From Pseudomonadota bacterium (GTDB lineage: Bacteria > Pseudomonadota > Gammaproteobacteria > Burkholderiales > Burkholderiaceae_C), in the NCBI GenBank assembly GCA_020161065.1, contig JAIUPH010000007.1:310001-374000 (forward strand): DNA of 64,000 bases, given 5' to 3'. A program made the translations under genes and the position numbers. Positions 1 to 64,000 of the stretch are shown here, piece after piece (position 1 is the stretch's first letter; the number at the start of each line of letters is the position of its first letter). The notes below the pieces were generated by a model. That model did not search any database, was not told where the DNA came from, and saw only the letters and a program-made list of their open reading frames with translations.

Positions 1-744
1 GACGTAGCGCGCGTTGTCGCTGGCCAGGAACAAGGCCATGTCGGCGACGTCGCGGACCTGCCCGTAGTCGCGCAGCGCCAGCCGCTGCTTGATCGCGCGT
101 TCGCGCTCGGCCGTCGCGGCGAGCCGCGCCATGCCTTCGGTGCCGGCGATCGGCCCCGGCGACAGCGCGTTGACGCGCACGCCCGCCGGCCCCCATTCCA
201 GCGCCAGGCAGCGCACCAGCATGTTGACGCCGGCCTTGGCCGCGTTGGCGTGCGCCTGGAACGGGCCCGGGTGCGTGGCCCCCGGCGCGGTGATCGCGAT
301 CAGCGAAGCGCCGGGCTGGCGCAGGTGCTCGAAGCTCGCGCGCAGCACGTGGAAGGTGCCGATCAGGTCGATCTCGACCACGGTGCGAAAGCCGTTGGGC
401 GACAAATGCGCCGCCGGCGCGTGGAAGTTGCCCGCGGCGCCGGAGACGACGATGTCGATCGGCCCGAAGGTCGCGGCCGTCTCGCGCACCACGGCGGCCA
501 CGGCGTCGTAGTCGCGCACGTCGGCGGCGCGCGCCAGCACCGCATCGTCCGCGGCGGGCAGCGTGCGCGCCGCCGCGGCGATGCGCTCGGCGCTGCGGCT
601 CAGGATCGCCACGCGCGCACCATGGCGCGCGAAATGCTGCGCGATGCCGAGGTTGATGCCGCCGGACGCGCCGGCGACCAGCGCGACCTTGCCGGCCAGC
701 GCGTCGGGCGCGAAGGCGTCGCGGCCGGTGAAGGTGGAGGGCAT
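1..744 (-). CDS. SDR-family oxidoreductase, 2,4-dienoyl-CoA reductase-like (3' end outside window)
   Basis: Short-chain dehydrogenase read leftward from ATG at 744; 248 codons are visible and the C-terminus lies beyond base 1. Near the N-terminus is a GASGGINLGI nucleotide-binding loop, and a SGAAGNFHAPA segment resembles the NAAGNF signature of 2,4-dienoyl-CoA reductases. Members use NAD(P)H to reduce enoyl or dienoyl-CoA in the cytosol. It diverges from the thiolase at 844 and shares a 99-bp control region with a FadR-type palindrome, so a role in beta-oxidation of an unsaturated acyl-CoA is inferred. A general SDR of another substrate is the alternative. Confidence 0.8.
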   Translation of the reverse strand, partial: MPSTFTGRDAFAPDALAGKVALVAGASGGINLGIAQHFARHGARVAILSRSAERIAAAARTLPAADDAVLARAADVRDYDAVAAVVRETAATFGPIDIVVSGAAGNFHAPAAHLSPNGFRTVVEIDLIGTFHVLRASFEHLRQPGASLIAITAPGATHPGPFQAHANAAKAGVNMLVRCLALEWGPAGVRVNALSPGPIAGTEGMARLAATAERERAIKQRLALRDYGQVRDVADMALFLASDNARYV

Positions 745-810
745 GACGGAGGACTCCTCGTTCTTGGGCCATCGATGGCGATGGCGTTGGCGTTGGCGAT
801 TGCATTATGA

Positions 811-821
811 TGGTTGAACCA
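811..821. promoter_or_regulatory. FadR-type operator TGGTTGAACCA with abutting -10
   Basis: The 11-bp palindrome TGGTTGAACCA fits the FadR core TGGTNNNACCA exactly. A TATGAT -10-like hexamer (806-811) ends on the first base of the operator, so the site would cover the start of transcription of the rightward thiolase operon. Four imperfect hexamers (GATGGC/GTTGGC, 774-797) lie just upstream. The likely ligand is the GntR protein encoded at 9075; that link is inference. Confidence 0.65.
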
Positions 822-843
822 ATGAAAATCCACGCCGACCCGC

Positions 844-2052
844 ATGACGACCGAAGCCCTGATCTTTGACGCCGTGCGCACGCCGCGCGGCCGCGGCCGC
901 GCCGACGGCAGCCTGCACGAGGTCAACCCCGTCGGCCTGCTGGCCGGGCTGATGCGTGGCCTGCAGCGCCGGCTGGACCTCGACACCGCGCAGGTCGAAG
1001 ACGCGCTGATCGGCTGCGTGCAGCCGCACGGCGAGCAGGGCGCGGTGATCGCCAAGCTGGCCGCGCTGGCCGCCGGCTGGCATTGGCGGGTGCCGGGGCT
1101 GCAGCTCAACCGCTACTGCGGCTCGGGCCTGGAGGCCGCCAACCTCGCGGCGGCCAAGGTGCGCGCGGGCTGGAGCGACCTCGTCGTCGCCGGCGGCGTG
1201 GAATCGATGTCGCGCGTGGCGATGGGCGCCGCCCCCAGCGCGCGCGACAACAGCCCGGCGCTGAACTTCCAGCTCCGCCTGGTGCCGCAGGGCGTCAGCG
1301 CCGACCTGATGGCCACGCTGGACGGCCACACGCGCGACGCTCTGGACCGCTACGCGCTGCAATCGCAGCAGCGCGCGGCCGCGGCGCGCGCCGAGGGGCG
1401 GTTCAGCCGCTCGCTGCTGCCGGTCGAGGACATCAATGGGCTGACCATTCTGGCCGAGGACGAGTTCATCCGCCCCGACACCACGCTGGAAGGGCTGGCC
1501 AGGCTGAAGCCATCGTTTGCCGCGATGGGCGAGGCCGGCTTCGACGCGCTGGCCGTCGCCGCCTACCCGCAGCTGGAGCGCATCGAGCACGGGCACACGC
1601 CGGGCAACTCGTCGGGCATCGTCGACGGCGCGGCGCTGATGCTCGTCGGCTCCGAGGCCAAAGGCCGTGCGCTGGGCCTGACGCCGCGCGCGCGCATCGT
1701 CTCGGTGGCCGCCGTCGGCAGCGAGCCGGTGATCATGCTCGACGCGCCGGCGCCGGCGGCGCGCATCGCGCTGGCCAAGGCCGGGCTGGCGCCCGAGGAC
1801 ATCGACCTCTACGAGGTCAACGAGGCCTTCGCCACCGTGGTGCTGCGCTTCATGCGCGAGCTGAAGCTGCCGCCGGAGAAGGTCAACGTCAACGGCGGCG
1901 CCATCGCGCTGGGCCACCCGCTGGGCGCCACCGGCTGCATGCTGGTGGGCACGCTGCTCGACGAGCTGGAGCGCCGCGGCCTCACGCGCGGCATGGTCGT
2001 GCTCTGCGCCGCCGACGGCATGGGCGTGGCCACCATCATCGAACGCCTGTGA
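844..2052 (+). CDS. Thiolase (acetyl-CoA C-acyltransferase family)
   Basis: 402-aa thiolase, the usual length. The nucleophile motif NRYCGSG places the active Cys at residue 92; the GHP motif gives His358 and a second Cys lies at 388 in LCAADGMG, so all catalytic residues are present. It would cleave 3-ketoacyl-CoA to acetyl-CoA plus a shortened acyl-CoA, or condense in reverse, in the cytosol. The ATG at 844 has no clear Shine-Dalgarno and lies about 25 nt after the predicted transcription start. It is followed 20 bp later by the FadJ-like fusion gene, forming a beta-oxidation pair under the operator at 811. Confidence 0.9.
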
Positions 2053-2072
2053 CGACGCGCGGAGTGCAAGCC

Positions 2073-4220
2073 ATGACCGAAGCCATCCGCTACGAGCGCG
2101 ACGAGCAGCGCATCGTCACCCTCACGATCGACATGCCGGGCCAGTCGGCCAACACCATGAACCCGGCGTTCCGCGCTGCGCTGGCCGCGACGGTCGGGCG
2201 GCTGACGGCAGAAAAGAACGACATCGCCGGCGTGATCCTCACCTCGGCCAAGAAGACCTTCTTCGCCGGCGGCGACCTCAACCACCTGCTGGCGGCCAGG
2301 CCCGAAGACGCTGCGGCGCTGTTCGAGCGCGCGCAGGGCATGAAGGCGCTGTTGCGCCGGCTGGAGACGCTGGGCCCGCCGGTGGTGGCCGCGCTCAACG
2401 GCACGGCGCTGGGCGGCGGCTTCGAGATCGCGCTGGCCTGCCATGCGCGCTTCGTGCTGGACGATGCGGCCATCGCGCTGGGCCTGCCCGAGGCCAACCT
2501 CGGCCTGCTGCCCGGCGGCGGCGGCGTGGTGCGGCTGGTGCGCCTGCTGGGCGTCGAAGCGGCGATGCCGCTGATCGTCGAAGGGCCCACGTTCGACCCG
2601 GGGCGCGCGCTGGCGCTGAAGCTGGTCGACGGCCTGGCCCCCGACCTGAACGCACTGCGGGCCCGGGCGCGCGAGTGGATCGCCGCCAACCCGCAGCCGC
2701 AGCAGCCCTGGGACCGCAAGGGCTTCCGGCTGCCGGGCTCAACCGCCAACGCGGTGGCGCCGCTGGCCTGGCTGCGCAGCGCGCCGCTGGCGCTGATGGC
2801 CAAGCACCGTGGCCTCTATCCGGCGCCGGAGGCGGCGATGTCGGCGGTGGTGGAATGCGCCGCGGTCGACTTCGACACCGCGTCGCGCATCGAGAGCCGC
2901 TACCTCGTGCAGCTGGCGACGCACCCGGTGTCGAAGAACCTGATCACGACGTTCTTCTTCCAGATGAACGAGATCAAGAACGGCAAGGGCCGGCCCGAGG
3001 GCCAGCCGCCGTCCGCCGTGCAGCGCCTGGGCGTGCTGGGCGCCGGGATGATGGGCGCCGGCATCGCGCTGGCGGCGGCGCAGCGCGGCCTGCCGGTGGT
3101 GCTGAAGGACGTGAGCGCCGAGGCCGCGCAGCAAGGCAAGGCGCGCATCGGGAAGACGCTGGCCCGGCTGGTCGAGAAAGCCCGGCTCGACGCCGAACGC
3201 ATGGCGCTCACGCTGGCGCTGATCCAGCCCACCGGCGACGCCGGCGAGCTGCAAGGCTGCGACCTGATCATCGAATCGGTGTTCGAGAAGCGCGACGTGA
3301 AGGCGCAAGCCACCGCCGAGGCCGAGGCGATGCTGGCCCCGGGCGGCTTCATCGGATCCAACACCTCCACGCTGCCGATCACAGGGCTGGCGGCGGCGGT
3401 GGCGCGGCCCGGGCACTTCATCGGCATCCACTTCTTCTCGCCGGTGGACCGCATGCCGCTGGTCGAGATCATCAAGGGCCGACAGACCTCGCCGCAAACG
3501 CTGGCGCGGGCGCTGGACTTCGTGCAGCAGTTGAAGAAGACGCCGATCGTCGTCGACGACAGCCGCGGCTTCTACACCAGCCGCGTGTTCGGCACCTTCA
3601 CCAAGGAAGGCGCGGCGATGCTGGCCGAAGGCGTGGCCGCGGCGCGCATCGAGAACGCGGCACTGGCGGTGGGCATGCCGGTGGGGCCGCTGGCGGTGAT
3701 GGACGAGACCTCGATGGCGCTGTCGTGGTCGGTGCGGCAGCAGACCATCGCCGACCTCGCGGCCGAAGGCCTGCCGCTGCCGCAGCACCCGGGCTGGGAC
3801 GTGATCCGCACGATGGCGGTCGACTTGAAGCGCCCGGGCCGCGCCGGCGGTGGCGGCTTCTACGACTACCCGGAAGACGGCCGCAAGCGGCTGTGGCCGG
3901 GGCTGGCCGACGTCTTCAGCGGCGGCGGCGGCGGCGCGCCCGACGCCGACCTGCGCGACCGGCTGCTCTACGTCCAGGCCATCGAGTCCATCCGCTGCCT
4001 GGAAGAGGGCGTGATCGAGGCGGCGCGCCACGCCAACGTCGGCTCGGTGCTGGGCATCGGTTTCCCGCGCTGGACCGGCGGCACGCTGCAATACGTCAAC
4101 AGCGTGGGTCTGAAAGCCTTCGCGCAGCGCGCGGCCGAGCTGGCGCGACGCTACGGCGAGCGCTTCGAGCCGCCGAAGCGGCTGCTGTCGATGGCCGAGC
4201 GCGGCGAGCGCTTCGTCTGA
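2073..4220 (+). CDS. Enoyl-CoA hydratase / 3-hydroxyacyl-CoA dehydrogenase fusion (FadJ/FadB-alpha type)
   Basis: 715-aa bifunctional beta-oxidation enzyme. The N-terminal crotonase part (about 1-190) carries FFAGGDL and a GGGFEIALACH oxyanion-hole region. The NAD-binding part begins near residue 320 with GAGMMGAGIA, followed by SNTSTLPIT and the HFFSPVDRMPLVEII catalytic block; the C-terminal HAD domain ends near 700. It hydrates trans-2-enoyl-CoA and oxidises the L-3-hydroxyacyl-CoA with NAD+, feeding the preceding thiolase. ATG 2073 is preceded by GGAG. Upstream in-frame codons overlap the thiolase and are not coding in this frame. Confidence 0.92.
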   Translation: MTEAIRYERDEQRIVTLTIDMPGQSANTMNPAFRAALAATVGRLTAEKNDIAGVILTSAKKTFFAGGDLNHLLAARPEDAAALFERAQGMKALLRRLETLGPPVVAALNGTALGGGFEIALACHARFVLDDAAIALGLPEANLGLLPGGGGVVRLVRLLGVEAAMPLIVEGPTFDPGRALALKLVDGLAPDLNALRARAREWIAANPQPQQPWDRKGFRLPGSTANAVAPLAWLRSAPLALMAKHRGLYPAPEAAMSAVVECAAVDFDTASRIESRYLVQLATHPVSKNLITTFFFQMNEIKNGKGRPEGQPPSAVQRLGVLGAGMMGAGIALAAAQRGLPVVLKDVSAEAAQQGKARIGKTLARLVEKARLDAERMALTLALIQPTGDAGELQGCDLIIESVFEKRDVKAQATAEAEAMLAPGGFIGSNTSTLPITGLAAAVARPGHFIGIHFFSPVDRMPLVEIIKGRQTSPQTLARALDFVQQLKKTPIVVDDSRGFYTSRVFGTFTKEGAAMLAEGVAAARIENAALAVGMPVGPLAVMDETSMALSWSVRQQTIADLAAEGLPLPQHPGWDVIRTMAVDLKRPGRAGGGGFYDYPEDGRKRLWPGLADVFSGGGGGAPDADLRDRLLYVQAIESIRCLEEGVIEAARHANVGSVLGIGFPRWTGGTLQYVNSVGLKAFAQRAAELARRYGERFEPPKRLLSMAERGERFV

Positions 4221-4241
4221 AGCGGCGCTCTGGTGACGAGC

Positions 4242-5168
4242 ATGAGCGCCGGCGCTAACGCTACGAACGAGCTCATCGGCTGGATCGGCCTGGGCGCGAT
4301 CGGCGCGCCGATGGCGCAGCGCGTGGCGCAGGCTGGCTGGCCGCTGCAGGTGTGGAACCGCGACCGCGCGAAGGCGGAGGCGCTGGCTATGCAAGGGGCG
4401 AGCGTCGCCACGACGCCGGCCGCGCTGGCGCGCGAGGCCGGCATCGTCTGCCTGTGCGTGACCGACGCGGCCGCGGTGGAGCAGGTGGTGTTCGGCCCCG
4501 AGGGCGCGGCCGCCGGCCTGGCGCCGGGCGGCATCGTCATCGACCACTCGACCATCGCGCCCGACGCGACGCGCGCCTTCGCCGCCCGGCTGCTGGCCGA
4601 GCGCGGCGGCCACTGGATCGACGCGCCGGTCTCCGGCGGCCCGGCCGGCGCGCGCGAAGGCCGGCTGACGGTGTTTGCCGGCGGCGACGCGGCGGCGCTG
4701 GCGCGCGTGCAGCCGCTGCTGCAGGCCTATGCCGCGCGCATCACCCATCTCGGCGCGGCCGGCAGCGGGCAGATCGGCAAGGCCTGCAACCAGCTCGTCA
4801 GCTTCGGCACCGCCGCGGTGCTGGCCGAGGCCTTGCACCTCGCGCAGCGCCAGGGCCTGGACGCCGCCGCGCTGGTGCAGGCGATGCAGGCCGGCTTCGC
4901 CGACTCCGCGGTGTTGCGCCACTACGCCGGCGCCATGCTGGCCGGCGTCTACAGCGGATCGACGCTGAATGCGCTGAAGGACACCGAGATCGCCTTGGCG
5001 CTGGGCCGCGAGGCCACGGCGCCGCTGCCGATGGCCGAGCTACTGGCCACGCTGTACCGGCAGTTGGTGGCGCAAGGGCACACGCGGCTGGGGATGGCGG
5101 GGGTGATGCGGCTGTACGTCGAGGGGCCGCTGGCCGACGTGCCGGCGCTCGACCGCCAGCTGCCGTAG
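4242..5168 (+). CDS. Beta-hydroxyacid dehydrogenase, 3-hydroxyisobutyrate dehydrogenase-like
   Basis: 308-aa NAD(P)-dependent dehydrogenase. It has an N-terminal GLGAIGAPMA Rossmann loop, the substrate motif DAPVSGGPAGAREG, and a GQIGKACNQL helix whose Lys is the family's catalytic residue. Members oxidise 3-hydroxyisobutyrate, tartronate semialdehyde or related acids; the real substrate cannot be read here. The start is ATG 4242; a GTG at 4233 is also in frame. It follows the FadJ-like gene by about 20 bp and is probably the last gene of the operon. A weak GC hairpin (about 5172-5190) lies between it and the next promoter. Confidence 0.82.
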   Translation: MSAGANATNELIGWIGLGAIGAPMAQRVAQAGWPLQVWNRDRAKAEALAMQGASVATTPAALAREAGIVCLCVTDAAAVEQVVFGPEGAAAGLAPGGIVIDHSTIAPDATRAFAARLLAERGGHWIDAPVSGGPAGAREGRLTVFAGGDAAALARVQPLLQAYAARITHLGAAGSGQIGKACNQLVSFGTAAVLAEALHLAQRQGLDAAALVQAMQAGFADSAVLRHYAGAMLAGVYSGSTLNALKDTEIALALGREATAPLPMAELLATLYRQLVAQGHTRLGMAGVMRLYVEGPLADVPALDRQLP

Positions 5169-5239
5169 CAACCCGCCTCCGCACGCGGGTGAGGGAGCCT
5201 GCCACGACCTGCGGCGGCGACGGCCGATTGCGTGCAAAA

Positions 5240-5250
5240 TGGACGGACCA
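5240..5250. promoter_or_regulatory. FadR-type operator TGGACGGACCA upstream of aromatic genes
   Basis: TGGACGGACCA matches TGGTNNNACCA with one mismatch. A CAAAAT -10-like hexamer (5235-5240) ends on its first base, the same geometry as at 811 and 10869. It lies 74 bp upstream of the flavin hydroxylase ATG at 5325 and suggests that this operon is co-controlled with the beta-oxidation genes. Confidence 0.55.
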
Positions 5251-5324
5251 TTTACACGAAGCCGCTGATCGAGGGTCCCGACCCATCGCAGCGTGCTCGG
5301 CCGCAACCTCGTCCGCTGAACGCC

Positions 5325-6995
5325 ATGCAAACCACCCCTGTTTTGATCGTCGGCGCCGGCCCCGTCGGCCTGGCGCTGGCCGGCGACCTGGGCTGGCGCG
5401 GCGTGGACTGCGTGCTGGTCGAACGCGGCGACGGCGTGATCGGCCAGCCGCGCATGGACATGGTCGGCATCCGCTCGATGGAGTTCTGCCGCCGCTGGGG
5501 CATCGTGCCCTGGGTCGAATCGGCCGGCTACAACCGCGACTACCCGCAGGACTGCGCCTGGGTCACCGACCTCAACGGCTACGAGTTCGGGCGCGAGGTT
5601 TTCCCGTCGCCGGCGGCCGAGAAGTGCCCACCCGTCAGCCCACAGAAGCGCGAGCGTTGCCCGCAGAACTTCTTCGACCCCGTGCTGGCGCGCTTCGTGC
5701 GCAGCACCGGCCGCGTGGACCTGCGTTACCGCACCGAGCTGGCGTCGTTCGAGGACCGCGGCGACCACGTGCTGGCGACGCTGAAAGACGCCGCCAGCGG
5801 CGAGCGCCGCACGCTGCAGGCGCAGTACCTCGTGGGCTGCGACGGCGGCGCCAGCGGCGTGCGTCAAGCCTTGGGCATCGGCATGAGCGGCGAGCCGGTG
5901 CTGTCCTACACCACCAACGTCGTCTTCCGCTGCGACGGGCTGGAGAAGCTGCACGACAAGGCGCCGGCCTACCGCTACATCTTCATCGGCCCCGAAGGCA
6001 CCTGGGCGACGCTGGTGGCGATCAACGGCCGCGACCAGTGGCGCTTCTCGCTCGTTGGAGACGCCACGCGGCGCGAGGTGAGCGAGGCGCAGATGCGCCG
6101 CGCCATCGTGCGCGCGATGGGGCGCGAGTTCGACTTCGAGATCCTCTCGGTGCTCCCCTGGGTGCGCCGCCAGCTCGTGGCCGACCGCTACGGCCAGGGC
6201 CGCGTCTTCATCGCCGGCGACGCCGCGCACCTGACCTCGCCGACCGGCGGCTTCGGGATGAACACCGGCATTCTCGATGCGGTGAACCTGAGCTGGAAGC
6301 TGGCCGCGAAGGTGCAGGGCTGGGGCGGCGACCACCTGCTCGACAGCTACGGGTTCGAGCAGCAGCCGGTGGCCGTGCGCAACGTCACCGAGGCCGGCGA
6401 GAACCTGCGCCGCATGCTGTCGCCGCGCGTGCTGAAGCCCGACCCCGCGGTGTTCGACCGGGACCACCCCGACATCGAGGCCGCGCGCCGCGAGTACGGC
6501 GCGCGCTACACCGAGATGATGAAGCGCGAGTGGTTCTCGGTCGGCATCCACCTGGGCTACGTCTACGAAGGCTCGCCCATCGTCGCGCCCGACGGCACGC
6601 CGCCGCCGCCGAATGAGGTCGCGCGTTACACGCCGACGGCGCGGCCGGGCTCGCGCGCGCCCCACGTGTGGCTGGCGGAAGGGCGGTCGACGCTGGACCT
6701 GTTCGGCCGCGGCTTCGTGCTGCTGCGCCTGGGCGCCGCGCCGCCGGCGGCCGATTCGATCGAGCGCGCCGCCGCGGCCGCCGGCCTGCCGCTGCAGACC
6801 GTCGACATCCGCCACGACGAGGCCGAGCGGCTTTACCAGCGCCGCCTGGTGCTGGTGCGCCCCGACGGCACGGTGGCCTGGCGCGCCGACGAGGCGTCGG
6901 CCGATGCCGCGGCGCTTGTCGACCTCGTCCGCGGCGCGGGCGTGCCGGCGCCGCCGGCCGCCATCCGTCCGGCTTACCAGTTAGCGGAGGTGTGA
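5325..6995 (+). CDS. FAD-dependent aromatic hydroxylase (phenol hydroxylase/MhpA class)
   Basis: 556-aa group A flavoprotein monooxygenase. GAGPVGLALAG near the N-terminus binds FAD; CDGGASGVRQ is the DG motif, and GDAAHLTSPTGGFGMNTGI is the second FAD/ribityl motif. The last ~100 residues look like the thioredoxin-fold tail of phenol hydroxylase and MhpA-type enzymes. NAD(P)H-dependent ring hydroxylation is expected. Because it is translationally joined (TGATG at 6993-6997) to a gentisate dioxygenase homologue, hydroxylation of a mono-hydroxybenzoate or close analogue to gentisate is the best inference. ATG 5325 was preferred to upstream in-frame codons, which would overlap the promoter. Confidence 0.85.
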   Translation: MQTTPVLIVGAGPVGLALAGDLGWRGVDCVLVERGDGVIGQPRMDMVGIRSMEFCRRWGIVPWVESAGYNRDYPQDCAWVTDLNGYEFGREVFPSPAAEKCPPVSPQKRERCPQNFFDPVLARFVRSTGRVDLRYRTELASFEDRGDHVLATLKDAASGERRTLQAQYLVGCDGGASGVRQALGIGMSGEPVLSYTTNVVFRCDGLEKLHDKAPAYRYIFIGPEGTWATLVAINGRDQWRFSLVGDATRREVSEAQMRRAIVRAMGREFDFEILSVLPWVRRQLVADRYGQGRVFIAGDAAHLTSPTGGFGMNTGILDAVNLSWKLAAKVQGWGGDHLLDSYGFEQQPVAVRNVTEAGENLRRMLSPRVLKPDPAVFDRDHPDIEAARREYGARYTEMMKREWFSVGIHLGYVYEGSPIVAPDGTPPPPNEVARYTPTARPGSRAPHVWLAEGRSTLDLFGRGFVLLRLGAAPPAADSIERAAAAAGLPLQTVDIRHDEAERLYQRRLVLVRPDGTVAWRADEASADAAALVDLVRGAGVPAPPAAIRPAYQLAEV

Positions 6996-8029
6996 TGGAC
7001 ATCGTCACCAACGACGGCGACGCCCGGCGCGCACTGCAGGCCGAGCTGGCGCGCTTCCACTGCCGCGTGCACCAGAGCGACGACCCGCCGCTGTTCACGC
7101 GCGAGCCGCGGCCGACCATGCGCTCGGTGCACTGGCGCTGGCGCGACCTGGCGCCGCTGCTCGACCGGCTGGGCCGCGAGGTCGACCTCGGCGCCGGCGG
7201 CCCGCGGCGCACGCTGCGGCTGCAGAACCCGGGGCTGGCCGAGGGCACGACGCACACCTTCTGGTGCTCGATCCAGGTCATCCTGCCCGGCGAGGTGGCC
7301 ACCTGCCACCGCCACAGCGCCAGTGCCCTGCGCTTCATCATGAAGGGCAACGGCGCCTGGACCACGGTCGACGGCGAACACTACGCCATGAACGAGGGCG
7401 ACCTCGTGCTGACCCCCGCCGGCAGCTGGCACGACCACGTGCACCGCGGCAGCGAGCCCATGGTGTGGCTGGACGTGCTGGACATCTCGCTGATGCGGCT
7501 GCTGCAGGCCACGTTCTTCGAGCCTTATGCGCACGACGTGCAGCCGGTGGACCGCGTGCCCGACCGCAGCTGGCGCCAGCACGGCAGCGGCCTGATGGCG
7601 CCGCCGCGCGCCGCCCCCGGGCCTTACGCCAACCCCTTGTTGGCCTACCCGCAGGCGAGTGCCCAGGCCGCGCTGGACGCCGCCGCCGGCCTGCCGCCCG
7701 ACCCGCACGACGACGTGGTGCTGGCCTACCGCAACCCCGCCACCGGCGGCCCGCCGATGACGACGATGGGCCAGCAGCTGCAGCGCATCCGCGCCGGCTT
7801 CCAGGGCCGGCGGCGGCGCCACACCGGCAGCAAGGTGTACTACGTGCTGCGCGGCCGCGGCGTCAGCACCGTCGGCGACGAGCGCTACGACTGGGAGGCC
7901 GGCGACTTCTTCGCCGTCGCCCCCTGGGCCTGGCACGCGCACCAGGGCCTGGAAGACGCGCTGCTGTTCCAGGTCAACGACCAGCCCGCGCTGCAGGCGC
8001 TGGGCTACTACCGCGAAGAGCTCGAATGA
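6995..8029 (+). CDS. Gentisate 1,2-dioxygenase-like bicupin
   Basis: 344-aa two-cupin protein of gentisate dioxygenase length. The first cupin has His105 and His107 in CHRHSASALRF, the family's Fe(II) site, with a later SWHDHVH. A second cupin (about 250-335) has a weaker metal motif, as in the family. It would open the gentisate ring to maleylpyruvate in the cytosol. Its ATG overlaps the TGA of the hydroxylase by 1 nt and its own TGA overlaps the next ATG, so the three genes are translationally coupled. 1-hydroxy-2-naphthoate or salicylate ring cleavage is possible, as those enzymes share this fold. Confidence 0.87.
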   Translation: MDIVTNDGDARRALQAELARFHCRVHQSDDPPLFTREPRPTMRSVHWRWRDLAPLLDRLGREVDLGAGGPRRTLRLQNPGLAEGTTHTFWCSIQVILPGEVATCHRHSASALRFIMKGNGAWTTVDGEHYAMNEGDLVLTPAGSWHDHVHRGSEPMVWLDVLDISLMRLLQATFFEPYAHDVQPVDRVPDRSWRQHGSGLMAPPRAAPGPYANPLLAYPQASAQAALDAAAGLPPDPHDDVVLAYRNPATGGPPMTTMGQQLQRIRAGFQGRRRRHTGSKVYYVLRGRGVSTVGDERYDWEAGDFFAVAPWAWHAHQGLEDALLFQVNDQPALQALGYYREELE

Positions 8030-8913
8030 AGATCGCCAGCTTCGATGACCACCGGGTCGGCCTCGTCGAGGGCGAGCGGCTCTACGACGTCACCGCCGCG
8101 CTGCCGGCCGCGCTGGACGCGCTGCCGCCGCAGCGCATCAACTGGCTGGTCGCGCACTGGGCCGAGGCGCGGCCGGCCATCGAGCGCGTGCGTGCGCAGG
8201 CCACGGGCCGCGCGCTCGACGTCGTGCGCTGGCTGGCCGCCAACCCGGCGCCGCCGCACGTCTTCGCGGCGCCGGCCAACTACCGCAAGCACATCGGCGA
8301 GCTGGGCTCGCGCGTCGTCACCAAGAAGGGCCGCACCGCGCGCGAGCAGGGCTTCTTCCTGAAGGCGCCGGGCTCGGTGGTCGGGCACGGCGGCACCATC
8401 GAACTGCCGCGCGGTTCGACGCGGCGCTTCGACCACGAATCGGAGCTGGCGGTGATCATCGGCCAGGGCGGGCGCGACATCCCACGCGAGCGGGCGTGGT
8501 CCCACGTATTCGGTTATGCCTGCCTGATCGACGCCACCATGCGCATCGAGGCCGAGCAGTTCGAGGAAGAGCGCAGCATGCGCAAGTCCTTTGCCGGCTT
8601 CACGCCGCTGGGGCCGTGGATCGTGACGGCCGACGAAGTCGGCGACCCGCAGGCGCTGGACAACCGGCTGTGGGTCAACGGCGAGTTGCGGCAGCAGGCC
8701 AACACCGGCGAGATGATCGTCGGCGTGGCCGAGCTGATCGAGCTGGTCTCCTCGGTGCTGCCGCTGCAGCCCGGCGACGTGATCGCCAGCGGCACGCCCG
8801 AAGGCGTGGGACCTTTCGCGCCGGGCGACACGCTGCGCATCGCAATCGAGCGGGTCGGCGAGATGACGGTGCAGGTGCGCGAGCGCGAGGGGGTGTCGCC
8901 GCGGGCGTATTGA
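8026..8913 (+). CDS. Fumarylacetoacetate hydrolase-family protein (probable maleyl/fumarylpyruvate hydrolase)
   Basis: 295-aa FAH-family enzyme. It contains FDHESELAVIIG, with the acidic metal ligands, GYACLIDATMRI, and the C-terminal GTPEGVGP loop. Members hydrolyse C-C bonds of acylpyruvates with Mg2+ or Mn2+. Directly downstream of a gentisate dioxygenase, it should split maleylpyruvate or fumarylpyruvate to pyruvate plus maleate or fumarate. No maleylpyruvate isomerase is linked; the GST at 41.0 kb looks like an ordinary beta-class GST. The start ATG overlaps the upstream stop (ATGA). No strong terminator follows. Confidence 0.87.
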   Translation: MKIASFDDHRVGLVEGERLYDVTAALPAALDALPPQRINWLVAHWAEARPAIERVRAQATGRALDVVRWLAANPAPPHVFAAPANYRKHIGELGSRVVTKKGRTAREQGFFLKAPGSVVGHGGTIELPRGSTRRFDHESELAVIIGQGGRDIPRERAWSHVFGYACLIDATMRIEAEQFEEERSMRKSFAGFTPLGPWIVTADEVGDPQALDNRLWVNGELRQQANTGEMIVGVAELIELVSSVLPLQPGDVIASGTPEGVGPFAPGDTLRIAIERVGEMTVQVREREGVSPRAY

Positions 8914-9042
8914 GGCGCGGTTCGGTCAGCGGCAGCGGCATGTCACTGGTTGCATGCCACCGATGGTGCCGCGCGCCTGCCGCGACACGTCGTCAGCCGT
9001 ACGCCGTCAACGACTCGCTGATGGCCACGGCAACACCCTGCC

Positions 9043-9070
9043 GATAATGCAGCCCTCCAAGAGGGAAGGA
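9043..9070 (+). promoter_or_regulatory. Promoter -10 and leader hairpin of the GntR gene
   Basis: GATAAT (9043-9048) is a good -10 candidate. CCCTC-CAA-GAGGG (9053-9065) forms a perfect 5-bp hairpin ending against the AAGGA ribosome-binding site (9066-9070) of the gene starting at 9075. No perfect TGGTNNNACCA site is present here. Confidence 0.4.
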
Positions 9071-9074
9071 CTGC

Positions 9075-9845
9075 ATGAAGGACGCCGCGCGCGCCGCCGC
9101 CGAACCCAATGCCGCCGGCACCCGCGCGCCGCGCGTGTTCGAGACCATCTGTGACCAGGTGCGCGAGCAGCTGGCCAGCGGCGCGCTGAAGCCTGGCGAC
9201 AAGCTACCGGCCGAGCGCGAGTTGGCGCTGCAGTGCGGCAGCTCGCGCACCGCCGTGCGCGAGGCGTTGCGCAGCCTGGAGATCGCCGGCGTCATCCGCC
9301 TGCACAAGGGCGTGAAGGGCGGCGCCTTCATCCGCGAGGGCGACCCCGCGGTGGTGACGCGCTCGTTCGGCGACATGGTGCACCTGGGCCGCATCTCGCT
9401 GGCCGACCTGACCGAGAGCCGCGTGATCCTGCTCGACGCCGTGCTGCGCCTGGCCGCCGAGCGCGCGCGCGAGCAGGAGCTCGACGCGCTGGAGCACAGC
9501 ATCAGCCGCACCGAGGAACTGACGCGCCTGAACCGGCTGGACGAGCGGCGCGAGCAGCTCGTCAACTTCTACCGCCTGCTGGCGCAGGCCACGCACAATG
9601 AGGTGCTGGTGATCCTGGTCGACGCCGTCACCGACATCGTGCTGAAGGTGCTGCAGCGCGACGGCGTGGCCCCGCGCGCCGAGACCGTGAAGGTGCACCG
9701 CGAAATCGTCCACTGCCTGCGCCGGCGCGACGCCGAGAAGGCCGTGCTGCTGCTGCGCCGGCACTTCAAGGCGCTGCATGCCTATCTGTTCGAGGCCTCG
9801 GCGGCGCAGAGCGGGTCCGCGCCGGCCCGCGCGCGAAGCCGTTGA
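9075..9845 (+). CDS. GntR-family transcriptional regulator, FadR subfamily (FCD domain)
   Basis: 256-aa regulator. Residues about 20-90 form the GntR winged helix-turn-helix, with GDKLPAERELALQCG and SRTAVREALRSLEIAG as recognition elements. The remainder is an all-helical FCD ligand domain. FadR-subfamily proteins bind TGGTNNNACCA-like palindromes as dimers and are released by acyl-CoA or organic acid ligands. It sits centrally in the catabolic island, and matching palindromes occur at 811, 5240 and 10869-10907, so it is the inferred repressor of all three operons. ATG 9075 has GGAAGGA just upstream. It ends 9 bp from the convergent Bug gene. Confidence 0.9.
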   Translation: MKDAARAAAEPNAAGTRAPRVFETICDQVREQLASGALKPGDKLPAERELALQCGSSRTAVREALRSLEIAGVIRLHKGVKGGAFIREGDPAVVTRSFGDMVHLGRISLADLTESRVILLDAVLRLAAERAREQELDALEHSISRTEELTRLNRLDERREQLVNFYRLLAQATHNEVLVILVDAVTDIVLKVLQRDGVAPRAETVKVHREIVHCLRRRDAEKAVLLLRRHFKALHAYLFEASAAQSGSAPARARSR

Positions 9846-9854
9846 AGAGCGAAG

Positions 9855-10832
9855 TTATTCGGCCTTGATGCCGAACTGCTTGAACACGCCGCGCCAGTAG
9901 CCGGTCTCGGCTTCGACGAAGGCGGCGAAGGCACGCGATTCGACGGCGTCCACCACGTAGCCGGCGGCGTCGGTCTTCTCGGCCACCTCGGCGCTGGTGG
10001 CCACCTGCAGCCAGGCGGCCGAGAGGCGGTCGACCACCGCGCGCGGCGTGCCCGCCGGCGCGAACACGCCGCCCCAGCCCGAGCGCCGCAGGTCGGCGAG
10101 CCCCAGCTCGGCGAAGGTCGGCACCTGTGCGATGCGCGCCAGCCGCTTGGCGCTGGCCACCGCCAGCACCTGCAGCCGGCCGGCCTGCGCCGCTGCGGTG
10201 CCGGGCGCGATGAAGGTGGCATTGACCTGGCCGCCGAGCAGGTCGGTCAGCGCCGGCGCCTCGCCCTTGTACGGCACCGAGACCAGCTCGACCCCGGCCG
10301 CCTGCTCGAAGATCTTGCCCAGCGCCTGTGCCGTGGTCGAGATGACGCCGCAGGACATGGCGCCCTTCGCCGCCTTGGCACGCTCGATGAAACTCGGCAA
10401 GGTGGTGACGCCCAGGCTGGTGTTGACCGCCAGCGCGAGCGGAATGTCGTGCAGCTTGGCAACCGCCGCCAGCTCGCCCGGCTCGTAAGGCATCTTGGCG
10501 TAGAGGCTGGGGTTCTGCGCCACGGCGCTGGTGCCGAACAGCAGCGTGTAGCCGTCGGCCGGCGACTTCGCCACCTGGGCGGCGGCCAGCATCGTCGCCG
10601 CGCCGGGCTTGTTCTCGATGACGACCGGCTGCTTCCAGGCCGCGGCCAGCTTCTCGCCGAAGAAGCGCGCCAGGCCGTCGAACGAGCCGCCCGCCGGCGT
10701 CGGCACGACCAGCCTCACCGGCCGCGTGGGGAAGGCCGCGGCCGGCGGCTCCGCCGCGCGCGCCGCCGGCACCGCGAGGGGGGCCAGCGGCGCCAGCAGC
10801 AGCGAGGTTCCGAAGCGTCTGCGCGTCGTCAT
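9855..10832 (-). CDS. Bug-family (TctC-like) periplasmic solute-binding protein
   Basis: 325-aa tripartite-tricarboxylate-transporter type receptor. The N-terminus MTTRRRFGTSLLLAPL has twin arginines and ends in AARAAE, so Tat or Sec export to the periplasm is predicted. Mature sequence features PVRLVVPTPAGGSFDGLAR and ENKPGAATM, typical of Bug proteins that bind carboxylates. No TctA/TctB membrane subunits are in the window. It diverges from the thiolase-like operon and shares its three-operator region, so it may capture the substrate or an acidic intermediate of this pathway. Confidence 0.88.
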   Translation of the reverse strand: MTTRRRFGTSLLLAPLAPLAVPAARAAEPPAAAFPTRPVRLVVPTPAGGSFDGLARFFGEKLAAAWKQPVVIENKPGAATMLAAAQVAKSPADGYTLLFGTSAVAQNPSLYAKMPYEPGELAAVAKLHDIPLALAVNTSLGVTTLPSFIERAKAAKGAMSCGVISTTAQALGKIFEQAAGVELVSVPYKGEAPALTDLLGGQVNATFIAPGTAAAQAGRLQVLAVASAKRLARIAQVPTFAELGLADLRRSGWGGVFAPAGTPRAVVDRLSAAWLQVATSAEVAEKTDAAGYVVDAVESRAFAAFVEAETGYWRGVFKQFGIKAE

Positions 10833-10868
10833 CTGGAGGTCTCCGGTCTTTTGGGTCTTGAGGTAGAA

Positions 10869-10907
10869 TGGTTGGACCACAATGGTTGGGCCAGTATGGC
10901 GAGACCA
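10869..10907. promoter_or_regulatory. Three FadR-type operators in tandem, 14-bp period
   Basis: TGGTTGGACCA (10869-10879, perfect match to TGGTNNNACCA), TGGTTGGGCCA (10883-10893, one mismatch) and TGGCGAGACCA (10897-10907, one mismatch) start exactly 14 bp apart. TAGAAT (10864-10869) is a -10-like hexamer ending on the first operator. The array lies between the divergent Bug gene (start 10832) and the thiolase-like gene (start 10954), so it can control both. Confidence 0.68.
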
Positions 10908-10953
10908 TTTCCCCGCGTCAACCGCAGCAACCCTGCCCCGAGCCGAACCCGCC

Positions 10954-12117
10954 ATGCCCTCCGCCGTCATCGCAGGCGTCTACGAACACCCCTTGCGCAA
11001 GGCGCCCGACCGTTCCACCGCGCTGCTGCACGCCGAATGCGCCCGCGGCGCGCTGGCCGATGCCGGGCTGTCCCTGGCCGACGTGGACGGCTACTTCTGC
11101 GCCGGCGATGCCCCCGGCTTCGGCGCGCTGGCGATGGCCGAGTACCTGGGGCTGCGCCTGCAGCACGTCGATTCCACCGAGCTGGGCGGCGCCAGCTATG
11201 TCTCGCACGTGGCGCGCGCCGCCGCCGCGGTCGACGCCGGGCGCTGCAACGTGGCGCTGGTCACGCTGGCCGGCCGGCCGCGATCGGAAGGCCGCTCCGT
11301 CGGCACCTCGGCGCGCAGCGCGCCGATGCAGGTGCCCGACACCGCCTTCGAGATCCCCTACCGCCCGAACGTCACGCTGCTCTACGCCATGTGCGCTAAG
11401 CGCCACATGCACGAGTACGGCACCACCAGCGAGCAGCTCGCGTGGATCCGCGTCGCCGCGTCGCAGCACGCGCAGCACAACCCACACGCGCTGCTGCGCG
11501 AGCCGGTGACCGTGCAGGACGTGCTCGACTCGCCGCTGGTGGCCGACCCGCTGCACCGGCTGGACTGCTGCGTGGTCACCGACGGCGGCGGCGCCATCGT
11601 CGTCACGCGGCGCGAGATCGCGCGCGAGCTGCGCGCGCAAAGCGTCGCCATCCGCGGCGCCGGCGACGCCATCTATCACCTGCAGGGCGGCGCGGCCGAC
11701 CTCACCCGCACCGGCGCGGCGCTGTCGGGCCGCACGGCCTTCGCGCAGGCCGGCGTGCGGCCCGCCGACATCCAGTACGCGTCGATCTACGACAGCTTCA
11801 CGATCACCGTGCTGCTGCAGCTCGAAGACCTGGGCTTCTGCGCCAAGGGCGAGGGCGGGCGCTTCGTCGCCGACGGCAACCTGATCGCCGGCGTCGGCAG
11901 GCTGCCGTTCAACACCGACGGCGGCGGCCAGTGCAACAACCACCCCGCCAACCGCGGCGGCATGACCAAGGTGATCGAAGCCGTGCGCCAGCTGCGCGGC
12001 CGCGCCCACCCCGCCGTGCAGGTGCCCGATTGCCGCCTCGCGCTGGCGCAGGGCCTCGGCGGCTGGATCGGCACCCGCCACGCCAGCAGCACCCTGATCC
12101 TGGAGCGCATCGGATGA
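10954..12117 (+). CDS. Thiolase-like lipid-transfer/aldolase-family protein (SCP-x/Ltp2 type)
   Basis: 387-aa thiolase-fold protein. Unlike the thiolase at 844, the N-terminal nucleophile position reads TELGGASYVSHV with no Cys, and the C-terminal Cys is replaced around LALAQGLGG; a His remains in QCNNHPANRGG. This pattern is known for SCP-x-like and Ltp2-like proteins, some of which are retro-aldolases working with a DUF35 partner. The next gene is a DUF35 protein overlapping by 4 nt, which supports a two-subunit complex cleaving a 3-hydroxyacyl-CoA. ATG 10954 is chosen; upstream in-frame codons would cover the operators. No clear ribosome-binding site. Confidence 0.82.
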   Translation: MPSAVIAGVYEHPLRKAPDRSTALLHAECARGALADAGLSLADVDGYFCAGDAPGFGALAMAEYLGLRLQHVDSTELGGASYVSHVARAAAAVDAGRCNVALVTLAGRPRSEGRSVGTSARSAPMQVPDTAFEIPYRPNVTLLYAMCAKRHMHEYGTTSEQLAWIRVAASQHAQHNPHALLREPVTVQDVLDSPLVADPLHRLDCCVVTDGGGAIVVTRREIARELRAQSVAIRGAGDAIYHLQGGAADLTRTGAALSGRTAFAQAGVRPADIQYASIYDSFTITVLLQLEDLGFCAKGEGGRFVADGNLIAGVGRLPFNTDGGGQCNNHPANRGGMTKVIEAVRQLRGRAHPAVQVPDCRLALAQGLGGWIGTRHASSTLILERIG

Positions 12118-12527
12118 CCGTCAACACCCCCTCGCCGCAGCAGCCCCTCGACGAGCTGCTGGCCGCCGCACCGGAAACCGCTGCCTACTGGCAGGCCGCC
12201 GCCGAAGGCCGGCTGCTGCTGCGCCGTTGCGAAGCCTGCGGCCGCAGCCACCACTATCCGCGGCCGATCTGCCCGCATTGCGGCAGCGACCGCACCGCCT
12301 GGCGCGCGGCCAGCGGGCAGGGCACGATCCACACCTTCAGCGTGATGCGCCGCATCGACGAGCCCTATGCCATCGGCTACGTCGACCTCGCCGAAGGCTG
12401 CCGCATGCTGACGCAGTTCGTCGACGCCGAACCCGACGCGCTGCGCATCGGCGCGCCGGTGCAGGTGGCCTTCCGCGATCTCGGCCAGGGCTACCCGGTG
12501 CCGGTGTTCCACCCGGCGGCGGCTTGA
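12114..12527 (+). CDS. DUF35 OB-fold protein with N-terminal zinc ribbon
   Basis: 137-aa Zn-ribbon/OB-fold protein. CEACG and CPHCG provide four zinc ligands around residues 39-58; the rest is an acyl-CoA-binding-type OB fold (GTIHTFSVM, AIGYVDLAEG). DUF35 proteins are partners of thiolase-like proteins, for example the ChsH2 C-terminal domain with Ltp2. Its ATGA overlap with the upstream stop implies stoichiometric translation with the thiolase-like subunit. It has no independent catalytic motif. Confidence 0.88.
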   Translation: MTVNTPSPQQPLDELLAAAPETAAYWQAAAEGRLLLRRCEACGRSHHYPRPICPHCGSDRTAWRAASGQGTIHTFSVMRRIDEPYAIGYVDLAEGCRMLTQFVDAEPDALRIGAPVQVAFRDLGQGYPVPVFHPAAA

Positions 12528-12530
12528 GCG

Positions 12531-14666
12531 ATGCGGTCTTCAGACGTGCTGAATCCGGCGAGCGTCGCGATCGTCGGCGCTTCGTCCGACCCCGAGCGCA
12601 TCGGCGGCATCCCGATCGCCACCATGCTGCAGCAGGGCTTCGCCGGCGAGCTGTGGCCGGTGAACCCGGCGCGCAGCGACGTGCAAGGCCTGCGCTGCTA
12701 CGACGCCATCGAGAACCTGCCGGCCGCGCCCGACGCCGCCATCGTCGCCGTGCCGGGCGCCCTGGCGGCCGACGCCGTGGAGGCGCTGGCCCGCCGGGGC
12801 ACGCGCTCGGCCATCGTCTTCTCGGCCGGCTTCGCCGAGGCCGGGGCGGCGGGCGCCGAACTGCAGCAGCGCATGGTGCGCGCGGCCCAGGCCAGCGGCC
12901 TGCGCCTGTTCGGCCCCAACACCATCGGCCTGTTCAACGCCCACGCGGCCTACTACCCGTTCTTCTCCACCGCGTTCGAGCGCGGTTTTCCGCTGCCGGG
13001 GCGCATCGGCATCGCCAGCCAGTCGGGCGCCGTCGGCTCGCAGATCTTCAACATCGCGCGCAACCGCGGCATGGGCACGCCGCTGTGCATCACCACCGGC
13101 AACGAGGCCGACGTGACGCTGGGCGAGGCGATCGGCTGGCTGGTCGACCACCCCGGCATCGACGTCATCGTCGCCTACCTCGAAGGCCTGCGCCGGCCGG
13201 AACTGCTGCTGCAGGCGCTGGAAGCGGCGCGCCGCGCGCGCAAGCCGGTCATCGTGCACAAGGGCGGGCGCAGCGCGCTCGGCGCCAGCGCCGTGCAGTC
13301 GCACACCGCGGCCATCGCCGGCGATGACCGGCTGTTCGACGTCGTGCTCGACGAGTTCGGCGCCGTGCGCGCCGAGCACACCGAGCAGATGCTCGACATC
13401 GCCTACGCCGCCGCGCGGCGCATCTACCCGGTGGCCGGCACGCTGGGCGTGCTGACGCTCAGCGGCGGCGCCGGCATCCAGATGAGCGACGCCGCCGAGC
13501 GCGCCGGCCTGGCGATGCCGCAGATGGACGGCGGCAGCCAGCAGCGGCTGCAGGCGCTGCTGCCGTTCGCATCGCCGGTGAACCCGATCGACATCACGGC
13601 CCAGTCGCTCAACGACATCGACCTCGTCGGCCACTTCGCGCGCGAGGTCGCCGAACGTGGTGGTTATGAGGCGATCGCGGTCTACCTGGCCGGCGTCGGC
13701 GGCTCGCTGAAGAAGGGCCCGGTGCTGCGCCGGAGCTTCGCCGACGTGGCGCGCGCGCACCCGGACCGGTTGTGGACCATCCTGACGACCGCCGACCGCG
13801 AGGCGGTGGCCGCGTACGAGCAGGACGGGCTGCTGGTGTTCGAGGAGCCGGCGCGCGCGATCCACGCGATCGGCGCGCTGGCGCGCTTCGGCCGGGCCTT
13901 TGCGCGGCCGGAGGCGCCGGCGTTGTCGCAAGCAATGTCGCCAGCGACGACCGGCGCACCCCTGCCGGCCACGGTGCCGAACGAGGCCGAGGCCAAGGCC
14001 TGGCTCGCGTCGCACGGCGTGGCCTGCCTGCCCGAGGCGCTGGCCACCGACGCGCAGGCGGCCGCGGCAGCCGCGCAGGGCATGGGCTTTCCGGTGGTGC
14101 TGAAGATCGTTTCGCCCGACATCGCGCACAAGTCCGAGGTCGGCGGCGTGCAGCTCGACCTGCGCAGCGCCGGCGAAGTGCGCTCGGCCTTCGCGGCCGT
14201 GACGGCAGCGGTCGCGCGCGCCAGGCCCGATGCGCGCATCGACGGCGTGCTCGTCGCGCCGCAGATCGCCGACGGCGTCGAATGCCTGGTCAGCGTGCAC
14301 CGCGACCCGCAGCTCGGCCTGTTCGCCGCCTTCGGCCTGGGCGGCATCTTCGTCGAGCTGCTGCAGGACGTAGTGTTCCGCCGCTGCCCCTTCGACGAGG
14401 CGGCCGCGCACGCGATGATCGCCGGCATCCGCGGCGCGCCGCTGCTGCGCGGCGCGCGCGGCCGGCCGCCGGCCGACGTGGACGCGCTGGCGCGGCTGCT
14501 GTCGCGGCTGTCGGTGCTGGCGCACCGGCATGGCGAGCGGCTGCGCTCGATCGAGCTCAACCCGGTGCTCGTGCGGCCCGCGGGCCTGGGCGCGTGGGCG
14601 GCCGACGCCGTGATCGAGCTGGCGGCGGCGGGCAGCGGAGAGACGCGCCCCTGCGAGAACCGCTGA
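12531..14666 (+). CDS. ADP-forming acyl-CoA synthetase (acetyl-CoA synthetase family, CoA-binding + ATP-grasp)
   Basis: 711-aa single-chain NDP-forming acyl-CoA ligase. Order: CoA-binding Rossmann domain (about 1-130; SVAIVGASSDPERIGG), succinyl-CoA-synthetase-like ligase domains with a SHTAAIAG loop whose His258 is the expected phosphohistidine, and a C-terminal ATP-grasp domain from about 480 (VLKIVSPDIAHKSEVGGV). It would activate a carboxylic acid to its CoA thioester using ATP, giving ADP and phosphate. No GNAT domain is fused, so it is not a Pat-type acetyltransferase. It sits 3 bp after the DUF35 gene and probably performs the first activation step. Confidence 0.88.
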   Translation: MRSSDVLNPASVAIVGASSDPERIGGIPIATMLQQGFAGELWPVNPARSDVQGLRCYDAIENLPAAPDAAIVAVPGALAADAVEALARRGTRSAIVFSAGFAEAGAAGAELQQRMVRAAQASGLRLFGPNTIGLFNAHAAYYPFFSTAFERGFPLPGRIGIASQSGAVGSQIFNIARNRGMGTPLCITTGNEADVTLGEAIGWLVDHPGIDVIVAYLEGLRRPELLLQALEAARRARKPVIVHKGGRSALGASAVQSHTAAIAGDDRLFDVVLDEFGAVRAEHTEQMLDIAYAAARRIYPVAGTLGVLTLSGGAGIQMSDAAERAGLAMPQMDGGSQQRLQALLPFASPVNPIDITAQSLNDIDLVGHFAREVAERGGYEAIAVYLAGVGGSLKKGPVLRRSFADVARAHPDRLWTILTTADREAVAAYEQDGLLVFEEPARAIHAIGALARFGRAFARPEAPALSQAMSPATTGAPLPATVPNEAEAKAWLASHGVACLPEALATDAQAAAAAAQGMGFPVVLKIVSPDIAHKSEVGGVQLDLRSAGEVRSAFAAVTAAVARARPDARIDGVLVAPQIADGVECLVSVHRDPQLGLFAAFGLGGIFVELLQDVVFRRCPFDEAAAHAMIAGIRGAPLLRGARGRPPADVDALARLLSRLSVLAHRHGERLRSIELNPVLVRPAGLGAWAADAVIELAAAGSGETRPCENR

Positions 14667-14710
14667 TCGCTCCAGCGCTTACGCTTGCGGCCCCACTTCA
14701 CCGCACCGCC

Positions 14711-15505
14711 ATGACCGACTTCCTCCGCTACGACCAGCAAGGCCCCATCGTCACGCTGACCATGGACGAGCCGGCGCGCCGCAACCCGCTGACCGGCAAC
14801 TCGGCGGTGGCCGACTTCCTGCGCGCCATCGAACGCATCCGCGACGACGGCGGCGTCAAGGCCGTGATCCTGACCGGCGCCGGCAGCAGCTTCTCGTCGG
14901 GCGGCGACATCAAGGACATGCAGCGCCAGTCCGGCGGCGCGGTCGACGGCCTGCAGATCCGCGACGAGTACCGCCGCGGCATCCAGCGGCTGCCGCTGGC
15001 GCTGTTCAACCTGGAGGTCCCGGTGATCGCCGCCGTCAACGGCCCGGCCATCGGCGCCGGGCTGGACCTGGCGTGCATGTGCGACATCCGCATCGCGTCG
15101 GAGCAGGCGAAGTTCGCCGAAAGCTTCGTGCGCCTGGGCATCATCCCCGGCGACGGCGGCGCCTGGCTGCTGCAGCGGCTGATCGGCCTGTCGCGCGCCA
15201 GCGAGCTGTCGCTCACCGGCGAGGTCATCGACGCCCAGCAGGCGCTGGCCTGGGGCCTGGTCTCGCGCGTGGTGCCGGCCGCCGAACTGCTGCCCACCGC
15301 GCAGGCGCTGGCGCAGAAGATCGCCGCCAACCCGGTGCACGCGGTGCGCATGACCAAGCGGCTGATCCGCGAGGCCATCCACGGTCGGCTGGACACGGTG
15401 CTGGAGCTGTCGGCCGCGTTCCAGGCGCTGTCGCACCAGACGGCCGACCACCGCGAGGCGGTGGCCGCGTTCCTCGACAAGCGCGCGCCGGTGTTCAAGG
15501 GCTGA
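14711..15505 (+). CDS. Enoyl-CoA hydratase/isomerase family protein
   Basis: 264-aa crotonase. The oxyanion-hole segments are FSSGGDIKDM and AAVNGPAIGAGLDLACMCDIR; the active region reads FAESFVRLGIIPGDGG, with Glu and Asp near the usual catalytic positions. Members hydrate 2-enoyl-CoA, or act as isomerases or hydrolases. As the last gene of the thiolase-like operon, it could make the 3-hydroxyacyl-CoA that the putative aldolase pair cleaves. ATG 14711 was chosen. It ends 4 bp before tag, which is probably read through. Confidence 0.87.
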   Translation: MTDFLRYDQQGPIVTLTMDEPARRNPLTGNSAVADFLRAIERIRDDGGVKAVILTGAGSSFSSGGDIKDMQRQSGGAVDGLQIRDEYRRGIQRLPLALFNLEVPVIAAVNGPAIGAGLDLACMCDIRIASEQAKFAESFVRLGIIPGDGGAWLLQRLIGLSRASELSLTGEVIDAQQALAWGLVSRVVPAAELLPTAQALAQKIAANPVHAVRMTKRLIREAIHGRLDTVLELSAAFQALSHQTADHREAVAAFLDKRAPVFKG

Positions 15506-15509
15506 AGCG

Positions 15510-16124
15510 ATGACCACGCCCGCCACGCTGCCCGGCAGCGACGGCCGCCCGCGCTGCCGCTGGTGCACCGCGGCGCCCAACTACGAGGCCTATCACGACC
15601 GCGAATGGGGCTTTCCGGTGGCCGACGACCGGCGGCTGTTCGAGAAGCTGTGCCTCGAAGGCTTTCAGTCGGGCCTGAGCTGGCGCACCATCCTCGACAA
15701 GCGCGAGAACTTCCGCCGCGCTTTCGCCGGCTTCGACTTCCACCGCGTGGCGCGCTTCGACGAGCGCGACGTCGCGCGGCTGCTGCAGGACGCCGGCATC
15801 GTGCGCCACCGCGGCAAGATCGAGGCGGTGGTCAACAACGCCGGCCGCGCGGTGGCGCTGCAGGCCGAATGCGGAACGCTGGCGGCTTACTTCTGGCGCT
15901 TCGAGGCCGACCCGGCCGCGGCCGCGCCGCCGCAGCCGGTGTCGGTGTCGCCGGCGTCGATCGCGTTGTCGAAAGACCTGAAGCAGCGCGGCTGGGCCTT
16001 CGTCGGCCCGACCACGGCCTATGCCTTCATGCAGGCGATGGGCCTGGTCAACGACCACGCGGCCGATTGCGTGACGGCCGCCGAGGTCGACCGCGCGCGC
16101 CGCGCCTTCCAACGTCCGACCTGA
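15510..16124 (+). CDS. tag: DNA-3-methyladenine glycosylase I
   Basis: 204-aa base-excision repair enzyme removing 3-methyladenine. Recognised by RCRWCTAAPNYEAYHDREWG at the start (zinc Cys and substrate-pocket residues), FEKLCLEGFQSGLSWRTIL, and the HhH-like C-terminal part with GWAFVGPTTAYAFMQAMG and NDHAADC. Length is normal for Tag. It starts 4 bp after the enoyl-CoA hydratase stop, though its function is unrelated. The 179 bp after it contain a TAGAGT-like hexamer near 16218. Confidence 0.93.
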   Translation: MTTPATLPGSDGRPRCRWCTAAPNYEAYHDREWGFPVADDRRLFEKLCLEGFQSGLSWRTILDKRENFRRAFAGFDFHRVARFDERDVARLLQDAGIVRHRGKIEAVVNNAGRAVALQAECGTLAAYFWRFEADPAAAAPPQPVSVSPASIALSKDLKQRGWAFVGPTTAYAFMQAMGLVNDHAADCVTAAEVDRARRAFQRPT

Positions 16125-16303
16125 GGCGCCGGGCCCATCGCCCGCTCACCGGGTCCAGGCGGAAAAGCCCGCGGTTCCCCCGCCTGCTCCGGCGATGGCC
16201 TGCCGCCGCGCGGCCCTAGAGTGGGCGGCATCCGGCAGGACGGCGCCGCTGCGTCCGGCGCGCCCGCCTGGCCGACGAAGCACCGCGCAAGGAACCTCAC
16301 GCC

Positions 16304-18622
16304 ATGACCGCCACGATGACCGCCGACATCCAGCAACGCGCCCAGGAGTTGGCCGGCACCATCCGGGAGGCGATGGTCTATCTCGTCGACAAGGAGTCCG
16401 AGAGCATTCGCCGCCTGTTGCCGGAGGCGTTGGCGTCGATGGATGCTTCGTTCCCGGCCGACGCCGAGCTGCATGCGGCCAGTGCCGAGCTGCGCGCGCT
16501 GCCGGCCGGCGGCCGGCCCGCACGGCAGGCCGCCCTGGCCGCGCTCGATCGCTTTGAAGCGGCCCTGGCCACGGCGCTGCGGCCCGCGGCCGACGTGAAG
16601 CTGGTGATCTGGGACCTCGACGACACCTTCTGGCACGGCACGCTGGCCGAGGGCGATGCGCTGGAGATTCCGCCGGCGCACGTGGCGATGGTCGAAGAGC
16701 TGACGCGCCGCGGCATCGTCAACGCCATCTGCTCGAAGAACGATTTCGCGGCCGCCCGGCAGCGCCTGGAACAGGCCGGCGTCTGGGGGCACTTCGTGTT
16801 TCCGCGCATCGCCTTCGCGGCCAAGGGCGAGCTGGTGCGCGACATCATCGACAAGGCCCAGTTGCGCGCCGAGAACGTGCTGTTCGTCGACGACAACGGC
16901 CTGAACCTGGAGGAAGCGCGCTACTACAACCCGGGGCTGCAGACGCTCGATGCGGCGCTGCTGCCCACGCTGCTGGCGCGGCCGGGCCTGGCCGGCAAGC
17001 CCGACGGCGGCAAGCGCCTGGCGCAGTACAAGATGCTGGAACAGCGCGCCACCGAGCGCAGCAGCGCGTCCAGCAACGAAGCCTTCCTGCGGCAAAGCGA
17101 CATCCGCTTGCGCATCACCCCCACGCGCGTCGACGATGCCGAGCGCGTGCACGACATGCTGGCGCGCACCAACCAGCTCAACTTCACCAAGCAGCGCCTG
17201 TCGCTGGACGAAGTGCGCGCGCTGATCGCGGACGCTTCGCGCGCCACGGCCACCGTGTCGGCGCGCGACCGCTTCGGCGATCACGGCGTGGTCGGCTGGT
17301 ATTGCCTGCACGAAGGGCGGCTGGAGCACTTCCTGTTCTCCTGCCGCATCATCAACCTGGGCATCGAGCAGTTCGTCTATGCGCACCTCGGCCGGCCCCG
17401 GCTCGACGTGGTCGGCGAGACCGCGTCGTCGCCGTTCGATGCCGATTCGGCGCTGGACTACATCACGCTCGACACCGAGGCGCCGCAGCCGCAGCCGCAG
17501 CCGCTTGCGCCCGCCGCCGCGCCGCAAGCCGACCGCCGCCGGCTGAAGCTGTATGCCTCCGGCGCCTGCGACATGTACTACCTGGTGGGCACGCTGGCCA
17601 ATGCGCTGACCGACGTGACCTTCGAGTGCAACACCTTCCGCGGCGCGACGCGCGGCGTCAACGTGGCCACCGAGTACCTGCGCTCGTGCTTCGAGATGAG
17701 CGAGGCCGACAAGGACTTCTGCGCGCGGCACTTCCACAACTACACCGGCCAGACGGCGTTCAAGACGCGCGTCTTCGACGGCGGCTACGACTACGCGCTG
17801 TTCTCCTTCAACGACGATGCCGAGCTGTTCATCCACCGGCGGCGCGGCCACGCGGACCTGCGCGTCGTGCTGAGCGAAAGCGCGAGCTTCAGCGTCACCC
17901 CCGTCGTGCCGCCGGCAGGGCAGGATGCCGATGCCTGGCTGTGCGAGCACTTCGATTGCGAGGGCCTGATCACGCCCGAGCGCTTCCGCGAGAACCTGCT
18001 GTGGCTGGCCGCGCGCATGCCCGCCAGCACGCGGCTGCTGTTGATGACGCTGCCGGAGTTCGCCTACTTCCGCAACGCCATGCCGGCCTTCCCGCAGTAC
18101 CGGCGGCAATGCCTGCGCCTGAACCGCGTGATCCGCGAGTTATGCGCGACCGACGGGCGCTTCGGCCTCGTCGAGATGAACCGCCACGTCACCGACCGCA
18201 GCCACTTCACCGACTACGTGATGCACCTGCGCCCCGAGCGCGGCTTCCTCATCGCCTGCGAGGCCTTGCAGCAGATGGCGGCGCGCCCGGTGCAGACCGA
18301 CCTGCTGGCGCCCCTGCCGCTGCGCGGCCGCAAGATCGCGCTGCTCGGCAAGGGCCTGGAAACGCTGCCCCACCTGCTGACGCTGACGGCCGCGGGCGTG
18401 ACGGTCGACGTCTGCGCCTGCCAGGACGGCCATGCCAAGCTCGGCGGGCGGCCGGCGCAGCCGCTGTCGGCCCTGGCCTGGCAGGCGCAGGACTACTTCG
18501 CCATCGTCACGCCGCAACTGGCCGCCGACGGCGGCGTGCTGCAAGCGCTGGGCTACGGCAGCGACGGCGACCGCTGGCTATTGCCGGCCGAGGTGTTCAA
18601 CCTGGATTGGAAAGAGCGCTAG
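16304..18622 (+). CDS. HAD-IIIC (FkbH-like) protein with a large C-terminal extension
   Basis: 772-aa protein. A helical N-terminal region (about 1-95) precedes a HAD-IIIC/FkbH domain with DLDDT at 104-108 (nucleophile Asp104), SKND and FVDDN motifs, then a GNAT-like segment to about 400 as in FkbH proteins. A Pro/Gln-rich linker leads to about 370 extra residues. These begin KLYASGACDMYYLVGTL and end in a Rossmann-like block starting RGRKIALLGKG, which I cannot assign. FkbH proteins load glyceryl units on carrier proteins or act in glycan synthesis, but no PKS, NRPS or glycan genes are adjacent. AAGGAACC precedes ATG 16304. Confidence 0.75.
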   Translation: MTATMTADIQQRAQELAGTIREAMVYLVDKESESIRRLLPEALASMDASFPADAELHAASAELRALPAGGRPARQAALAALDRFEAALATALRPAADVKLVIWDLDDTFWHGTLAEGDALEIPPAHVAMVEELTRRGIVNAICSKNDFAAARQRLEQAGVWGHFVFPRIAFAAKGELVRDIIDKAQLRAENVLFVDDNGLNLEEARYYNPGLQTLDAALLPTLLARPGLAGKPDGGKRLAQYKMLEQRATERSSASSNEAFLRQSDIRLRITPTRVDDAERVHDMLARTNQLNFTKQRLSLDEVRALIADASRATATVSARDRFGDHGVVGWYCLHEGRLEHFLFSCRIINLGIEQFVYAHLGRPRLDVVGETASSPFDADSALDYITLDTEAPQPQPQPLAPAAAPQADRRRLKLYASGACDMYYLVGTLANALTDVTFECNTFRGATRGVNVATEYLRSCFEMSEADKDFCARHFHNYTGQTAFKTRVFDGGYDYALFSFNDDAELFIHRRRGHADLRVVLSESASFSVTPVVPPAGQDADAWLCEHFDCEGLITPERFRENLLWLAARMPASTRLLLMTLPEFAYFRNAMPAFPQYRRQCLRLNRVIRELCATDGRFGLVEMNRHVTDRSHFTDYVMHLRPERGFLIACEALQQMAARPVQTDLLAPLPLRGRKIALLGKGLETLPHLLTLTAAGVTVDVCACQDGHAKLGGRPAQPLSALAWQAQDYFAIVTPQLAADGGVLQALGYGSDGDRWLLPAEVFNLDWKER

Positions 18623-18677
18623 CCAACGCTGGTGCTGAAGGACATCGGGACAGCGGGCCAGCGCTCGCCGGCAAGGC

Positions 18678-19901
18678 TCAAGCCACCAGCCCCGCGTCGT
18701 GCAGCTCGCCGATGCGCGTGGCGCTGCAGCCGAGCACGCGCGCCAGCACCTCGTCGGTGTGCTCGCCCAGCCGCGGCGCGCGTTCCACCGGCCGGCGCGG
18801 CTGGCCGGCAAACTCAGCGGCAGCGCCGGGTGCGGGGTAGCGTTCGCCGCTGGGGTGGTCCAGCTCGCTGAACAGCGCCGAAGCCAGCGCCAGGCGCGGG
18901 TCGTGCTGCAAGGCCTGCGACAGCGTGCGGTACTCGTTCCAGCACACGCCGTGCTGGTCGAAGGCGGCGCGCAATTCCTGCAGCGGCCGCGCGCCGATCG
19001 CTTGCTCGAACAGCGGGAACAAGGCCTCGCGGTGGACGAAGCGCAGGCCTTCGTCGCGTTCGAACCCGTGCGTGGGCGACAGCCCCAGCTGCGCTTCCAG
19101 CGCCGCGACCGGCGCGCCGAGCTGCAGCGCCTGCAGCAGCCCGGTCCATTGCCGGCGCGTGATGGCCACCACCATCAGCCGGGCGCCGTCGGCGCTGGCG
19201 AAGTCGCGGCCGAAGGCGCCGAACAGCGCGTTGCCGTAGCGTGGCCGGTCGCCGCCGGCCAGCACCTCGGCGATCTGGCCCATGTGGCCCAGCGAGGCCA
19301 GCGCCACGTCGGACAGCGCCAGCGTCACCTCGTGCCCGCGGCCGCTGCGGTTTCTGTCGCGCTCGGCGGCCAGCAGCGCGAAGGCGGCGTGGGCGCCGGT
19401 CAGCAGGTCCCAGGCCGGCAGCACGTGGTTGACGGGCTCGTCGCCGTTGGCTTCGCTGCCGGTCATCCACGGCACGCCGATGCCGGCGTTGACGGTGTAG
19501 TCGACGGCCGAGCCGCCGTCGCGCCAGCCCATCACGCGCACCGAGATCAGGTCGGCGCGGCGCGCCGCCAGGCGCTGGTGCGCCAGGAAGCCGTCGTGCG
19601 GGAAGTTGGTCACCAGGATGCCGGCATCGGCGCCGGGCGCGGTGACCAGCTCGGTGACGAGCTGCCGGCCCTCGGGCCGCGCGAAGTCGACCGCGATCGA
19701 GCGCTTGCCCTTGTTCAGCCCTTCCCAGTAGTAGCTGTGGCCTTGCGTGGAGAGCGGCCAGCGCTTGAAGTCGGGGCCGCCGCCGATGGGGTCGATGCGG
19801 ATCACCTCGGCGCCCATCTGGCGCAGGTGCAGCGCGCACGAAGGCGCGGCGATGAAAGAGGCGCATTCGACGATGCGCAGGCCGTTGAGCAGCGGGTACA
19901 T
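18678..19901 (-). CDS. CaiB/BaiF (family III) CoA transferase
   Basis: 407-aa class III CoA transferase. The N-terminus LNGLRIVECASFIAAPSCALHL and GAEVIRIDPIGGGPDFKRW are typical, as is NKGKRSIAVDF. The catalytic Asp is expected in HVLPAWDLLTGAHAAFALL. Such enzymes move CoA between an acyl-CoA donor (often succinyl-CoA) and a carboxylate. It is convergent with the FkbH-like gene and divergent from the VUT gene, so it is monocistronic. It may add to the acyl-CoA pathway of the island, but no operator was seen upstream. Confidence 0.88.
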   Translation of the reverse strand: MYPLLNGLRIVECASFIAAPSCALHLRQMGAEVIRIDPIGGGPDFKRWPLSTQGHSYYWEGLNKGKRSIAVDFARPEGRQLVTELVTAPGADAGILVTNFPHDGFLAHQRLAARRADLISVRVMGWRDGGSAVDYTVNAGIGVPWMTGSEANGDEPVNHVLPAWDLLTGAHAAFALLAAERDRNRSGRGHEVTLALSDVALASLGHMGQIAEVLAGGDRPRYGNALFGAFGRDFASADGARLMVVAITRRQWTGLLQALQLGAPVAALEAQLGLSPTHGFERDEGLRFVHREALFPLFEQAIGARPLQELRAAFDQHGVCWNEYRTLSQALQHDPRLALASALFSELDHPSGERYPAPGAAAEFAGQPRRPVERAPRLGEHTDEVLARVLGCSATRIGELHDAGLVA

Positions 19902-19949
19902 GGCGGACGAGTGTCGCAGAGCGCACGACGCCGGACGCCGCGCGCCGAA

Positions 19950-19955
19950 TAAAAT
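19950..19955 (+). promoter_or_regulatory. -10 element TAAAAT 9 nt before the VUT start
   Basis: TAAAAT ends 9 nt before ATG 19965 and there is no Shine-Dalgarno between them, so the transcript should be leaderless or nearly so. Confidence 0.45.
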
Positions 19956-19964
19956 CGCGCCCCG

Positions 19965-20525
19965 ATGAAAACCGACCCAAGCGCCACGCCGTGGCCCCAT
20001 CCGTGGCGCTCCCTGCGCCTGCCGATCGCCGCGATGGCGGCGGTGATCGTGCTGTCCAACTGGACGGTGCAGTACCCCATCAATGCCTGGCTGACCTGGG
20101 GCGCCTTCACCTATCCGCTGGTGTTCCTGGTCAGCGACCTGACCAACCGCGCGCTGGGCCCGGCGGCGGCGCGGCGCGTGGCCTGGGCCGGCTTCGCGGT
20201 GGCGGTGGCGGTCTCGGGGCTGCTGGCGCCGTGGCGCATCGCGCTTGCTTCGGGCACGGCGTTCATCGTCTCGCAGCTGCTCGACGTGCTGGTCTTCAAC
20301 CGCTGGCGCCGCGCCTCGTGGTGGAAGGCGCCGCTGATCGGCTCGCAGGTGGCCTCGGTGGTCGACACCGGCGTGTTCTTCTTCCTGGCCTTCGCCGGCA
20401 GCGGCCTCAACTGGCTGCAGCTGGCCGGCGGCGACCTGGCGGTGAAGGCGACGATGGCGGTGCTGCTGCTGGCGCCTTACCGCGCGCTGCTGCCGCGGCT
20501 GCAGACCTGGGTGCCGGCGCGCTGA
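19965..20525 (+). CDS. VUT-family membrane protein (YhhQ-like queuosine-precursor transporter)
   Basis: 186-aa integral membrane protein with about six hydrophobic segments, beginning IAAMAAVIVLSNWTVQYPI. LVSDLTNRALG and the SQLLDVLVFNRWR region with adjacent charged residues match the VUT/YhhQ family, whose members import queuosine precursors (preQ0/preQ1). It is slightly shorter than E. coli YhhQ. It starts directly after a TAAAAT -10 and lies 15 bp upstream of greB, so the two may be co-transcribed. Confidence 0.72.
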   Translation: MKTDPSATPWPHPWRSLRLPIAAMAAVIVLSNWTVQYPINAWLTWGAFTYPLVFLVSDLTNRALGPAAARRVAWAGFAVAVAVSGLLAPWRIALASGTAFIVSQLLDVLVFNRWRRASWWKAPLIGSQVASVVDTGVFFFLAFAGSGLNWLQLAGGDLAVKATMAVLLLAPYRALLPRLQTWVPAR

Positions 20526-20540
20526 GGCTTCGATGCGCCG

Positions 20541-21116
20541 ATGAGCAAGGCCTTCACCAAAGAGTCGGACGACGGCGACGACGACGATGAAGGCGCCGCG
20601 CTGCCGGCGCTGCCCGCGGGTGCGCGCAACTACATCACGCCGCAGGGCTACCGGCGCCTGCGTGAAGAGCTGATGGCGCTGCTCGACGTCGAGCGGCCCA
20701 AGGTCGTGGAGACGGTGTCTTGGGCCGCCAAGAACGGCGACCGCAGCGAGAACGGCGACTACCTCTACGGCAAGAAGCGGCTGCGCGAGATCGACCGCCG
20801 CATCCGCTTCCTCACCAAGCGCTTGGACATCGCCGAAGTGGCCGACCCCAGCGCCCACCACGGCCGCGACCAGGTCTTCTTCGGCGCCACCGTCACCTAC
20901 GCCAACGCGCGCGGCGACGAGCGCACGGTGACGATCAAGGGCATCGACGAGGCCGACAGCCTGCACGGCGAGGTGAGCTGGATCAGCCCGATCGCGCGCG
21001 CGCTCTTGAAGTCGCGCGAAGGCGACGAGGTGGCGCTGGTCACGCCGGGCGGCGTGGAGAAGATCGAGGTCGTCGAGGTGCGTTACCCGGCCCCTGAGGG
21101 CGGCCTCAAGGCTTGA
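20541..21116 (+). CDS. greB: Transcription elongation factor GreB
   Basis: 191-aa Gre factor that restarts backtracked RNA polymerase by stimulating transcript cleavage. The coiled-coil tip has the acidic SENGDYLYGKKRLREIDRR signature; the C-terminal FKBP-like part includes VSWISPIARALL and SREGDEV. The N-terminus carries an unusual acidic stretch (DDGDDDDEG) before the conserved YITPQGYRRL. Its stop overlaps the convergent spoT stop by 11 bp. Proximity to spoT, rpoZ and gmk is a common betaproteobacterial arrangement. Confidence 0.93.
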   Translation: MSKAFTKESDDGDDDDEGAALPALPAGARNYITPQGYRRLREELMALLDVERPKVVETVSWAAKNGDRSENGDYLYGKKRLREIDRRIRFLTKRLDIAEVADPSAHHGRDQVFFGATVTYANARGDERTVTIKGIDEADSLHGEVSWISPIARALLKSREGDEVALVTPGGVEKIEVVEVRYPAPEGGLKA

Positions 21117-23400
21117 TGCGCCACACCCGCAAGACGGCGGGGTTGCGGCGCAGCGTGCGTAGCACGTCGGCCAGGTGCACGCGGTCGCGCACGCTCAGCA
21201 GCAGGCGCAGCTCGGCGGTCTCGGCGGCGCTTTCGGGGCCCATGTCGAGGTGGCGGATGTCGGCTTCGGCCGCGCTGATGGCCGAGGCCACCTGCGCCAG
21301 CACGCCCTTGCCGTTGCCGACCAGCGCGACCACGCCGGTCTCGAAGCTGCGCGTCAGCTCGTCGGCCCATTCCACGCGCATCCAGCGCTCGCTGTCGCGC
21401 TCGTACAGGCGCTTGCCGGTGTGGCATTCGGCGGTGTGCACCACCAGCCCTTCGCCGCGGCCCAGGTAGCCGACGATGGCGTCGCCGGGAATCGGCCGGC
21501 AACAAGGCGCCAGCTGCACCGAGGCGCCTTCGCTGCCGTCGACGAAGACCACGCTCTGCGCCTGCGCCGCGTCGTCGGCGCCGTAGCGGCCGAGCGTCAG
21601 CGTCACCGCGTCGGGCCGCGTGCCGCGCTCGCGCAGGCCTTGCGCCAGCCGCTTGGCCACGATGATGGCGATCTTGCGGCCGAGCCCGATGTCGACCAGC
21701 AGTTCGCCGCGGTTGCGGTTGCCGCTCCAGCGCGTGATCTGCTGCCACAGCGCCGCGGCCTGCGTGTCGCCGGGGTCGGACGAGGGCATCTGCAGCCCTT
21801 CGGCGCGCAGCGCCTGGGCCAGCATCTTCTCGCCCATCGCGCGCGACTCCTCGGTCTCCATGTTCTTCAGGTAGTGGCGGATCTTGCTGCGCGCGCGGCC
21901 GGTGCGCACCATGCCCAGCCAGGCCGGGTTGGGCTTGGCGCCGGGGGCGGTGATGACTTCCACCACGTCGCCGCTGCGCAGCTCGGTGCGCAGCGCCACC
22001 GCCTCGCCGTTGACCTTGGCGGCCACCGTGTGGTCGCCCACGTCGGAGTGGATGGCGTAGGCGAAGTCCACCGGCGTGGCGCCGCGCGGCAGCGCCAGGA
22101 TCTTGCTGCGCGGCGTGAAGACGTAGACCGCATCGGGGTAGAGGTCGATCTTCACGTGCTCCAGGAACTCGGCGGCGTCGCGCGTCTCGTCCTGGATGTC
22201 GATCAGCGACTGCAGCCAGATCGCGCCCAGGTTCTGCGGGTCGGCGCTGGCGCTGCCGTTCTTGCCGTTCTTCTCGCTGGCCTTGTACAGCCAGTGCGCG
22301 GCGATGCCTTTCTCGGCCACCGCGTGCATGGCCTCGGTGCGGATCTGGAACTCCACCGCCGTGCCCAGCGGGCTGACCAGCGTGGTGTGCAGGCTCTGGT
22401 AGCCGTTGGCCTTGGGGATGGCGATGTAGTCCTTGAAGCGCCCCGGCACCGGCTTGTACAGCTGGTGCAGCACGCCCAGCGCGTGATAACAGTCGAGCAG
22501 CGTCGGCACCACGATGCGGAAGCCGAAGATGTCGTTGACCTGCGCGAAGCCGGCGTGCTTCTCGCGCATCTTGCGGTAGATGCTGTAGATCGTCTTCTCG
22601 CGGCCCGAGATCTGCACGCGCATCTTGTGCGCGGCGAAGCCTTTTTCCACCTCGGCCTGCACGCGCGCGACGATGTCGCGCCGCGTGCCGCGCGCCTTGG
22701 CCACCGCCTTGTTCAGCGCCTGGTGGCGCCAGGGGTAGAGGTGCTCGAACGACAGCTCCTGCAGCTCGCGGTAGGTCTGGTTCAGGCCCAGGCGGTGGGC
22801 GATGGGGGCGTAGATGTCCAGCGTTTCGCGCGCAATGCGCTGGCGCTTGGCCGGCGGCATGGCGGCCATGGTGCGCATGTTGTGCAGCCGGTCGGCCAGC
22901 TTGATGAGGATGACGCGCACGTCGCGCGCCATCGCCAGCAGCATCTTGCGAAACGACTCGGCCTGGCTTTCCTCGCGCGTGCTGAACTGCAGCTTGTCCA
23001 GCTTGGTAAGGCCGTCGACCAGGTCGGCCGTCGGCGCGCCGAAGCGCTCGATCAGCTCGGCCTTGGTGATGCCGCAGTCTTCCATCGCGTCGTGCATCAG
23101 CGCGGCCATCACGGCCTGCGCGTCCAGCCGCCAGTCGGCCACCAGGCCGGCCACCGCGATGGGGTGCGTGATGTAGGGCTGGCCGCTGGCGCGGAACTGG
23201 CCCAGGTGCGCCTCGTCGGCGAACTTGTAGGCGTCGCGCACCTGGCGCAGGTCGGCCTTGCTCAGGTAGCCCAGCTTGTCGGTCAGCGCGGCGAACGACG
23301 ACGCCTCCACCGCCGGCGCGGCCGGCGGTTGATGCGCGATGCGGCCCAGCCCCTGCAGGGCGCTGGGCAGCAGTTCGGCGGCCAGCGAGCGGATTCCCAT
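21106..23400 (-). CDS. spoT: Bifunctional (p)ppGpp synthetase/hydrolase SpoT
   Basis: 764-aa RelA/SpoT homologue. N-terminal HD hydrolase (HDAMEDCG, KLADRLHNMRT) and synthetase (DIFGFRIVV, RFKDYIAIPKANGYQSLHTT) sites both look intact, followed by TGS (about 400-460), helical and ACT domains. It makes and degrades the stringent-response alarmone. The intact HD motif and the linkage to rpoZ and gmk favour SpoT over RelA. The chosen ATG 23400 has a weak ribosome-binding site. It lies 70 bp downstream of the DUF2817 gene and may be transcribed from the gmk-rpoZ direction or its own promoter. Confidence 0.93.
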   Translation of the reverse strand: MGIRSLAAELLPSALQGLGRIAHQPPAAPAVEASSFAALTDKLGYLSKADLRQVRDAYKFADEAHLGQFRASGQPYITHPIAVAGLVADWRLDAQAVMAALMHDAMEDCGITKAELIERFGAPTADLVDGLTKLDKLQFSTREESQAESFRKMLLAMARDVRVILIKLADRLHNMRTMAAMPPAKRQRIARETLDIYAPIAHRLGLNQTYRELQELSFEHLYPWRHQALNKAVAKARGTRRDIVARVQAEVEKGFAAHKMRVQISGREKTIYSIYRKMREKHAGFAQVNDIFGFRIVVPTLLDCYHALGVLHQLYKPVPGRFKDYIAIPKANGYQSLHTTLVSPLGTAVEFQIRTEAMHAVAEKGIAAHWLYKASEKNGKNGSASADPQNLGAIWLQSLIDIQDETRDAAEFLEHVKIDLYPDAVYVFTPRSKILALPRGATPVDFAYAIHSDVGDHTVAAKVNGEAVALRTELRSGDVVEVITAPGAKPNPAWLGMVRTGRARSKIRHYLKNMETEESRAMGEKMLAQALRAEGLQMPSSDPGDTQAAALWQQITRWSGNRNRGELLVDIGLGRKIAIIVAKRLAQGLRERGTRPDAVTLTLGRYGADDAAQAQSVVFVDGSEGASVQLAPCCRPIPGDAIVGYLGRGEGLVVHTAECHTGKRLYERDSERWMRVEWADELTRSFETGVVALVGNGKGVLAQVASAISAAEADIRHLDMGPESAAETAELRLLLSVRDRVHLADVLRTLRRNPAVLRVWRIKP

Positions 23401-23470
23401 GGGTCGAATTTACCGAAAGTCCGCGCAGCGGCTCCCGGCAGGGCGATCCAAAAGTGAAACCGCAGCCGGT

Positions 23471-24541
23471 CTACGCCTCCTGCAGCCCGCGCAGCGCCTG
23501 CTCGCAAGCCTCGGCGCCCTGCCGCCAGACGCGGCGCTGCCAGTCGTCGGCCTCGGGGTAGAAGGCCGCCTTCAGTTCCTGCCGGATCGCCGCCGCCTGC
23601 GCCGCGCCGGCGCCGCCGCGGCGGTGCAGCCAGTGCTCGGCGCGCAGCGCGGCGGTGATGCGTGCGCTCGGCCAGGTGCCGAACTCCAGGCAGATGCCGA
23701 TGTGCGGGCCTTGCACGGCGGCCTGCTCCAGCGCGGTCTGGATCGGGCCGGTCAGCGGGATGCTGGTCGAGCTGCCGTCGTGCACCGAAGTCAGCTCGCC
23801 CCACCAGCGCCGCGCGCGCGGCAGCACGGCAGGGTCGAAGCTGGCGAAGATGCGCTCGCCCACGCCGTAGGGGCCGAGGCCGGTGTGCACGTCGATCGAC
23901 GCCAGCCGGCGCACGCCGGCGGTGTACTGCTGCAGGATGCGGCGGAACGTGCGGTGGCTCCAGGTCGGCGCGTGGCCGCCGAAGAACAGGCCGTCGGCGA
24001 ACTCGTGCTGGCCCAGGCTGATGGCGCGCTGCAGCCCGCGCTCGCCCCAGCGCGCGCGGCAGGCGTCCAGCGCCGCCTCGGCCTCGGGGCCCGGCGGCCA
24101 GGCGGGCGGCAGCAGCCAGTCGTGGATCTCGGCGTAGCCGGGGTTGACGGGCAGCGCGCGGTCGAAGTCGACGAAGTTGCGGTTGAGGTCGACGTTCTCC
24201 TGCGTCGTGCGCCGCAGGTGCGAGAAACCGTAGGGGTTGACCGCGTGCACGTGCAGCAGCGCGGTGTCGGGCTCGGCCGGCGCGCCGCGGCGCAGCAGCC
24301 CGGTCTGGATCGCCGAGCCGGCGAAGCCCTCGACGCCGTGCACGCCGCTCAGCAGCACCAGCATGCGCGACGCATCGGCCGGGCCGTCGAGCACGACGTC
24401 GATGGCCAGCGCCTCGCCCTCGGCGCCGGGCTGGTCGAGCACGCGGCTGTCGACCGCCAGGCCACGCGCGGCGGCGGCCTGCAGGAACTTGGCGCGCGCC
24501 GCGGCGTAGCTGGCGCTGAAGAGATCGGTAGGCGCCACCAC
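23471..24541 (-). CDS. DUF2817 protein, M14-like zinc carboxypeptidase fold
   Basis: About 356 aa. SGVHGVEGFAGSAIQ carries the HxxE zinc-binding motif of M14-like enzymes, and SIDVHTGLGPYG supplies a later His ligand, so an amidase or carboxypeptidase-like hydrolase is likely; the substrate is unknown. The start is uncertain: adjacent GTG codons (24541, 24538) open just before APTDLFSASY, and another GTG at 24565 would overlap the upstream stop. It follows the class I amidotransferase gene by 13 bp and forms a two-gene unit inserted between rpoZ and spoT. Confidence 0.8.
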   Translation of the reverse strand: MVAPTDLFSASYAAARAKFLQAAAARGLAVDSRVLDQPGAEGEALAIDVVLDGPADASRMLVLLSGVHGVEGFAGSAIQTGLLRRGAPAEPDTALLHVHAVNPYGFSHLRRTTQENVDLNRNFVDFDRALPVNPGYAEIHDWLLPPAWPPGPEAEAALDACRARWGERGLQRAISLGQHEFADGLFFGGHAPTWSHRTFRRILQQYTAGVRRLASIDVHTGLGPYGVGERIFASFDPAVLPRARRWWGELTSVHDGSSTSIPLTGPIQTALEQAAVQGPHIGICLEFGTWPSARITAALRAEHWLHRRGGAGAAQAAAIRQELKAAFYPEADDWQRRVWRQGAEACEQALRGLQEA

Positions 24542-24554
24542 CGCCGCGCCCCGC

Positions 24555-25337
24555 TCAGCCGCCACGCTGCGCCCGGCGCTGCCGGCAGGCGGCGCCGAAG
24601 GCCGTGAAGATCGCCGCGGCCAGCGGGCAGTCGTGCGTGCGCATCTCGGGGTGCCACTGCACGGCCAGCGCGAAGGCCGGCGCCTGCTCGACCGAGAAGG
24701 CTTCGACCAGGCCATCGGGCGCGGTGGCTTCCACGCGCAGCCCGCGGCCCAGCCGCGCGATGCCCTGGTGGTGCAGCGAGTTGACGCTGACGCGCGTGGC
24801 CGGCGCCCAGGGTGCCAGCGCCGCCAGCACGCCGCCGGGCGCGATTTCGACCGCGTGGCTGTCGTCGTACCAGCGCGGCACCGGGCGGGCGTGGTCGCCC
24901 TCGCGGTGGTCCAGCGCGCCGGGGCGCCGGTGCACGGCAGCATCGAGCGTGCCGCCATGGGCGACGTTCAGTTCCTGCAGGCCGCGGCAGACGGCCAGCA
25001 GCGGCACGCCGGCGGCGATCAGTTGCGGCAGCAGGTCCAGCACGGTGGCGTCGCGGTCGGTGTCGAGCACCATGTCCACCGGCGCCGCCTCGTCGCCGTA
25101 GCGCTGCGGCGCGACGTTGGACGGGCTGCCCGTCAGCACCAGGCCGTCGATGTGGGCGATCAGGCTCTCGGCGTCCAGCGCGCCGGGCGCGGCGGGCAGC
25201 GCCAGCGGCAGCGCCCCGGCCACCTCCGAGATGGCGTCGACATAGCCGTGCAGCAACGCGTGCGCGGCGTGGCCGTAGATCTCGATGCGGTCGGCGGCCA
25301 GCGCGACCAGCGGGCGGGGAAGAGCGGCGGCAGGCAT
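24555..25337 (-). CDS. Class I glutamine amidotransferase-like gamma-glutamyl hydrolase (PuuD type)
   Basis: 260-aa protein of the gamma-glutamyl-GABA hydrolase family. The nucleophile elbow reads AVCRGLQELNV, and QWHPEMR supplies the His-Glu of the triad; GLVLTGSPSNVAPQRYG matches the N-terminal GG-x-D region. Members hydrolyse gamma-glutamyl amides such as gamma-glutamyl-GABA. No other puu genes are nearby. The neighbouring DUF2817 hydrolase suggests a joint role in trimming a small amidated or peptidic compound, which is inference. Confidence 0.85.
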   Translation of the reverse strand: MPAAALPRPLVALAADRIEIYGHAAHALLHGYVDAISEVAGALPLALPAAPGALDAESLIAHIDGLVLTGSPSNVAPQRYGDEAAPVDMVLDTDRDATVLDLLPQLIAAGVPLLAVCRGLQELNVAHGGTLDAAVHRRPGALDHREGDHARPVPRWYDDSHAVEIAPGGVLAALAPWAPATRVSVNSLHHQGIARLGRGLRVEATAPDGLVEAFSVEQAPAFALAVQWHPEMRTHDCPLAAAIFTAFGAACRQRRAQRGG

Positions 25338-25443
25338 CGCTGGCGGGCGTCCGTCGGGGGGATGCGGGCCAGTCTAGGCAGCACGGCCGTTTGCGTAAAG
25401 TGCAACGCTTCTTGCACCATGTCGAGCCAACGGCAAGTCGAGG

Positions 25444-25492
<49 letters not shown>

Positions 25493-25514
25493 ACCCACGC
25501 ACCCGCCAAACGAA

Positions 25515-25535
25515 ACGGGCGCCCGAGGCGCCCGT
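25515..25535 (-). terminator. Rho-independent terminator after rpoZ
   Basis: ACGGGCGCC-CGA-GGCGCCCGT is a perfect 9-bp stem with a 3-nt loop. On the minus strand it is followed by TTTCGTTTGG. It lies about 30 bp beyond the rpoZ stop and should end the gmk-rpoZ transcript. Confidence 0.8.
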
Positions 25536-25563
25536 CGTCAAGCAGCGAAACGCTGGCGGCCGT

Positions 25564-25767
25564 TCAGACCGGCACCTTGCGCAGCATCTCGGTGCCTACC
25601 TCGCCGGCGGCGATCTCGCGCAGCGCGGTCACGCCGGGCTTGTTCTTGGTCTCGATCTTCGGCGCGTGGCCCTGGCTGAGCATGCGCGCGCGGTAGGTAG
25701 CGCACAGCACGAGCTGGAAGCGGTTGGGAATGCGGTGCAGGCAGTCTTCGACGGTGATGCGGGCCAT
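25564..25767 (-). CDS. rpoZ: RNA polymerase omega subunit
   Basis: 67-aa omega subunit, the normal size in betaproteobacteria. [19 protein letters not shown] and the downstream [11 protein letters not shown] segment are diagnostic. Omega assists beta-prime folding and forms part of the ppGpp binding site on RNA polymerase, in keeping with nearby spoT. It follows gmk by 35 bp and is followed by a strong terminator. Confidence 0.96.
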
Positions 25768-25802
25768 GGGTGTGCGGGTGGTGCTTGGAAGGAGGTGGTG
25801 GT

Positions 25803-26423
25803 TCAGACCAGATCGAGCGCGGCGAACACCTGGGAGCGGTTGCGAAGCTGCGCCGCGTACTTCAGGCGCTGCGAGTGAACGACCGTTTTCAGGTCGAACA
25901 GCGCCGTTTCGAACAAGGCGTTGATGATAACAAAGTCGAAGTGCCGGGCCTGCGCCACCTCCTGCCGCGCATTGGCCATGCGCTGGGCGATGACCTCGCT
26001 GCCGTCCTCGCCGCGGCGCATCAGGCGCTGGCGCAGTTCGTCCCAGCTCGGCGGCAGGATGAAGATCAGCACCGCGTGCGGGAACAACTGCTTGATCTGC
26101 AGCGCGCCCTGCCAGTCGATTTCCAGCACCACGTCTTCGCCGCCTTGCAGCCGCGCCTCGATCGCCTTGCGCGAGGTGCCGTAGAGGTTGCCGTGCACGG
26201 CGGCCCATTCGAAGAACTCGCCGCGCTCGACCATCGCGCGGAACTCCGGCTCGGGCACGAACCAGTATTCGCGGCCGTGCTGCTCCTGCCCGCGCGGCGC
26301 GCGCGTGGTGTGCGAGATCGACACCGCCAGGTGCGAATCCAGCTCCAGCAGCGCCTTCACCAGGCTGGATTTGCCGGCGCCGCTGGGCGCCGCCACGCAG
26401 AACAGATTGCCGGGGGTTTCCAT
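25803..26423 (-). CDS. gmk: Guanylate kinase
   Basis: 206-aa guanylate kinase converting GMP to GDP. Residues about 9-20 hold the P-loop [29 protein letters not shown] is the GMP-binding region, and LEIDWQGA is also conserved. ATG 26423 is used. The operon gmk-rpoZ ends at the terminator at 25515. Confidence 0.96.
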
Positions 26424-26575
26424 CCGCCGCGATTCTAGGAGGCGAGGGCGCGCCGCGCCGGCCGCGGCGGCGCGCCGGATGACGGCCAGATGACGAACTC
26501 GTAATCGTGTGCCGGCCCGAAAAATGCGAGGATGCCGGCCGTTGCCATTGCCATTGCCAACCCCGGCGCGTGGGC

Positions 26576-26613
26576 CGTCCCCTTGCGTCCCCTTCCGTCC
26601 CTTCCGTCCCCTT
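26576..26613. repeat. Imperfect CCTTCCGTCC repeats before the response-regulator gene
   Basis: Four degenerate copies of a pyrimidine-rich CGTCCCCTTC unit fill the 5' leader of the response-regulator gene, immediately upstream of its start codon, leaving no usual Shine-Dalgarno. Confidence 0.55.
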
Positions 26614-26621
26614 CAAGCACC

Positions 26622-27311
26622 ATGCGACTCCTGGTCGTCGAAGACGAAGTCAAGCTGGCCCAGTACCTGCACAAGGGCCTGACCGAGAACGGTCACATCG
26701 TCGACATCGCGCACGACGGCGTCGAGGGCCGCCACCTGGCCACCGGCGGCGAGTACGACCTGGTGCTGCTGGACGTGATGCTGCCCGGCGTCGACGGCTT
26801 CGGCGTGCTCGCCGCGATGCGCCAGCAGGGCCGCAAGACGCCGGTGCTGATGCTGACGGCGCGCGACAAGGTCGAAGACCGCGTGCGCGGCCTCGAAGGC
26901 GGCGCCGACGACTACCTGGTCAAGCCCTTCGCGTTTTCCGAACTGCTGGCGCGCGTGGGCGCGCTGCTGCGCCGCGGCGCGGGCAGCACCACGCCGCAGC
27001 AGGCCACCGAACTGCGGCTGGGCGACCTCGACCTCGACCTGCTGGCGCGGCGCGCCAGCCGCGCCGGCCAGCGCCTGGACCTGACGGCCAAGGAGTTCAA
27101 CCTGCTGGCGCTGCTGCTGCGCCGGCGCGGGCAGATCCTGTCGCGCACCACGCTGGCCGAGCAGGTGTGGGACATGAACTTCGACTCCGACACCAACGTC
27201 GTCGAAGTGGCGGTGCGCCGCCTGCGCGCCAAGCTCGACGATCCGTTCCCGGCCAAGCTGCTGCACACGGTGCGCGGCATGGGCTACGTGCTGGAGGAGC
27301 GTTCGTCGTGA
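26622..27311 (+). CDS. OmpR/PhoB-family response regulator (CusR/CopR-like)
   Basis: 229-aa two-component regulator. The receiver has acidic VEDE, phospho-acceptor Asp51 in LLDVMLPG, and Lys in [14 protein letters not shown]. The C-terminal winged helix includes [15 protein letters not shown] and [28 protein letters not shown], which is typical of the heavy-metal CusR/CopR group. It overlaps the kinase start by 4 nt (GTGA). No metal efflux operon is adjacent, so its targets are elsewhere or the signal differs. The ATG start was preferred to an in-frame upstream codon in the pyrimidine-rich leader. Confidence 0.9.
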
Positions 27312-28675
27312 TCGCCGCGGCCGTTCCCTGCATCGTGCCGCCGTCGATCAGCAAGCGGCTGGCGCGCACGCTGGCGCTGCTGATGCTGGCGGCGCTGGGC
27401 ATGGCCAGCGCCATCATCTACTGGGCCACCGCGATGCGCCTGCAAGACGCCCAGCAGGACACGCTGGTCGACAAGACGCGCGTGCTGTCGGAGTTCGTCC
27501 GCGGCGCCTGCACGCAGGGCGGCGAGGCCGAGCTGCTGGACAAGCTGAAGGTCTTCGCGCCGGTGCGCGCCGGCACCCAGTTGTGGCTGCAGCGCGCCGA
27601 CGGCAGCGTGCTGTTCAGCGAGCCGGCCAACCCCGAGCACCGCTACCGCATCGGCAACGACATCCGCGTGCCGGCGCCGGAGATGCCCGGCGGCGAGGTG
27701 ATCGGCCGCCTGGAGATCGACGTCACCCACGACACGCGCATGCTCAAGGGCCTGGCGGTCACGCTGGTGATCGCCACGCTGGGCTGCGCGGCGCTGACCG
27801 GCATGGGCATCCGCTGGCTGGTGGTGCGCGACCTGCGGCCGCTGGCCGACCTGGCGGCGCAGACGCGCGCGATCTCGCCGCGGCGGCTCGACCAGCGGTT
27901 GCGGCTGGCCGCGCCGGCCGAGGAGCTGCAACCGTGGATCGAGCAGTTCAACGCGCTGATGGAGCGGCTGGAACGCGCCTACGCGCAGCTCGAAGGCTTC
28001 AACGCCGACGTGGCGCACGAGTTGCGCACGCCGCTGGCCACGCTGATCGGCGAGACCGAGGTTGCCTTGTCGCGCGAGCGCAGCGTCGAATCGCTGCGCG
28101 ACACGCTGGCCAGCAACCTGGAAGAGATGCAGCGCCTGTCGGCGATGGTCAACGACATGCTGTTCCTGTCCAACGCCGACCGCGGCGCCGTCGCGCGCCG
28201 CGGCCAGCCGGTGAGCCTGGCCGACCTGGCGCGCCAGGTGGCCGAGTTCCACGAATGCACGCTCGACGAGGCCGGCCTGCGGCTGGACGTGGTGGGCGAC
28301 GCGACCGTCGCCGTCGACGAGCCGCTGGTCAAGCGCGCGCTGTCCAACCTGCTGGGCAACGCCACGCGCTATGCGGCGCCGGGCTCGACGGTGCAGGTGC
28401 AGATCGCCGCCGAGGCGGCCGCCGAAGCGGCCAGCGCGGCCGAGGTGGAAGTGGTGGTGCGCAACCGCGGCCAGGCGATCGAGCCGCAGCAACTGCCGCG
28501 CTTGTTCGACCGCTTCTTCCGCGGCGACGAATCGCGCTGCTGCGAGGGCCGCGAGCAGCACCACGGCCTGGGGCTGGCGATCGTCGCGGCCATTGCGCGC
28601 ATGCACGCCGGGCGCACGCTGGCGCGCTCGCACGACGGCGTCACCGAGGTCGGCTTCACCGTCGCGGCGGCGTGA
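27308..28675 (+). CDS. Sensor histidine kinase (CusS-like)
   Basis: 455-aa inner-membrane kinase starting at GTG 27308. Two transmembrane segments (about 20-42 and 152-175) bracket a periplasmic sensor loop of about 110 residues; a HAMP-like linker follows. The H-box [15 protein letters not shown] gives His237, with [10 protein letters not shown] (N-box) and HHGLGLAIV (G-box) in the ATPase domain. The short linker [16 protein letters not shown] replaces the usual FYR..S...G.. and contains paired Cys. It pairs with the response regulator overlapping upstream. Confidence 0.9.
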
Positions 28676-28735
28676 TGGTCAGCGCCGGCGACTGCCGCCG
28701 AATGTCGCCGAATGTCGCCGCAGCAGGCCTGCGCC

Positions 28736-30157
28736 TCAGCGCGGCACGTAGAAGCTGGCCTTGGCGCTGACGACGCGGCCGTCTTCGCGCTTCAGCTCGA
28801 TCTGCACCGGGTGCGCGCGGCCGCGGTAGTCGCCGCTGCCTTCGGGCGGCGCCGACAGGTGCACGGTGGCGGTGGCGCGGTCGGCGCCGGGCACCGCGAG
28901 CGGCGCCTTCAGCTCGGCCTGCAGCCCCGGCAGCCCGCTGGCGCTGAGCGTGAAGCGGCGCGCCGCCACGTCGCGGTTGAGCACGTGCACGCTGTAGGTG
29001 TTCTCGACGCGGCCGTCGTCCAGTTGGCGGCCGAGGCTGGCGCGGTCTTTCACCACGTCCACCTGGAACGGCGGCCGCAGGGCCACGCTGGCGACGAAGA
29101 CGCCGCCGATGACGAGCAGCAGCGTGCCGTAGATCAGCACCCGCGGCCGCAGCACGCGGCGCAGCATCTGGCCGCGCGTCAGCCGCTGGGCGACGCCGTT
29201 CTCAGTGGCGTAGCGGATCAGCCCGCGCGGGCTGCCCACCTTGTCCATCACCTGGTTGCAGGCGTCGATGCAGGCGGCGCAGCCGATGCATTCGTTCTGC
29301 AGGCCGTTGCGGATGTCGATGCCGGTCGGGCAGACCTGCACGCACAGCGTGCAGTCCACGCAATCGCCCTGGCCGAGCGCGCGCGCATCGGCACCGCGCT
29401 TGCGCGAGCCGCGCGGCTCGCCGCGGATGTTGTCGTAGGCGATGACCATCGAGTCGCGGTCGATCAGCGCGCTCTGGAAGCGCGCGTAGGGGCACATGTA
29501 CTTGCACACCTGCTCGCGCATCCAGCCGGCGTTGCCGTAGGTGGCAGCGCCGTAGAACAGCACCCAGAACAGCTCCCAGGGGCCGACCGTGAAGGTCATG
29601 AACTCGTGCGCCAGCGTGCGCACCGGCGTGAAGTAGCCGACGAAGCTGAAGCCGGTGAACAGCGACAACGCGATCCACGCCAGGTGCTTGCCGCCCTTGC
29701 GCAGCAGCTTGTTGGCGCCCCAGGGCTGCTTGTCGAGCCGCATGCGCGCCTGGCGGTCGCCTTCGATGCGGCGCTCCAGCCACATGAAGATCTCGGTGTA
29801 CACCGTCTGCGGGCAGGCGTAGCCGCACCACAACCGGCCGGCCACCGCGGTGAAGAAGAACAGTGCCAGCGCCGACAGCACCAGCAGCGCGGTGAGGTAG
29901 ATGAAGTCCTGCGGGAACAGCGTCAGCCCCAGCACGTGGAAGCGCCGCGCGTCCAGGTCGAACAGCATCAGCGGGCGGCCGTTCCAGCTGAGCCAGGGCA
30001 GGCCGTAGAAGATGAGCTGGGTCAGCCAGACCATCGTCCAGCGCCAGGTGGCGAACCAGCCGCTGACGGCGCGCGGGTAGATCTTGGCCTCGGCCTGGTA
30101 CATCGAGACCAGTTCGGGCTCGGCCGCTGCGATGGGAATGATGGTCTTGCGGTCCAT
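28736..30157 (-). CDS. ccoG: Cytochrome c oxidase accessory protein CcoG (RdxA/FixG)
   Basis: 473-aa membrane iron-sulfur protein for cbb3 oxidase copper-centre assembly. Five or so membrane helices include the WCGYACPQTVYTE loop. Two 4Fe-4S clusters are indicated by CVDCTLCVQVCP and CIGCAACIDACN, and the C-terminal part is an Ig-like periplasmic domain. No ccoNOPQ or ccoIS genes occur in the window, so the gene is unlinked here. It diverges from the UPF0149 gene; the 113-bp gap shows no convincing FNR palindrome. Confidence 0.93.
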   Translation of the reverse strand: MDRKTIIPIAAAEPELVSMYQAEAKIYPRAVSGWFATWRWTMVWLTQLIFYGLPWLSWNGRPLMLFDLDARRFHVLGLTLFPQDFIYLTALLVLSALALFFFTAVAGRLWCGYACPQTVYTEIFMWLERRIEGDRQARMRLDKQPWGANKLLRKGGKHLAWIALSLFTGFSFVGYFTPVRTLAHEFMTFTVGPWELFWVLFYGAATYGNAGWMREQVCKYMCPYARFQSALIDRDSMVIAYDNIRGEPRGSRKRGADARALGQGDCVDCTLCVQVCPTGIDIRNGLQNECIGCAACIDACNQVMDKVGSPRGLIRYATENGVAQRLTRGQMLRRVLRPRVLIYGTLLLVIGGVFVASVALRPPFQVDVVKDRASLGRQLDDGRVENTYSVHVLNRDVAARRFTLSASGLPGLQAELKAPLAVPGADRATATVHLSAPPEGSGDYRGRAHPVQIELKREDGRVVSAKASFYVPR

Positions 30158-30270
30158 GAAGATGCATTTAAACTGCAGCTATTGTTCCACGATCGGCAGC
30201 GGCTTGCGCGCTGGTAGGCTTGCCGGCCCCTTGCCGCCCCTTTGCCGCGACCCGACCCGAGTCCGACCCC

Positions 30271-31044
30271 GTGCCCCTGATCGACAGCAGCGACGCCGAT
30301 CTCGACGCCTTCGACCGCGTCTGCCAGCGCCTGGGCGGTTTCAACGACCGCGTGCTGCCCGAATGGGCCGACGGCTACCTGACGGCGCTGGCCGCCGGCC
30401 CGCGGCAGATGGCCTTCGAGGAATGGTTGCCGCGGTTCGCCGGCGACGCCTTTGAGCGCGCCTTCGCCGACCCCGAGGACGCCGCCCAGGCCCGCCAGGC
30501 GCTGGAGTCGCGCATGCGCGTGCTGGCCAACCACCTGGACCCGGAAGCGCTGCTCGACCAGCCCGAGGCGCTGCGCCTGCAGCCGCTGCTGGCGCAGTGG
30601 GACGACGAATCGCGCGAAGCCGTGGTGCGCGAGCAAGGCGCGCCGGCCGAGCTGGTGGCGCAGTTCGTCACCGGCGGCCTGTGGGCCACCGGGTTCTTCG
30701 ATGCGCTGGCCGACTTCGAGCCCGACTGGACGCCGCCGCCCGACACCGACGACGACGAGCGCACGCTGTTCGAAGACTTGCTGCTGCAGGTGGAGATCCT
30801 GGTGCTGCCCGAAGGCCACGAGGACTTGAAGCGCCACCTCGAAGAAGCCTGGAAGGACCGCCTGCCGACGCGCGAAGACCTGGTCGACGAAGCCTGCTTC
30901 GCGGTGCAGGACCTGCGCGTCTGGTGGCTGGACCATGCGCCGCGGCCGGCGCCGCGGCGCGTGGAGGCGGCGCCCGGCCGCAACGAACCCTGCCCCTGCG
31001 GCAGCGGGCTGAAGTACAAGAAGTGCCACGGCAAGGCCGGCTGA
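30271..31044 (+). CDS. UPF0149-family protein with C-terminal SEC-C zinc motif
   Basis: 257 aa from GTG 30271. The N-terminal UPF0149 part (about 10-190; [13 protein letters not shown]) is an all-helical YgfB/YecA-like domain. The C-terminus [15 protein letters not shown] is the SEC-C zinc-binding motif shared with SecA, so the protein is YecA-like. Function is unknown; ribosome or SecB-related binding has been discussed for the motif. An in-frame TTG at 30220 is a weaker start. It is monocistronic, 34 bp before coaBC. Confidence 0.85.
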
Positions 31045-31064
31045 AGCGGCCCCGGCGCGGCTGC

Positions 31065-31070
31065 TAGAGT
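31065..31070 (+). promoter_or_regulatory. -10 element TAGAGT 8 nt before coaBC
   Basis: TAGAGT ends 8 nt upstream of ATG 31079 with no ribosome-binding site between, pointing to leaderless coaBC mRNA. Confidence 0.45.
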
Positions 31071-31078
31071 CGCGCCCC

Positions 31079-32314
31079 ATGTCGCAAGCGCCGCCGCCCG
31101 ATCTGCAAGACAAGCACCTCGTGCTGGGCCTCTCGGGCGGCATCGCCTGCTACAAGTCGGCCGAGCTGGTGCGGCTGCTGGTGCAATTCGGCGCCACCGT
31201 GCAGGTGGTGATGACCGAGGCGGCCTGCCAGTTCATCACGCCGGTGACGATGCAGGCGCTGTCGGGCCGGCCGGTGCTGGTCAGCCAATGGGACGAGCGC
31301 GCGCCCAACAACATGGCGCACATCAATGCCTCGCGCGAGGCCGATGCGGTGCTGGTCGCGCCGGCCAGCGCCGACTTCATCGCCAAGCTCGCCCAGGGCC
31401 GCGCCGACGAGTTGCTGAGCCTGCTGTGCCTGGCGCGGCCCAGCGAGCGTTGCCCCTTGCTGGTGGCGCCGGCGATGAACCGCGAGATGTGGGCCCACCC
31501 GGCCACCCAGCGCAACGTGGCGCAGTTGCGCGCCGACGGCGCCCTCGTGCTGGGCCCGGGCAGCGGCGACCAGGCCTGCGGCGAGGTCGGCGACGGCCGC
31601 ATGCTCGAAGCCGCCGAGCTGTGCGACGAGCTGGTCGCCAGCTTCCAGCCCAAGCACCTGGCCGGGCGCAGCGTGCTGGTGACGGCCGGCCCCACCTTCG
31701 AAGCCATCGACCCGGTGCGCTGCATCACCAACCATTCCAGCGGCAAGATGGGCTTCGCGGTGGCGCGCGCCGCCGCCGAGGCCGGCGCGCGCGTCACGCT
31801 GGTGGCCGGCCCGGTGCACCTGCCCACGCCGCGCGGCGTGCGCCGCATCGACGTGACCAGCGCGCGCCAGATGCACGACGCGGTGCTGCCGCTGGCGCCG
31901 GGGCACGACATCTTCGTCGCCACCGCCGCGGTGGCCGACTGGCGGCCGCTGCAGGCCGGCGAGCACAAGCTCAAGAAGGACGGCAGCGGCCGCCCGCCGA
32001 CCTTCGAGCTGACCGAGAACCCCGACATCCTGGCCACCGTGGCGCGCTTGCCCGCCGAGCAGCGCCCCTGGTGCGTGGGCTTCGCCGCCGAGAGCGAGAA
32101 CCTGGTGCGCCATGCGCGCGACAAGCTGCAGCGCAAGGGCGTGCCGCTGATCGTCGGCAACCTGGGCCCGGCCACCTTCGGCCGTGACGACAACGCGCTG
32201 GTGCTGGTCGACGCCGCCGGCGAGCGCGAGCTGCCCGCCGCCTCCAAGCTGGCGCTGGCGCGCGCGCTGGTGGCCGAGATCGCCGCGCGCTACCGTCCCC
32301 GCCCGAACCCATGA
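31079..32314 (+). CDS. coaBC: Bifunctional phosphopantothenoylcysteine decarboxylase/phosphopantothenate-cysteine ligase
   Basis: 411-aa CoA biosynthesis enzyme. The N-terminal FMN-dependent CoaC part has [36 protein letters not shown] and the substrate flap [13 protein letters not shown]. The C-terminal CoaB part starts near 200 with [25 protein letters not shown]. It joins cysteine to phosphopantothenate using CTP, then decarboxylates. Its stop overlaps dut by 4 nt, the same coaBC-dut pair seen in many proteobacteria. Confidence 0.95.
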
Positions 32315-32757
32315 CGACCATCGCTGTCCGCATCCTCGACCCGCGCATGGCCGCTCAGTTGCCGGGTTATGCCACGCCGGGCAGCGCCGGCCTCGACCTG
32401 CGCGCCTGCCTGGACGAGGCGCTGGTGCTGCAGCCCGGCCAGAGCACGCTGATTCCCACCGGCCTGTCCATCCACATCGGCGACCCCGGCCTGGCGGCGC
32501 TGATCCTGCCGCGCTCGGGCCTGGGCCACAAGCACGGCATCGTGCTGGGCAACCTGGTCGGCCTGATCGACAGCGACTACCAGGGCCCGCTGATGGTGAG
32601 CTGCTGGAACCGCTCGGATGCGGCCTTCACGCTGCAGCCGCTGGAGCGCATCGCGCAGCTCGTCATCGTGCCGGTGGTGCAGGCGGCGTTTCGCGTGGTC
32701 GACGGCTTCGAGGCCTCGGCGCGCGGCGAGGGCGGCTTCGGGTCGACCGGGCGCTGA
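32311..32757 (+). CDS. dut: dUTP diphosphatase
   Basis: 148-aa trimeric dUTPase. The five family motifs are visible: [43 protein letters not shown] and the C-terminal arm EGGFGSTGR. It hydrolyses dUTP to dUMP and pyrophosphate, lowering uracil in DNA and feeding dTMP synthesis. ATGA overlap with coaBC implies coupled translation. It is convergent with slyD, 6 bp apart. Confidence 0.96.
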
Positions 32758-32763
32758 GCCGCG

Positions 32764-33294
32764 TCAGTGCAGCGTGTCGCCGCGCTGCAGCGCCGCGGCG
32801 GCGTCGAGCACGCTGACCGGGCCGCTGCCGACGCTGCCGGCCTCGGTCTCTTCGCTGCTGGCGGCGCGCACGTCGACCACCTTGATGCGCAGGCGCAGCG
32901 CCATGCCGGCCAGCGGATGGTTGCCGTCCAGCACCACGTGCGAAGGGTAGATCTCGGTGACGACGTAGATCGTGTCGGTGGGCATGTCGGGCGTCACCGC
33001 GCCGGCCGGCAGGCCTTCGAAGGCCATGCCGGTCTCCAACTCGGCGGGGAAGAGCTTGCGGTCTTCGAAGCACACCAGCTCGGGCCGGTAGTCGCCGAAG
33101 GCCTGCTCGGGCTCCAACTGCAGGTTCAGCTCGTCGCCGGCCACGTGGCCGGCGAGCGCGTCTTCCACCGCGCTCAGCAAGTCGTCGCCGCCGACGAAGA
33201 ACTCCACCGGCGCGGTCAACTCGTCGATGGGCTGGTTCTGGGCGTCGGACAGTTTCCAGGTCAGGCTGACCACGCAAGGGGCTTCGATCTGCAT
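32764..33294 (-). CDS. SlyD-like FKBP-type peptidyl-prolyl isomerase
   Basis: 176-aa FKBP of the SlyD class with the insert-in-flap chaperone domain between PEQAFGDYRPELV and DGNHPLAGMALRL. Cytosolic prolyl isomerase and chaperone activity is expected. Unlike E. coli SlyD it has no His/Cys-rich metal tail; the C-terminus ends in an Ala/Ser-rich segment. It diverges from roxA, with only 40 bp between start codons. Confidence 0.88.
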   Translation of the reverse strand: MQIEAPCVVSLTWKLSDAQNQPIDELTAPVEFFVGGDDLLSAVEDALAGHVAGDELNLQLEPEQAFGDYRPELVCFEDRKLFPAELETGMAFEGLPAGAVTPDMPTDTIYVVTEIYPSHVVLDGNHPLAGMALRLRIKVVDVRAASSEETEAGSVGSGPVSVLDAAAALQRGDTLH

Positions 33295-33334
33295 GGATCA
33301 ATGATCGCATGGGCCGCTGCGCCAGAATGCCCGC

Positions 33335-34510
33335 ATGGACGTGAATGCCCCGACCCCGCTGCTCGGCGGCCTGTCGCCCGCGCAGTTCATGCGCCGGCAC
33401 TGGCAGAAGCGGCCGCTGCTGGTGCGCCAGGCCTGGCCGGGGCTGGTGCCGCCGGCGACGCGCGCGCAGCTCTTCGCGCTGGCCGGGCAGCCCGACGTGG
33501 AATCGCGCCTGGTGCGGCGCGACGGCGCGCAGTGGCAGGTGGGCCACGGCCCCTTTCGCCGGCGCGCGCTGCCGCCGGTGGCGCAACCCGGCTGGACGCT
33601 GCTGGTGCAGGGGCTGGACCTGCACCTCGACGCGGCGCGCGCGCTGCTGGCGCCGTTTCGCTTCCTGCCCGAGGCGCGGCTCGACGACCTGATGGTCTCG
33701 TGGGCCAGCGACGGCGGCGGCGTCGGCCCGCACGTCGACGCCTACGACGTCTTCCTGCTGCAGGCGGCGGGGCGCCGGCGCTGGCGCGTCGGCCGCGCGG
33801 CCGACCGCCGCTTCATCGAAGGCCTGCCGCTGAAGATCCTGCGCCGCTTCGAGCCGCAGTTCGACTGGGTGCTGGAGCCCGGCGACCTGCTGTACCTGCC
33901 GCCGCTGTGGGGGCACGACGGCAGCGCCGTCGGCGGCGACTGCGTCACCTGCTCGGTCGGCTTTCGCACGCCCGACGAGCAAGGCCTGGCCGGCGACCTG
34001 CTGCAGCGCCTGGCCGACGACGACGATGAAGGCGGCGGCGGTGCTAACGACGATGACCGGCGGATCTACCGCGACCCCGCGCAGCCCGCCACCGACCACC
34101 CGGCCGCGCTGCCGCCGGCCTTGCTGGCGTTCGCGCGGCGCGCCGTGCGGCGGCGCCTGGCCGATGCCGACCGGCTGGCCTGCGCGCTGGGCGAAGCGAT
34201 GAGCGAGCCCAAGCCGCGCGTGTGGTTCCAGGCGCGGGAGGGTCAGGGGCCGGCACAGGCGCAGCAGGCCCTGGCGGCCGCCGGCGTGCGGCTGGATCGC
34301 CGCAGCCGCATGCTCTACGACGAGCGCCGCATCTTCATCAACGGCGAGGCCTTCGACGCCGGCGGCCGCGACGCGACGTTGCTGCGCCGCCTGGCCGACC
34401 GTCGCTGCCTCGACGCCGCGGCCTGCGCCCGCCTGAGCACCGGCGCGCGCGCGGTGCTGCAAACCTGGCTCGACGACGGCTGGCTGCAGCCGCTGGAGGA
34501 CGACGCATGA
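33335..34510 (+). CDS. roxA: JmjC-type ribosomal oxygenase (RoxA/YcfD-like)
   Basis: 391-aa 2-oxoglutarate/Fe(II) oxygenase of the cupin-8/JmjC family. The Fe site is PHVDAYDVFL (HxD), with a later His in WGHDGSA; RFEPQFDWVLEPGDLLYLPP precedes it. YcfD hydroxylates an arginine of ribosomal protein L16. The C-terminal half has the winged-helix-like domain of the family, here preceded by an acidic DDDDEGGGG linker. CAGAAT lies 6 nt before the start ATG, again suggesting a very short leader. It overlaps the next gene by 4 nt. Confidence 0.85.
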   Translation: MDVNAPTPLLGGLSPAQFMRRHWQKRPLLVRQAWPGLVPPATRAQLFALAGQPDVESRLVRRDGAQWQVGHGPFRRRALPPVAQPGWTLLVQGLDLHLDAARALLAPFRFLPEARLDDLMVSWASDGGGVGPHVDAYDVFLLQAAGRRRWRVGRAADRRFIEGLPLKILRRFEPQFDWVLEPGDLLYLPPLWGHDGSAVGGDCVTCSVGFRTPDEQGLAGDLLQRLADDDDEGGGGANDDDRRIYRDPAQPATDHPAALPPALLAFARRAVRRRLADADRLACALGEAMSEPKPRVWFQAREGQGPAQAQQALAAAGVRLDRRSRMLYDERRIFINGEAFDAGGRDATLLRRLADRRCLDAAACARLSTGARAVLQTWLDDGWLQPLEDDA

Positions 34511-35004
34511 CCGACGAAACGCCGCTTTCCGCGCTGCGCTCGCAAGCCGAGGTGCAGCAGGCGCTGCGCTGGGCCGTGGACCACGCGCTGCAGGTCCACG
34601 CCCGCAAGCTGTTCTGGGTCGACCCCGACTTCGCCGCCTGGCCGCTGGACGAGCCGGCGCTGCTGCAGTCGCTGACCGCCTGGCTGAAGCTGCCGCAGCG
34701 CCGCCTGGTGCTGCTGGCCCAGCGCTACGACGAACTGGTGCGCAGCAGCCCGCGTTTCGTCGCCTGGCGGCGCCCCTGGGCGCATGCGGTCGACGCCTGG
34801 CAGCCGGCGGCCGACGCCGAGCCGCTGAACCTGCCCACGCTGTGCCTGGACGACGGCCGGCTGTGCCTGCAGGTCTTCGACAAACTGCATTGGCGCGGGC
34901 GTTTGCAGCTCGACGAACGGCAAAACCGCCAGTGGCGCGATGAAATTGATGCGCTTTTGCAACGCTGCGAAGCCAGCTTCCCTGCGCACCAGCTTGGGCT
35001 CTAG
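34507..35004 (+). CDS. Hypothetical protein coupled to roxA
   Basis: 165-aa soluble protein with an ATGA overlap to roxA. I recognise no catalytic motif. It is rich in Trp, Leu and Asp (for example RKLFWVDPDFAAWPLDEPAL) and has no signal peptide or membrane segment. Codon use is like the neighbours, so it is a real gene. Because it is translationally coupled to roxA, a role linked to ribosome modification or roxA substrate handling is possible but unproven. Confidence 0.8.
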   Translation: MTDETPLSALRSQAEVQQALRWAVDHALQVHARKLFWVDPDFAAWPLDEPALLQSLTAWLKLPQRRLVLLAQRYDELVRSSPRFVAWRRPWAHAVDAWQPAADAEPLNLPTLCLDDGRLCLQVFDKLHWRGRLQLDERQNRQWRDEIDALLQRCEASFPAHQLGL

Positions 35005-35040
35005 GGATTGTCCTAGGTCTGGCTATAATCGAAGTCTAGG
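35001..35040 (+). promoter_or_regulatory. Strong promoter TATAAT flanked by CTAGG palindromic arms
   Basis: A perfect TATAAT (35024-35029) lies about 155 bp upstream of the lipoprotein start. No good -35 is found at 17 bp. Instead CTAGG (35001-35005), CCTAGG (35012-35017) and CTAGG (35036-35040) form inverted arms around the -35 region and -10, which looks like an operator. A leader of roughly 145 nt follows. Confidence 0.55.
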
Positions 35041-35183
35041 CACGGTTGAGGCTTTCGGCCTTCCATGTCTTCCGATGGGTCACGCAAGGGCCTTCGCGCC
35101 GGCACACCCGGTGCGGGGTTTCGAGACGGGTCCCACGCTGACCGAAAATTATTTTGACCCATTACTCTCCCTCGAGGACACAC

Positions 35184-35471
35184 ATGAACAAGTCGCTTCT
35201 GTTGGCTTCCCTGGTTGCTGCCGTCGCCCTGTCTGCCTGCGGCAAGAAGGAAGAGGCGCCGCCGCCCCCGCCGCCGGCCCCCGCCGCCGCGCCGGCGCCC
35301 GCCCCGCAAGCCCAGGTGGCTGAGGCCGCTTCGGCTGCCGCTTCCGCCGTGGCCGGCGCTGCTGACGCCGCCGCCTCGGCCGTGTCCGACGCCGCCGCTT
35401 CGGCCGCCAACGCCGCCAAGGACGCCGCCGGCAAGGCGATGGACGCCGCCGCTTCGGCCGCCAAGAAGTAA
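35184..35471 (+). CDS. Small Ala/Pro-rich lipoprotein
   Basis: 95-aa predicted lipoprotein. The signal peptide MNKSLLLASLVAAVALSAC ends in a lipobox with Cys19, followed by GKKEE, a run of prolines, and about 45 residues of alanine-rich heptad-like sequence (AASAVSDAAASAAN...) ending in two lysines. It should be membrane-anchored with an extended helical tail, somewhat like Lpp-type spacers; function is unknown. GAGGA precedes ATG 35184. A strong upstream promoter and a stack of downstream terminators suggest high, insulated expression. Confidence 0.85.
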   Translation: MNKSLLLASLVAAVALSACGKKEEAPPPPPPAPAAAPAPAPQAQVAEAASAAASAVAGAADAAASAVSDAAASAANAAKDAAGKAMDAAASAAKK

Positions 35472-35488
35472 TCCGGCCCTCGCCGGAT
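35471..35488 (+). terminator. Hairpin 1 after the lipoprotein gene
   Basis: ATCCGGC-CCTC-GCCGGAT forms a perfect 7-bp stem beginning at the last base of the stop codon. It has no U-tract of its own and starts the series of hairpins below. Confidence 0.5.
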
Positions 35489-35494
35489 GTGAAC

Positions 35495-35523
35495 AAGCCG
35501 CCCGAGGGCGGCTTGTTTGTTTA
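35495..35523 (+). terminator. Rho-independent terminator, repeat copy 1
   Basis: AAGCCGCCC-GA-GGGCGGCTT (35495-35514) is a 9-bp stem followed by GTTTGTTTA. The 27 bp from 35497 to 35523 recur exactly as copy 2. Confidence 0.85.
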
Positions 35524-35527
35524 CACG

Positions 35528-35554
35528 GCCGCCCGAGGGCGGCTTGTTTGTTTA
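35528..35554 (+). terminator. Rho-independent terminator, repeat copy 2
   Basis: An exact 27-bp direct duplication of copy 1: stem GCCGCCC-GA-GGGCGGC (35528-35543) followed by TTGTTTGTTTA. Confidence 0.85.
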
Positions 35555-35558
35555 TACG

Positions 35559-35607
35559 GCCGCCCTCGGGCGGCTGGCTTGTTGTGCGGCCGCCCTCCGG
35601 CGGCCGC
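35559..35607. terminator. Two further GC-rich hairpins of the terminator array
   Basis: GCCGCCC-TC-GGGCGGC (35559-35574) is a variant of the same unit with the loop reversed, and GCGGCCGCC-CTCC-GGCGGCCGC (35586-35607) is a 9-bp stem just beyond the bamC stop. Together they separate the convergent lipoprotein and bamC transcripts. Confidence 0.65.
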
Positions 35608-35611
35608 GGTC

Positions 35612-36739
35612 TCAGCGCAGGTCGCGGATCAGTTGCGCGACGATGGCCTTGCCGGCATCGCCCGTCTCCGGCGCGCCGGCCGAGGTCTGCACGCTGACCG
35701 TGGTCTTGGCGCCGTCGCCCTTGACGACCACGCGGTAGCGCACCGGATCCTTGCTTGGGCCCTTGGCGCCGAACAGCTTGGCAAAGAAGTTGGGCTCGCC
35801 GGCGGCAACGATCTTGGGGTCGATGTAGCGCACGTAGTACAGGCCGGCGCTGCGGTCGCGGTCTTCGACGCTGAAGCCGCCGCGGTCCAGCGCCAGGCCA
35901 ACGCGTCGCCAGGCGCGGTCGAAGCCTTCGTCGACTTCCAGCGTGGCCGGGCCGGCCGTCGCCCGCGCGCGCGACGGCGCTTCCGGCGCGGCGGCCACCG
36001 CGGCCTTGGCGCTGGCCTCGTCGCGCTGGCCCAGGCGCATCAGCAAGCGGGTCAGGAACTCGCTTTCCAGTTGCGGGTCGTTGTCGCGCCGCGCCCAGAC
36101 GGTCTGGTCCTTCTGCTCGTTGGAGTAGATCTCTTCCAGCCCGCGGTGGCTGATGTAGATCTCGGTGCCGTCGGCGCCGCGTTCCAGCCGGGTGCGGAAG
36201 CGGTCGCGCTCGCCGGTGTCGTACAGGCGGTCGACCAGCCGGCCCAGCGTCGAGCGGATCAGGTCCTGCGGCAGCTTGGCGCGGTTCTCGACCCAGTCGG
36301 TCTCCATCACGCCGGCCTGCGGGTTGTCCAGCGTCAGGCGAAAGCCGCGCTCTTCCCAGAAGGCCTTGACCTCGGGGTAAAGCACTTCGGGCGAAGCGTC
36401 GGCCACCAGCCAGCGCTGCGGGCCGGCCTTTTCGACGCGCACCTTGCCGGCCGCACCGGGCGCCACCGAACTGAGCGTCGGCGTGCCGCCTTGCAGCGCC
36501 GGCGTGGTGGGCGTGGCCGAGGCGCTGACCACGCCGCCTTGCGGCGCGTAGCGCGGGTCGCGGGCGAGTTGCGTCAGGTCGGGCGGCACTTCCAGCGGCC
36601 GCGACTTGGTGGCGCCGGCGCGGTAGTCGACCTTGTCGCCCGACAGGAAACTGTCGATCGACGAGCAGCCGGCCAGGCCGGCGGCGATCGCCAGCGACAG
36701 GCAGCAGCGGGCAGGGGTGGCGGCGAGCGTTACTTTCAC
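35612..36739 (-). CDS. bamC: Outer membrane assembly lipoprotein BamC (NlpB-like)
   Basis: 375-aa lipoprotein from GTG 36739, preceded by GGAG. The signal peptide ends GLAGC|SS, followed by an extended region (SGDKVDYRAGATKSRPLEVPPDL) typical of the BamC N-terminus that contacts BamD. Two helix-grip domains follow, the second beginning ATLEVDEGFDRAWRRVG. It is a subunit of the BAM complex inserting beta-barrels in the outer membrane. It sits directly downstream of dapA, as nlpB does in E. coli. Confidence 0.9.
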   Translation of the reverse strand: MKVTLAATPARCCLSLAIAAGLAGCSSIDSFLSGDKVDYRAGATKSRPLEVPPDLTQLARDPRYAPQGGVVSASATPTTPALQGGTPTLSSVAPGAAGKVRVEKAGPQRWLVADASPEVLYPEVKAFWEERGFRLTLDNPQAGVMETDWVENRAKLPQDLIRSTLGRLVDRLYDTGERDRFRTRLERGADGTEIYISHRGLEEIYSNEQKDQTVWARRDNDPQLESEFLTRLLMRLGQRDEASAKAAVAAAPEAPSRARATAGPATLEVDEGFDRAWRRVGLALDRGGFSVEDRDRSAGLYYVRYIDPKIVAAGEPNFFAKLFGAKGPSKDPVRYRVVVKGDGAKTTVSVQTSAGAPETGDAGKAIVAQLIRDLR

Positions 36740-36810
36740 GTGCGGGTTCTCCGTCAGCCGGCCGCGGGCGGGCCGGCTTGCGTGTGATGAAGGCAAGGGG
36801 GCGTTGAAGA

Positions 36811-37695
36811 TCAAGCGAGCAGACCGCCGTCGCGCAGCGCCTGCTCGACCAGCGCCTGGCCGGCGGCGGTGAGCGGCAGCAGCGGCAGCCGCACGTGCGG
36901 TTCGCAGCGGCCCAGCTTGGCCAGCGCCCATTTGGCGGGCGCCGGGCTCGGCTCGCAGAACAACTGGCGGTGCAGCGCCAGCAGCTTCAGGTGGATGGCG
37001 CTGGCGCGCTTGACGTCGCCTTCGATGGCGGCGATGCACAGCTCGTGCATCAGCCGCGGCGCCACGTTGGCGGTGACGCTGACGTTGCCGTGGCCGCCCA
37101 GCAGCATCAGCGCGACGGCGGTGCCGTCGTCGCCGCTGTAGATCGAGAAGCCCTTGGGCGATTGCTTGATCAGCCAGGCCGCGCGCTCGATGTTGCCGGT
37201 GGCTTCCTTGATGCCGACGATGCCCGGCACCTGCGCCAGGCGCAGCACGGTGTCGTGCTGCAGGTCGGCCACCGTGCGGCCGGGCACGTTGTACAGCACC
37301 ACCGGCAGGTCCACCGCCTCGGCCACCGCCTTGAAGTGGCGGTAGATGCCTTCCTGCGAAGGCTTGTTGTAGTAGGGCACGACCTGCAGGCTGCAGTCGG
37401 CGCCCACCTGCTTGGCAAAGCGCGTGAGCTCGATCGCCTCGCTGGTGGCGTTGCCGCCGGTGCCGGCCATCACCGGCACGCGGCCGGCGGTGTGCGCCAC
37501 GGTGACGCGGATGATTTCGCAGTGCTCCTCGACGTCGACCGTCGGGCTTTCGCCGGTGGTGCCGACGACGCCGATGCAGTCCGTGCCCTCGGCGATGTGC
37601 CAGTCGATCAGCCGGCGCAACGCGGCGTAGTCCACGCTGCCGTCTTCGTGCATCGGCGTCACCAGCGCCACGATGCTGCCTACGATGGGTTTCAT
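36811..37695 (-). CDS. dapA: 4-hydroxy-tetrahydrodipicolinate synthase
   Basis: 294-aa aldolase condensing pyruvate with aspartate semialdehyde on the lysine/diaminopimelate route. [12 protein letters not shown] binds the carboxylate; the Tyr of [10 protein letters not shown] and the Schiff-base Lys in [10 protein letters not shown] are present. Length is standard. ATG 37695 is chosen. It lies 71 bp upstream of bamC, the conserved dapA-bamC pair. Confidence 0.95.
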
Positions 37696-37736
37696 GCCGT
37701 GCACTCGCCTGAGCTCTCTTGAGAAGAACGCGGATT

Positions 37737-38294
37737 TTAGCCGGGCCCGTCCAGCGCCAGCCGGGCCTGCGGCGGCGGCCGCCGCACGGCGGCGATGCGC
37801 TGCACGAAGCGCTCGGGGCCGCTCGCCACGCCGTGCTCGTAGGCCACCACCTGCAGCGCGGCGCAGGCCTGCAGCAACTCGCCCGGCCGCAGCAGGAAGT
37901 CCGGCCGCGACGGCCGGCCCAGCGTCTGCTGGCCGTCGGCAAAGGTCTCGTAGATCAGCACGCCGCCATCGGCCACGCTGTCGACGATGGCGGGCAGCAG
38001 CGGCCGCCACAGGTAGTTGGTGACCAGCACGGCGCCGAAGCGGCGGCCGGCCAGCGGCCAGGGCCCGTTCTCCAGGTCGGCCGTGATCAGCTCGCCCAGG
38101 CCTTGCAGCCCGGCCAGCGCCTCGGCATCGCGGTCGACGCCGGTCAGCGCGAAGCCGGCGGCCGCCAGCCAGCGCAGGTGGCGGCCAGAGCCGCAGGCCA
38201 GGTCCAGCACGCTGGCGCCGGCCGGCAGCAGATGCACCCAGCGGCGCAGCCAGGGCGAGATGCCGTCGCGATCGGTCGTCAGAAGCAGGCCCAC
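37737..38294 (-). CDS. Class I SAM-dependent methyltransferase (TehB-like)
   Basis: About 185 aa. [16 protein letters not shown] is the SAM-binding motif I, followed by LTGVDRD (motif II-like) and a [26 protein letters not shown] region. Substrate unknown; small-molecule or TehB-like methylation is plausible. The start is uncertain: GTG 38294 gives a compact N-terminus ([14 protein letters not shown]) and overlaps the stop of the 42-aa upstream ORF by 16 nt, suggesting coupling. A longer in-frame reading to 38384 would lie inside that ORF. Confidence 0.8.
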
Positions 38295-38407
38295 AGGCGG
38301 TTCGACAGCTCGACCACCAGGTGCGGGTTGAGGTACGACCAGAACACCAGCGCCAGGCCGGCGGCGACGCCGCCGCGGATCCACCAGGCGCGGGTGCGGG
38401 CCTTCAT
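38279..38407 (-). CDS. 42-aa predicted single-pass membrane protein
   Basis: A short ORF from ATG 38407 to TGA 38279. It has a basic N-terminus ([13 protein letters not shown]), one hydrophobic segment ([13 protein letters not shown]) and the tail [16 protein letters not shown]. It fills the gap between the MFS gene stop (10 bp upstream) and the methyltransferase, and overlaps the latter's start, so it is probably translated as part of that operon. No function is known to me; the inside-positive membrane topology is clear. Confidence 0.6.
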
Positions 38408-38417
38408 CGCGTGCCTC

Positions 38418-39638
38418 TCATGCCGGCTGCGCCTGCGGCCGCGCGATGGCGGTCTCGCGCACCGGCAGGTTGGCCAGCGCGGCCATCACGCTGAGCGCCA
38501 CGGCCAGCCACCACACGATGGTGTAGCTGCCGGTCACGTCGTAGAGCTTGCCGCCCAGCCACACGCCCATGAAGCTGCCGATCTGGTGGCTGAGGAAGAC
38601 GAAGCCGCCCAGCATCGACATGTAGCGCACGCCGAAGATCTGCGCCACGATGGCATTGGTGGGCGGCACGGTGGACAGCCACAGCAGCCCGATCGCCGCG
38701 GAGAAGAGGTAGACGCTCCACGGCGTCAACGGCGCCAGCACGAAGACCGTGATGGCCACCGCGCGCAACAGGTAGATGCCGGCCAGGATGTGCCGCTTGG
38801 CGAGCTTTTGCCCCAGCACGCCGGCGGTGTAGGTGCCGATCACGTTGAACAAGCCGATCAGCGCCAGCGCCGTGGTGGCCACCTGCGGCGCCAGGCCGTG
38901 GTCCTTCAAGTAACTCGGCATGTGAACGCCGATGAAGACGACCTGGAAGCCGCAGACGAAGTAGCCCGCCGTCAGCCAGCGGAAACTGGGGTAGGCGAAG
39001 GCCTCGCGCAGCGCGGCGCGCACGGTCTGCTGCGGGCCGGCCACCGCCGCGGCGTGCGGCGGCTCTCGCAGGCCCAGCGCCAGCGGAATGATCGCCAGCG
39101 ACAGCACGCCCAGCAGGTACAGCGCGTTCTGCCAACCGACGCCGCCGATCAGCCCGCCTTCCACCGGCACCATCAGGAACTGGCCGAACGAGCCGGCAGC
39201 CGCCGTGATGCCCATCGCCCAAGAGCGCTTCTCGGGCGCCACGTTGCGCGCGATCACGCCGTAGATCACCGCGTAGGTCGTGCCCGACTGCGCCATGCCC
39301 AGGATCAGCCCGGCGCCGCCGGTGAAGGCCGCGCCGCTGGTGGCCATGGCCATCGTCACCAGGCCCAGCGCGTAGAGCAGCGCGCCCACCACCAGCACGC
39401 GCAAGGCGCCGAAGCGGTCGGCCCACATGCCGGCCACCGGCCCGGCCAGGCCCCAGGCGAGGTTCTGCACGGCCATCGCGAATGCGAAGGTCTCGCGCGG
39501 CCAGCCGCGGTCCATCGAGATCGGCTGCAAGAACAGCCCGAAGCCGTGGCGGATGCCCATCGACAAGGTGACGATCGCGGCGCCGCAGACCAGCACCTGA
39601 GACATCGACAGCCGGGGCGGCTCTGAAGCGGGATTCAT
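38418..39638 (-). CDS. Major facilitator superfamily transporter
   Basis: 406-aa MFS permease with 12 predicted membrane helices. The cytoplasmic loop 2-3 motif appears as GMWADRFGALRVLVVG, and MGIRHGFGLFLQPISMDRGW matches the oxalate:formate antiporter-like/monocarboxylate-transporter type group. Substrate is probably a small carboxylate or drug, unproven. It leads the minus-strand unit MFS / 42-aa ORF / methyltransferase, then dapA. It diverges from dadA, with 88 bp between starts. Confidence 0.85.
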   Translation of the reverse strand: MNPASEPPRLSMSQVLVCGAAIVTLSMGIRHGFGLFLQPISMDRGWPRETFAFAMAVQNLAWGLAGPVAGMWADRFGALRVLVVGALLYALGLVTMAMATSGAAFTGGAGLILGMAQSGTTYAVIYGVIARNVAPEKRSWAMGITAAAGSFGQFLMVPVEGGLIGGVGWQNALYLLGVLSLAIIPLALGLREPPHAAAVAGPQQTVRAALREAFAYPSFRWLTAGYFVCGFQVVFIGVHMPSYLKDHGLAPQVATTALALIGLFNVIGTYTAGVLGQKLAKRHILAGIYLLRAVAITVFVLAPLTPWSVYLFSAAIGLLWLSTVPPTNAIVAQIFGVRYMSMLGGFVFLSHQIGSFMGVWLGGKLYDVTGSYTIVWWLAVALSVMAALANLPVRETAIARPQAQPA

Positions 39639-39726
39639 GCGGGCATTGTCCGGGAATTCGCTGCACGCTGTCGGCTGAGGGCTGTCTACAGTGAGCGCCC
39701 ATCGAAGCGGGACGAGGAGAGCGGCG

Positions 39727-40995
39727 ATGAAGGTGCTGGTGCTGGGCGGCGGCGTGATCGGCGTGACGACGGCGTACTACCTGGCGCGCGCCGGCCACGA
39801 GGTGGAGCTGGTCGACCGCCAGGCCGGCCCCGCGCTGGAGACCAGCTTCGGCAACGCCGGCGAGGTGTCGCCGGGCTACTCGGCGCCGTGGGCCGGGCCC
39901 GGCGTGCCGGTGAAGGCCATCAAGTGGATGCTGATGACGCACAGCCCGCTGGTCATCTGGCCGCTGCTCGACCCCGCCATGTGGCGCTGGGGCGCGGCCA
40001 TGCTGGCCAACTGCACCGAGCGCGCCTACGCGCTGAACAAGAGCCGCATGGTGCCGATCGCCGAGTACAGCCGCGACTGCCTGAAGGCGTTGCGCGCCGA
40101 GACCGCCATCGCCTACGACGAGCGCGCGCAGGGCACGCTGCAACTCTTTCGCACGCAGGCGCAGCTCGACGGCATCGGCAAGGACGTGGAGGTGCTGCGC
40201 CAGTACGGCGTGCCCTTCGAGGTGCTGGACCGCGTGGGCTTCTGCCGCGTGGAGCCGGCGCTCCAGCTCACGCAGGAGAAGTTCGTCGGTGCGCTGCGCC
40301 TGCCCGGCGACGAGACGGGCGACTGCTTCCTCTTCACCAACCGCCTGGCCGAGATGGCGCAGCAACTCGGCGTGCGCCTGCGCTGGAACACCACCATCGA
40401 CGGGCTCGACGCCGAAGGCGGCCGCATCGCCCGCGTGCGCACCTCGGCCGGCGAGCTGCGCGCCGACGCCATCGTGCTGGCGCTGGGCAGCTATTCGCCG
40501 CAACTGCTGCAGCCGCTGGGCATCCGGCTGCCGGTGTATCCGGTGAAGGGCTACTCGATCACGGTGCCGATCACCGACGCCGCCGCGGCGCCGGAATCGA
40601 CCATCATGGACGAGACGCACAAGGTCGCCGTCACGCGGCTGGGCGACCGCATCCGCGTCGGCGGCACCGCCGAACTGGCGGGTTATAGCCTGGCGCTGCG
40701 CGAGCCGCGCCGGCGCACGCTGGAGCACGTGGTGACCGACTTGTTCCCGCGCGGCGGCGACGTGTCCAAGGCCACCTTCTGGTGCGGCCTGCGCCCGATG
40801 ACGCCCGACGGCACGCCCGTCGTCGGCCCCACGCCGTATGCCAACCTCTATCTGGGCACCGGCCACGGCACGCTGGGCTGGACCATGGCCGCCGGCACCG
40901 GGCGCGTGCTGGCCGACCTGATCTCGGGCCGCCAGCCCGAGATCGCGATCGACGGTTTGACGATGGCGCGCTATCCGCGCGCTTGGCGCGGGTAA
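39727..40995 (+). CDS. dadA: D-amino acid dehydrogenase
   Basis: 422-aa membrane-associated FAD enzyme oxidising D-amino acids to keto acids and ammonia. The N-terminal [18 protein letters not shown] dinucleotide fold is followed by the conserved [22 protein letters not shown]; the C-terminal FAD motif is [16 protein letters not shown]. Length matches E. coli DadA. GAGGAGAG precedes ATG 39727. No alanine racemase (dadX) follows; the next gene is a convergent GST. Confidence 0.92.
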
Positions 40996-41001
40996 AGGTT
41001 C

Positions 41002-41610
41002 TTACTTGATCAGCCCCTCCGCCTTCATCGCCGCCTGCACCGCGGGCCGCGCGGCCACGCGCGCGCGGTAGGCATTGAGGTTGGCCAGGCCGCTGATGTC
41101 CAGGCCCACGGGCGCCGTCCAGTTGGTCACCGTGAACAGGTAGCCGTCGGCCACCGTGAAGTCGTCGCCCATCAGGTATTGCTTGCCGGCAAGCTGCTGG
41201 TCGACCCAGCCCAGCCGGCTCATCAGCCGCTCCTTGACCACGGGCTTGTAGTCCTCGGGCGTGGCCGGGTTGAACAGCGGCGAGAAGCCCTTGTGCAGCT
41301 CGGTGCCGATGAAGGTCAGCCAGCTCTGCAGCTGGTAGCGCGGCAGCGTGCCCCAGGCCGGCGCCAGTTTCTTGACCGGCGCCTGGTCGGCGATGTACTG
41401 CACGATGGCCGGGCCTTCGGTCAGCCGCGTGCCGTCGTCCAGTTCCAGCAGCGGCACGTAGCCGAGCGGGTTGATCGTGTAGTAGTCGGTGCCGTCGGGC
41501 AGCTTGTGGGTCTTGGTCGGCGTCAGCACGGCCTGGAAGGGCACTCCGGCCTCTTGCAGCGCGATGTGGGGCGACAGCGAACAGGCGCCGGGGCTGTAGT
41601 AGAGCTTCAT
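41002..41610 (-). CDS. Glutathione S-transferase, beta class (GstA-like)
   Basis: 202-aa GST. The thioredoxin-fold N-terminus MKLYYSPGACSLSPHIALQE has Cys10, the active-site residue of beta-class GSTs; NPLGYVPLLELDDG and EGPAIVQYIAD form the glutathione site, and the helical C-terminal domain has the FTVADGYLFTV capping box. It conjugates or reduces electrophiles with glutathione. It is monocistronic and lies apart from the gentisate genes, so a maleylpyruvate isomerase role is unlikely. Confidence 0.9.
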   Translation of the reverse strand: MKLYYSPGACSLSPHIALQEAGVPFQAVLTPTKTHKLPDGTDYYTINPLGYVPLLELDDGTRLTEGPAIVQYIADQAPVKKLAPAWGTLPRYQLQSWLTFIGTELHKGFSPLFNPATPEDYKPVVKERLMSRLGWVDQQLAGKQYLMGDDFTVADGYLFTVTNWTAPVGLDISGLANLNAYRARVAARPAVQAAMKAEGLIK

Positions 41611-41708
41611 GGCAACGGTCTCCTCGTTGGGTTTGCGCGGCCCGCACGATAACCGCTGCCGCGCCGGCGTGCAGGCGCCGGCGCGGCGGGCCGGGGCGAC
41701 CGGCTGCC

Positions 41709-41714
41709 TAGAAT
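41709..41714 (+). promoter_or_regulatory. -10 element TAGAAT 9 nt before parE
   Basis: TAGAAT ends 9 nt before ATG 41724 and no Shine-Dalgarno intervenes, so parE mRNA is predicted to be leaderless. Confidence 0.5.
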
Positions 41715-41723
41715 CCGCGCCCT

Positions 41724-43694
41724 ATGCCAAGCAAGCAAGGGACCTACGCCGAAGCCTCGATCCGCGTGTTGAAGGGGCTGGAGCCCGTCAAGCAGCGGCC
41801 GGGCATGTACACCCGCACCGACAACCCGCTGCACATCGTGCAGGAGGTGATCGACAACGCCGCCGACGAGGCGCTGGCCGGCTTCGGCCAGCGCATCGCC
41901 GTCACGCTGCACGCCGACGGCTCGGTGACGGTCGACGACGACGGCCGCGGCATCCCCTTCGGCCTGCACCCCGAAGAGCAGGTGCCGGTGATCGAGATCG
42001 TCTACACGCGGCTGCACGCCGGCGGCAAGTTCGACAAGGGCGCCGGCGGCGCCTACAGCTTCAGCGGCGGGCTGCACGGCGTGGGCGTCAGCGTGACCAA
42101 TGCGCTGGCGCGGCGGCTGCAGGTCAGCGTGTGGCGCGAAGGCCAGGTGGCGACGCTGGCCTTCGCCGGCGGCGACGTGGCCGAGCCGCTGGCGCTGCGC
42201 AAGGCGAGCGGCGGCGAACGCAAGCACGGCACCAGCGTTCGCGTGTGGCCCGACGCCAAGTATTTCGAGAGCGCCGAGCTGCCGCGCCACGACCTGCTGC
42301 ACCTGCTGCGCAGCAAGGCCGTGCTGATGCCGGGCGTGACCGTCTCGCTAACGACCGAAAAGAACGGTGAGACCCAGACCTGGCTCTACAAGGGCGGCCT
42401 CAAGGACTACCTGGCGCAGAACCTGCCGGCCGATGCGCTGATCCCGCTGTTCGAAGGCGCGCAGCACGCCACCGCCAACGAGACCGAGAACTTTGCCGAA
42501 GGCGAGGGCGCCGCCTGGTGCGTGGCCTTCACCGAGGAAGGCGCCGTGCTGCGCGAGAGTTATGTGAACCTGATCCCCACGGTGGCCGGCGGCACCCACG
42601 AGTCGGGGCTGAAGGACGGGCTGTTCGGCGCGATCAAGAACTTCATCGAGCTGCACGCGCTGCTGCCCAAGGGCGTGAAGCTGATGCCCGACGACGTGTT
42701 CGCGCGCGCCAGCTTCGTGCTCTCGGCCAAGGTGCTGGACCCGCAGTTCCAGGGCCAGATCAAGGAGCGGCTGAACAGCCGCGACGCGCTGCGCCTGGTG
42801 TCGGCCTACGTCAAGCCGGCGCTGGAGCTGTGGCTCAACCAGCACGTCGACCTCGGCCGTCGATTGGCCGAGTTGGTGATCCGCCAGGCGCAGACGCGCC
42901 AGCGCGCGGCGCAGAAGGTGGAAAAGCGCAAGGGCTCGGGCGTGGCCGTGCTGCCCGGCAAGCTGACCGACTGCGAGAGCCGCGACCTCTCGCACAACGA
43001 AGTCTTCCTGGTCGAGGGCGATTCGGCCGGCGGCAGCGCCAAGATGGGCCGCGACAAGGAGACCCAGGCCGTGCTGCCGCTGCGCGGCAAGGTGCTCAAC
43101 ACCTGGGAGGTCGAGCGCGACCGCCTGTTCGCCAACACCGAGGTGCACGACATCGCGGTGGCCATCGGCGTCGACCCCCACGGCCCCAACGATTCAGCCG
43201 ACTTGAGCGGCCTGCGCTACGGCAAGATCTGCATCCTCAGCGACGCCGACGTCGACGGCTCGCACATCCAGGTGCTGCTGCTGACGCTGTTCTTCCGCCA
43301 CTTCCCGAAGCTGATCGAGGCCGGCCACGTCTACATCGCGCGGCCGCCGCTGTACCGCATCGACGCGCCGGCGCGCGGCAAGCGGCCGGCGGCCAAGCTC
43401 TACGTGCTGGACGACGGCGAACTGGAGGCCGCGCTCGACAAGCTGCGCAAGGAAGGCGCGCGCGAAGGCAGCTGGACCATCGGCCGCTTCAAGGGCCTGG
43501 GCGAGATGAACGCCGAGCAGCTGTGGGAGACCACGCTCAACCCCGAGACGCGGCGGCTGCTGCCCGTCAGCTACCGCGGCACCGGCTTCGAGGCCACCAC
43601 CGCGGCGATGACGCGGCTGATGGGCAAGGGCGAGGCCGCCGCGCGGCGCGAGCTGATGGAAGCGCGCGGCGACCAGGTCGAGGTCGATGTCTGA
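41724..43694 (+). CDS. parE: DNA topoisomerase IV subunit B
   Basis: 656-aa GHKL ATPase subunit. VIDNAADEALAG and DDGRGIPFG form the ATP site; the TOPRIM domain shows EGDSAGGSAKMGRDKETQAV and LSDADVDGSHIQVLLL; GRFKGLGEMNAEQLWETT closes it. It pairs with ParC to decatenate daughter chromosomes. In most relatives parC is adjacent, but here a GNAT gene overlaps the parE stop by 8 nt and no parC is in the window. parE is preferred to gyrB because of the length (about 650 aa, no 170-aa insert). Confidence 0.93.
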   Translation: MPSKQGTYAEASIRVLKGLEPVKQRPGMYTRTDNPLHIVQEVIDNAADEALAGFGQRIAVTLHADGSVTVDDDGRGIPFGLHPEEQVPVIEIVYTRLHAGGKFDKGAGGAYSFSGGLHGVGVSVTNALARRLQVSVWREGQVATLAFAGGDVAEPLALRKASGGERKHGTSVRVWPDAKYFESAELPRHDLLHLLRSKAVLMPGVTVSLTTEKNGETQTWLYKGGLKDYLAQNLPADALIPLFEGAQHATANETENFAEGEGAAWCVAFTEEGAVLRESYVNLIPTVAGGTHESGLKDGLFGAIKNFIELHALLPKGVKLMPDDVFARASFVLSAKVLDPQFQGQIKERLNSRDALRLVSAYVKPALELWLNQHVDLGRRLAELVIRQAQTRQRAAQKVEKRKGSGVAVLPGKLTDCESRDLSHNEVFLVEGDSAGGSAKMGRDKETQAVLPLRGKVLNTWEVERDRLFANTEVHDIAVAIGVDPHGPNDSADLSGLRYGKICILSDADVDGSHIQVLLLTLFFRHFPKLIEAGHVYIARPPLYRIDAPARGKRPAAKLYVLDDGELEAALDKLRKEGAREGSWTIGRFKGLGEMNAEQLWETTLNPETRRLLPVSYRGTGFEATTAAMTRLMGKGEAAARRELMEARGDQVEVDV

Positions 43695-44226
43695 CGCGCT
43701 GCGGCTGGTGCTGCGTCCGACCGTGCTGTCGGACCTGGAGTTCGTCACCGGCGTCGAGAGCGACGGCACCAACCGCCCCTTCATCACGCCGTGGGACCGC
43801 ACGCAGCACGAAGGCGCGGTGCGCTTCCCCGACTTCCGCCACTTCATCGTCGAGGCGGCGCCCGACTTCCGCGCTGCCGGCTTCGTCATCCTGCAGGGCT
43901 GCCGCAACCCGCACCGCAGCGTGGAGCTCAAGCGCATCGTGCTGCAGCCCAAGGGCCAGGGCCTGGGGCGCGCCTGCGTGCGCCGGCTCAAGCGCATGGC
44001 CTTCGCCGACCTGCAGGCGCACCGCTTCTGGCTGGACGTGCGCGCGCTCAACGAACGGGCGCTGGCCTTGTACCGATCCGAAGGCTTCGTCGAGGAAGGC
44101 CGCCTGCGCGAAAGCGTGCGCCTGATGACGCAAGGCGCCGACGGCTACGACAGCCTGGTGGTGATGAGCATGCTCGACCGCGAATACCAGGCGCGGCAGG
44201 CGCTGGGGCTGGAAGGCCCGGCCTGA
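43687..44226 (+). CDS. GNAT-family N-acetyltransferase
   Basis: 179-aa acetyltransferase. VELKRIVLQPKGQGLGRACVRRLKRMAF contains the acetyl-CoA pyrophosphate loop (Q-x-x-G-x-G/A type), and NERALALYRSEGFVEEGRLRES is the C-terminal signature. Target unknown. Its ATG lies inside parE by 8 nt, implying translational coupling with topoisomerase IV subunit B. Confidence 0.87.
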   Translation: MSDALRLVLRPTVLSDLEFVTGVESDGTNRPFITPWDRTQHEGAVRFPDFRHFIVEAAPDFRAAGFVILQGCRNPHRSVELKRIVLQPKGQGLGRACVRRLKRMAFADLQAHRFWLDVRALNERALALYRSEGFVEEGRLRESVRLMTQGADGYDSLVVMSMLDREYQARQALGLEGPA

Positions 44227-44290
44227 GCGGGCCGCGCGGCCGGCCCGCCCAGCGCCGCGTGCCTCACGTGCGTTACGTGCGCTACGGTTG

Positions 44291-44695
44291 TCAGGGCGCC
44301 GGCGACGCCAGCGGCTTGCCCTTTTCCACCACGTACACGCCGACCAGCCGCACCGGCGCGTTGCTGCTGTTGTGCGCGTCGTGCACCACGCCGGCCGGGA
44401 TGACGAACGATTCGCCGGCCTTCACGACGCGGGCCGGCTGGCCCTCGACGAGCAACTCGACCTCGCCTTCGGTGATGTAGCTGATCTCGTCGCCGGGGTG
44501 GGTGTGGCGGCCGGCGCGGGCGCCGGCGGCCACCTCGACGCGTGCCACCACGGCCTCGCGGCCGGGCACCGAGACATCGGCCCGCCCGACCAGGGTGCGG
44601 CTGAGGCCGCTGGCCTGGGCGTAGATCGCGCCGACGGCCAGCAACAGGGCCGTGGCGACGAGGAGGCGGTTGCGCTGGCGGGACCTGGATGTCAT
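44291..44695 (-). CDS. Exported single-domain cupin protein
   Basis: 134 aa with an N-terminal hydrophobic signal (LLVATALLLAVGAIYAQA), so it is periplasmic or membrane-tethered. The cupin core has the metal motif HTHPGDEISYITEGEVELLVEG and the second-box FVIPAGVVHDAHN, with the His/Glu ligands present. Such proteins bind a metal and are of unknown activity. It is convergent with the GNAT gene and 89 bp beyond the M20 gene. Confidence 0.83.
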   Translation of the reverse strand: MTSRSRQRNRLLVATALLLAVGAIYAQASGLSRTLVGRADVSVPGREAVVARVEVAAGARAGRHTHPGDEISYITEGEVELLVEGQPARVVKAGESFVIPAGVVHDAHNSSNAPVRLVGVYVVEKGKPLASPAP

Positions 44696-44783
44696 GCGGC
44701 GAACTCCATCAATACCGAGTCATGCGCTTGTACTGCGAACACCGGCCGGCCGCCTGCGGGCTTGCCCGAGTGGCCCGCCGCGC

Positions 44784-45977
44784 TCAGCCCGCCTTGCGCA
44801 GGTAGGTCTCGGCCAGCCGCACCCAGTAGCTGGCGCCGACCGGCAGCACGCGGTCGTTGAAGTCGTAGCCGGGGTTGTGCACCATGCAGCCGCCGTCGTT
44901 GCCTTCGCCGTTGCCGATGAAGACGTAGCAGCCCGGCACCTTCTCCAGGAAGAAGGCGAAGTCCTCGCTGCCGGTGACGGGTTCGGTGATCGGCAGCAGG
45001 CCGTCGTCGCCCAGCCAGTCGCGCACCACCTGCTGGCAGAACGCGGTCTGCGCCGGGTCGTTCTGCAGCACGGGATAACGCCGTTCATAGTGCACCGTGG
45101 CGCTGGCGCCGTAGACGGCGGCCTGGGCCTGCGCGATCTCGTGGATGCGGCGCTCCAGCAGGTCGCGCACCTGCGGGTTGAAGGCGCGGATGGTCAGCCG
45201 CAGCTCGGCCGCATCGGGGATCACGTTGGGCGCCTCGCCGGCGTGGAAGGCGCCGACGGTGACGATGCCCATCTCCAGCGGCGGCACGTTGCGGCTGACG
45301 ATGGTCTGCAGCGCCATCACGATGCTGGAGGCGGCCACCACGGGGTCGACGCTGGCCTGCGGCATCGCGCCGTGGCCGCCCTTGCCGCGCACGGTAATGG
45401 TGGCGGTGTCGGAGCTGGCCATCGCGAAGCCCGGCACGGCGACGAACTTGCCGGCCGTTCGGCCGGGCATGTTGTGCATGCCGAACATCGCCTCGCAGGG
45501 GAACAGCTCCAGGAAGCCGTCTTCGAGCATCTTGCGCGCGCCGGCCTGGCCTTCCTCGGCCGGCTGGAACACGAGGTGCAGGATGCCGTCGAAGTTGCGC
45601 GTCGCCGCGAAGTGGCGCGCCGCGGCCAGCAGCATCGCGGTGTGGCCGTCGTGGCCGCAGGCGTGCATCTTGCCCAGCACGCGGCTGGCCCAGGGCTTGC
45701 CGCTGGTCTCGGCGATGGGCAGCGCGTCCATGTCGGCGCGCAGGCCGATGCGGCGCGTCGAGGTGCCGCACTTCAGCGTGCCGACGACGCCGGTGCCGCC
45801 CAGGCCGCGGTGCACCTCGTAGCCCCAGCGCTGCAGCCGCTCGGCCACCAGCTCGGCGGTGGCGTGCTCTTCATAGGCGAGCTCGGGGTTGGCGTGGATC
45901 TGTCGCCGGATGGCGACCATCTCGTCTTCGTGCTGGCGGATCGGTTCCAGCGCGGGCAGCGGCAGCGGGGCGTTCAT
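44784..45977 (-). CDS. M20-family amidohydrolase (hippurate hydrolase-like)
   Basis: 397-aa metallo-amidohydrolase. Zinc ligands are in [23 protein letters not shown] and [34 protein letters not shown] is the dimerisation-domain His motif. Members hydrolyse N-acyl amino acids such as hippurate, IAA-amino acids or N-acetyl-diaminopimelate. The start ATG 45977 gives [20 protein letters not shown]; longer readings pass through a GC-rich repeat (CGGCGCGTG x3, about 46028-46054) and are rejected. Confidence 0.9.
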
Positions 45978-46071
45978 GCGCGACAAGGCTCCTCGGTTGA
46001 AGTCGGCGATTGTGCCGCCGCGCCCGGCGGCGCGTGCGGCGCGTGCGGCGCGTGCGGCGCCGGCCTTCAGC

Positions 46072-47289
<1,218 letters not shown>

Positions 47290-47409
47290 GGCGGGGGATT
47301 GTGGAAGGGGCGCAGGCCCATCGCCTGCAGCCAAAACGCTGCGTTGCAACCGGATGCTACGTCTGCCGTTGCTACCATTTACGCTTGGTCGGCGGACGGA
47401 GCGCAGGTG

Positions 47410-48228
47410 ATGGGCATGGATGTGGTGGACTTCGAGATCAAGGGCTCGGAGATGCAGTTCGTCGAGATCGAGCTCGACCCCGGCGAGGCTGCCGTCGGCG
47501 AGGCCGGCAGCATGATGTTCATGGACGCCGGCATCACGATGGACACCGTGTTCGGCGACGGCTCGGGCGCCGGCGGCGGCGGCCTGTTCGGCAAGCTGCT
47601 GTCGGCCGGCAAGCGGCTGGTGACCGGCGAGTCGCTGTTCACCACCGTCTACACCAACCAGGCGGCCGGCAAGCAGCGCGTGGCCTTCGCCGCGCCGTAC
47701 CCGGGCAAGATCCTGCCGATGAACCTGGCGCAGCTCGGCGGCACGCTGATCTGCCAGAAGGACGCCTTCCTCTGCGCGGCGCGCGGCGTGCAGCTCGGCA
47801 TCGCGCTGCAGCAGAAGCTCTCGGTGGGCTTCTTCGGCGGCGAGGGCTTCATCATGCAGCGGCTCGACGGCAACGGCCTGGCCTTCGTGCATGCCGGCGG
47901 CACGCTGCTCAAGCGCGAACTGCAGCCGGGCCAGACGCTGCTCGTCGACACCGGCTGCGTGGTGGCCTACACGCCCAACGTGGGCTTCGAGATCCAGTAC
48001 GTCGGCAAGATCAAGACGGCGCTGTTCGGCGGCGAGGGCCTGTTCTTCGCCAAGCTCACCGGCCCCGGCACCGTGTGGCTGCAAAGCCTGCCGTTCTCGC
48101 GCCTGGCCTCGCGGGTGTTCGCCGCGGCGCCGCAGCGCGGCGGCTCGCGCGAGGAAGGCTCGGTGCTCGGCGGCGTGGTCGGCGGCGGGCTGCTCGGCGG
48201 GCTGCTGGGCGGCGGCGACGACGAATGA
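47410..48228 (+). CDS. AIM24/TIGR00266-family protein
   Basis: 272-aa protein of the AIM24 family, a tryptophan-RNA-attenuator-like beta fold. Features are [37 protein letters not shown], and a Gly-rich C-terminus ([16 protein letters not shown]). No enzyme motif is known for the family. GGAG lies 12 nt before ATG 47410; ATG 47416 is also in frame. The gene diverges from the diguanylate cyclase and is followed by 91 bp and a new operon. Confidence 0.85.
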
Positions 48229-48319
48229 CCCCGGCTTTGACCCAGCCCCACGTGGGCGCGCGGCCGTGGCTTTAGAGTCGCGGCGCCGCGCGTGGCGGCT
48301 TGGAGACCCCGGACCTTCG

Positions 48320-49384
48320 ATGAGCTCGTTCGAACCTTCGCGCCGGCAGGCGCTGGCGCTGGCGGCGCTGCCCTGGCTGGCGCCGTCGGCGCAGGCCCAG
48401 ACCGCGGCACCGACCCCGGCGCAGACCGTGGCGCCGGCGCCGGCGCCGGCTCCGGCGGCCGCGCGGCCGCCCATCTTCGTGCTGAACTCGCTCGACGCGA
48501 CGATCTCGCAGATCGACCCCGCCGCGATGAAGGAGGTGCGCCGCATCCCCACCGGCAAGGAGCCGCACCACCTGTACCTGTCGCCCGACGAGAAGAGCCT
48601 GATCGTCGCCAACGCGGCCGGCAATTCGCTGACCTTCGTCGACCCCGCCAGCGGCGACGTGCAGCGCGTGCTGAACGACGTGGTCGACCCCTACCAGCTG
48701 CGCTTCTCGCCGGACATGAAGTGGTTCGTCACGGCCGGCAACCGCCTCAACCACGTCGACCTCTACCGCTGGCAGCCCACCGACGCGGCGCGGCCGATGA
48801 AGCTGGCCAAGCGCTTCGACGCGCCGCGCACGCCCAGCCATTTGTCGATCGACACCAAGTCGACCGTGGTCTACGCCTCGCTGCAGGACAGCGACGAGCT
48901 GCTGGCCATCGACCTGGCGGCGCAGGCCGTGCGCTGGACCATCAAGGTCGGCAAGATGCCGGCCGACCTGTACCTGACGCCGGACGACCGCACGCTGCTG
49001 GTCGGCCTGACCGGCGACCGCGTGGTCGAGGCCTACGACGTCAGCGCGCCGCAGCCGCGGCTGATCAAGCGCATCCCCACCGGCGACGGCGCGCACGCCT
49101 TCCGCTCGATGGGCGACCGCAAGCACGTGTTCGTCAGCAACCGCGTGGCCAACACCATCAGCCGCATCGACCACACGGCGCTGGCGGTGGTCGACGAACT
49201 GCCCGGCCCCGGCGGCCCCGACGACATGGAACTGCTGGCCAACCGGCAGACGCTGCTGGTCGCCTCGCGCTGGGCGCGCAAGCTCAGCGTCATCGACCTC
49301 GCCTCGCGCAAGGTGGTGGCGCAGGTGAGCGTCGGCAAGTCGCCGCACGGCGTGTGGACGCTGGACCATGCGCCGCGCCTTTGA
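48320..49384 (+). CDS. Exported YncE-like beta-propeller protein
   Basis: 354-aa periplasmic protein. The N-terminus EPSRRQALALAALPWLAPSAQAQ is a twin-arginine signal followed by an Ala/Pro-rich linker. The mature part is a seven-bladed propeller with repeated IPTGKEPHHLYLSPDEKSL-type blades, as in YncE and the cytochrome D1-like heme-protein fold, but without heme-binding motifs. Function unknown. It overlaps the following deacetylase gene by 17 nt, so the two are translated together. Confidence 0.85.
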   Translation: MSSFEPSRRQALALAALPWLAPSAQAQTAAPTPAQTVAPAPAPAPAAARPPIFVLNSLDATISQIDPAAMKEVRRIPTGKEPHHLYLSPDEKSLIVANAAGNSLTFVDPASGDVQRVLNDVVDPYQLRFSPDMKWFVTAGNRLNHVDLYRWQPTDAARPMKLAKRFDAPRTPSHLSIDTKSTVVYASLQDSDELLAIDLAAQAVRWTIKVGKMPADLYLTPDDRTLLVGLTGDRVVEAYDVSAPQPRLIKRIPTGDGAHAFRSMGDRKHVFVSNRVANTISRIDHTALAVVDELPGPGGPDDMELLANRQTLLVASRWARKLSVIDLASRKVVAQVSVGKSPHGVWTLDHAPRL

Positions 49385-50156
49385 CTCGCTGCTGCTGGTG
49401 TTGCTGACGCTGCCGGTGGTGGCGACCGCGGCCACGCCTTGCGCGCGGCCGCTGTACCTGAGCTTCGACACCGGCCACATGGGCGTGGCGCCGCTGGTGG
49501 CCGAGGTGCTGGCGCGCCAAGAGGTGAAGGCGACGTTCTTCCTGGCCAACGAGCGCACGCAAGACGGCGGCAGCAGCCTCGACGACGCCTGGGCGCCGTG
49601 GTGGCGCGCGCGCGCCGCCGAAGGCCACGCCTTCGGCTCGCACACCTGGGACCACGACGTCTGGCTGGCCGATGCGCCCGGCGGCGCCTTGCGCGTCAAG
49701 CCCACGCAGGGCGCGCAGGCCGGCCGCGCGCGCACGCTGGACGCCGCGGCCTACTGCGCCGAACTGGCGCGCCCCGCCGAGCGGCTGGCGGCGATGACCG
49801 GCCAGCGCATGCTGCCGCTGTTCCGCGCGCCGGCCGGGCGCACCTCGCCGGCGCTGCTGGCCGCCGCCAAGGGCTGCGGCTGGACGCACGTGGGCTGGTC
49901 GCCGGCGGGCTTTCTCGGCGACGAGCTGCCCAGCGAGACCGCGTCCAACGCGCAGTTGCTGCAGCGCGCGCTGCGCGACATCCGCAGCGGCGACATCCTG
50001 CTGGCGCACCTGGGCATCTGGTCGCGCAAGGATCCGTGGGCGCCGGCGGTGCTGGAGCCGCTGATCGTCGGCCTCAAGGCGCGCGGCTTCTGCTTCGCCA
50101 CGCTGGACCGGCACCCGCAGTTCAGCGCCGCCGCACGGGCGGCCGCCGCGCGATGA
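49368..50156 (+). CDS. Exported polysaccharide deacetylase-like protein (NodB fold)
   Basis: 262 aa with a Sec signal peptide (LLLVLLTLPVVATA). NodB motifs: YLSFDTGHMG in place of TFDDGP, with the catalytic-base Asp but the metal Asp changed to Thr; SHTWDHDVW provides His ligands (HxxxH); FRAPAGRTSP is motif 3; LAHLGIWS is motif 5-like. It may deacetylate an extracellular sugar polymer, or the altered motif may mean weak activity. It overlaps its neighbours on both sides (17 and 4 nt). Confidence 0.82.
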   Translation: MRRAFDSLLLVLLTLPVVATAATPCARPLYLSFDTGHMGVAPLVAEVLARQEVKATFFLANERTQDGGSSLDDAWAPWWRARAAEGHAFGSHTWDHDVWLADAPGGALRVKPTQGAQAGRARTLDAAAYCAELARPAERLAAMTGQRMLPLFRAPAGRTSPALLAAAKGCGWTHVGWSPAGFLGDELPSETASNAQLLQRALRDIRSGDILLAHLGIWSRKDPWAPAVLEPLIVGLKARGFCFATLDRHPQFSAAARAAAAR

Positions 50157-51130
50157 TCGCCGCTTGGTGGGACGCCGCCTCGCGCGCCTTCGGCGACGTG
50201 CAGCAGTGGCTGTTCGAGACCGTCGTGCAGCCGCTGATGTTCGGCGCCGGCCTCGGCAACCTGCTGGAAGACGGCTACCGCGCCACCGGCTGGCTGCTGG
50301 TGGGGCTGCTGCAGATCGCGCTGATGGTGCTGCTGTTCGGCGCGCTGGAGCGCTGGCGGCCGGTGGAGGCGGTGACCGACCGCCGCGCCGTGCGCACCGA
50401 CATCATCTACACGCTGATCCGCCGCCTGGGCCTGATGCGCGTGGCGCTGTTCTTCCTGGTCGACCCGCTGTGGGACTTCGCCGTCGGCAAGCTGCGCGTG
50501 GCCGGGCTGCCGACCTGGTCGCTCGACGAGCTGTGGCCCGGCGTCACCGACATCGCGCTGGTCAGCTTCCTGCTGTACCTGCTGCTGTTCGACCTGGTCG
50601 ACTACGCGCTGCACGTCGGCCAGCACCGCTTTCGCTGGTGGTGGCAGCTGCACGCGCTGCACCACAGCCAGCGGCAGATGACGATGTGGTCAGACAACCG
50701 CAACCACCTGCTCGACGACCTCATCCACGACAGCCTGTTCGTGCTGGTGGCGCTGCTGGTGGGCATTGCGCCGACGCAGTTCGTCGCCGTGGTGGCGATC
50801 ACGCAGCTGATGGAAAGCCTGTCGCACGCCAACGTGCGGCTGTCGTTCGGGCCGCTGCTGTCGCGCGTGCTGGTCGGGCCGCAGTACCACCGGCTGCACC
50901 ACCGCATCGGCCTGGGCCATGAATCGGCCGGCGCCGGCTCGCTGGGCGGGCACAACTTCGCGGTGCTGTTCCCGCTGTGGGACATCGTGTTTGGCACCGC
51001 GCGCTTCGACGGCCGCTACGAGCCCACCGGCATCCGCGACCAGTTGCCCGAGCATGGCGCGCGCGACTACGGCCGCGGCTTCTGGGCCCAGCAGTGGCTG
51101 GGGCTCAAGCGCCTGGCCGGCCGGGCCTGA
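50153..51130 (+). CDS. Sterol desaturase/fatty-acid hydroxylase-family membrane protein
   Basis: 325-aa di-iron membrane enzyme. Four or more hydrophobic helices and the histidine clusters HVGQHRFRWWWQLHALHH, HANVR and YHRLHHRIG are those of the fatty-acid hydroxylase superfamily. It would oxidise a lipid or carotenoid-like substrate in the inner membrane. The 4-nt overlap with the deacetylase gene suggests a shared envelope-modification job, which is inference. Confidence 0.88.
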   Translation: MIAAWWDAASRAFGDVQQWLFETVVQPLMFGAGLGNLLEDGYRATGWLLVGLLQIALMVLLFGALERWRPVEAVTDRRAVRTDIIYTLIRRLGLMRVALFFLVDPLWDFAVGKLRVAGLPTWSLDELWPGVTDIALVSFLLYLLLFDLVDYALHVGQHRFRWWWQLHALHHSQRQMTMWSDNRNHLLDDLIHDSLFVLVALLVGIAPTQFVAVVAITQLMESLSHANVRLSFGPLLSRVLVGPQYHRLHHRIGLGHESAGAGSLGGHNFAVLFPLWDIVFGTARFDGRYEPTGIRDQLPEHGARDYGRGFWAQQWLGLKRLAGRA

Positions 51131-51136
51131 GGCGCC

Positions 51137-51961
51137 ATGAACGCGGCGGCCGACGCCACCTGGCGCGCGCTGGCGTATTGCTGGCATCCGCGCACGCTGC
51201 TGTGGTCGCTGCTGCCGCTGGGGCTGGCGGCCGGCGCCGCCTTCGGGCTGGGCTGGTTCGGCTGGGAGCCGGCGGTGGCCGCGGTGCGCCGCAGCCTGGA
51301 AGCCAGCGACCTGCTGGGCGCCTTGTTCGAATGGCTGGACGCCGTCGGCGCGCCCGACCTGCGGCCGGTGCTGGCGCCGATGATCGTCGTCGCCATCGTG
51401 CTGCCGGCCATCGTGCTGCTGACGCTGCTGCTGGTGGTGTGGATCATGACGCCGGCGATGGTGGCGATGGTGGTGCGCCGGCGCTTCCCCGGGCTGCAGC
51501 GCAGCCCCGGCGCGGCCGGCGGCTGGGCGGCGCTGGCCTGGTCGCTGGCCTGCTCGCTGATGGCGGTGCTGGCGCTGATTTTGAGCGTACCGCTGTGGTT
51601 CGTGCCGCCGCTGGTGCTGGTGCTGCCGCCGCTCATCTGGGGCTGGCTGTGCTACCGCGTGCTGGCCTTCGACACGCTGGCGCGCCATGCCGACGCCGCC
51701 GAGCGCCGCTTCATCCTGCACCAGCACCGCTGGCCGCTGCGCGCCGCCGGGCTGCTGTGCGGGCTGCTGGGCGTGCTGCCCTCGCTGCTGTGGGCGCTGG
51801 GCGCCTCGGCGCTGATCGTCGCGCCGCTGCTGATGCCGCTGCTGGTGTGGCTGTACACCGCGGTGTTCGCCTTCGCGACCCTGTGGTTCGCGCATTTCAC
51901 GCTGGCGGCGCTGCACCGGCTGCGCGCGGCGCGTGCCGTCATCGAAGAAAGCCCCGCATGA
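51137..51961 (+). CDS. EI24-domain membrane protein
   Basis: 274-aa inner-membrane protein with about six helices, starting WRALAYCWHPRTLLWSLLPL. RVLAFDTLARHADAAERRFILHQHRWPLRAAGL matches the EI24/CysZ-like family signature. E. coli CysZ carries sulfate, but the YDEH-type signature here is diverged and no sulfur genes are adjacent. Its TGA overlaps the next ATG by 4 nt. Confidence 0.78.
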   Translation: MNAAADATWRALAYCWHPRTLLWSLLPLGLAAGAAFGLGWFGWEPAVAAVRRSLEASDLLGALFEWLDAVGAPDLRPVLAPMIVVAIVLPAIVLLTLLLVVWIMTPAMVAMVVRRRFPGLQRSPGAAGGWAALAWSLACSLMAVLALILSVPLWFVPPLVLVLPPLIWGWLCYRVLAFDTLARHADAAERRFILHQHRWPLRAAGLLCGLLGVLPSLLWALGASALIVAPLLMPLLVWLYTAVFAFATLWFAHFTLAALHRLRAARAVIEESPA

Positions 51962-52752
51962 ACTTCGGCCTCGTGATCATCGGCGACGAAATCCTCTCGG
52001 GCAAACGCCAGGACAAGCACCTGCCCAAGGTGATCGAGCTGCTGGCCGCGCGCGGCCTCGCGCTGGCCTGGGCGCGCTACGTCGGCGACGACCGGCCGCG
52101 CATCACAGCGGCCTTGCGCGACGCCTTCGCCGGCGGCGACGTGGTCTTCAGCTGTGGCGGCATCGGCGCCACGCCCGACGACCACACGCGCCAGTGCGCC
52201 GCCGCCGCCTTGGGCCGGCCGCTGGAACTGCACCCCGAGGCGCGGCGGCTGATCGAGCAGCGCATGCAGGACCTCGCGCGCGAGCAGGGCAAGCCCTACG
52301 AGCCCGACCGGCCCGACAACCTGCACCGCCTGAACATGGGCGTGTTCCCGCAGAGCGCCGAGCTGATCCCCAATCCTTACAACCGGATCCCCGGCTTCTC
52401 GGTCGGCGACGTGCATTTCGTGCCCGGCTTTCCGGTGATGGCGCACCCGATGATCGAGTGGCTGCTCGACGGCCGCTACGCCGGCTTGCATGGAACGTTG
52501 GCACTGGAAGAACGCTCGGTGCGCGTCTTCGGCGGCATGGAGGCCACGCTGACGCCGCTGATGGAAGCCATCGAGGCCGGCCACCCCGGCGTCAAGGTGT
52601 TCAGCCTGCCGAGCGTCGACCACCCGGTGCACGGGCGGCACATCGAGCTGGGCGTCAAGGGCCGCGGCGCCGCGGTGGCCGCGGCCTTCGACGCGCTGCG
52701 CGCCGGGCTGAGCGAACTTGGTGCAAACGTCAGCACCGAGGTGGTGCGTTAG
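51958..52752 (+). CDS. Molybdopterin-binding-fold protein, CinA N-terminal-like
   Basis: 264-aa protein. MNFGLVIIGDEILSGKRQDKHLP and VVFSCGGIGATPDDHTRQ are the MoCF-biosynthesis fold of CinA/COG1058, and FSVGDVHFVPGFPVMAHPMIEWLL follows. The C-terminal CinA deamidase domain is absent, so it is a standalone COG1058 protein, possibly an ADP-ribose pyrophosphatase. Its last codons overlap the putative NtrC site for glnA (52733-52747). Confidence 0.85.
   Translation: MNFGLVIIGDEILSGKRQDKHLPKVIELLAARGLALAWARYVGDDRPRITAALRDAFAGGDVVFSCGGIGATPDDHTRQCAAAALGRPLELHPEARRLIEQRMQDLAREQGKPYEPDRPDNLHRLNMGVFPQSAELIPNPYNRIPGFSVGDVHFVPGFPVMAHPMIEWLLDGRYAGLHGTLALEERSVRVFGGMEATLTPLMEAIEAGHPGVKVFSLPSVDHPVHGRHIELGVKGRGAAVAAAFDALRAGLSELGANVSTEVVR
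52733..52747. promoter_or_regulatory. NtrC-binding site, GCACC-GAGG-TGGTGC
   Basis: The 15-bp near-palindrome matches the NtrC enhancer GCACCA-N3-TGGTGC at 11 of 12 defined bases. It lies about 105 bp upstream of the -24/-12 element, a usual enhancer distance, and inside the 3' end of the CinA-like gene. Confidence 0.65.
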
Positions 52753-52848
52753 CCCTTCCCAATCTGGTGCGCGGCGGCGCTGCCGTCGCCAGCCGCCGGC
52801 TTCTGCGCCCAAGGTGCGGGCTTTGGCCGCGATGCCGGCGCCAGGTGC

Positions 52849-52865
52849 TTGGCACGATTGCTGCT
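52849..52865 (+). promoter_or_regulatory. Sigma-54 promoter of glnA
   Basis: TTGGCACGATTGCTGCT fits the sigma-54 consensus TGGCACG-N4-TTGCW with one mismatch and has the obligatory GG (52851-52852) to GC (52863-52864) spacing of 10 bp. It lies about 110 bp upstream of the glnA ATG. Confidence 0.8.
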
Positions 52866-52973
52866 AAATTCCGGTGCGCATTTGGGTGCCCGTCCGCTGG
52901 CCGGACCGCGGGCCGCTGAACGCCGACACACCAACCCCCAACATCCCACGAGCCCCCGCTAGGAGATCCTGTA

Positions 52974-54389
52974 ATGGCAAAGACCGTTGCCGACGTGATG
53001 AAGATGGTGAAGGAGAACGAAGTCAAGTTCGTCGACTTCCGCTTCACCGACACCCGCGGCAAGGAACAGCACGTCAGCGTGCCGGTGTCCCACTTCGATG
53101 AAGACAAGTTCCAGTCGGGCCACGCCTTCGACGGCAGCTCGATCGCCGGCTGGAAGGGCATCGAGGCGTCGGACATGCTGCTGATGCCCGACCCCAACAC
53201 CGCCAACATCGACCCCTTCTTCGACGAGCCGACGCTGATCCTCACCTGCGACGTGCTGGAGCCCGGCGACGGCAAGCCCTACGAGCGCGACCCGCGCAGC
53301 CTGGCCAAGCGCGCCGAGGCCTACCTCAAGAGCAGCGGCATCGGCGACCAGGCCTTCTTCGGCCCCGAGCCCGAGTTCTTCATCTTCGACCAGGTGCACT
53401 GGCACGTCGGCATGGACGGCAGCCACGTCAAGATCACCTCCGAAGAAGCGCCGTGGTCGGCCAACAGCCAGCTCGAAGGCGGCAACATGGGCCACCGGCC
53501 CGGCGTAAAGGGCGGCTACTTCCCGGTGCCGCCGGTCGACGGCTTCCAGGACATGCGCAGCGAGATGTGCCTGATCCTCGAAAGCCTGGGCATCCCGGTC
53601 GAGGTGCACCACCATGAGGTGGCGGGCCAGGGCCAGAACGAGATCGGCACCAAGTTCAGCACGCTGGTGCAGCGCGCCGACTGGCTGCAGTTGCAGAAGT
53701 ACGTGATCCACAACGTGGCGCACAGCTACGGCAAGACGGCCACCTTCATGCCCAAGCCGGTGGTCGGCGACAACGGCAGCGGCATGCACGTGCACCAGAG
53801 CGTGTGGAAGGATGGCAAGAACCTGTTCGCCGGCGACGGCTACGGCGGCCTGTCGGAGTTCGCGCTGTACTACATCGGCGGCATCATCAAGCACGCGCGC
53901 GCGCTCAACGCCATCACCAACCCCGGCACCAACAGCTACAAGCGCCTGGTGCCCGGCTTCGAGGCGCCGGTCAAGCTGGCCTACTCGGCGCGCAACCGTT
54001 CGGCGTCGATCCGCATCCCCTACGTGGCCAACCCCAAGGGCCGGCGCATCGAGGCGCGCTTCCCCGATCCGCTGTGCAACCCCTACCTGGGCTTCGCGGC
54101 GCTGCTGATGGCGGGCCTGGACGGCGTGGAAAACAAGATCCACCCCGGCGAGGCGGCGACCAAGGACCTGTACCACCTGCCGCCGGAAGAAGACGCGAAG
54201 ATCCCCACCGTCTGCCACGCGCTGGACCAGGCGCTGGACTACCTGGACAAGGAGCGCGCCTTCCTGACCAAGGGCGGCGTCTTCACCGACGGCTTCATCG
54301 ACGCCTACATCGAGCTGAAGATGCAGGAGGTGCAGCGCTTCCGCATGACCACGCACCCGCTCGAATTCGAGATGTACTACAGCCTGTGA
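52974..54389 (+). CDS. glnA: Glutamine synthetase, type I
   Basis: 471-aa class I glutamine synthetase making glutamine from glutamate, ammonia and [45 protein letters not shown] and [18 protein letters not shown] are family signatures; [15 protein letters not shown] contains the Tyr adenylylated by GlnE. AGGAGATCC precedes the start. Expression is expected from the sigma-54/NtrC promoter at 52849 under nitrogen limitation, with a strong terminator after the stop. Confidence 0.97.
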
Positions 54390-54410
54390 TCGATCACGGA
54401 CGGTGGTGAA

Positions 54411-54436
54411 GGGGCGGCCCGCGGGCCGCCCCTTTT
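54411..54436 (+). terminator. Rho-independent terminator after glnA
   Basis: GGGGCGGCCC-GC-GGGCCGCCCC is a perfect 10-bp stem followed by TTTT, 21 bp after the glnA stop. It should limit read-through into the DUF4124-ntrBC genes. Confidence 0.9.
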
Positions 54437-54498
54437 GCGTTCAGGGCCAGGCGCCGCGCTGGTTCACAATGACCGCCGTCCGCACGGAGATCCAACCG

Positions 54499-55026
54499 AT
54501 GAAGCTGCCCTACCAACCGTCTGCCCTGCTGCTGGCGCTGGCGGCTGCCATGCCGGCGCTGGCGCAGCCGGCCGCCGCGGCCTCGCAGGTCTACCGCTGC
54601 CCGGGGCCGCCGGTGCTCTACACCGATGCCTTGACGCCGCAGGAAGCGCGCGACAAGGGCTGCCGCACGATCGAAGGAACGCCGATCACGGTGATCCAGG
54701 CGCGCCCGCCGGCGCGCGCGCAGCCGGCGGCGTCGGGCAACGGCAGCGCCGCGTCGCGGCCGGCCGACAGCAAGGTCGACCCCTCGGCCCAGCGCCAGCG
54801 CGACAGCGAGGCGCGCCGCATCCTGCTGGACGAGTTGCAGAAGGAAGAAGACAAGCTCGCCGCGATGCAGAAGGACTACGCCGGCGGCCAGCCCGAGCGC
54901 CGCGGCGACGAGCGCAACTACCAGCGCTACCTGGACCGCGTGGCCGAGATGAAGGCGGCCATCACGCGCAAGGAGGCCGACATCTCGGCCCTCAAACGCG
55001 AGATCGCCAAGCTGCCCGCGTCGTGA
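54499..55026 (+). CDS. Exported DUF4124 protein with coiled-coil
   Basis: 175 aa. A signal peptide (LLLALAAAMPALAQPAAAA) precedes the DUF4124 motif SQVYRCPGPPVLYTDALTPQEARDKGCRTI, with two Cys that may pair. A low-complexity linker leads to a charged coiled-coil (about 100-175; RRILLDELQKEEDKLAAMQKD). Periplasmic, function unknown. GGAGA precedes ATG 54499. Its place between glnA and ntrB is recurrent in some relatives and it is probably co-transcribed with ntrBC (16-bp gap). Confidence 0.85.
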   Translation: MKLPYQPSALLLALAAAMPALAQPAAAASQVYRCPGPPVLYTDALTPQEARDKGCRTIEGTPITVIQARPPARAQPAASGNGSAASRPADSKVDPSAQRQRDSEARRILLDELQKEEDKLAAMQKDYAGGQPERRGDERNYQRYLDRVAEMKAAITRKEADISALKREIAKLPAS

Positions 55027-55042
55027 GCGCGGAGCCTGCCCG

Positions 55043-56311
55043 GTGAAGGCGGCGCCGGCGGACCTGCAAGGCCTGGCCGGGCTGGAGGCCTTCGACCTGC
55101 TGGCCACGATGGTGGCCGTGGTGCGGCCCGACGGGCGCTTCCTGCTGGTCAACGCTGCGTTCGAGAACATGGCCGGGCTGTCGCGCCGCACGCTGACGCG
55201 CGGCAGCGTGCTCGACTGGCTGGTCGACCCCGCGCCGCTGCGCGACGCGCTGCGCCTGACCGCCAGCAACGAGGTGGCCAGCGGCCGCTTCGACGCGCTG
55301 ATGCGCCGCCAGCCGCTGGGCGGGGCGGCCGCCGCCGCGCTGGGCGGCTGGCTCGGCGGCGTGGCCGTCGCGCACGAGACGCCGGTGCACGTGATCGTCA
55401 ACCAGATGGAGCGCGCCAGCGACCACGTGCTGGTGGAGATGATCGAGATCGAGCAGCAGACGCGGCTCGACCGCGAGGAGCGCGCGCACGGCCAGGCGCA
55501 GGCCAACAAGGAGCTGGTGCGCAACCTGGCGCACGAGATCAAGAACCCGCTCGGCGGCATCCGCGGCGCCGCGCAGTTGCTGGAGATGGAGGTCAGTCGC
55601 CTGCCGGGCCGCCCCAAAGGCGACGCGCCCCCTCGGGGGGCCGCCGCCGCGGGCGGCTTGGGGGCCATCAGTCCGCGCGAGCTGACCGAGTACACGCAGG
55701 TCATCATCCACGAGGCCGACCGCCTGCAGGCGCTGGTCGACCGGCTGCTGGCGCCGCACCGGCGCGCGCAGGTGGTGGGCGACGTCAACATCCACGAGAT
55801 CTGCGAGCGCGTGCGCTCGCTGGTGCTGGCCGAGTATCCGCGCGGACTGCAGATCGAGCGCGACTACGACGCCTCGATCCCCGAGTTCCGCGGCGACCGC
55901 GAGCAACTCATCCAGGCCGTGCTCAACATCGTGCAGAACGCCACCCAGGCGCTCAGTGGGGCCGGTGCGGGTGCGGGTGCCGGCGGCGGCGCCGACGACG
56001 ATTCGCCCGACACCGGGCGCATCGAGCGCGGCGACGCCCGCATCGTGCTGCGCACGCGGGTGGCGCGCCAGGTCACCGTGGGCCGCCAGCGCTTTCGACT
56101 GGCACTGGAATTGCATATCCAGGACAACGGGCCGGGCGTGCCCGAGGCCATCCGCGATCGCATCTTCCACCCGCTGGTGTCGGGGCGCGAGGGCGGCTCG
56201 GGCCTCGGGCTCACGCTGGCGCAGACCTTCGTGCAGCAACACCAGGGCACGATCGAATGCGACAGCGTGCCGGGCCGGACGGTGTTCAAGCTGCTGATCC
56301 CGCTGCCTTGA
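55043..56311 (+). CDS. ntrB: Nitrogen-regulation sensor kinase NtrB (GlnL)
   Basis: 422-aa cytosolic kinase/phosphatase from GTG 55043. A PAS domain (about 10-130) precedes the H-box NLAHEIKNPLGGIRGAAQLL with His164; NIVQNATQAL is the N-box and GGSGLGLTLAQTFVQQHQG the G-box. It phosphorylates NtrC under PII control. Odd features: an inserted peptide at about 188-208 in the dimerisation region, encoded by a palindromic repeat element, and a Gly/Ala-rich insert after the N-box. ntrC follows 43 bp later. Confidence 0.93.
   Translation: MKAAPADLQGLAGLEAFDLLATMVAVVRPDGRFLLVNAAFENMAGLSRRTLTRGSVLDWLVDPAPLRDALRLTASNEVASGRFDALMRRQPLGGAAAAALGGWLGGVAVAHETPVHVIVNQMERASDHVLVEMIEIEQQTRLDREERAHGQAQANKELVRNLAHEIKNPLGGIRGAAQLLEMEVSRLPGRPKGDAPPRGAAAAGGLGAISPRELTEYTQVIIHEADRLQALVDRLLAPHRRAQVVGDVNIHEICERVRSLVLAEYPRGLQIERDYDASIPEFRGDREQLIQAVLNIVQNATQALSGAGAGAGAGGGADDDSPDTGRIERGDARIVLRTRVARQVTVGRQRFRLALELHIQDNGPGVPEAIRDRIFHPLVSGREGGSGLGLTLAQTFVQQHQGTIECDSVPGRTVFKLLIPLP
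55606..55666. repeat. REP-like palindromic element inside ntrB
   Basis: A 61-bp GC-rich segment from GGGCCGCCCCAAAGG to TTGGGGGCC has complementary outer arms (GGCCGCCCC / GGGGGCC) and an inner CCCCCTCGGGGG hairpin. It resembles intergenic palindromic repeats of this bacterial group, yet here it is read in frame within ntrB. Confidence 0.6.
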
Positions 56312-56354
56312 ACGCTTGCCACCTGACCGTGCGCGAGAGCGCCCGCCAAGCCGC

Positions 56355-57875
<1,521 letters not shown>

Positions 57876-57957
57876 CCCGCCCCGAAGCGTCTTCCGTGCT
57901 CGCCCTCCAGGGGCGCCGCCGGCGGCCCGGCGCAGCCGGCTCCGTTTGAGGGGCGGG
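57876..57957. repeat. REP-like palindromic element after ntrC
   Basis: The 82-bp element starts with the first base after the ntrC stop. Outer arms CCCGCCCC / GGGGCGGG enclose a CGCCC-TCCAG-GGGCG hairpin and GC-rich inner palindromes. Its architecture is like the element in ntrB. It may also serve as a transcription end for ntrBC, though no U-tract follows. Confidence 0.6.
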
Positions 57958-57986
57958 CCGCGTTCTGCTCTCCCCGGCGCGCACGC

Positions 57987-58349
57987 TCAGAGCATCTTGG
58001 CGCCCGCCGCCTGGCGTATGGGGATGCCTTCAGAATCAAAGTTATCCAGGCAGTGCACGTTGATCCCGAGGTTGTCCGGCGTTACGCGCTTGCGATGGAA
58101 AGGATAGATGCCGCAGGTGCTGCAAAAGAAGTGCCTTGCGGTCTTCGTGTGGAACTGGTACTCGGTCAGGTTCTCGGCACCCGCAAGCAGCCTGAACTTC
58201 GACTCGTGCACCTTGACCATCAGAGCGTTCTTCTTCTTGCAAATCGAGCAGTTGCACATGGTCAGTTCAGGGAAGTCGGTCTCGACTTCGAAGCGCACTG
58301 CTCCGCAGTGGCAACTTCCTTCGTACTTCTGCTCGGGGCGTGTGGACAC
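57987..58349 (-). CDS. GFA-family (CENP-V/GFA domain) protein
   Basis: 120 aa from GTG 58349, with AAAGGAAG as ribosome-binding site. SCHCGAVRFEVETDFP, CNCSICKKKNALM and FFCSTCGIYPFHRKR supply the seven Cys of the GFA zinc fold. Members were named for glutathione-dependent formaldehyde activation, but most lack a proven substrate. It follows a methyltransferase gene by 14 bp. Its codons are less G/C-biased than the flanking host genes, consistent with acquisition. Confidence 0.85.
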   Translation of the reverse strand: MSTRPEQKYEGSCHCGAVRFEVETDFPELTMCNCSICKKKNALMVKVHESKFRLLAGAENLTEYQFHTKTARHFFCSTCGIYPFHRKRVTPDNLGINVHCLDNFDSEGIPIRQAAGAKML

Positions 58350-58363
58350 GTCGGGGCTTCCTT

Positions 58364-59179
58364 TCAATGACGGCGCAGACCGCGCCTTGGCAGGCCGGAC
58401 GGCTTTGATACGAACAGCACGAGAGAACCTTTCAGGTGCGCCTGCTTGCGCAAGTGACCATGCCTCTCGTCCCACGCTCCATCGGCGAGGTCGCGTGCGA
58501 GGTGCGCCTCAAACCGGGAGACGGCCGAAGCTTCGACGAAGCTCCAAGCTGAACACGCGAGGCGTGCCGCCGGATCAAGCAGCATTTCGGGGCGGCCGTA
58601 GTAGGCGTCATTGAACCCGTCGGTGCAGTTGAGCGGGATCGGCACGGGCGCCACCGTGGACATGCCACCGAGATGGGCGGCCAGCACCGAGAGCGGCGGA
58701 TAACGCGCGGCCTCTGTTTCGATGACCTCGGGCGCATACTCGTAGAGCCAATACGTGCGCAGCAGCGCGGGGTCGCATGTCAGCAAGACGACGGGACCGC
58801 GCGTGACCCGGCGGACCTCTGCAAGGCCGGCTTCCAAGTCGGCCCACTGATGCACGGTGAACGTTCCCATTGCGGCGTCGAAGTGGCCATCAGGGTACGG
58901 CAACTTTTCCGCGTAGGCGTCGACCGCCGCCGGAAGGTGCGGAGGGCGCCTCTCGCGCATCGTGGCGGAAGGCTCGATTGGCGTGACCAGCCGGTCAGTC
59001 GGTTCGTAGGAGCCGGTGCCGGCACCGATGTTGATCACGGTTCGAGCATCTTCGAGCGCGGCGTGCACGAAAGCAGTGATCTCCGGATCGGCCACTCGGT
59101 AATTCCGATAGACAGGCCCGATGCGAGCGTAGTCGGCGTCGCCTGCGCTGCCGTCGGTCATTCGTTGCTGCTGACTCAT
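58364..59179 (-). CDS. Class I SAM-dependent methyltransferase (UbiE-like)
   Basis: 271 aa from ATG 59179. VINIGAGTGSYEP is SAM motif I; IEPSATMRERRP and ALPYPDGHFDAAMGTFTVHQW-like segments place it in the Methyltransf_11 group. Substrate unknown. An alternative ATG at 59161 begins MTDGSAGDADYARIG. It heads a two-gene unit with the GFA protein. Codon use is more relaxed than in the neighbours, suggesting horizontal origin. Confidence 0.83.
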   Translation of the reverse strand: MSQQQRMTDGSAGDADYARIGPVYRNYRVADPEITAFVHAALEDARTVINIGAGTGSYEPTDRLVTPIEPSATMRERRPPHLPAAVDAYAEKLPYPDGHFDAAMGTFTVHQWADLEAGLAEVRRVTRGPVVLLTCDPALLRTYWLYEYAPEVIETEAARYPPLSVLAAHLGGMSTVAPVPIPLNCTDGFNDAYYGRPEMLLDPAARLACSAWSFVEASAVSRFEAHLARDLADGAWDERHGHLRKQAHLKGSLVLFVSKPSGLPRRGLRRH

Positions 59180-59277
59180 TCGGATCCTCGTGCTCCCAGG
59201 GAGCGGGGAGCGCGAGTGCAAAGCGCGCGTGCCATGCGGCCCAACGTCGATATCGAGATGACCAGCGCTCCGGTGCG

Positions 59278-60042
59278 TCAGTCGATCTCCACCACCACCG
59301 GCGCGTGGTCACTGGGGCGCTCGTTCTTGCGCGGCGCCTTGTCGATGCTGCAGGCCTGGACGTGCGCTCGCAGCGCGTCGCTGACCAGGATGTGGTCGAT
59401 GCGCAGGCCCTGGTTCTTGCGGAACGCGAGGTTGCGGTAGTCCCACCAGCTCCAGCTCTTGGGCGGCTGCTCGAACAGCCGGAAGGCATCGTGCAGTCCC
59501 AGCGCCAGCAGCGCGCGGAACTGCGCGCGCTCTTCGGGCGTGCAGTGGATCTGTCCGGCCCAGGCCACGGGGTCGTAGACGTCGCGGTCTTCGGGCGCGA
59601 TGTTGAAGTCGCCCATCAGCACCAGCCGCGTGTGGCGCTGCAGCTCGGTCTTCAGCCAGTCGTGCAGCCCGGTCAGCCAGCGCATCTTGTAGACGAACTT
59701 GTCGCTGTCGGGCGCCTGGCCGTTGGGGAAGTAGCCGCCGATGACGCGCAGGTCGCCGATGCTGCCGGCGATCAGCCGCGCCTGGTCGTCCTCGAAGTCG
59801 ACGATGTTCTTGGCGATGTCGGTGGCCGGCGCGCGCGACAGCAGCGCCACGCCGTTGTAGGTCTTCTGGCCGAACCATTGCGGCTGGTAGCCGGCGTCGG
59901 CCAGCGCCGCATGCGGAAACTTGTCGTCGGTGAGCTTGGTCTCCTGCAGCACCATCACGTCGGGCTGCTGGGCGGCCAGCCAGTCGAGGACCTGAGGCAG
60001 CCGCACGGCCAGCGAGTTGACGTTCCAGGTGGCGAGTTTCAT
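59278..60042 (-). CDS. xth: Exodeoxyribonuclease III
   Basis: 254-aa AP endonuclease/3'-exonuclease. MKLATWNVNSLAVRLPQVLDW, MVLQETKLTDDKFP, GDFNIAPEDRDVYDP and PSDHAPVVVEID are the ExoIII active-site blocks (metal Glu, Asp/Asn pair, Asp-His). It repairs abasic sites. Host-like codon use. The region just upstream of its start is AT-rich and carries a 12-bp tandem repeat, after which composition changes. Confidence 0.95.
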   Translation of the reverse strand: MKLATWNVNSLAVRLPQVLDWLAAQQPDVMVLQETKLTDDKFPHAALADAGYQPQWFGQKTYNGVALLSRAPATDIAKNIVDFEDDQARLIAGSIGDLRVIGGYFPNGQAPDSDKFVYKMRWLTGLHDWLKTELQRHTRLVLMGDFNIAPEDRDVYDPVAWAGQIHCTPEERAQFRALLALGLHDAFRLFEQPPKSWSWWDYRNLAFRKNQGLRIDHILVSDALRAHVQACSIDKAPRKNERPSDHAPVVVEID

Positions 60043-60101
60043 GTTATCTCTACGCTGTTGATTCTTATAGTGTTTTCGGAGGGTTGCGGCGCTCTTTTTC
60101 T

Positions 60102-60125
60102 TCTGGCTACCCATCTAGCTACCCA
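60102..60125. repeat. 12-bp tandem repeat at the host/element junction
   Basis: TCTGGCTACCCA and TCTAGCTACCCA lie side by side (one mismatch), between xth and the lower-GC segment. They may mark an integration junction, but no matching distal copy is visible in the window. Confidence 0.4.
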
Positions 60126-60382
60126 CTTTCGTCGAGCCGGTATGACCTCTCCAGGGATCGCCTGATACGGAGCGGTGCCAACCATCTACCGCCGACAAGC
60201 CGTGGTGGTCGTGCAAGGCTGCAGCATCTGGGGCAATCGTACTTGCCGCTCGAGAAGAGTGCGCCAAGCAACCCCAGCCGAACTGCGAGGGCTGCGTGGT
60301 TGGTGAGGTTCTCCGTGACGGCGTCGACAACCTGAGTGTGCAGTTGCCGCTTGTACTGACTGGCTCCTGCAAAACTGGACAA
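60119..60382 (-). CDS. Possible small ORF downstream of the RES toxin gene
   Basis: 87-codon ORF with a TTG start at 60382, 10 bp after the RES stop and preceded by GAGGG. The product would include TENLTNHAALAVRLGLLGAL and a CPRCC cluster, then basic residues. I do not recognise it. It could be the third gene of the toxin-antitoxin operon, or a decayed gene, since a different frame looks protein-like in its second half. If it is not coding, 60043-60392 holds only the tandem repeat and no other visible feature. Confidence 0.3.
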   Translation of the reverse strand: MSSFAGASQYKRQLHTQVVDAVTENLTNHAALAVRLGLLGALFSSGKYDCPRCCSLARPPRLVGGRWLAPLRIRRSLERSYRLDESG

Positions 60383-60392
60383 CCGACGGCCC

Positions 60393-60998
60393 TCAAGCGG
60401 GCAGGACGACGACTTGGTACGTTATGAGGAAACTCGGCCAGTCGACGTGGTCGCGCAGCGCGATGTCGTCGACGAGCGAGAGCTTCTCGGCTGCACGGTC
60501 GAACAGTGCGGCGCACGTGGCCGGGTGGTTGTTGCGCGAGGGGTAGAGCACACCGTCGAATCGATGCGCGCCAGCCGGCTCGGCGAGCGCGTGTACCAGC
60601 GCAGCGATGCGCTGCGTGTGAACGTAGCGGCGGCTGGCCAGCTGGGACAGGTTCAATCCGAACTGCGATGCCATCACGCCGGGCGCAGTGAGGTCGGCGA
60701 GCGACAGCGGCTCGAGGACGCCGATCGCCCTGATCATGCGCGCGTACACCTCGGTTCGGGTGATTGCGCGCTTGGCGCGCTGGCCCCAACGGTGCTGGCG
60801 GAAGACCGACTCCATGAGCGCGGTCGCCAGGTCGAAGCCGACATAGAGCGTGCCGTACTGGAGGCCCGGGTCGTCGTACCGATTGCCGCCCGAACGTCCG
60901 AAGTGAAGGGCCGTGCCGCGATACGCGGCACGACTCACGTGCTGGAGAAGTTCCCCCGCGGGGATGATTCGGGCCGGAACATCAGGCGTCGGCACCAC
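60393..60998 (-). CDS. RES-domain toxin
   Basis: About 201 aa from GTG 60998 (GTG 60995 also possible). Recognised by the RES pattern: HVSRAAYRGTALHFGRSGGNRYDDPG, GTLYVGFDLATALMESVFR with the conserved Glu, and a later Ser-containing LYPSRNNHPATCAALF. RES proteins deplete NAD+ and are paired with Xre/DUF2384 antitoxins. The start overlaps the upstream antitoxin gene's stop, giving the standard antitoxin-toxin order. It maintains the mobile element or arrests cells when the partner is lost. Confidence 0.8.
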   Translation of the reverse strand: MVPTPDVPARIIPAGELLQHVSRAAYRGTALHFGRSGGNRYDDPGLQYGTLYVGFDLATALMESVFRQHRWGQRAKRAITRTEVYARMIRAIGVLEPLSLADLTAPGVMASQFGLNLSQLASRRYVHTQRIAALVHALAEPAGAHRFDGVLYPSRNNHPATCAALFDRAAEKLSLVDDIALRDHVDWPSFLITYQVVVLPA

Positions 60999-61626
60999 CG
61001 CGCTCCGCCCGCTGCACGCCGAGTGAAGCAAGCACGACGCGCGCGGTCGCGTCGACGTTGCCTCGATTCGCGCTCGCCGCCGGAGATTTGCCGCCAAGGG
61101 CCTCGCAGGGCTCCGCCAGGGCGCGGTACACCGTCCAGGCGTCGACATCTTCCGCAGCCTGGAGCACGGTGCGCGTTAGCTGCAGGCCTGGTGCCTCCAG
61201 CTGCCAGTCGGGAATGCGCTGGCCTCGGCGGCCGACGTCCAGTGCAAGCAACCTGCGTGCGGCGATGTCTTTGTAGATCTGCTGGCGGGACTTGTGGGCC
61301 AGGCGCACGAAGTCGGACAGAGGCAGATTGTGCGGTCGCTCGAACTCGCGCAGCAGTTCGACGCGGCCTCGCTGGACTTCGGCGGCCATTGGCGACCAGG
61401 AGGTGGCCGCGCGCAGCGACGCGGCCTTCCGGCCCAGCGTTTCGGTCAGGGGTGTCGCCTCGGCGGCCACGTTCGTGGCAGCCGCCACCTTCTCTCGAAC
61501 AAGACGGTCAAGCTCGAAGAGGAATGCGCCACGGTCGCGAACCGTGACCGCCTTGTCGAAGCGGCGAACTTCCGTCGCGGTGACGATTGGTTGGTTCATA
61601 GCCGCTGCACCTTGTGCCTTGCGCAT
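60982..61626 (-). CDS. Xre/DUF2384-type antitoxin partner of RES
   Basis: About 214 aa from ATG 61626, chosen because GGAG lies 6 nt upstream; ATG 61599 is an alternative. A helix-turn-helix-like segment (LSDFVRLAHKSRQQIYKDIAARRLLAL) and the C-terminal toxin-binding region with GQRIPDWQL and ALAEPCEALGGKSP match the Xre/MbcA/ParS toxin-binding family. It should neutralise the RES protein and repress the operon by binding the palindrome at 61681-61694. Confidence 0.75.
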   Translation of the reverse strand: MRKAQGAAAMNQPIVTATEVRRFDKAVTVRDRGAFLFELDRLVREKVAAATNVAAEATPLTETLGRKAASLRAATSWSPMAAEVQRGRVELLREFERPHNLPLSDFVRLAHKSRQQIYKDIAARRLLALDVGRRGQRIPDWQLEAPGLQLTRTVLQAAEDVDAWTVYRALAEPCEALGGKSPAASANRGNVDATARVVLASLGVQRAERGGADA

Positions 61627-61657
61627 GGCGAACTCCGCGTACGCACTGAGATGCGGC

Positions 61658-61694
61658 AGAGTAGTCTCGTTTGTCTCGTATGTCAACTTTGACA
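61658..61694 (-). promoter_or_regulatory. Toxin-antitoxin promoter with overlapping palindrome
   Basis: On the minus strand TTGACA (61686-61681) is followed after 17 bp by TACTCT (61663-61658), a near-consensus sigma-70 promoter. The -35 is one arm of TGTCAA-CT-TTGACA (61681-61694), so a dimer bound there would block transcription, and the other arm gives a TTGACA on the plus strand. Confidence 0.65.
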
Positions 61695-61827
61695 ACCAAA
61701 GCTCGCCAAGTGTTGTACGGGTGGCCGACGCTTTTCGGTGGCGCTTGCGCCGCGACGCCGAGCGCCACTCCAGACAGATTGCCTTTTCTGCGCCTGTTGC
61801 TACGCTTGGAACCCAGCGGATAGCCAG

Positions 61828-62151
61828 ATGCGCAAGTTGGGCTTCTTCGCCTGTATCGCCATCGGGGGGTTGGCGGGGCTGCTCGTTGCCGCGCGAGACT
61901 CCTGGAGTGTCCGGGCAGTGATGATCAGCATAGGATGCGTCGCCGGCGCGGCCATCGGAGGCGCAATCGGGCGGGTTGCCACGGGGGCAGGCGTGCGTCG
62001 GCCAGAGGCGCTTGATGCCTCGTTCGGAATGGGCAGCGGGCCAGACGATCGGGATCGGAACTACTGGCGGGACGGGGGCCACCCTCCGTTCATGCGTCCC
62101 ACTCGTTCCGAGCCCGATCGCCATATGCTTGATCCAGACAGAGTCGATTGA
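61828..62151 (+). CDS. Small glycine-zipper membrane protein
   Basis: 107 aa. Two hydrophobic segments (KLGFFACIAIGGLAGLLVAA and AVMISIGCVAGAAIGGAIG) with Gly-x-x-x-Gly spacing, then a polar tail rich in Asp, Arg and Pro. It is not a family I recognise. It is convergent with the TraG-like gene, whose stop codon it abuts, and divergent from the toxin-antitoxin operon. It probably belongs to the mobile element. The ribosome-binding site is weak. Confidence 0.6.
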   Translation: MRKLGFFACIAIGGLAGLLVAARDSWSVRAVMISIGCVAGAAIGGAIGRVATGAGVRRPEALDASFGMGSGPDDRDRNYWRDGGHPPFMRPTRSEPDRHMLDPDRVD

Positions 62152-64000
62152 CTAGCGCTTCTTCTTGAGCAGGTCGCCTGCGGCCTTGCGCGCTTCATCG
62201 AGTGTCGAGCCCGCATCGGCAGCGACTTGCCGGCCCGTCTGCAGGAGGAGCGACTTCTCGGTCGAAAGCGTCCCATCTGCGCTTCGAGATGTGCTGTCCT
62301 TTGCATCGAAAATCGCGCGTGCCTCATCCGCGCGGCCGCGTAACTGAGCGCCACCGCGTCGGACGTCGTCGCGGAGATCGCTTTGTTCGGTCGTTGTAGT
62401 TCCCGACGGAGGTTCACTTCGAGGAAGCACCCCTGGAACTCGCGGGGCTGCATCGAGTTTGGGATTGAGCTTCGTCGTCGCGCTGTCCTCTTGGAACTCA
62501 CGTTGCAGGCGAGAGAACGATTCCGGCACCGCGACCCCATTCGAAAAGACCCGGGTCGGCGGTAACCCCTGTCGCGCAAGTTCGGAGTCCATCAGCGAAA
62601 GCGCGGCTGCGCTGTTGCCACCGTAACGTTCGGCGTACCGCATGAACATCTCGAGGTTGTATGGGTCTTGCGCGATGTCGATCGACAACACTTCGCCTCG
62701 CTCGCGCGCGGATGAGAGACGTTCTGCGAGAGCGCTCCGCTCGCCATAGGACGCCTCGGCACGCTCTGTTCTCGAGGACGTGTTCGCAAGCCTCGAAGCA
62801 AGCTCTCGGGACTCTCGCGAGTCAGCCGCGATCAATGCGACAGTTGATGCGTCTCGCGAAACCCGGTCCCCAAACTGCTTGAACTCTGCGATCTGCTCGT
62901 TGCTCATCGCTCCGAGGACCTTGCGCTGATCCGCCGAAAGGCCTGTCTGATAGCTCTTGCCGGCGTTCCCCTGGACCGACGCTCCGGCAACAGGCGTGCT
63001 CAGGCCAAGGTGGGCCGAGGCGCCGAAGGCGATGCTGGCCACCTGCGCCTGGGTCAAGCCCGTGCTGTCGGCCACAGTCTTCGTTATCTGGTCCAGCCGA
63101 GTCAGCGTCTCGCCCAGTTGCTCGAAGCTGCTCGTCGACGTGCCCGACGAACTGCGCGAGGACTTGAGTTTTGCCAGCCCCTTGGTGAAGGCCTCGGTCA
63201 GGACGGCGGACCGTTCGTTGCTCGCGGACACCATCTCGCCCCGCGCTGCGTCGGCCTGCCGGCTGGCCTCGGTCACGTCCTGCTCGCTGACCCGCATCGA
63301 CACCACGCGCGAGGCGAAGCCCTGGTTGCGCAGCAGGTTCGCGGCCGTGCGTCCGGTGAGCGCGCTCGACGTGAAGGTGTTGCCGCTGAGATCGCTCTGC
63401 CACGAACTCATGAACGCCGAAGTGCGGTTCGGTGCTAACTGCAGTTGATCCATCGCGACGTTGCCCATCGACACGTTGCCGACGGCGGCTCCCGCCGTGC
63501 TGCCGGCCAGCATGCCCTGCAGCCCGGACAAGCCGCCGACGAGTGCGGTGCCGAAGTTCTCCATGCGCTTGAGCGCGGCCCACGCGATGAAGGGGATGCT
63601 GATGGCCAGGTAGCCGACCACCGCTTCGCCGGAGATCGCACGCGAGTAGATCGTCGATGCGGTCTGAAGCGCGAGGGCCTTGGTGCCCGTGCCCAGGTCC
63701 GACGCGGCGGCCAGGTCGTAGGCGGCGTACACCGAAGCCATGTAGTTGAGCACCGCGTACAACGGCGGCCACAGCTGGATCCAGATCAGGATCGCCGCGT
63801 AGCCTTTGAAGGCAATCATCGACTCGCGTCCGCTGGTCAGCAGCAGCAGCAGCACGAGGAGCGGGAACAGGGCGTAGGTGAGCGCCTCGATTACGTTGCG
63901 GAACACCGGCAGCGACTGTTCGGCGACCTTGCCGTAGTTCATCCAGGTTGCGTTCTGCTGGGCGACCGCCTGTGCCCGGCCGACCGCGAGCACCATCGCC
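62152..64000 (-). CDS. TraG-like mating-pair stabilisation protein (N-terminal part outside window)
   Basis: C-terminal 616 or so codons of a conjugation protein; the start lies beyond base 64000. The visible part begins in the TraG-N membrane region with hydrophobic helices (VIEALTYALFPLLVLLLLLTSG, PPLYAVLNYMASVYAAYDLA, GYLAISIPFIAWAALKRMENF), followed by a long Ser/Thr/Ala-rich cytoplasmic or periplasmic tail with predicted coiled-coil. F-type TraG stabilises mating pairs and takes part in entry exclusion. It shows that the right edge is inside an integrative conjugative element or integrated plasmid. GC is lower toward its 3' end. Confidence 0.82.
   Translation of the reverse strand, partial: AMVLAVGRAQAVAQQNATWMNYGKVAEQSLPVFRNVIEALTYALFPLLVLLLLLTSGRESMIAFKGYAAILIWIQLWPPLYAVLNYMASVYAAYDLAAASDLGTGTKALALQTASTIYSRAISGEAVVGYLAISIPFIAWAALKRMENFGTALVGGLSGLQGMLAGSTAGAAVGNVSMGNVAMDQLQLAPNRTSAFMSSWQSDLSGNTFTSSALTGRTAANLLRNQGFASRVVSMRVSEQDVTEASRQADAARGEMVSASNERSAVLTEAFTKGLAKLKSSRSSSGTSTSSFEQLGETLTRLDQITKTVADSTGLTQAQVASIAFGASAHLGLSTPVAGASVQGNAGKSYQTGLSADQRKVLGAMSNEQIAEFKQFGDRVSRDASTVALIAADSRESRELASRLANTSSRTERAEASYGERSALAERLSSARERGEVLSIDIAQDPYNLEMFMRYAERYGGNSAAALSLMDSELARQGLPPTRVFSNGVAVPESFSRLQREFQEDSATTKLNPKLDAAPRVPGVLPRSEPPSGTTTTEQSDLRDDVRRGGAQLRGRADEARAIFDAKDSTSRSADGTLSTEKSLLLQTGRQVAADAGSTLDEARKAAGDLLKKKR

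Follow-up and report, generated by a model that had tools for sequence, protein, structure and literature searches.

Two paralogous FadR-subfamily regulators probably divide a beta-oxidation and ring-cleavage gene island

Closest described systems and the island

The motif of Escherichia coli FadR consists of TGGT-N3-ACCA boxes, and the gentisate pathway employs a gentisate 1,2-dioxygenase and a fumarylpyruvate hydrolase. The box spacing of E. coli FadR is 3, and the FadR subfamily of the GntR family also includes PdhR, LldR, GlcC and ExuR, among others (PMC4494728). Within this subfamily, residue 39 of the helix-turn-helix (HTH) has been linked to the central bases of the operator, Thr at this position showing a non-significant trend to A/T, not G/C (PMC4494728). 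The island described here lies in a window of 64,000 nucleotides (contig JAIUPH010000007.1, positions 310,001 to 374,000; Table 1). Its GntR/FCD regulator (A), found at 9075 as a sequence-only reading of this DNA had placed it, resembles the subfamily (PMC4494728) in its GntR HTH and FCD domains (both over curated cut-offs), its TKGT-N3-ACMA palindrome and its single or double local sites at its own gene cluster, and differs from its named members in having no NCBIfam orthologue group over cut-off and probably in its effector and target operons. It shares with E. coli FadR the TGGT-N3-ACCA-type boxes and a Thr-39 like FadR Thr-46 (PMC4494728, Table 1 therein), but PF07729 (FCD) is its sole C-terminal Pfam match and its scores stay far under the FadR cut-offs (29.0 bits vs 189 for NF003444, 26.7 vs 249.2 for TIGR02812). 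The label "FadR-like" is therefore apt for the subfamily and not for FadR proper.

A second FCD regulator (B; G000:C33:309056-309793), 43% identical to A and carrying Pfam GntR and FCD domains, lies directly left of the window and escaped the sequence-only reading because the window boundary cuts it off. It is flanked on one side by the SDR and thiolase genes of the window and on the other by genes for an AMP-ligase, two acyl-CoA dehydrogenases and an enoyl-CoA hydratase (ECH). A further paralogue, C, is found at C33:290643. By our own residue count, HTH residue 39 is Thr in A, Ser in B, and Asn in C and in another regulator, D.

The ring operon recalls the gentisate pathway in uniting a flavin hydroxylase, a bicupin dioxygenase and a fumarylacetoacetate (FAA) hydrolase, and departs from it in a dioxygenase that scores under the gentisate cut-off and in the extra genes of the A orthologue clusters. 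The monooxygenase passes its PRK06126 subfamily cut-off; the dioxygenase reaches 276.2 bits against 442.1 for the gentisate equivalog TIGR02272, and thus the gentisate ring cleavage proposed earlier is not established for this enzyme. Further right, the gene at 10954 encodes a thiolase-like protein (PF22691) adjoining the zinc-ribbon/OB protein (PF12172 plus PF01796) at 12114, i.e., the layout of an Ltp/ChsH2-type pair; the steroid side-chain aldolases Ltp2/ChsH2 and Sal/Shy likewise have a thiolase-fold protein beside a zinc-ribbon/OB (DUF35) partner (PMC12329534, PMC11321319). Literature searches returned no paper combining a GntR/FCD regulator with gentisate, methylgentisate with citramalate, 3-hydroxyphenylpropionate with gentisate, or PrpF with gentisate and fumarylacetoacetate hydrolase. 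Judged by title, the match for GntR, gentisate and tripartite tricarboxylate was off topic, and none of those for the string TGGTNNNACCA concerned such an operon.

Table 1 Genes and candidate operators of the island (window positions)
Feature	Position	Strand	Evidence and remarks
SDR oxidoreductase	1..744	-	PRK07576 343.6 bits, cut-off 321; runs on left of window; divergent from thiolase
Candidate operator TGGTTGAACCA	811..821	.	exact; predicted B/C type; between SDR and thiolase
Acetyl-CoA C-acyltransferase (thiolase, thl)	844..2052	+	PRK08242 613 bits, cut-off 514
FadJ/FadB-like hydratase / 3-hydroxyacyl-CoA dehydrogenase	2073..4220	+	3HCDH_N, ECH_1, 3HCDH; under FadJ/FadB cut-offs
3-Hydroxyisobutyrate-dehydrogenase-type reductase	4242..5168	+	PF03446, PF14833; under all NCBIfam cut-offs
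Candidate operator TGGACGGACCA	5240..5250	.	one mismatch; predicted A type; heads ring operon
FAD monooxygenase, PRK06126/RebC-like	5325..6995	+	PRK06126 671.8 bits, cut-off 445; RebC 2r0c
Bicupin ring-cleavage dioxygenase, gentisate 1,2-dioxygenase relative	6995..8029	+	3bu7/2d40
Fumarylacetoacetate-hydrolase family protein	8026..8913	+	PF01557 188 bits
GntR/FCD regulator A	9075..9845	+	PF00392 60.5 bits (cut-off 27), PF07729 61.3 bits (24.3)
TctC-type solute-binding protein	9855..10832	-	PF03401 168.7 bits
Candidate operator TGGTTGGACCA	10869..10879	.	exact; triplet member 1; predicted A type by centre, matrix ambiguous
Candidate operator TGGTTGGGCCA	10883..10893	.	one mismatch; triplet member 2
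Candidate operator TGGCGAGACCA	10897..10907	.	one mismatch; triplet member 3; predicted A type
Thiolase-fold lipid-transfer-type protein (PRK08142)	10954..12117	+	678 bits, cut-off 462
ChsH2-type zinc-ribbon / OB protein	12114..12527	+	PF01796, PF12172
Acyl-CoA synthetase (ACS)	12531..14666	+	PF13549, PF13607, PF13380; presumably ADP-forming, from domain layout
Enoyl-CoA hydratase	14711..15505	+	reading frame and likeness by eye

Palindromes above chance and the bases beside their centre

The palindromes at 811, 5240 and 10869-10907 are all where the sequence-only reading had put them, the last three forming a tandem array with a period of 14 bp. All five fall between predicted genes, and the 587 intergenic bases of positions 745-10953 (gene limits set by a finder trained on the codon usage of window genes, not by annotation) hold five sites within one mismatch of TGGTNNNACCA, two of them exact. 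Dinucleotide shuffles (n = 5,000) gave on average 0.18 such sites and 0.008 exact ones, and none reached the observed counts; the remaining 4,573 intergenic bases of the window contain a single site within one mismatch. The palindromes are real and exceed chance expectation.

In the genome-wide scan that had been proposed as a check, the bare 11-mer proved unspecific. In the 6.29-Mb genome it has 35 exact copies, 14 intergenic and 21 inside genes predicted by a home-made gene finder, and for this reason we rejected it as the definition of a regulon. Intergenic copies lie closer to FCD genes than do the copies inside genes (7/14 vs 1/21 within 12 kb, P 0.003), with a strength that varies with the distance cut, as the 12-kb value was picked after the distances were seen and P becomes 0.010, 0.053 and 0.031 at 7, 13 and 30 kb. 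There are 27 FCD matches in this genome, and many of these proteins could use such an 11-bp site; a bare TGGTNNNACCA match is no basis for assigning a gene to a regulator. The many intragenic copies would suit palindromes that are mere compositional accidents of a G+C-rich genome, but the shuffles, the proximity of intergenic copies to FCD genes (with the dependence on distance just given) and a 5240 footprint kept across species make such an origin extremely improbable.

The sites are distinguished by the bases beside their centre. G or C was found there in 11/11 intergenic sites of loci with A only vs 2/16 of loci with B or C only (Fisher 6e-6, for sites that share descent and a rule noticed before counting), and with at least three A/T flank bases the split was 9/9 vs 1/14. 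Loci L026 and L027, from a contig with both A and B, belong to neither Fisher group and entered the A matrix; L024, L025, L028, L097, L099 and the D loci lie outside the test. Owing to few A/T flanks, L026 4871, L039 19732 and L039 19788 were dropped from the A matrix and L029 2941 from the B matrix, the last three being retained in the 11/11 and 2/16 counts. Log2 A/B matrix scores were -6.57 for 811, +10.3 for 5240, -0.02 for 10869, +2.1 for 10883 and +6.5 for 10897; with sites left out in turn, 12/15 A and 13/15 B/C sites were classified correctly. The three misclassified A sites all come from G026 (the genome whose contig carries A and B), one of them, L026 18510 (-0.17), being its copy of the site aligned with 5240. 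On that contig all seven intergenic sites of L026-L027 are in the G/C class, just a two-mismatch TTGAAC-type site precedes B, and the rest of the contig (L028) is T/A class in 2/3 sites. The four intergenic one-mismatch sites around B in the genome studied, left of the window and outside the Fisher test (L024 3359, 4500, 13610 and 16922), are all T/A class. Thus, no single centre is common to the operon heads, i.e., 811 is T/A class and the other four sites are G/C class, and by this rule 5240 and 10869-10907 would be A-type and 811 B/C-type. This suggests that, with near-identical 11-bp operators, a genome with 27 FCD matches may separate its regulators through the bases that flank the operator centre; A/5240 and B/811 offer pairs for asking which HTH residue reads them. 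The regulators do differ at HTH position 39, but the published trend of Thr to A/T (PMC4494728) runs against the G/C centres of the A-type sites.

Stricter A patterns were also searched genome-wide. ATGGNNNGACCAT occurs at seven places, three of them in the window (one inside thl), and ATGGTNNGACCAT with one mismatch gives 25 hits at 20 places. Of seven ATGGTNNGACCAT-pattern contexts outside the window, three are within predicted genes and another three fall in gaps of 26, 45 and 747 bases. The seventh, C26:8251, starts 34 bp upstream of a gene for an acyl-CoA dehydrogenase that shares 55% identity with the acyl-CoA dehydrogenase at the head of the L039 A operon; because the matrix score of this site is just +1.1, we do not claim it as an A target. 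Two G/C-class exceptions occur in the same genome: L025 9463 (C33:284463; score +4.0), near C and upstream of an ECH gene, might either be another target of A or break the centre rule, and L063 8541 lies 6.9 kb from an Asn-39 regulator.

One regulator or two

Based on these sequence comparisons, we consider it probable that two paralogous FadR-subfamily FCD regulators divide the island, A taking the ring operon and B the beta-oxidation set. From the computed sites, gene families, conservation and central-base split we infer how binding, repression, effector and the pairing of 811 with B might be arranged. A would most likely be a local repressor, a dimer of which would occupy AATGG[T/A]NNGACCATT, which at the ring operon (5240) lies between -35- and -10-like boxes, and would block RNA polymerase until an acidic ring-pathway metabolite released it; through the triplet it may also control the divergent TctC and thiolase-like/OB/ACS/ECH units. 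B, or else a closely related paralogue that shares its TGGTTNAACCA preference, would control the beta-oxidation genes to either side of it: to the left those for the AMP-ligase, the two acyl-CoA dehydrogenases and ECH, and to the right, via 811, the SDR and thiolase/FadJ/dehydrogenase genes.

The sequence-only reading had instead joined the beta-oxidation and ring operons in one regulon, in which case the 9075 product would bind all five sites and the central bases would be of little importance; it saw in the 15 kb a possible complete route for aromatic acids that bear an aliphatic side chain. A is indeed central in the island, FadR-subfamily sites are variable, and the five sites heading the three operons are all within one mismatch of TGGTNNNACCA; nevertheless, site 811 is set apart by its paralogue-type centre and its matrix score, shares 18/19 bases with C33:278832 (32 kb away) and with L030 10462, and lies ~1 kb from B. 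In addition, the three close A orthologue loci (L038, L039 and L040; 64-77% identity between A proteins) all retain the three enzyme genes of the ring operon (monooxygenase, dioxygenase, FAA hydrolase), and the window's thl/FadJ and ltp/OB/ACS genes are absent from the stretches examined around them. Such a single regulon is unlikely and that reading is probably wrong; a local FadR-subfamily regulator at the operon heads is supported for 5240 and 10869-10907 but not for 811. It is also conceivable, if rather doubtful, that control overlaps, A and B (or C) cross-binding 811 and 10869 with differing affinity so that competition co-ordinates the operon sets. The equal scores of 10869 on both matrices and the similar HTH of paralogues 43% identical would fit, but the matrix scores clearly tell 5240, 10897 and 811 apart.

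Site L030 18198, close to a relative of B, corresponds to L024 13610, which lies upstream of the AMP-ligase. Thiolase relatives were matched in 28/61 genomes (best beyond the genome itself, 65% identity), and 20 thiolase loci were read, including that of the window; of the 19 that come from other genomes, L078 alone carries a one-mismatch palindrome immediately upstream (centre AAA, T/A class), further one-mismatch matches being found elsewhere in those loci. Site 811 is hence hardly footprinted at the thiolase gene and, as B and C share their preference, it could belong to C. The notion of an undescribed system is weakened as far as regulation is concerned, the motif and the kind of regulator being already known (PMC4494728). 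Given that the sites most likely belong to two related adjacent regulators, the regulation here is most likely one more instance of a type of bacterial gene control that is already familiar.

A recurring ring-cleavage module at A loci

The TKGT-N3-ACMA operator is conserved at A's own cluster in the window and the three orthologue loci, where 5240 has counterparts at L038 3002, L039 3895 and L040 2885, each between -35- and -10-like boxes (TTGAC...TA[AG]AG) that are likewise kept. The orthologue clusters also encode an acyl-CoA dehydrogenase, a PrpF-type isomerase and a fumarate-reductase/KstD-like flavoprotein. Broader samples, at the limits applied, yielded the genome studied as the sole match, both for the monooxygenase (369 genomes of the class, at most 3 candidates scored per genome) and for the dioxygenase (300 genomes of the order, at most 7), results that say little because few candidates per genome were scored.

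We tentatively raise the possibility that A marks an undescribed ring-degradation pathway, in which a CoA-activated, perhaps alkyl-branched alicyclic or aromatic acid would be taken to a hydroxylated ring and the ring then split, yielding pyruvate and a branched C4-C5 acid. The recurring set, which we point out here as a ring-cleavage module, comprises the acyl-CoA dehydrogenase, the fumarate-reductase/KstD-like flavoprotein, a CoA-transferase, the RebC-like hydroxylase, the gentisate-like dioxygenase, the FAA hydrolase and the PrpF-type isomerase, with a PrpB-type lyase in Sagittula and Variovorax. The window strain would have kept the hydroxylase, dioxygenase and hydrolase alone at this site, fed by two other activation modules, one of which, ltp/OB/ACS/ECH, would have been captured by A via the operator triplet. 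The L039 flavoprotein has no match in the window's genome at 1e-60, and PrpF has its best match there (57%) at C4:328646, far from the window and 2 kb from an FCD match.

Operators and genes of the island

The sequence-only reading saw one FadR-like regulon here, with the GntR/FCD product of 9075 (regulator A) joining beta-oxidation and gentisate ring-cleavage operons. The palindromes on which it drew are all present at the operon heads: the 587 intergenic bases of 745-10953 hold five sites with at most one mismatch to the consensus, two of them exact, and shuffles of the same bases gave means of 0.18 and 0.008, with none of 5,000 reaching either observed number. These palindromes are not chance occurrences; the remaining intergenic DNA of the window (4,573 bases) holds one site. 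Three of the five (10869, 10883 and 10897) form a tandem triplet with a 14-bp period, which would place successive dimers on different helix faces.

Genes of the catabolic island (window coordinates)
Product	Position	Strand	Remark
SDR	1-744	minus	
Thiolase	844-2052		
FadJ/FadB-like protein	2073-4220		
3-Hydroxyisobutyrate-dehydrogenase type	4242-5168		
FAD monooxygenase	5325-6995		PRK06126/RebC-like
Bicupin dioxygenase	6995-8029		
FAA hydrolase family protein	8026-8913		
GntR/FCD regulator A	9075-9845		
TctC	9855-10832	minus	
Thiolase-like protein	10954-12117		PRK08142
ChsH2-like OB protein	12114-12527		
Acyl-CoA synthetase	12531-14666		domains of ADP-forming kind
Putative enoyl-CoA hydratase	14711-15505		reading frame

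Upstream of the ring operon, the orthologous loci share the arrangement TTGAC...AATGGANNGACCAT-TA[AG]AG, i.e., a -35-like box, the operator and a -10-like box; at 5240 the operator is identical and the boxes are weaker. The fourth base of 5240, an A scored as a mismatch, is a conserved feature, as it is common to all four species. Given the position of the operator between the boxes, a bound dimer would block the ring-operon promoter.

Exact sites number 35 in the genome, 14 intergenic and 21 inside predicted genes. Seven of the 14, versus one of the 21, have an FCD gene (27 FCD matches in the genome) at a distance of up to 12 kb (P 0.003, a cut picked after the distances were seen; cuts of 7, 13 and 30 kb give P 0.010, 0.053 and 0.031). 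As to whether such sites are equally common at unrelated genes, which would speak against the sequence-only reading, the outcome is mixed: the bare motif is indeed common at unrelated places, but those copies that stand at promoters tend to be close to FCD genes. An intergenic TGGTCCAACCA at C26:8251 (L107) starts 34 bp ahead of a gene for an acyl-CoA dehydrogenase; its contig has no FCD match, and it could be a remote target of A or of some other FCD protein.

Two site classes and two neighboring regulators

A single regulon of the 9075 product is made unlikely by the site at 811, which carries T/A beside its center versus G/C in the other four, and by a second FCD regulator, B (43% identity to A), at C33:309056-309793, outside the window, whose first base is C33:310001. 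On the far side of B lie two acyl-CoA dehydrogenases, an enoyl-CoA hydratase and an AMP-binding acyl-CoA ligase, and on the near side the SDR, thiolase and FadJ of the window; together these look like a complete beta-oxidation set. B belongs to a catabolic island (C33:275001-311500; L025, L024) with a third paralogue, C, at C33:290643, several TctC genes, a second thiolase-like/OB/ECH set, and a Rieske oxygenase and ferredoxin-domain protein adjoining sites C33:295359 and 296500.

In loci with A and without B or C (L039, L040), G or C flanks the center in 11/11 intergenic sites, versus 2/16 (T/A in 14/16) in loci with B/C relatives and without A (L029, L030, L033, L036, L041); Fisher's 6e-6 is a guide only, because most of the sites used for the test are those on which the rule had first been noticed, and the sites of one group have a common ancestry. 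Four further intergenic sites around B (L024), outside this test, are all T/A. Matrices built without the window sites classed 12/15 (A) and 13/15 (B/C) left-out sites correctly; the three A failures all come from G026, a genome with both A and B, one being the G026 counterpart of site 5240 (-0.17). Log2 A/B scores are -6.6 at 811, +10.3 at 5240, -0.02 at 10869, +2.1 at 10883 and +6.5 at 10897. Reversed, 811 matches both C33:278832 and L030 10462 at 18/19 bases, and each of these heads a gene related (70-71%) to the thiolase-like one in the window.

Two adjacent FCD regulons probably account best for these data, with A governing ring cleavage and the TctC/thiolase-like units and B (or C) beta-oxidation. 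Shared or overlapping control of the operon sets is possible, and the ambiguous score of 10869 speaks for it. Weighing somewhat against two regulons are the misclassified G026 copy of the footprint site and two own-genome exceptions of G/C class, L025 9463 and L063 8541, whose nearest regulators seen are C and another Asn-39 regulator, respectively. The former (C33:284463; intergenic AGGTACGACCA, +4.0 on the A matrix) precedes an enoyl-CoA-hydratase-like gene in the island of C, 35 kb from A, and may either be another target of A or break the center rule.

PMC4494728 describes the FadR-subfamily consensus as TKGT/ACMA boxes, GT and AC mostly three bases apart, and correlates HTH position 39 with the two bases beside the center: Asn favors A/T, and Thr-46 of E. 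coli FadR, at the same position, contacts C and G. Counted by hand along the HTH (anchors Arg-28 and Gly-59), this residue is Thr in A, Ser in B, Asn in C and in the fourth FCD group, D, and Pro in the L042 regulator. Outside cases lean the same way: seven one-mismatch sites around two Asn Paraburkholderia regulators are five T/A, none G/C and two other, and the three AAGGT-type two-mismatch sites facing a Thr Variovorax regulator are two G/C and one T/A. The non-significant A/T trend for Thr in PMC4494728 is no help to this argument. Group D sites, TGGTNNTACCA at L034 563, L035 3118 and L037 3142, form a third central class.

The recurring ring module

Among the loci found, A has three close orthologues: L038 (G026:C60), L039 (Schlegelella koreensis) and L040 (a Rhodoferax MAG). 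All three adjoin the monooxygenase (80-89% identity), dioxygenase (73-80%) and FAA hydrolase (78-83%), with an acyl-CoA dehydrogenase heading the A operon; the window's thiolase, FadJ, thiolase-like/OB and acyl-CoA synthetase genes occur in none of them (12-21 kb examined per locus), and the 4242 dehydrogenase has a 49% relative in L038. Only the ring module thus recurs as a unit. Site pairs lie 86-87 bp apart in L038 (432/519) and L039 (600/686) and 485 bp apart in L040 (1065/1550).

The scanned proteins of L039 include a PrpF-type isomerase as well as a flavoprotein of fumarate-reductase/KstD-like type; similar frames suggest the former in L038 and L040, and L038 also has a frame resembling part of the latter. 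The PrpF/oxalomesaconate-tautomerase-like gene, absent from the window, comes straight after the FAA hydrolase (L039 8711-9844; by likeness, L040 7759-8892 and L038 7835-8968), and its product is perhaps an isomerase of the ring-cleavage product. Of the gentisate assignment, kinship of the bicupin dioxygenase to gentisate 1,2-dioxygenase stands, yet its score falls far under the curated cut-off (276 vs 442 bits). The gene set matched no named pathway here, and gene content and literature searches suggest that it may be undescribed.

The monooxygenase matched 64 plasmid records; in the three whose partners were examined, relatives have similar partners (Paraburkholderia, 73%; Sagittula stellata, 57%; Variovorax, 52%, its cupin only 28% identical), and the latter two carry annotated PrpF and PrpB genes. 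The Sagittula stellata plasmid, typed conjugative (NZ_CP155730.1 96688-126160; L098), encodes a comparable enzyme set of monooxygenase, cupin protein, FAA hydrolase, PrpF and a PrpB-type lyase, along with CoA-transferases, acyl-CoA dehydrogenases and an FAD-binding protein; a LysR-type gene and a TRAP carrier accompany this set.
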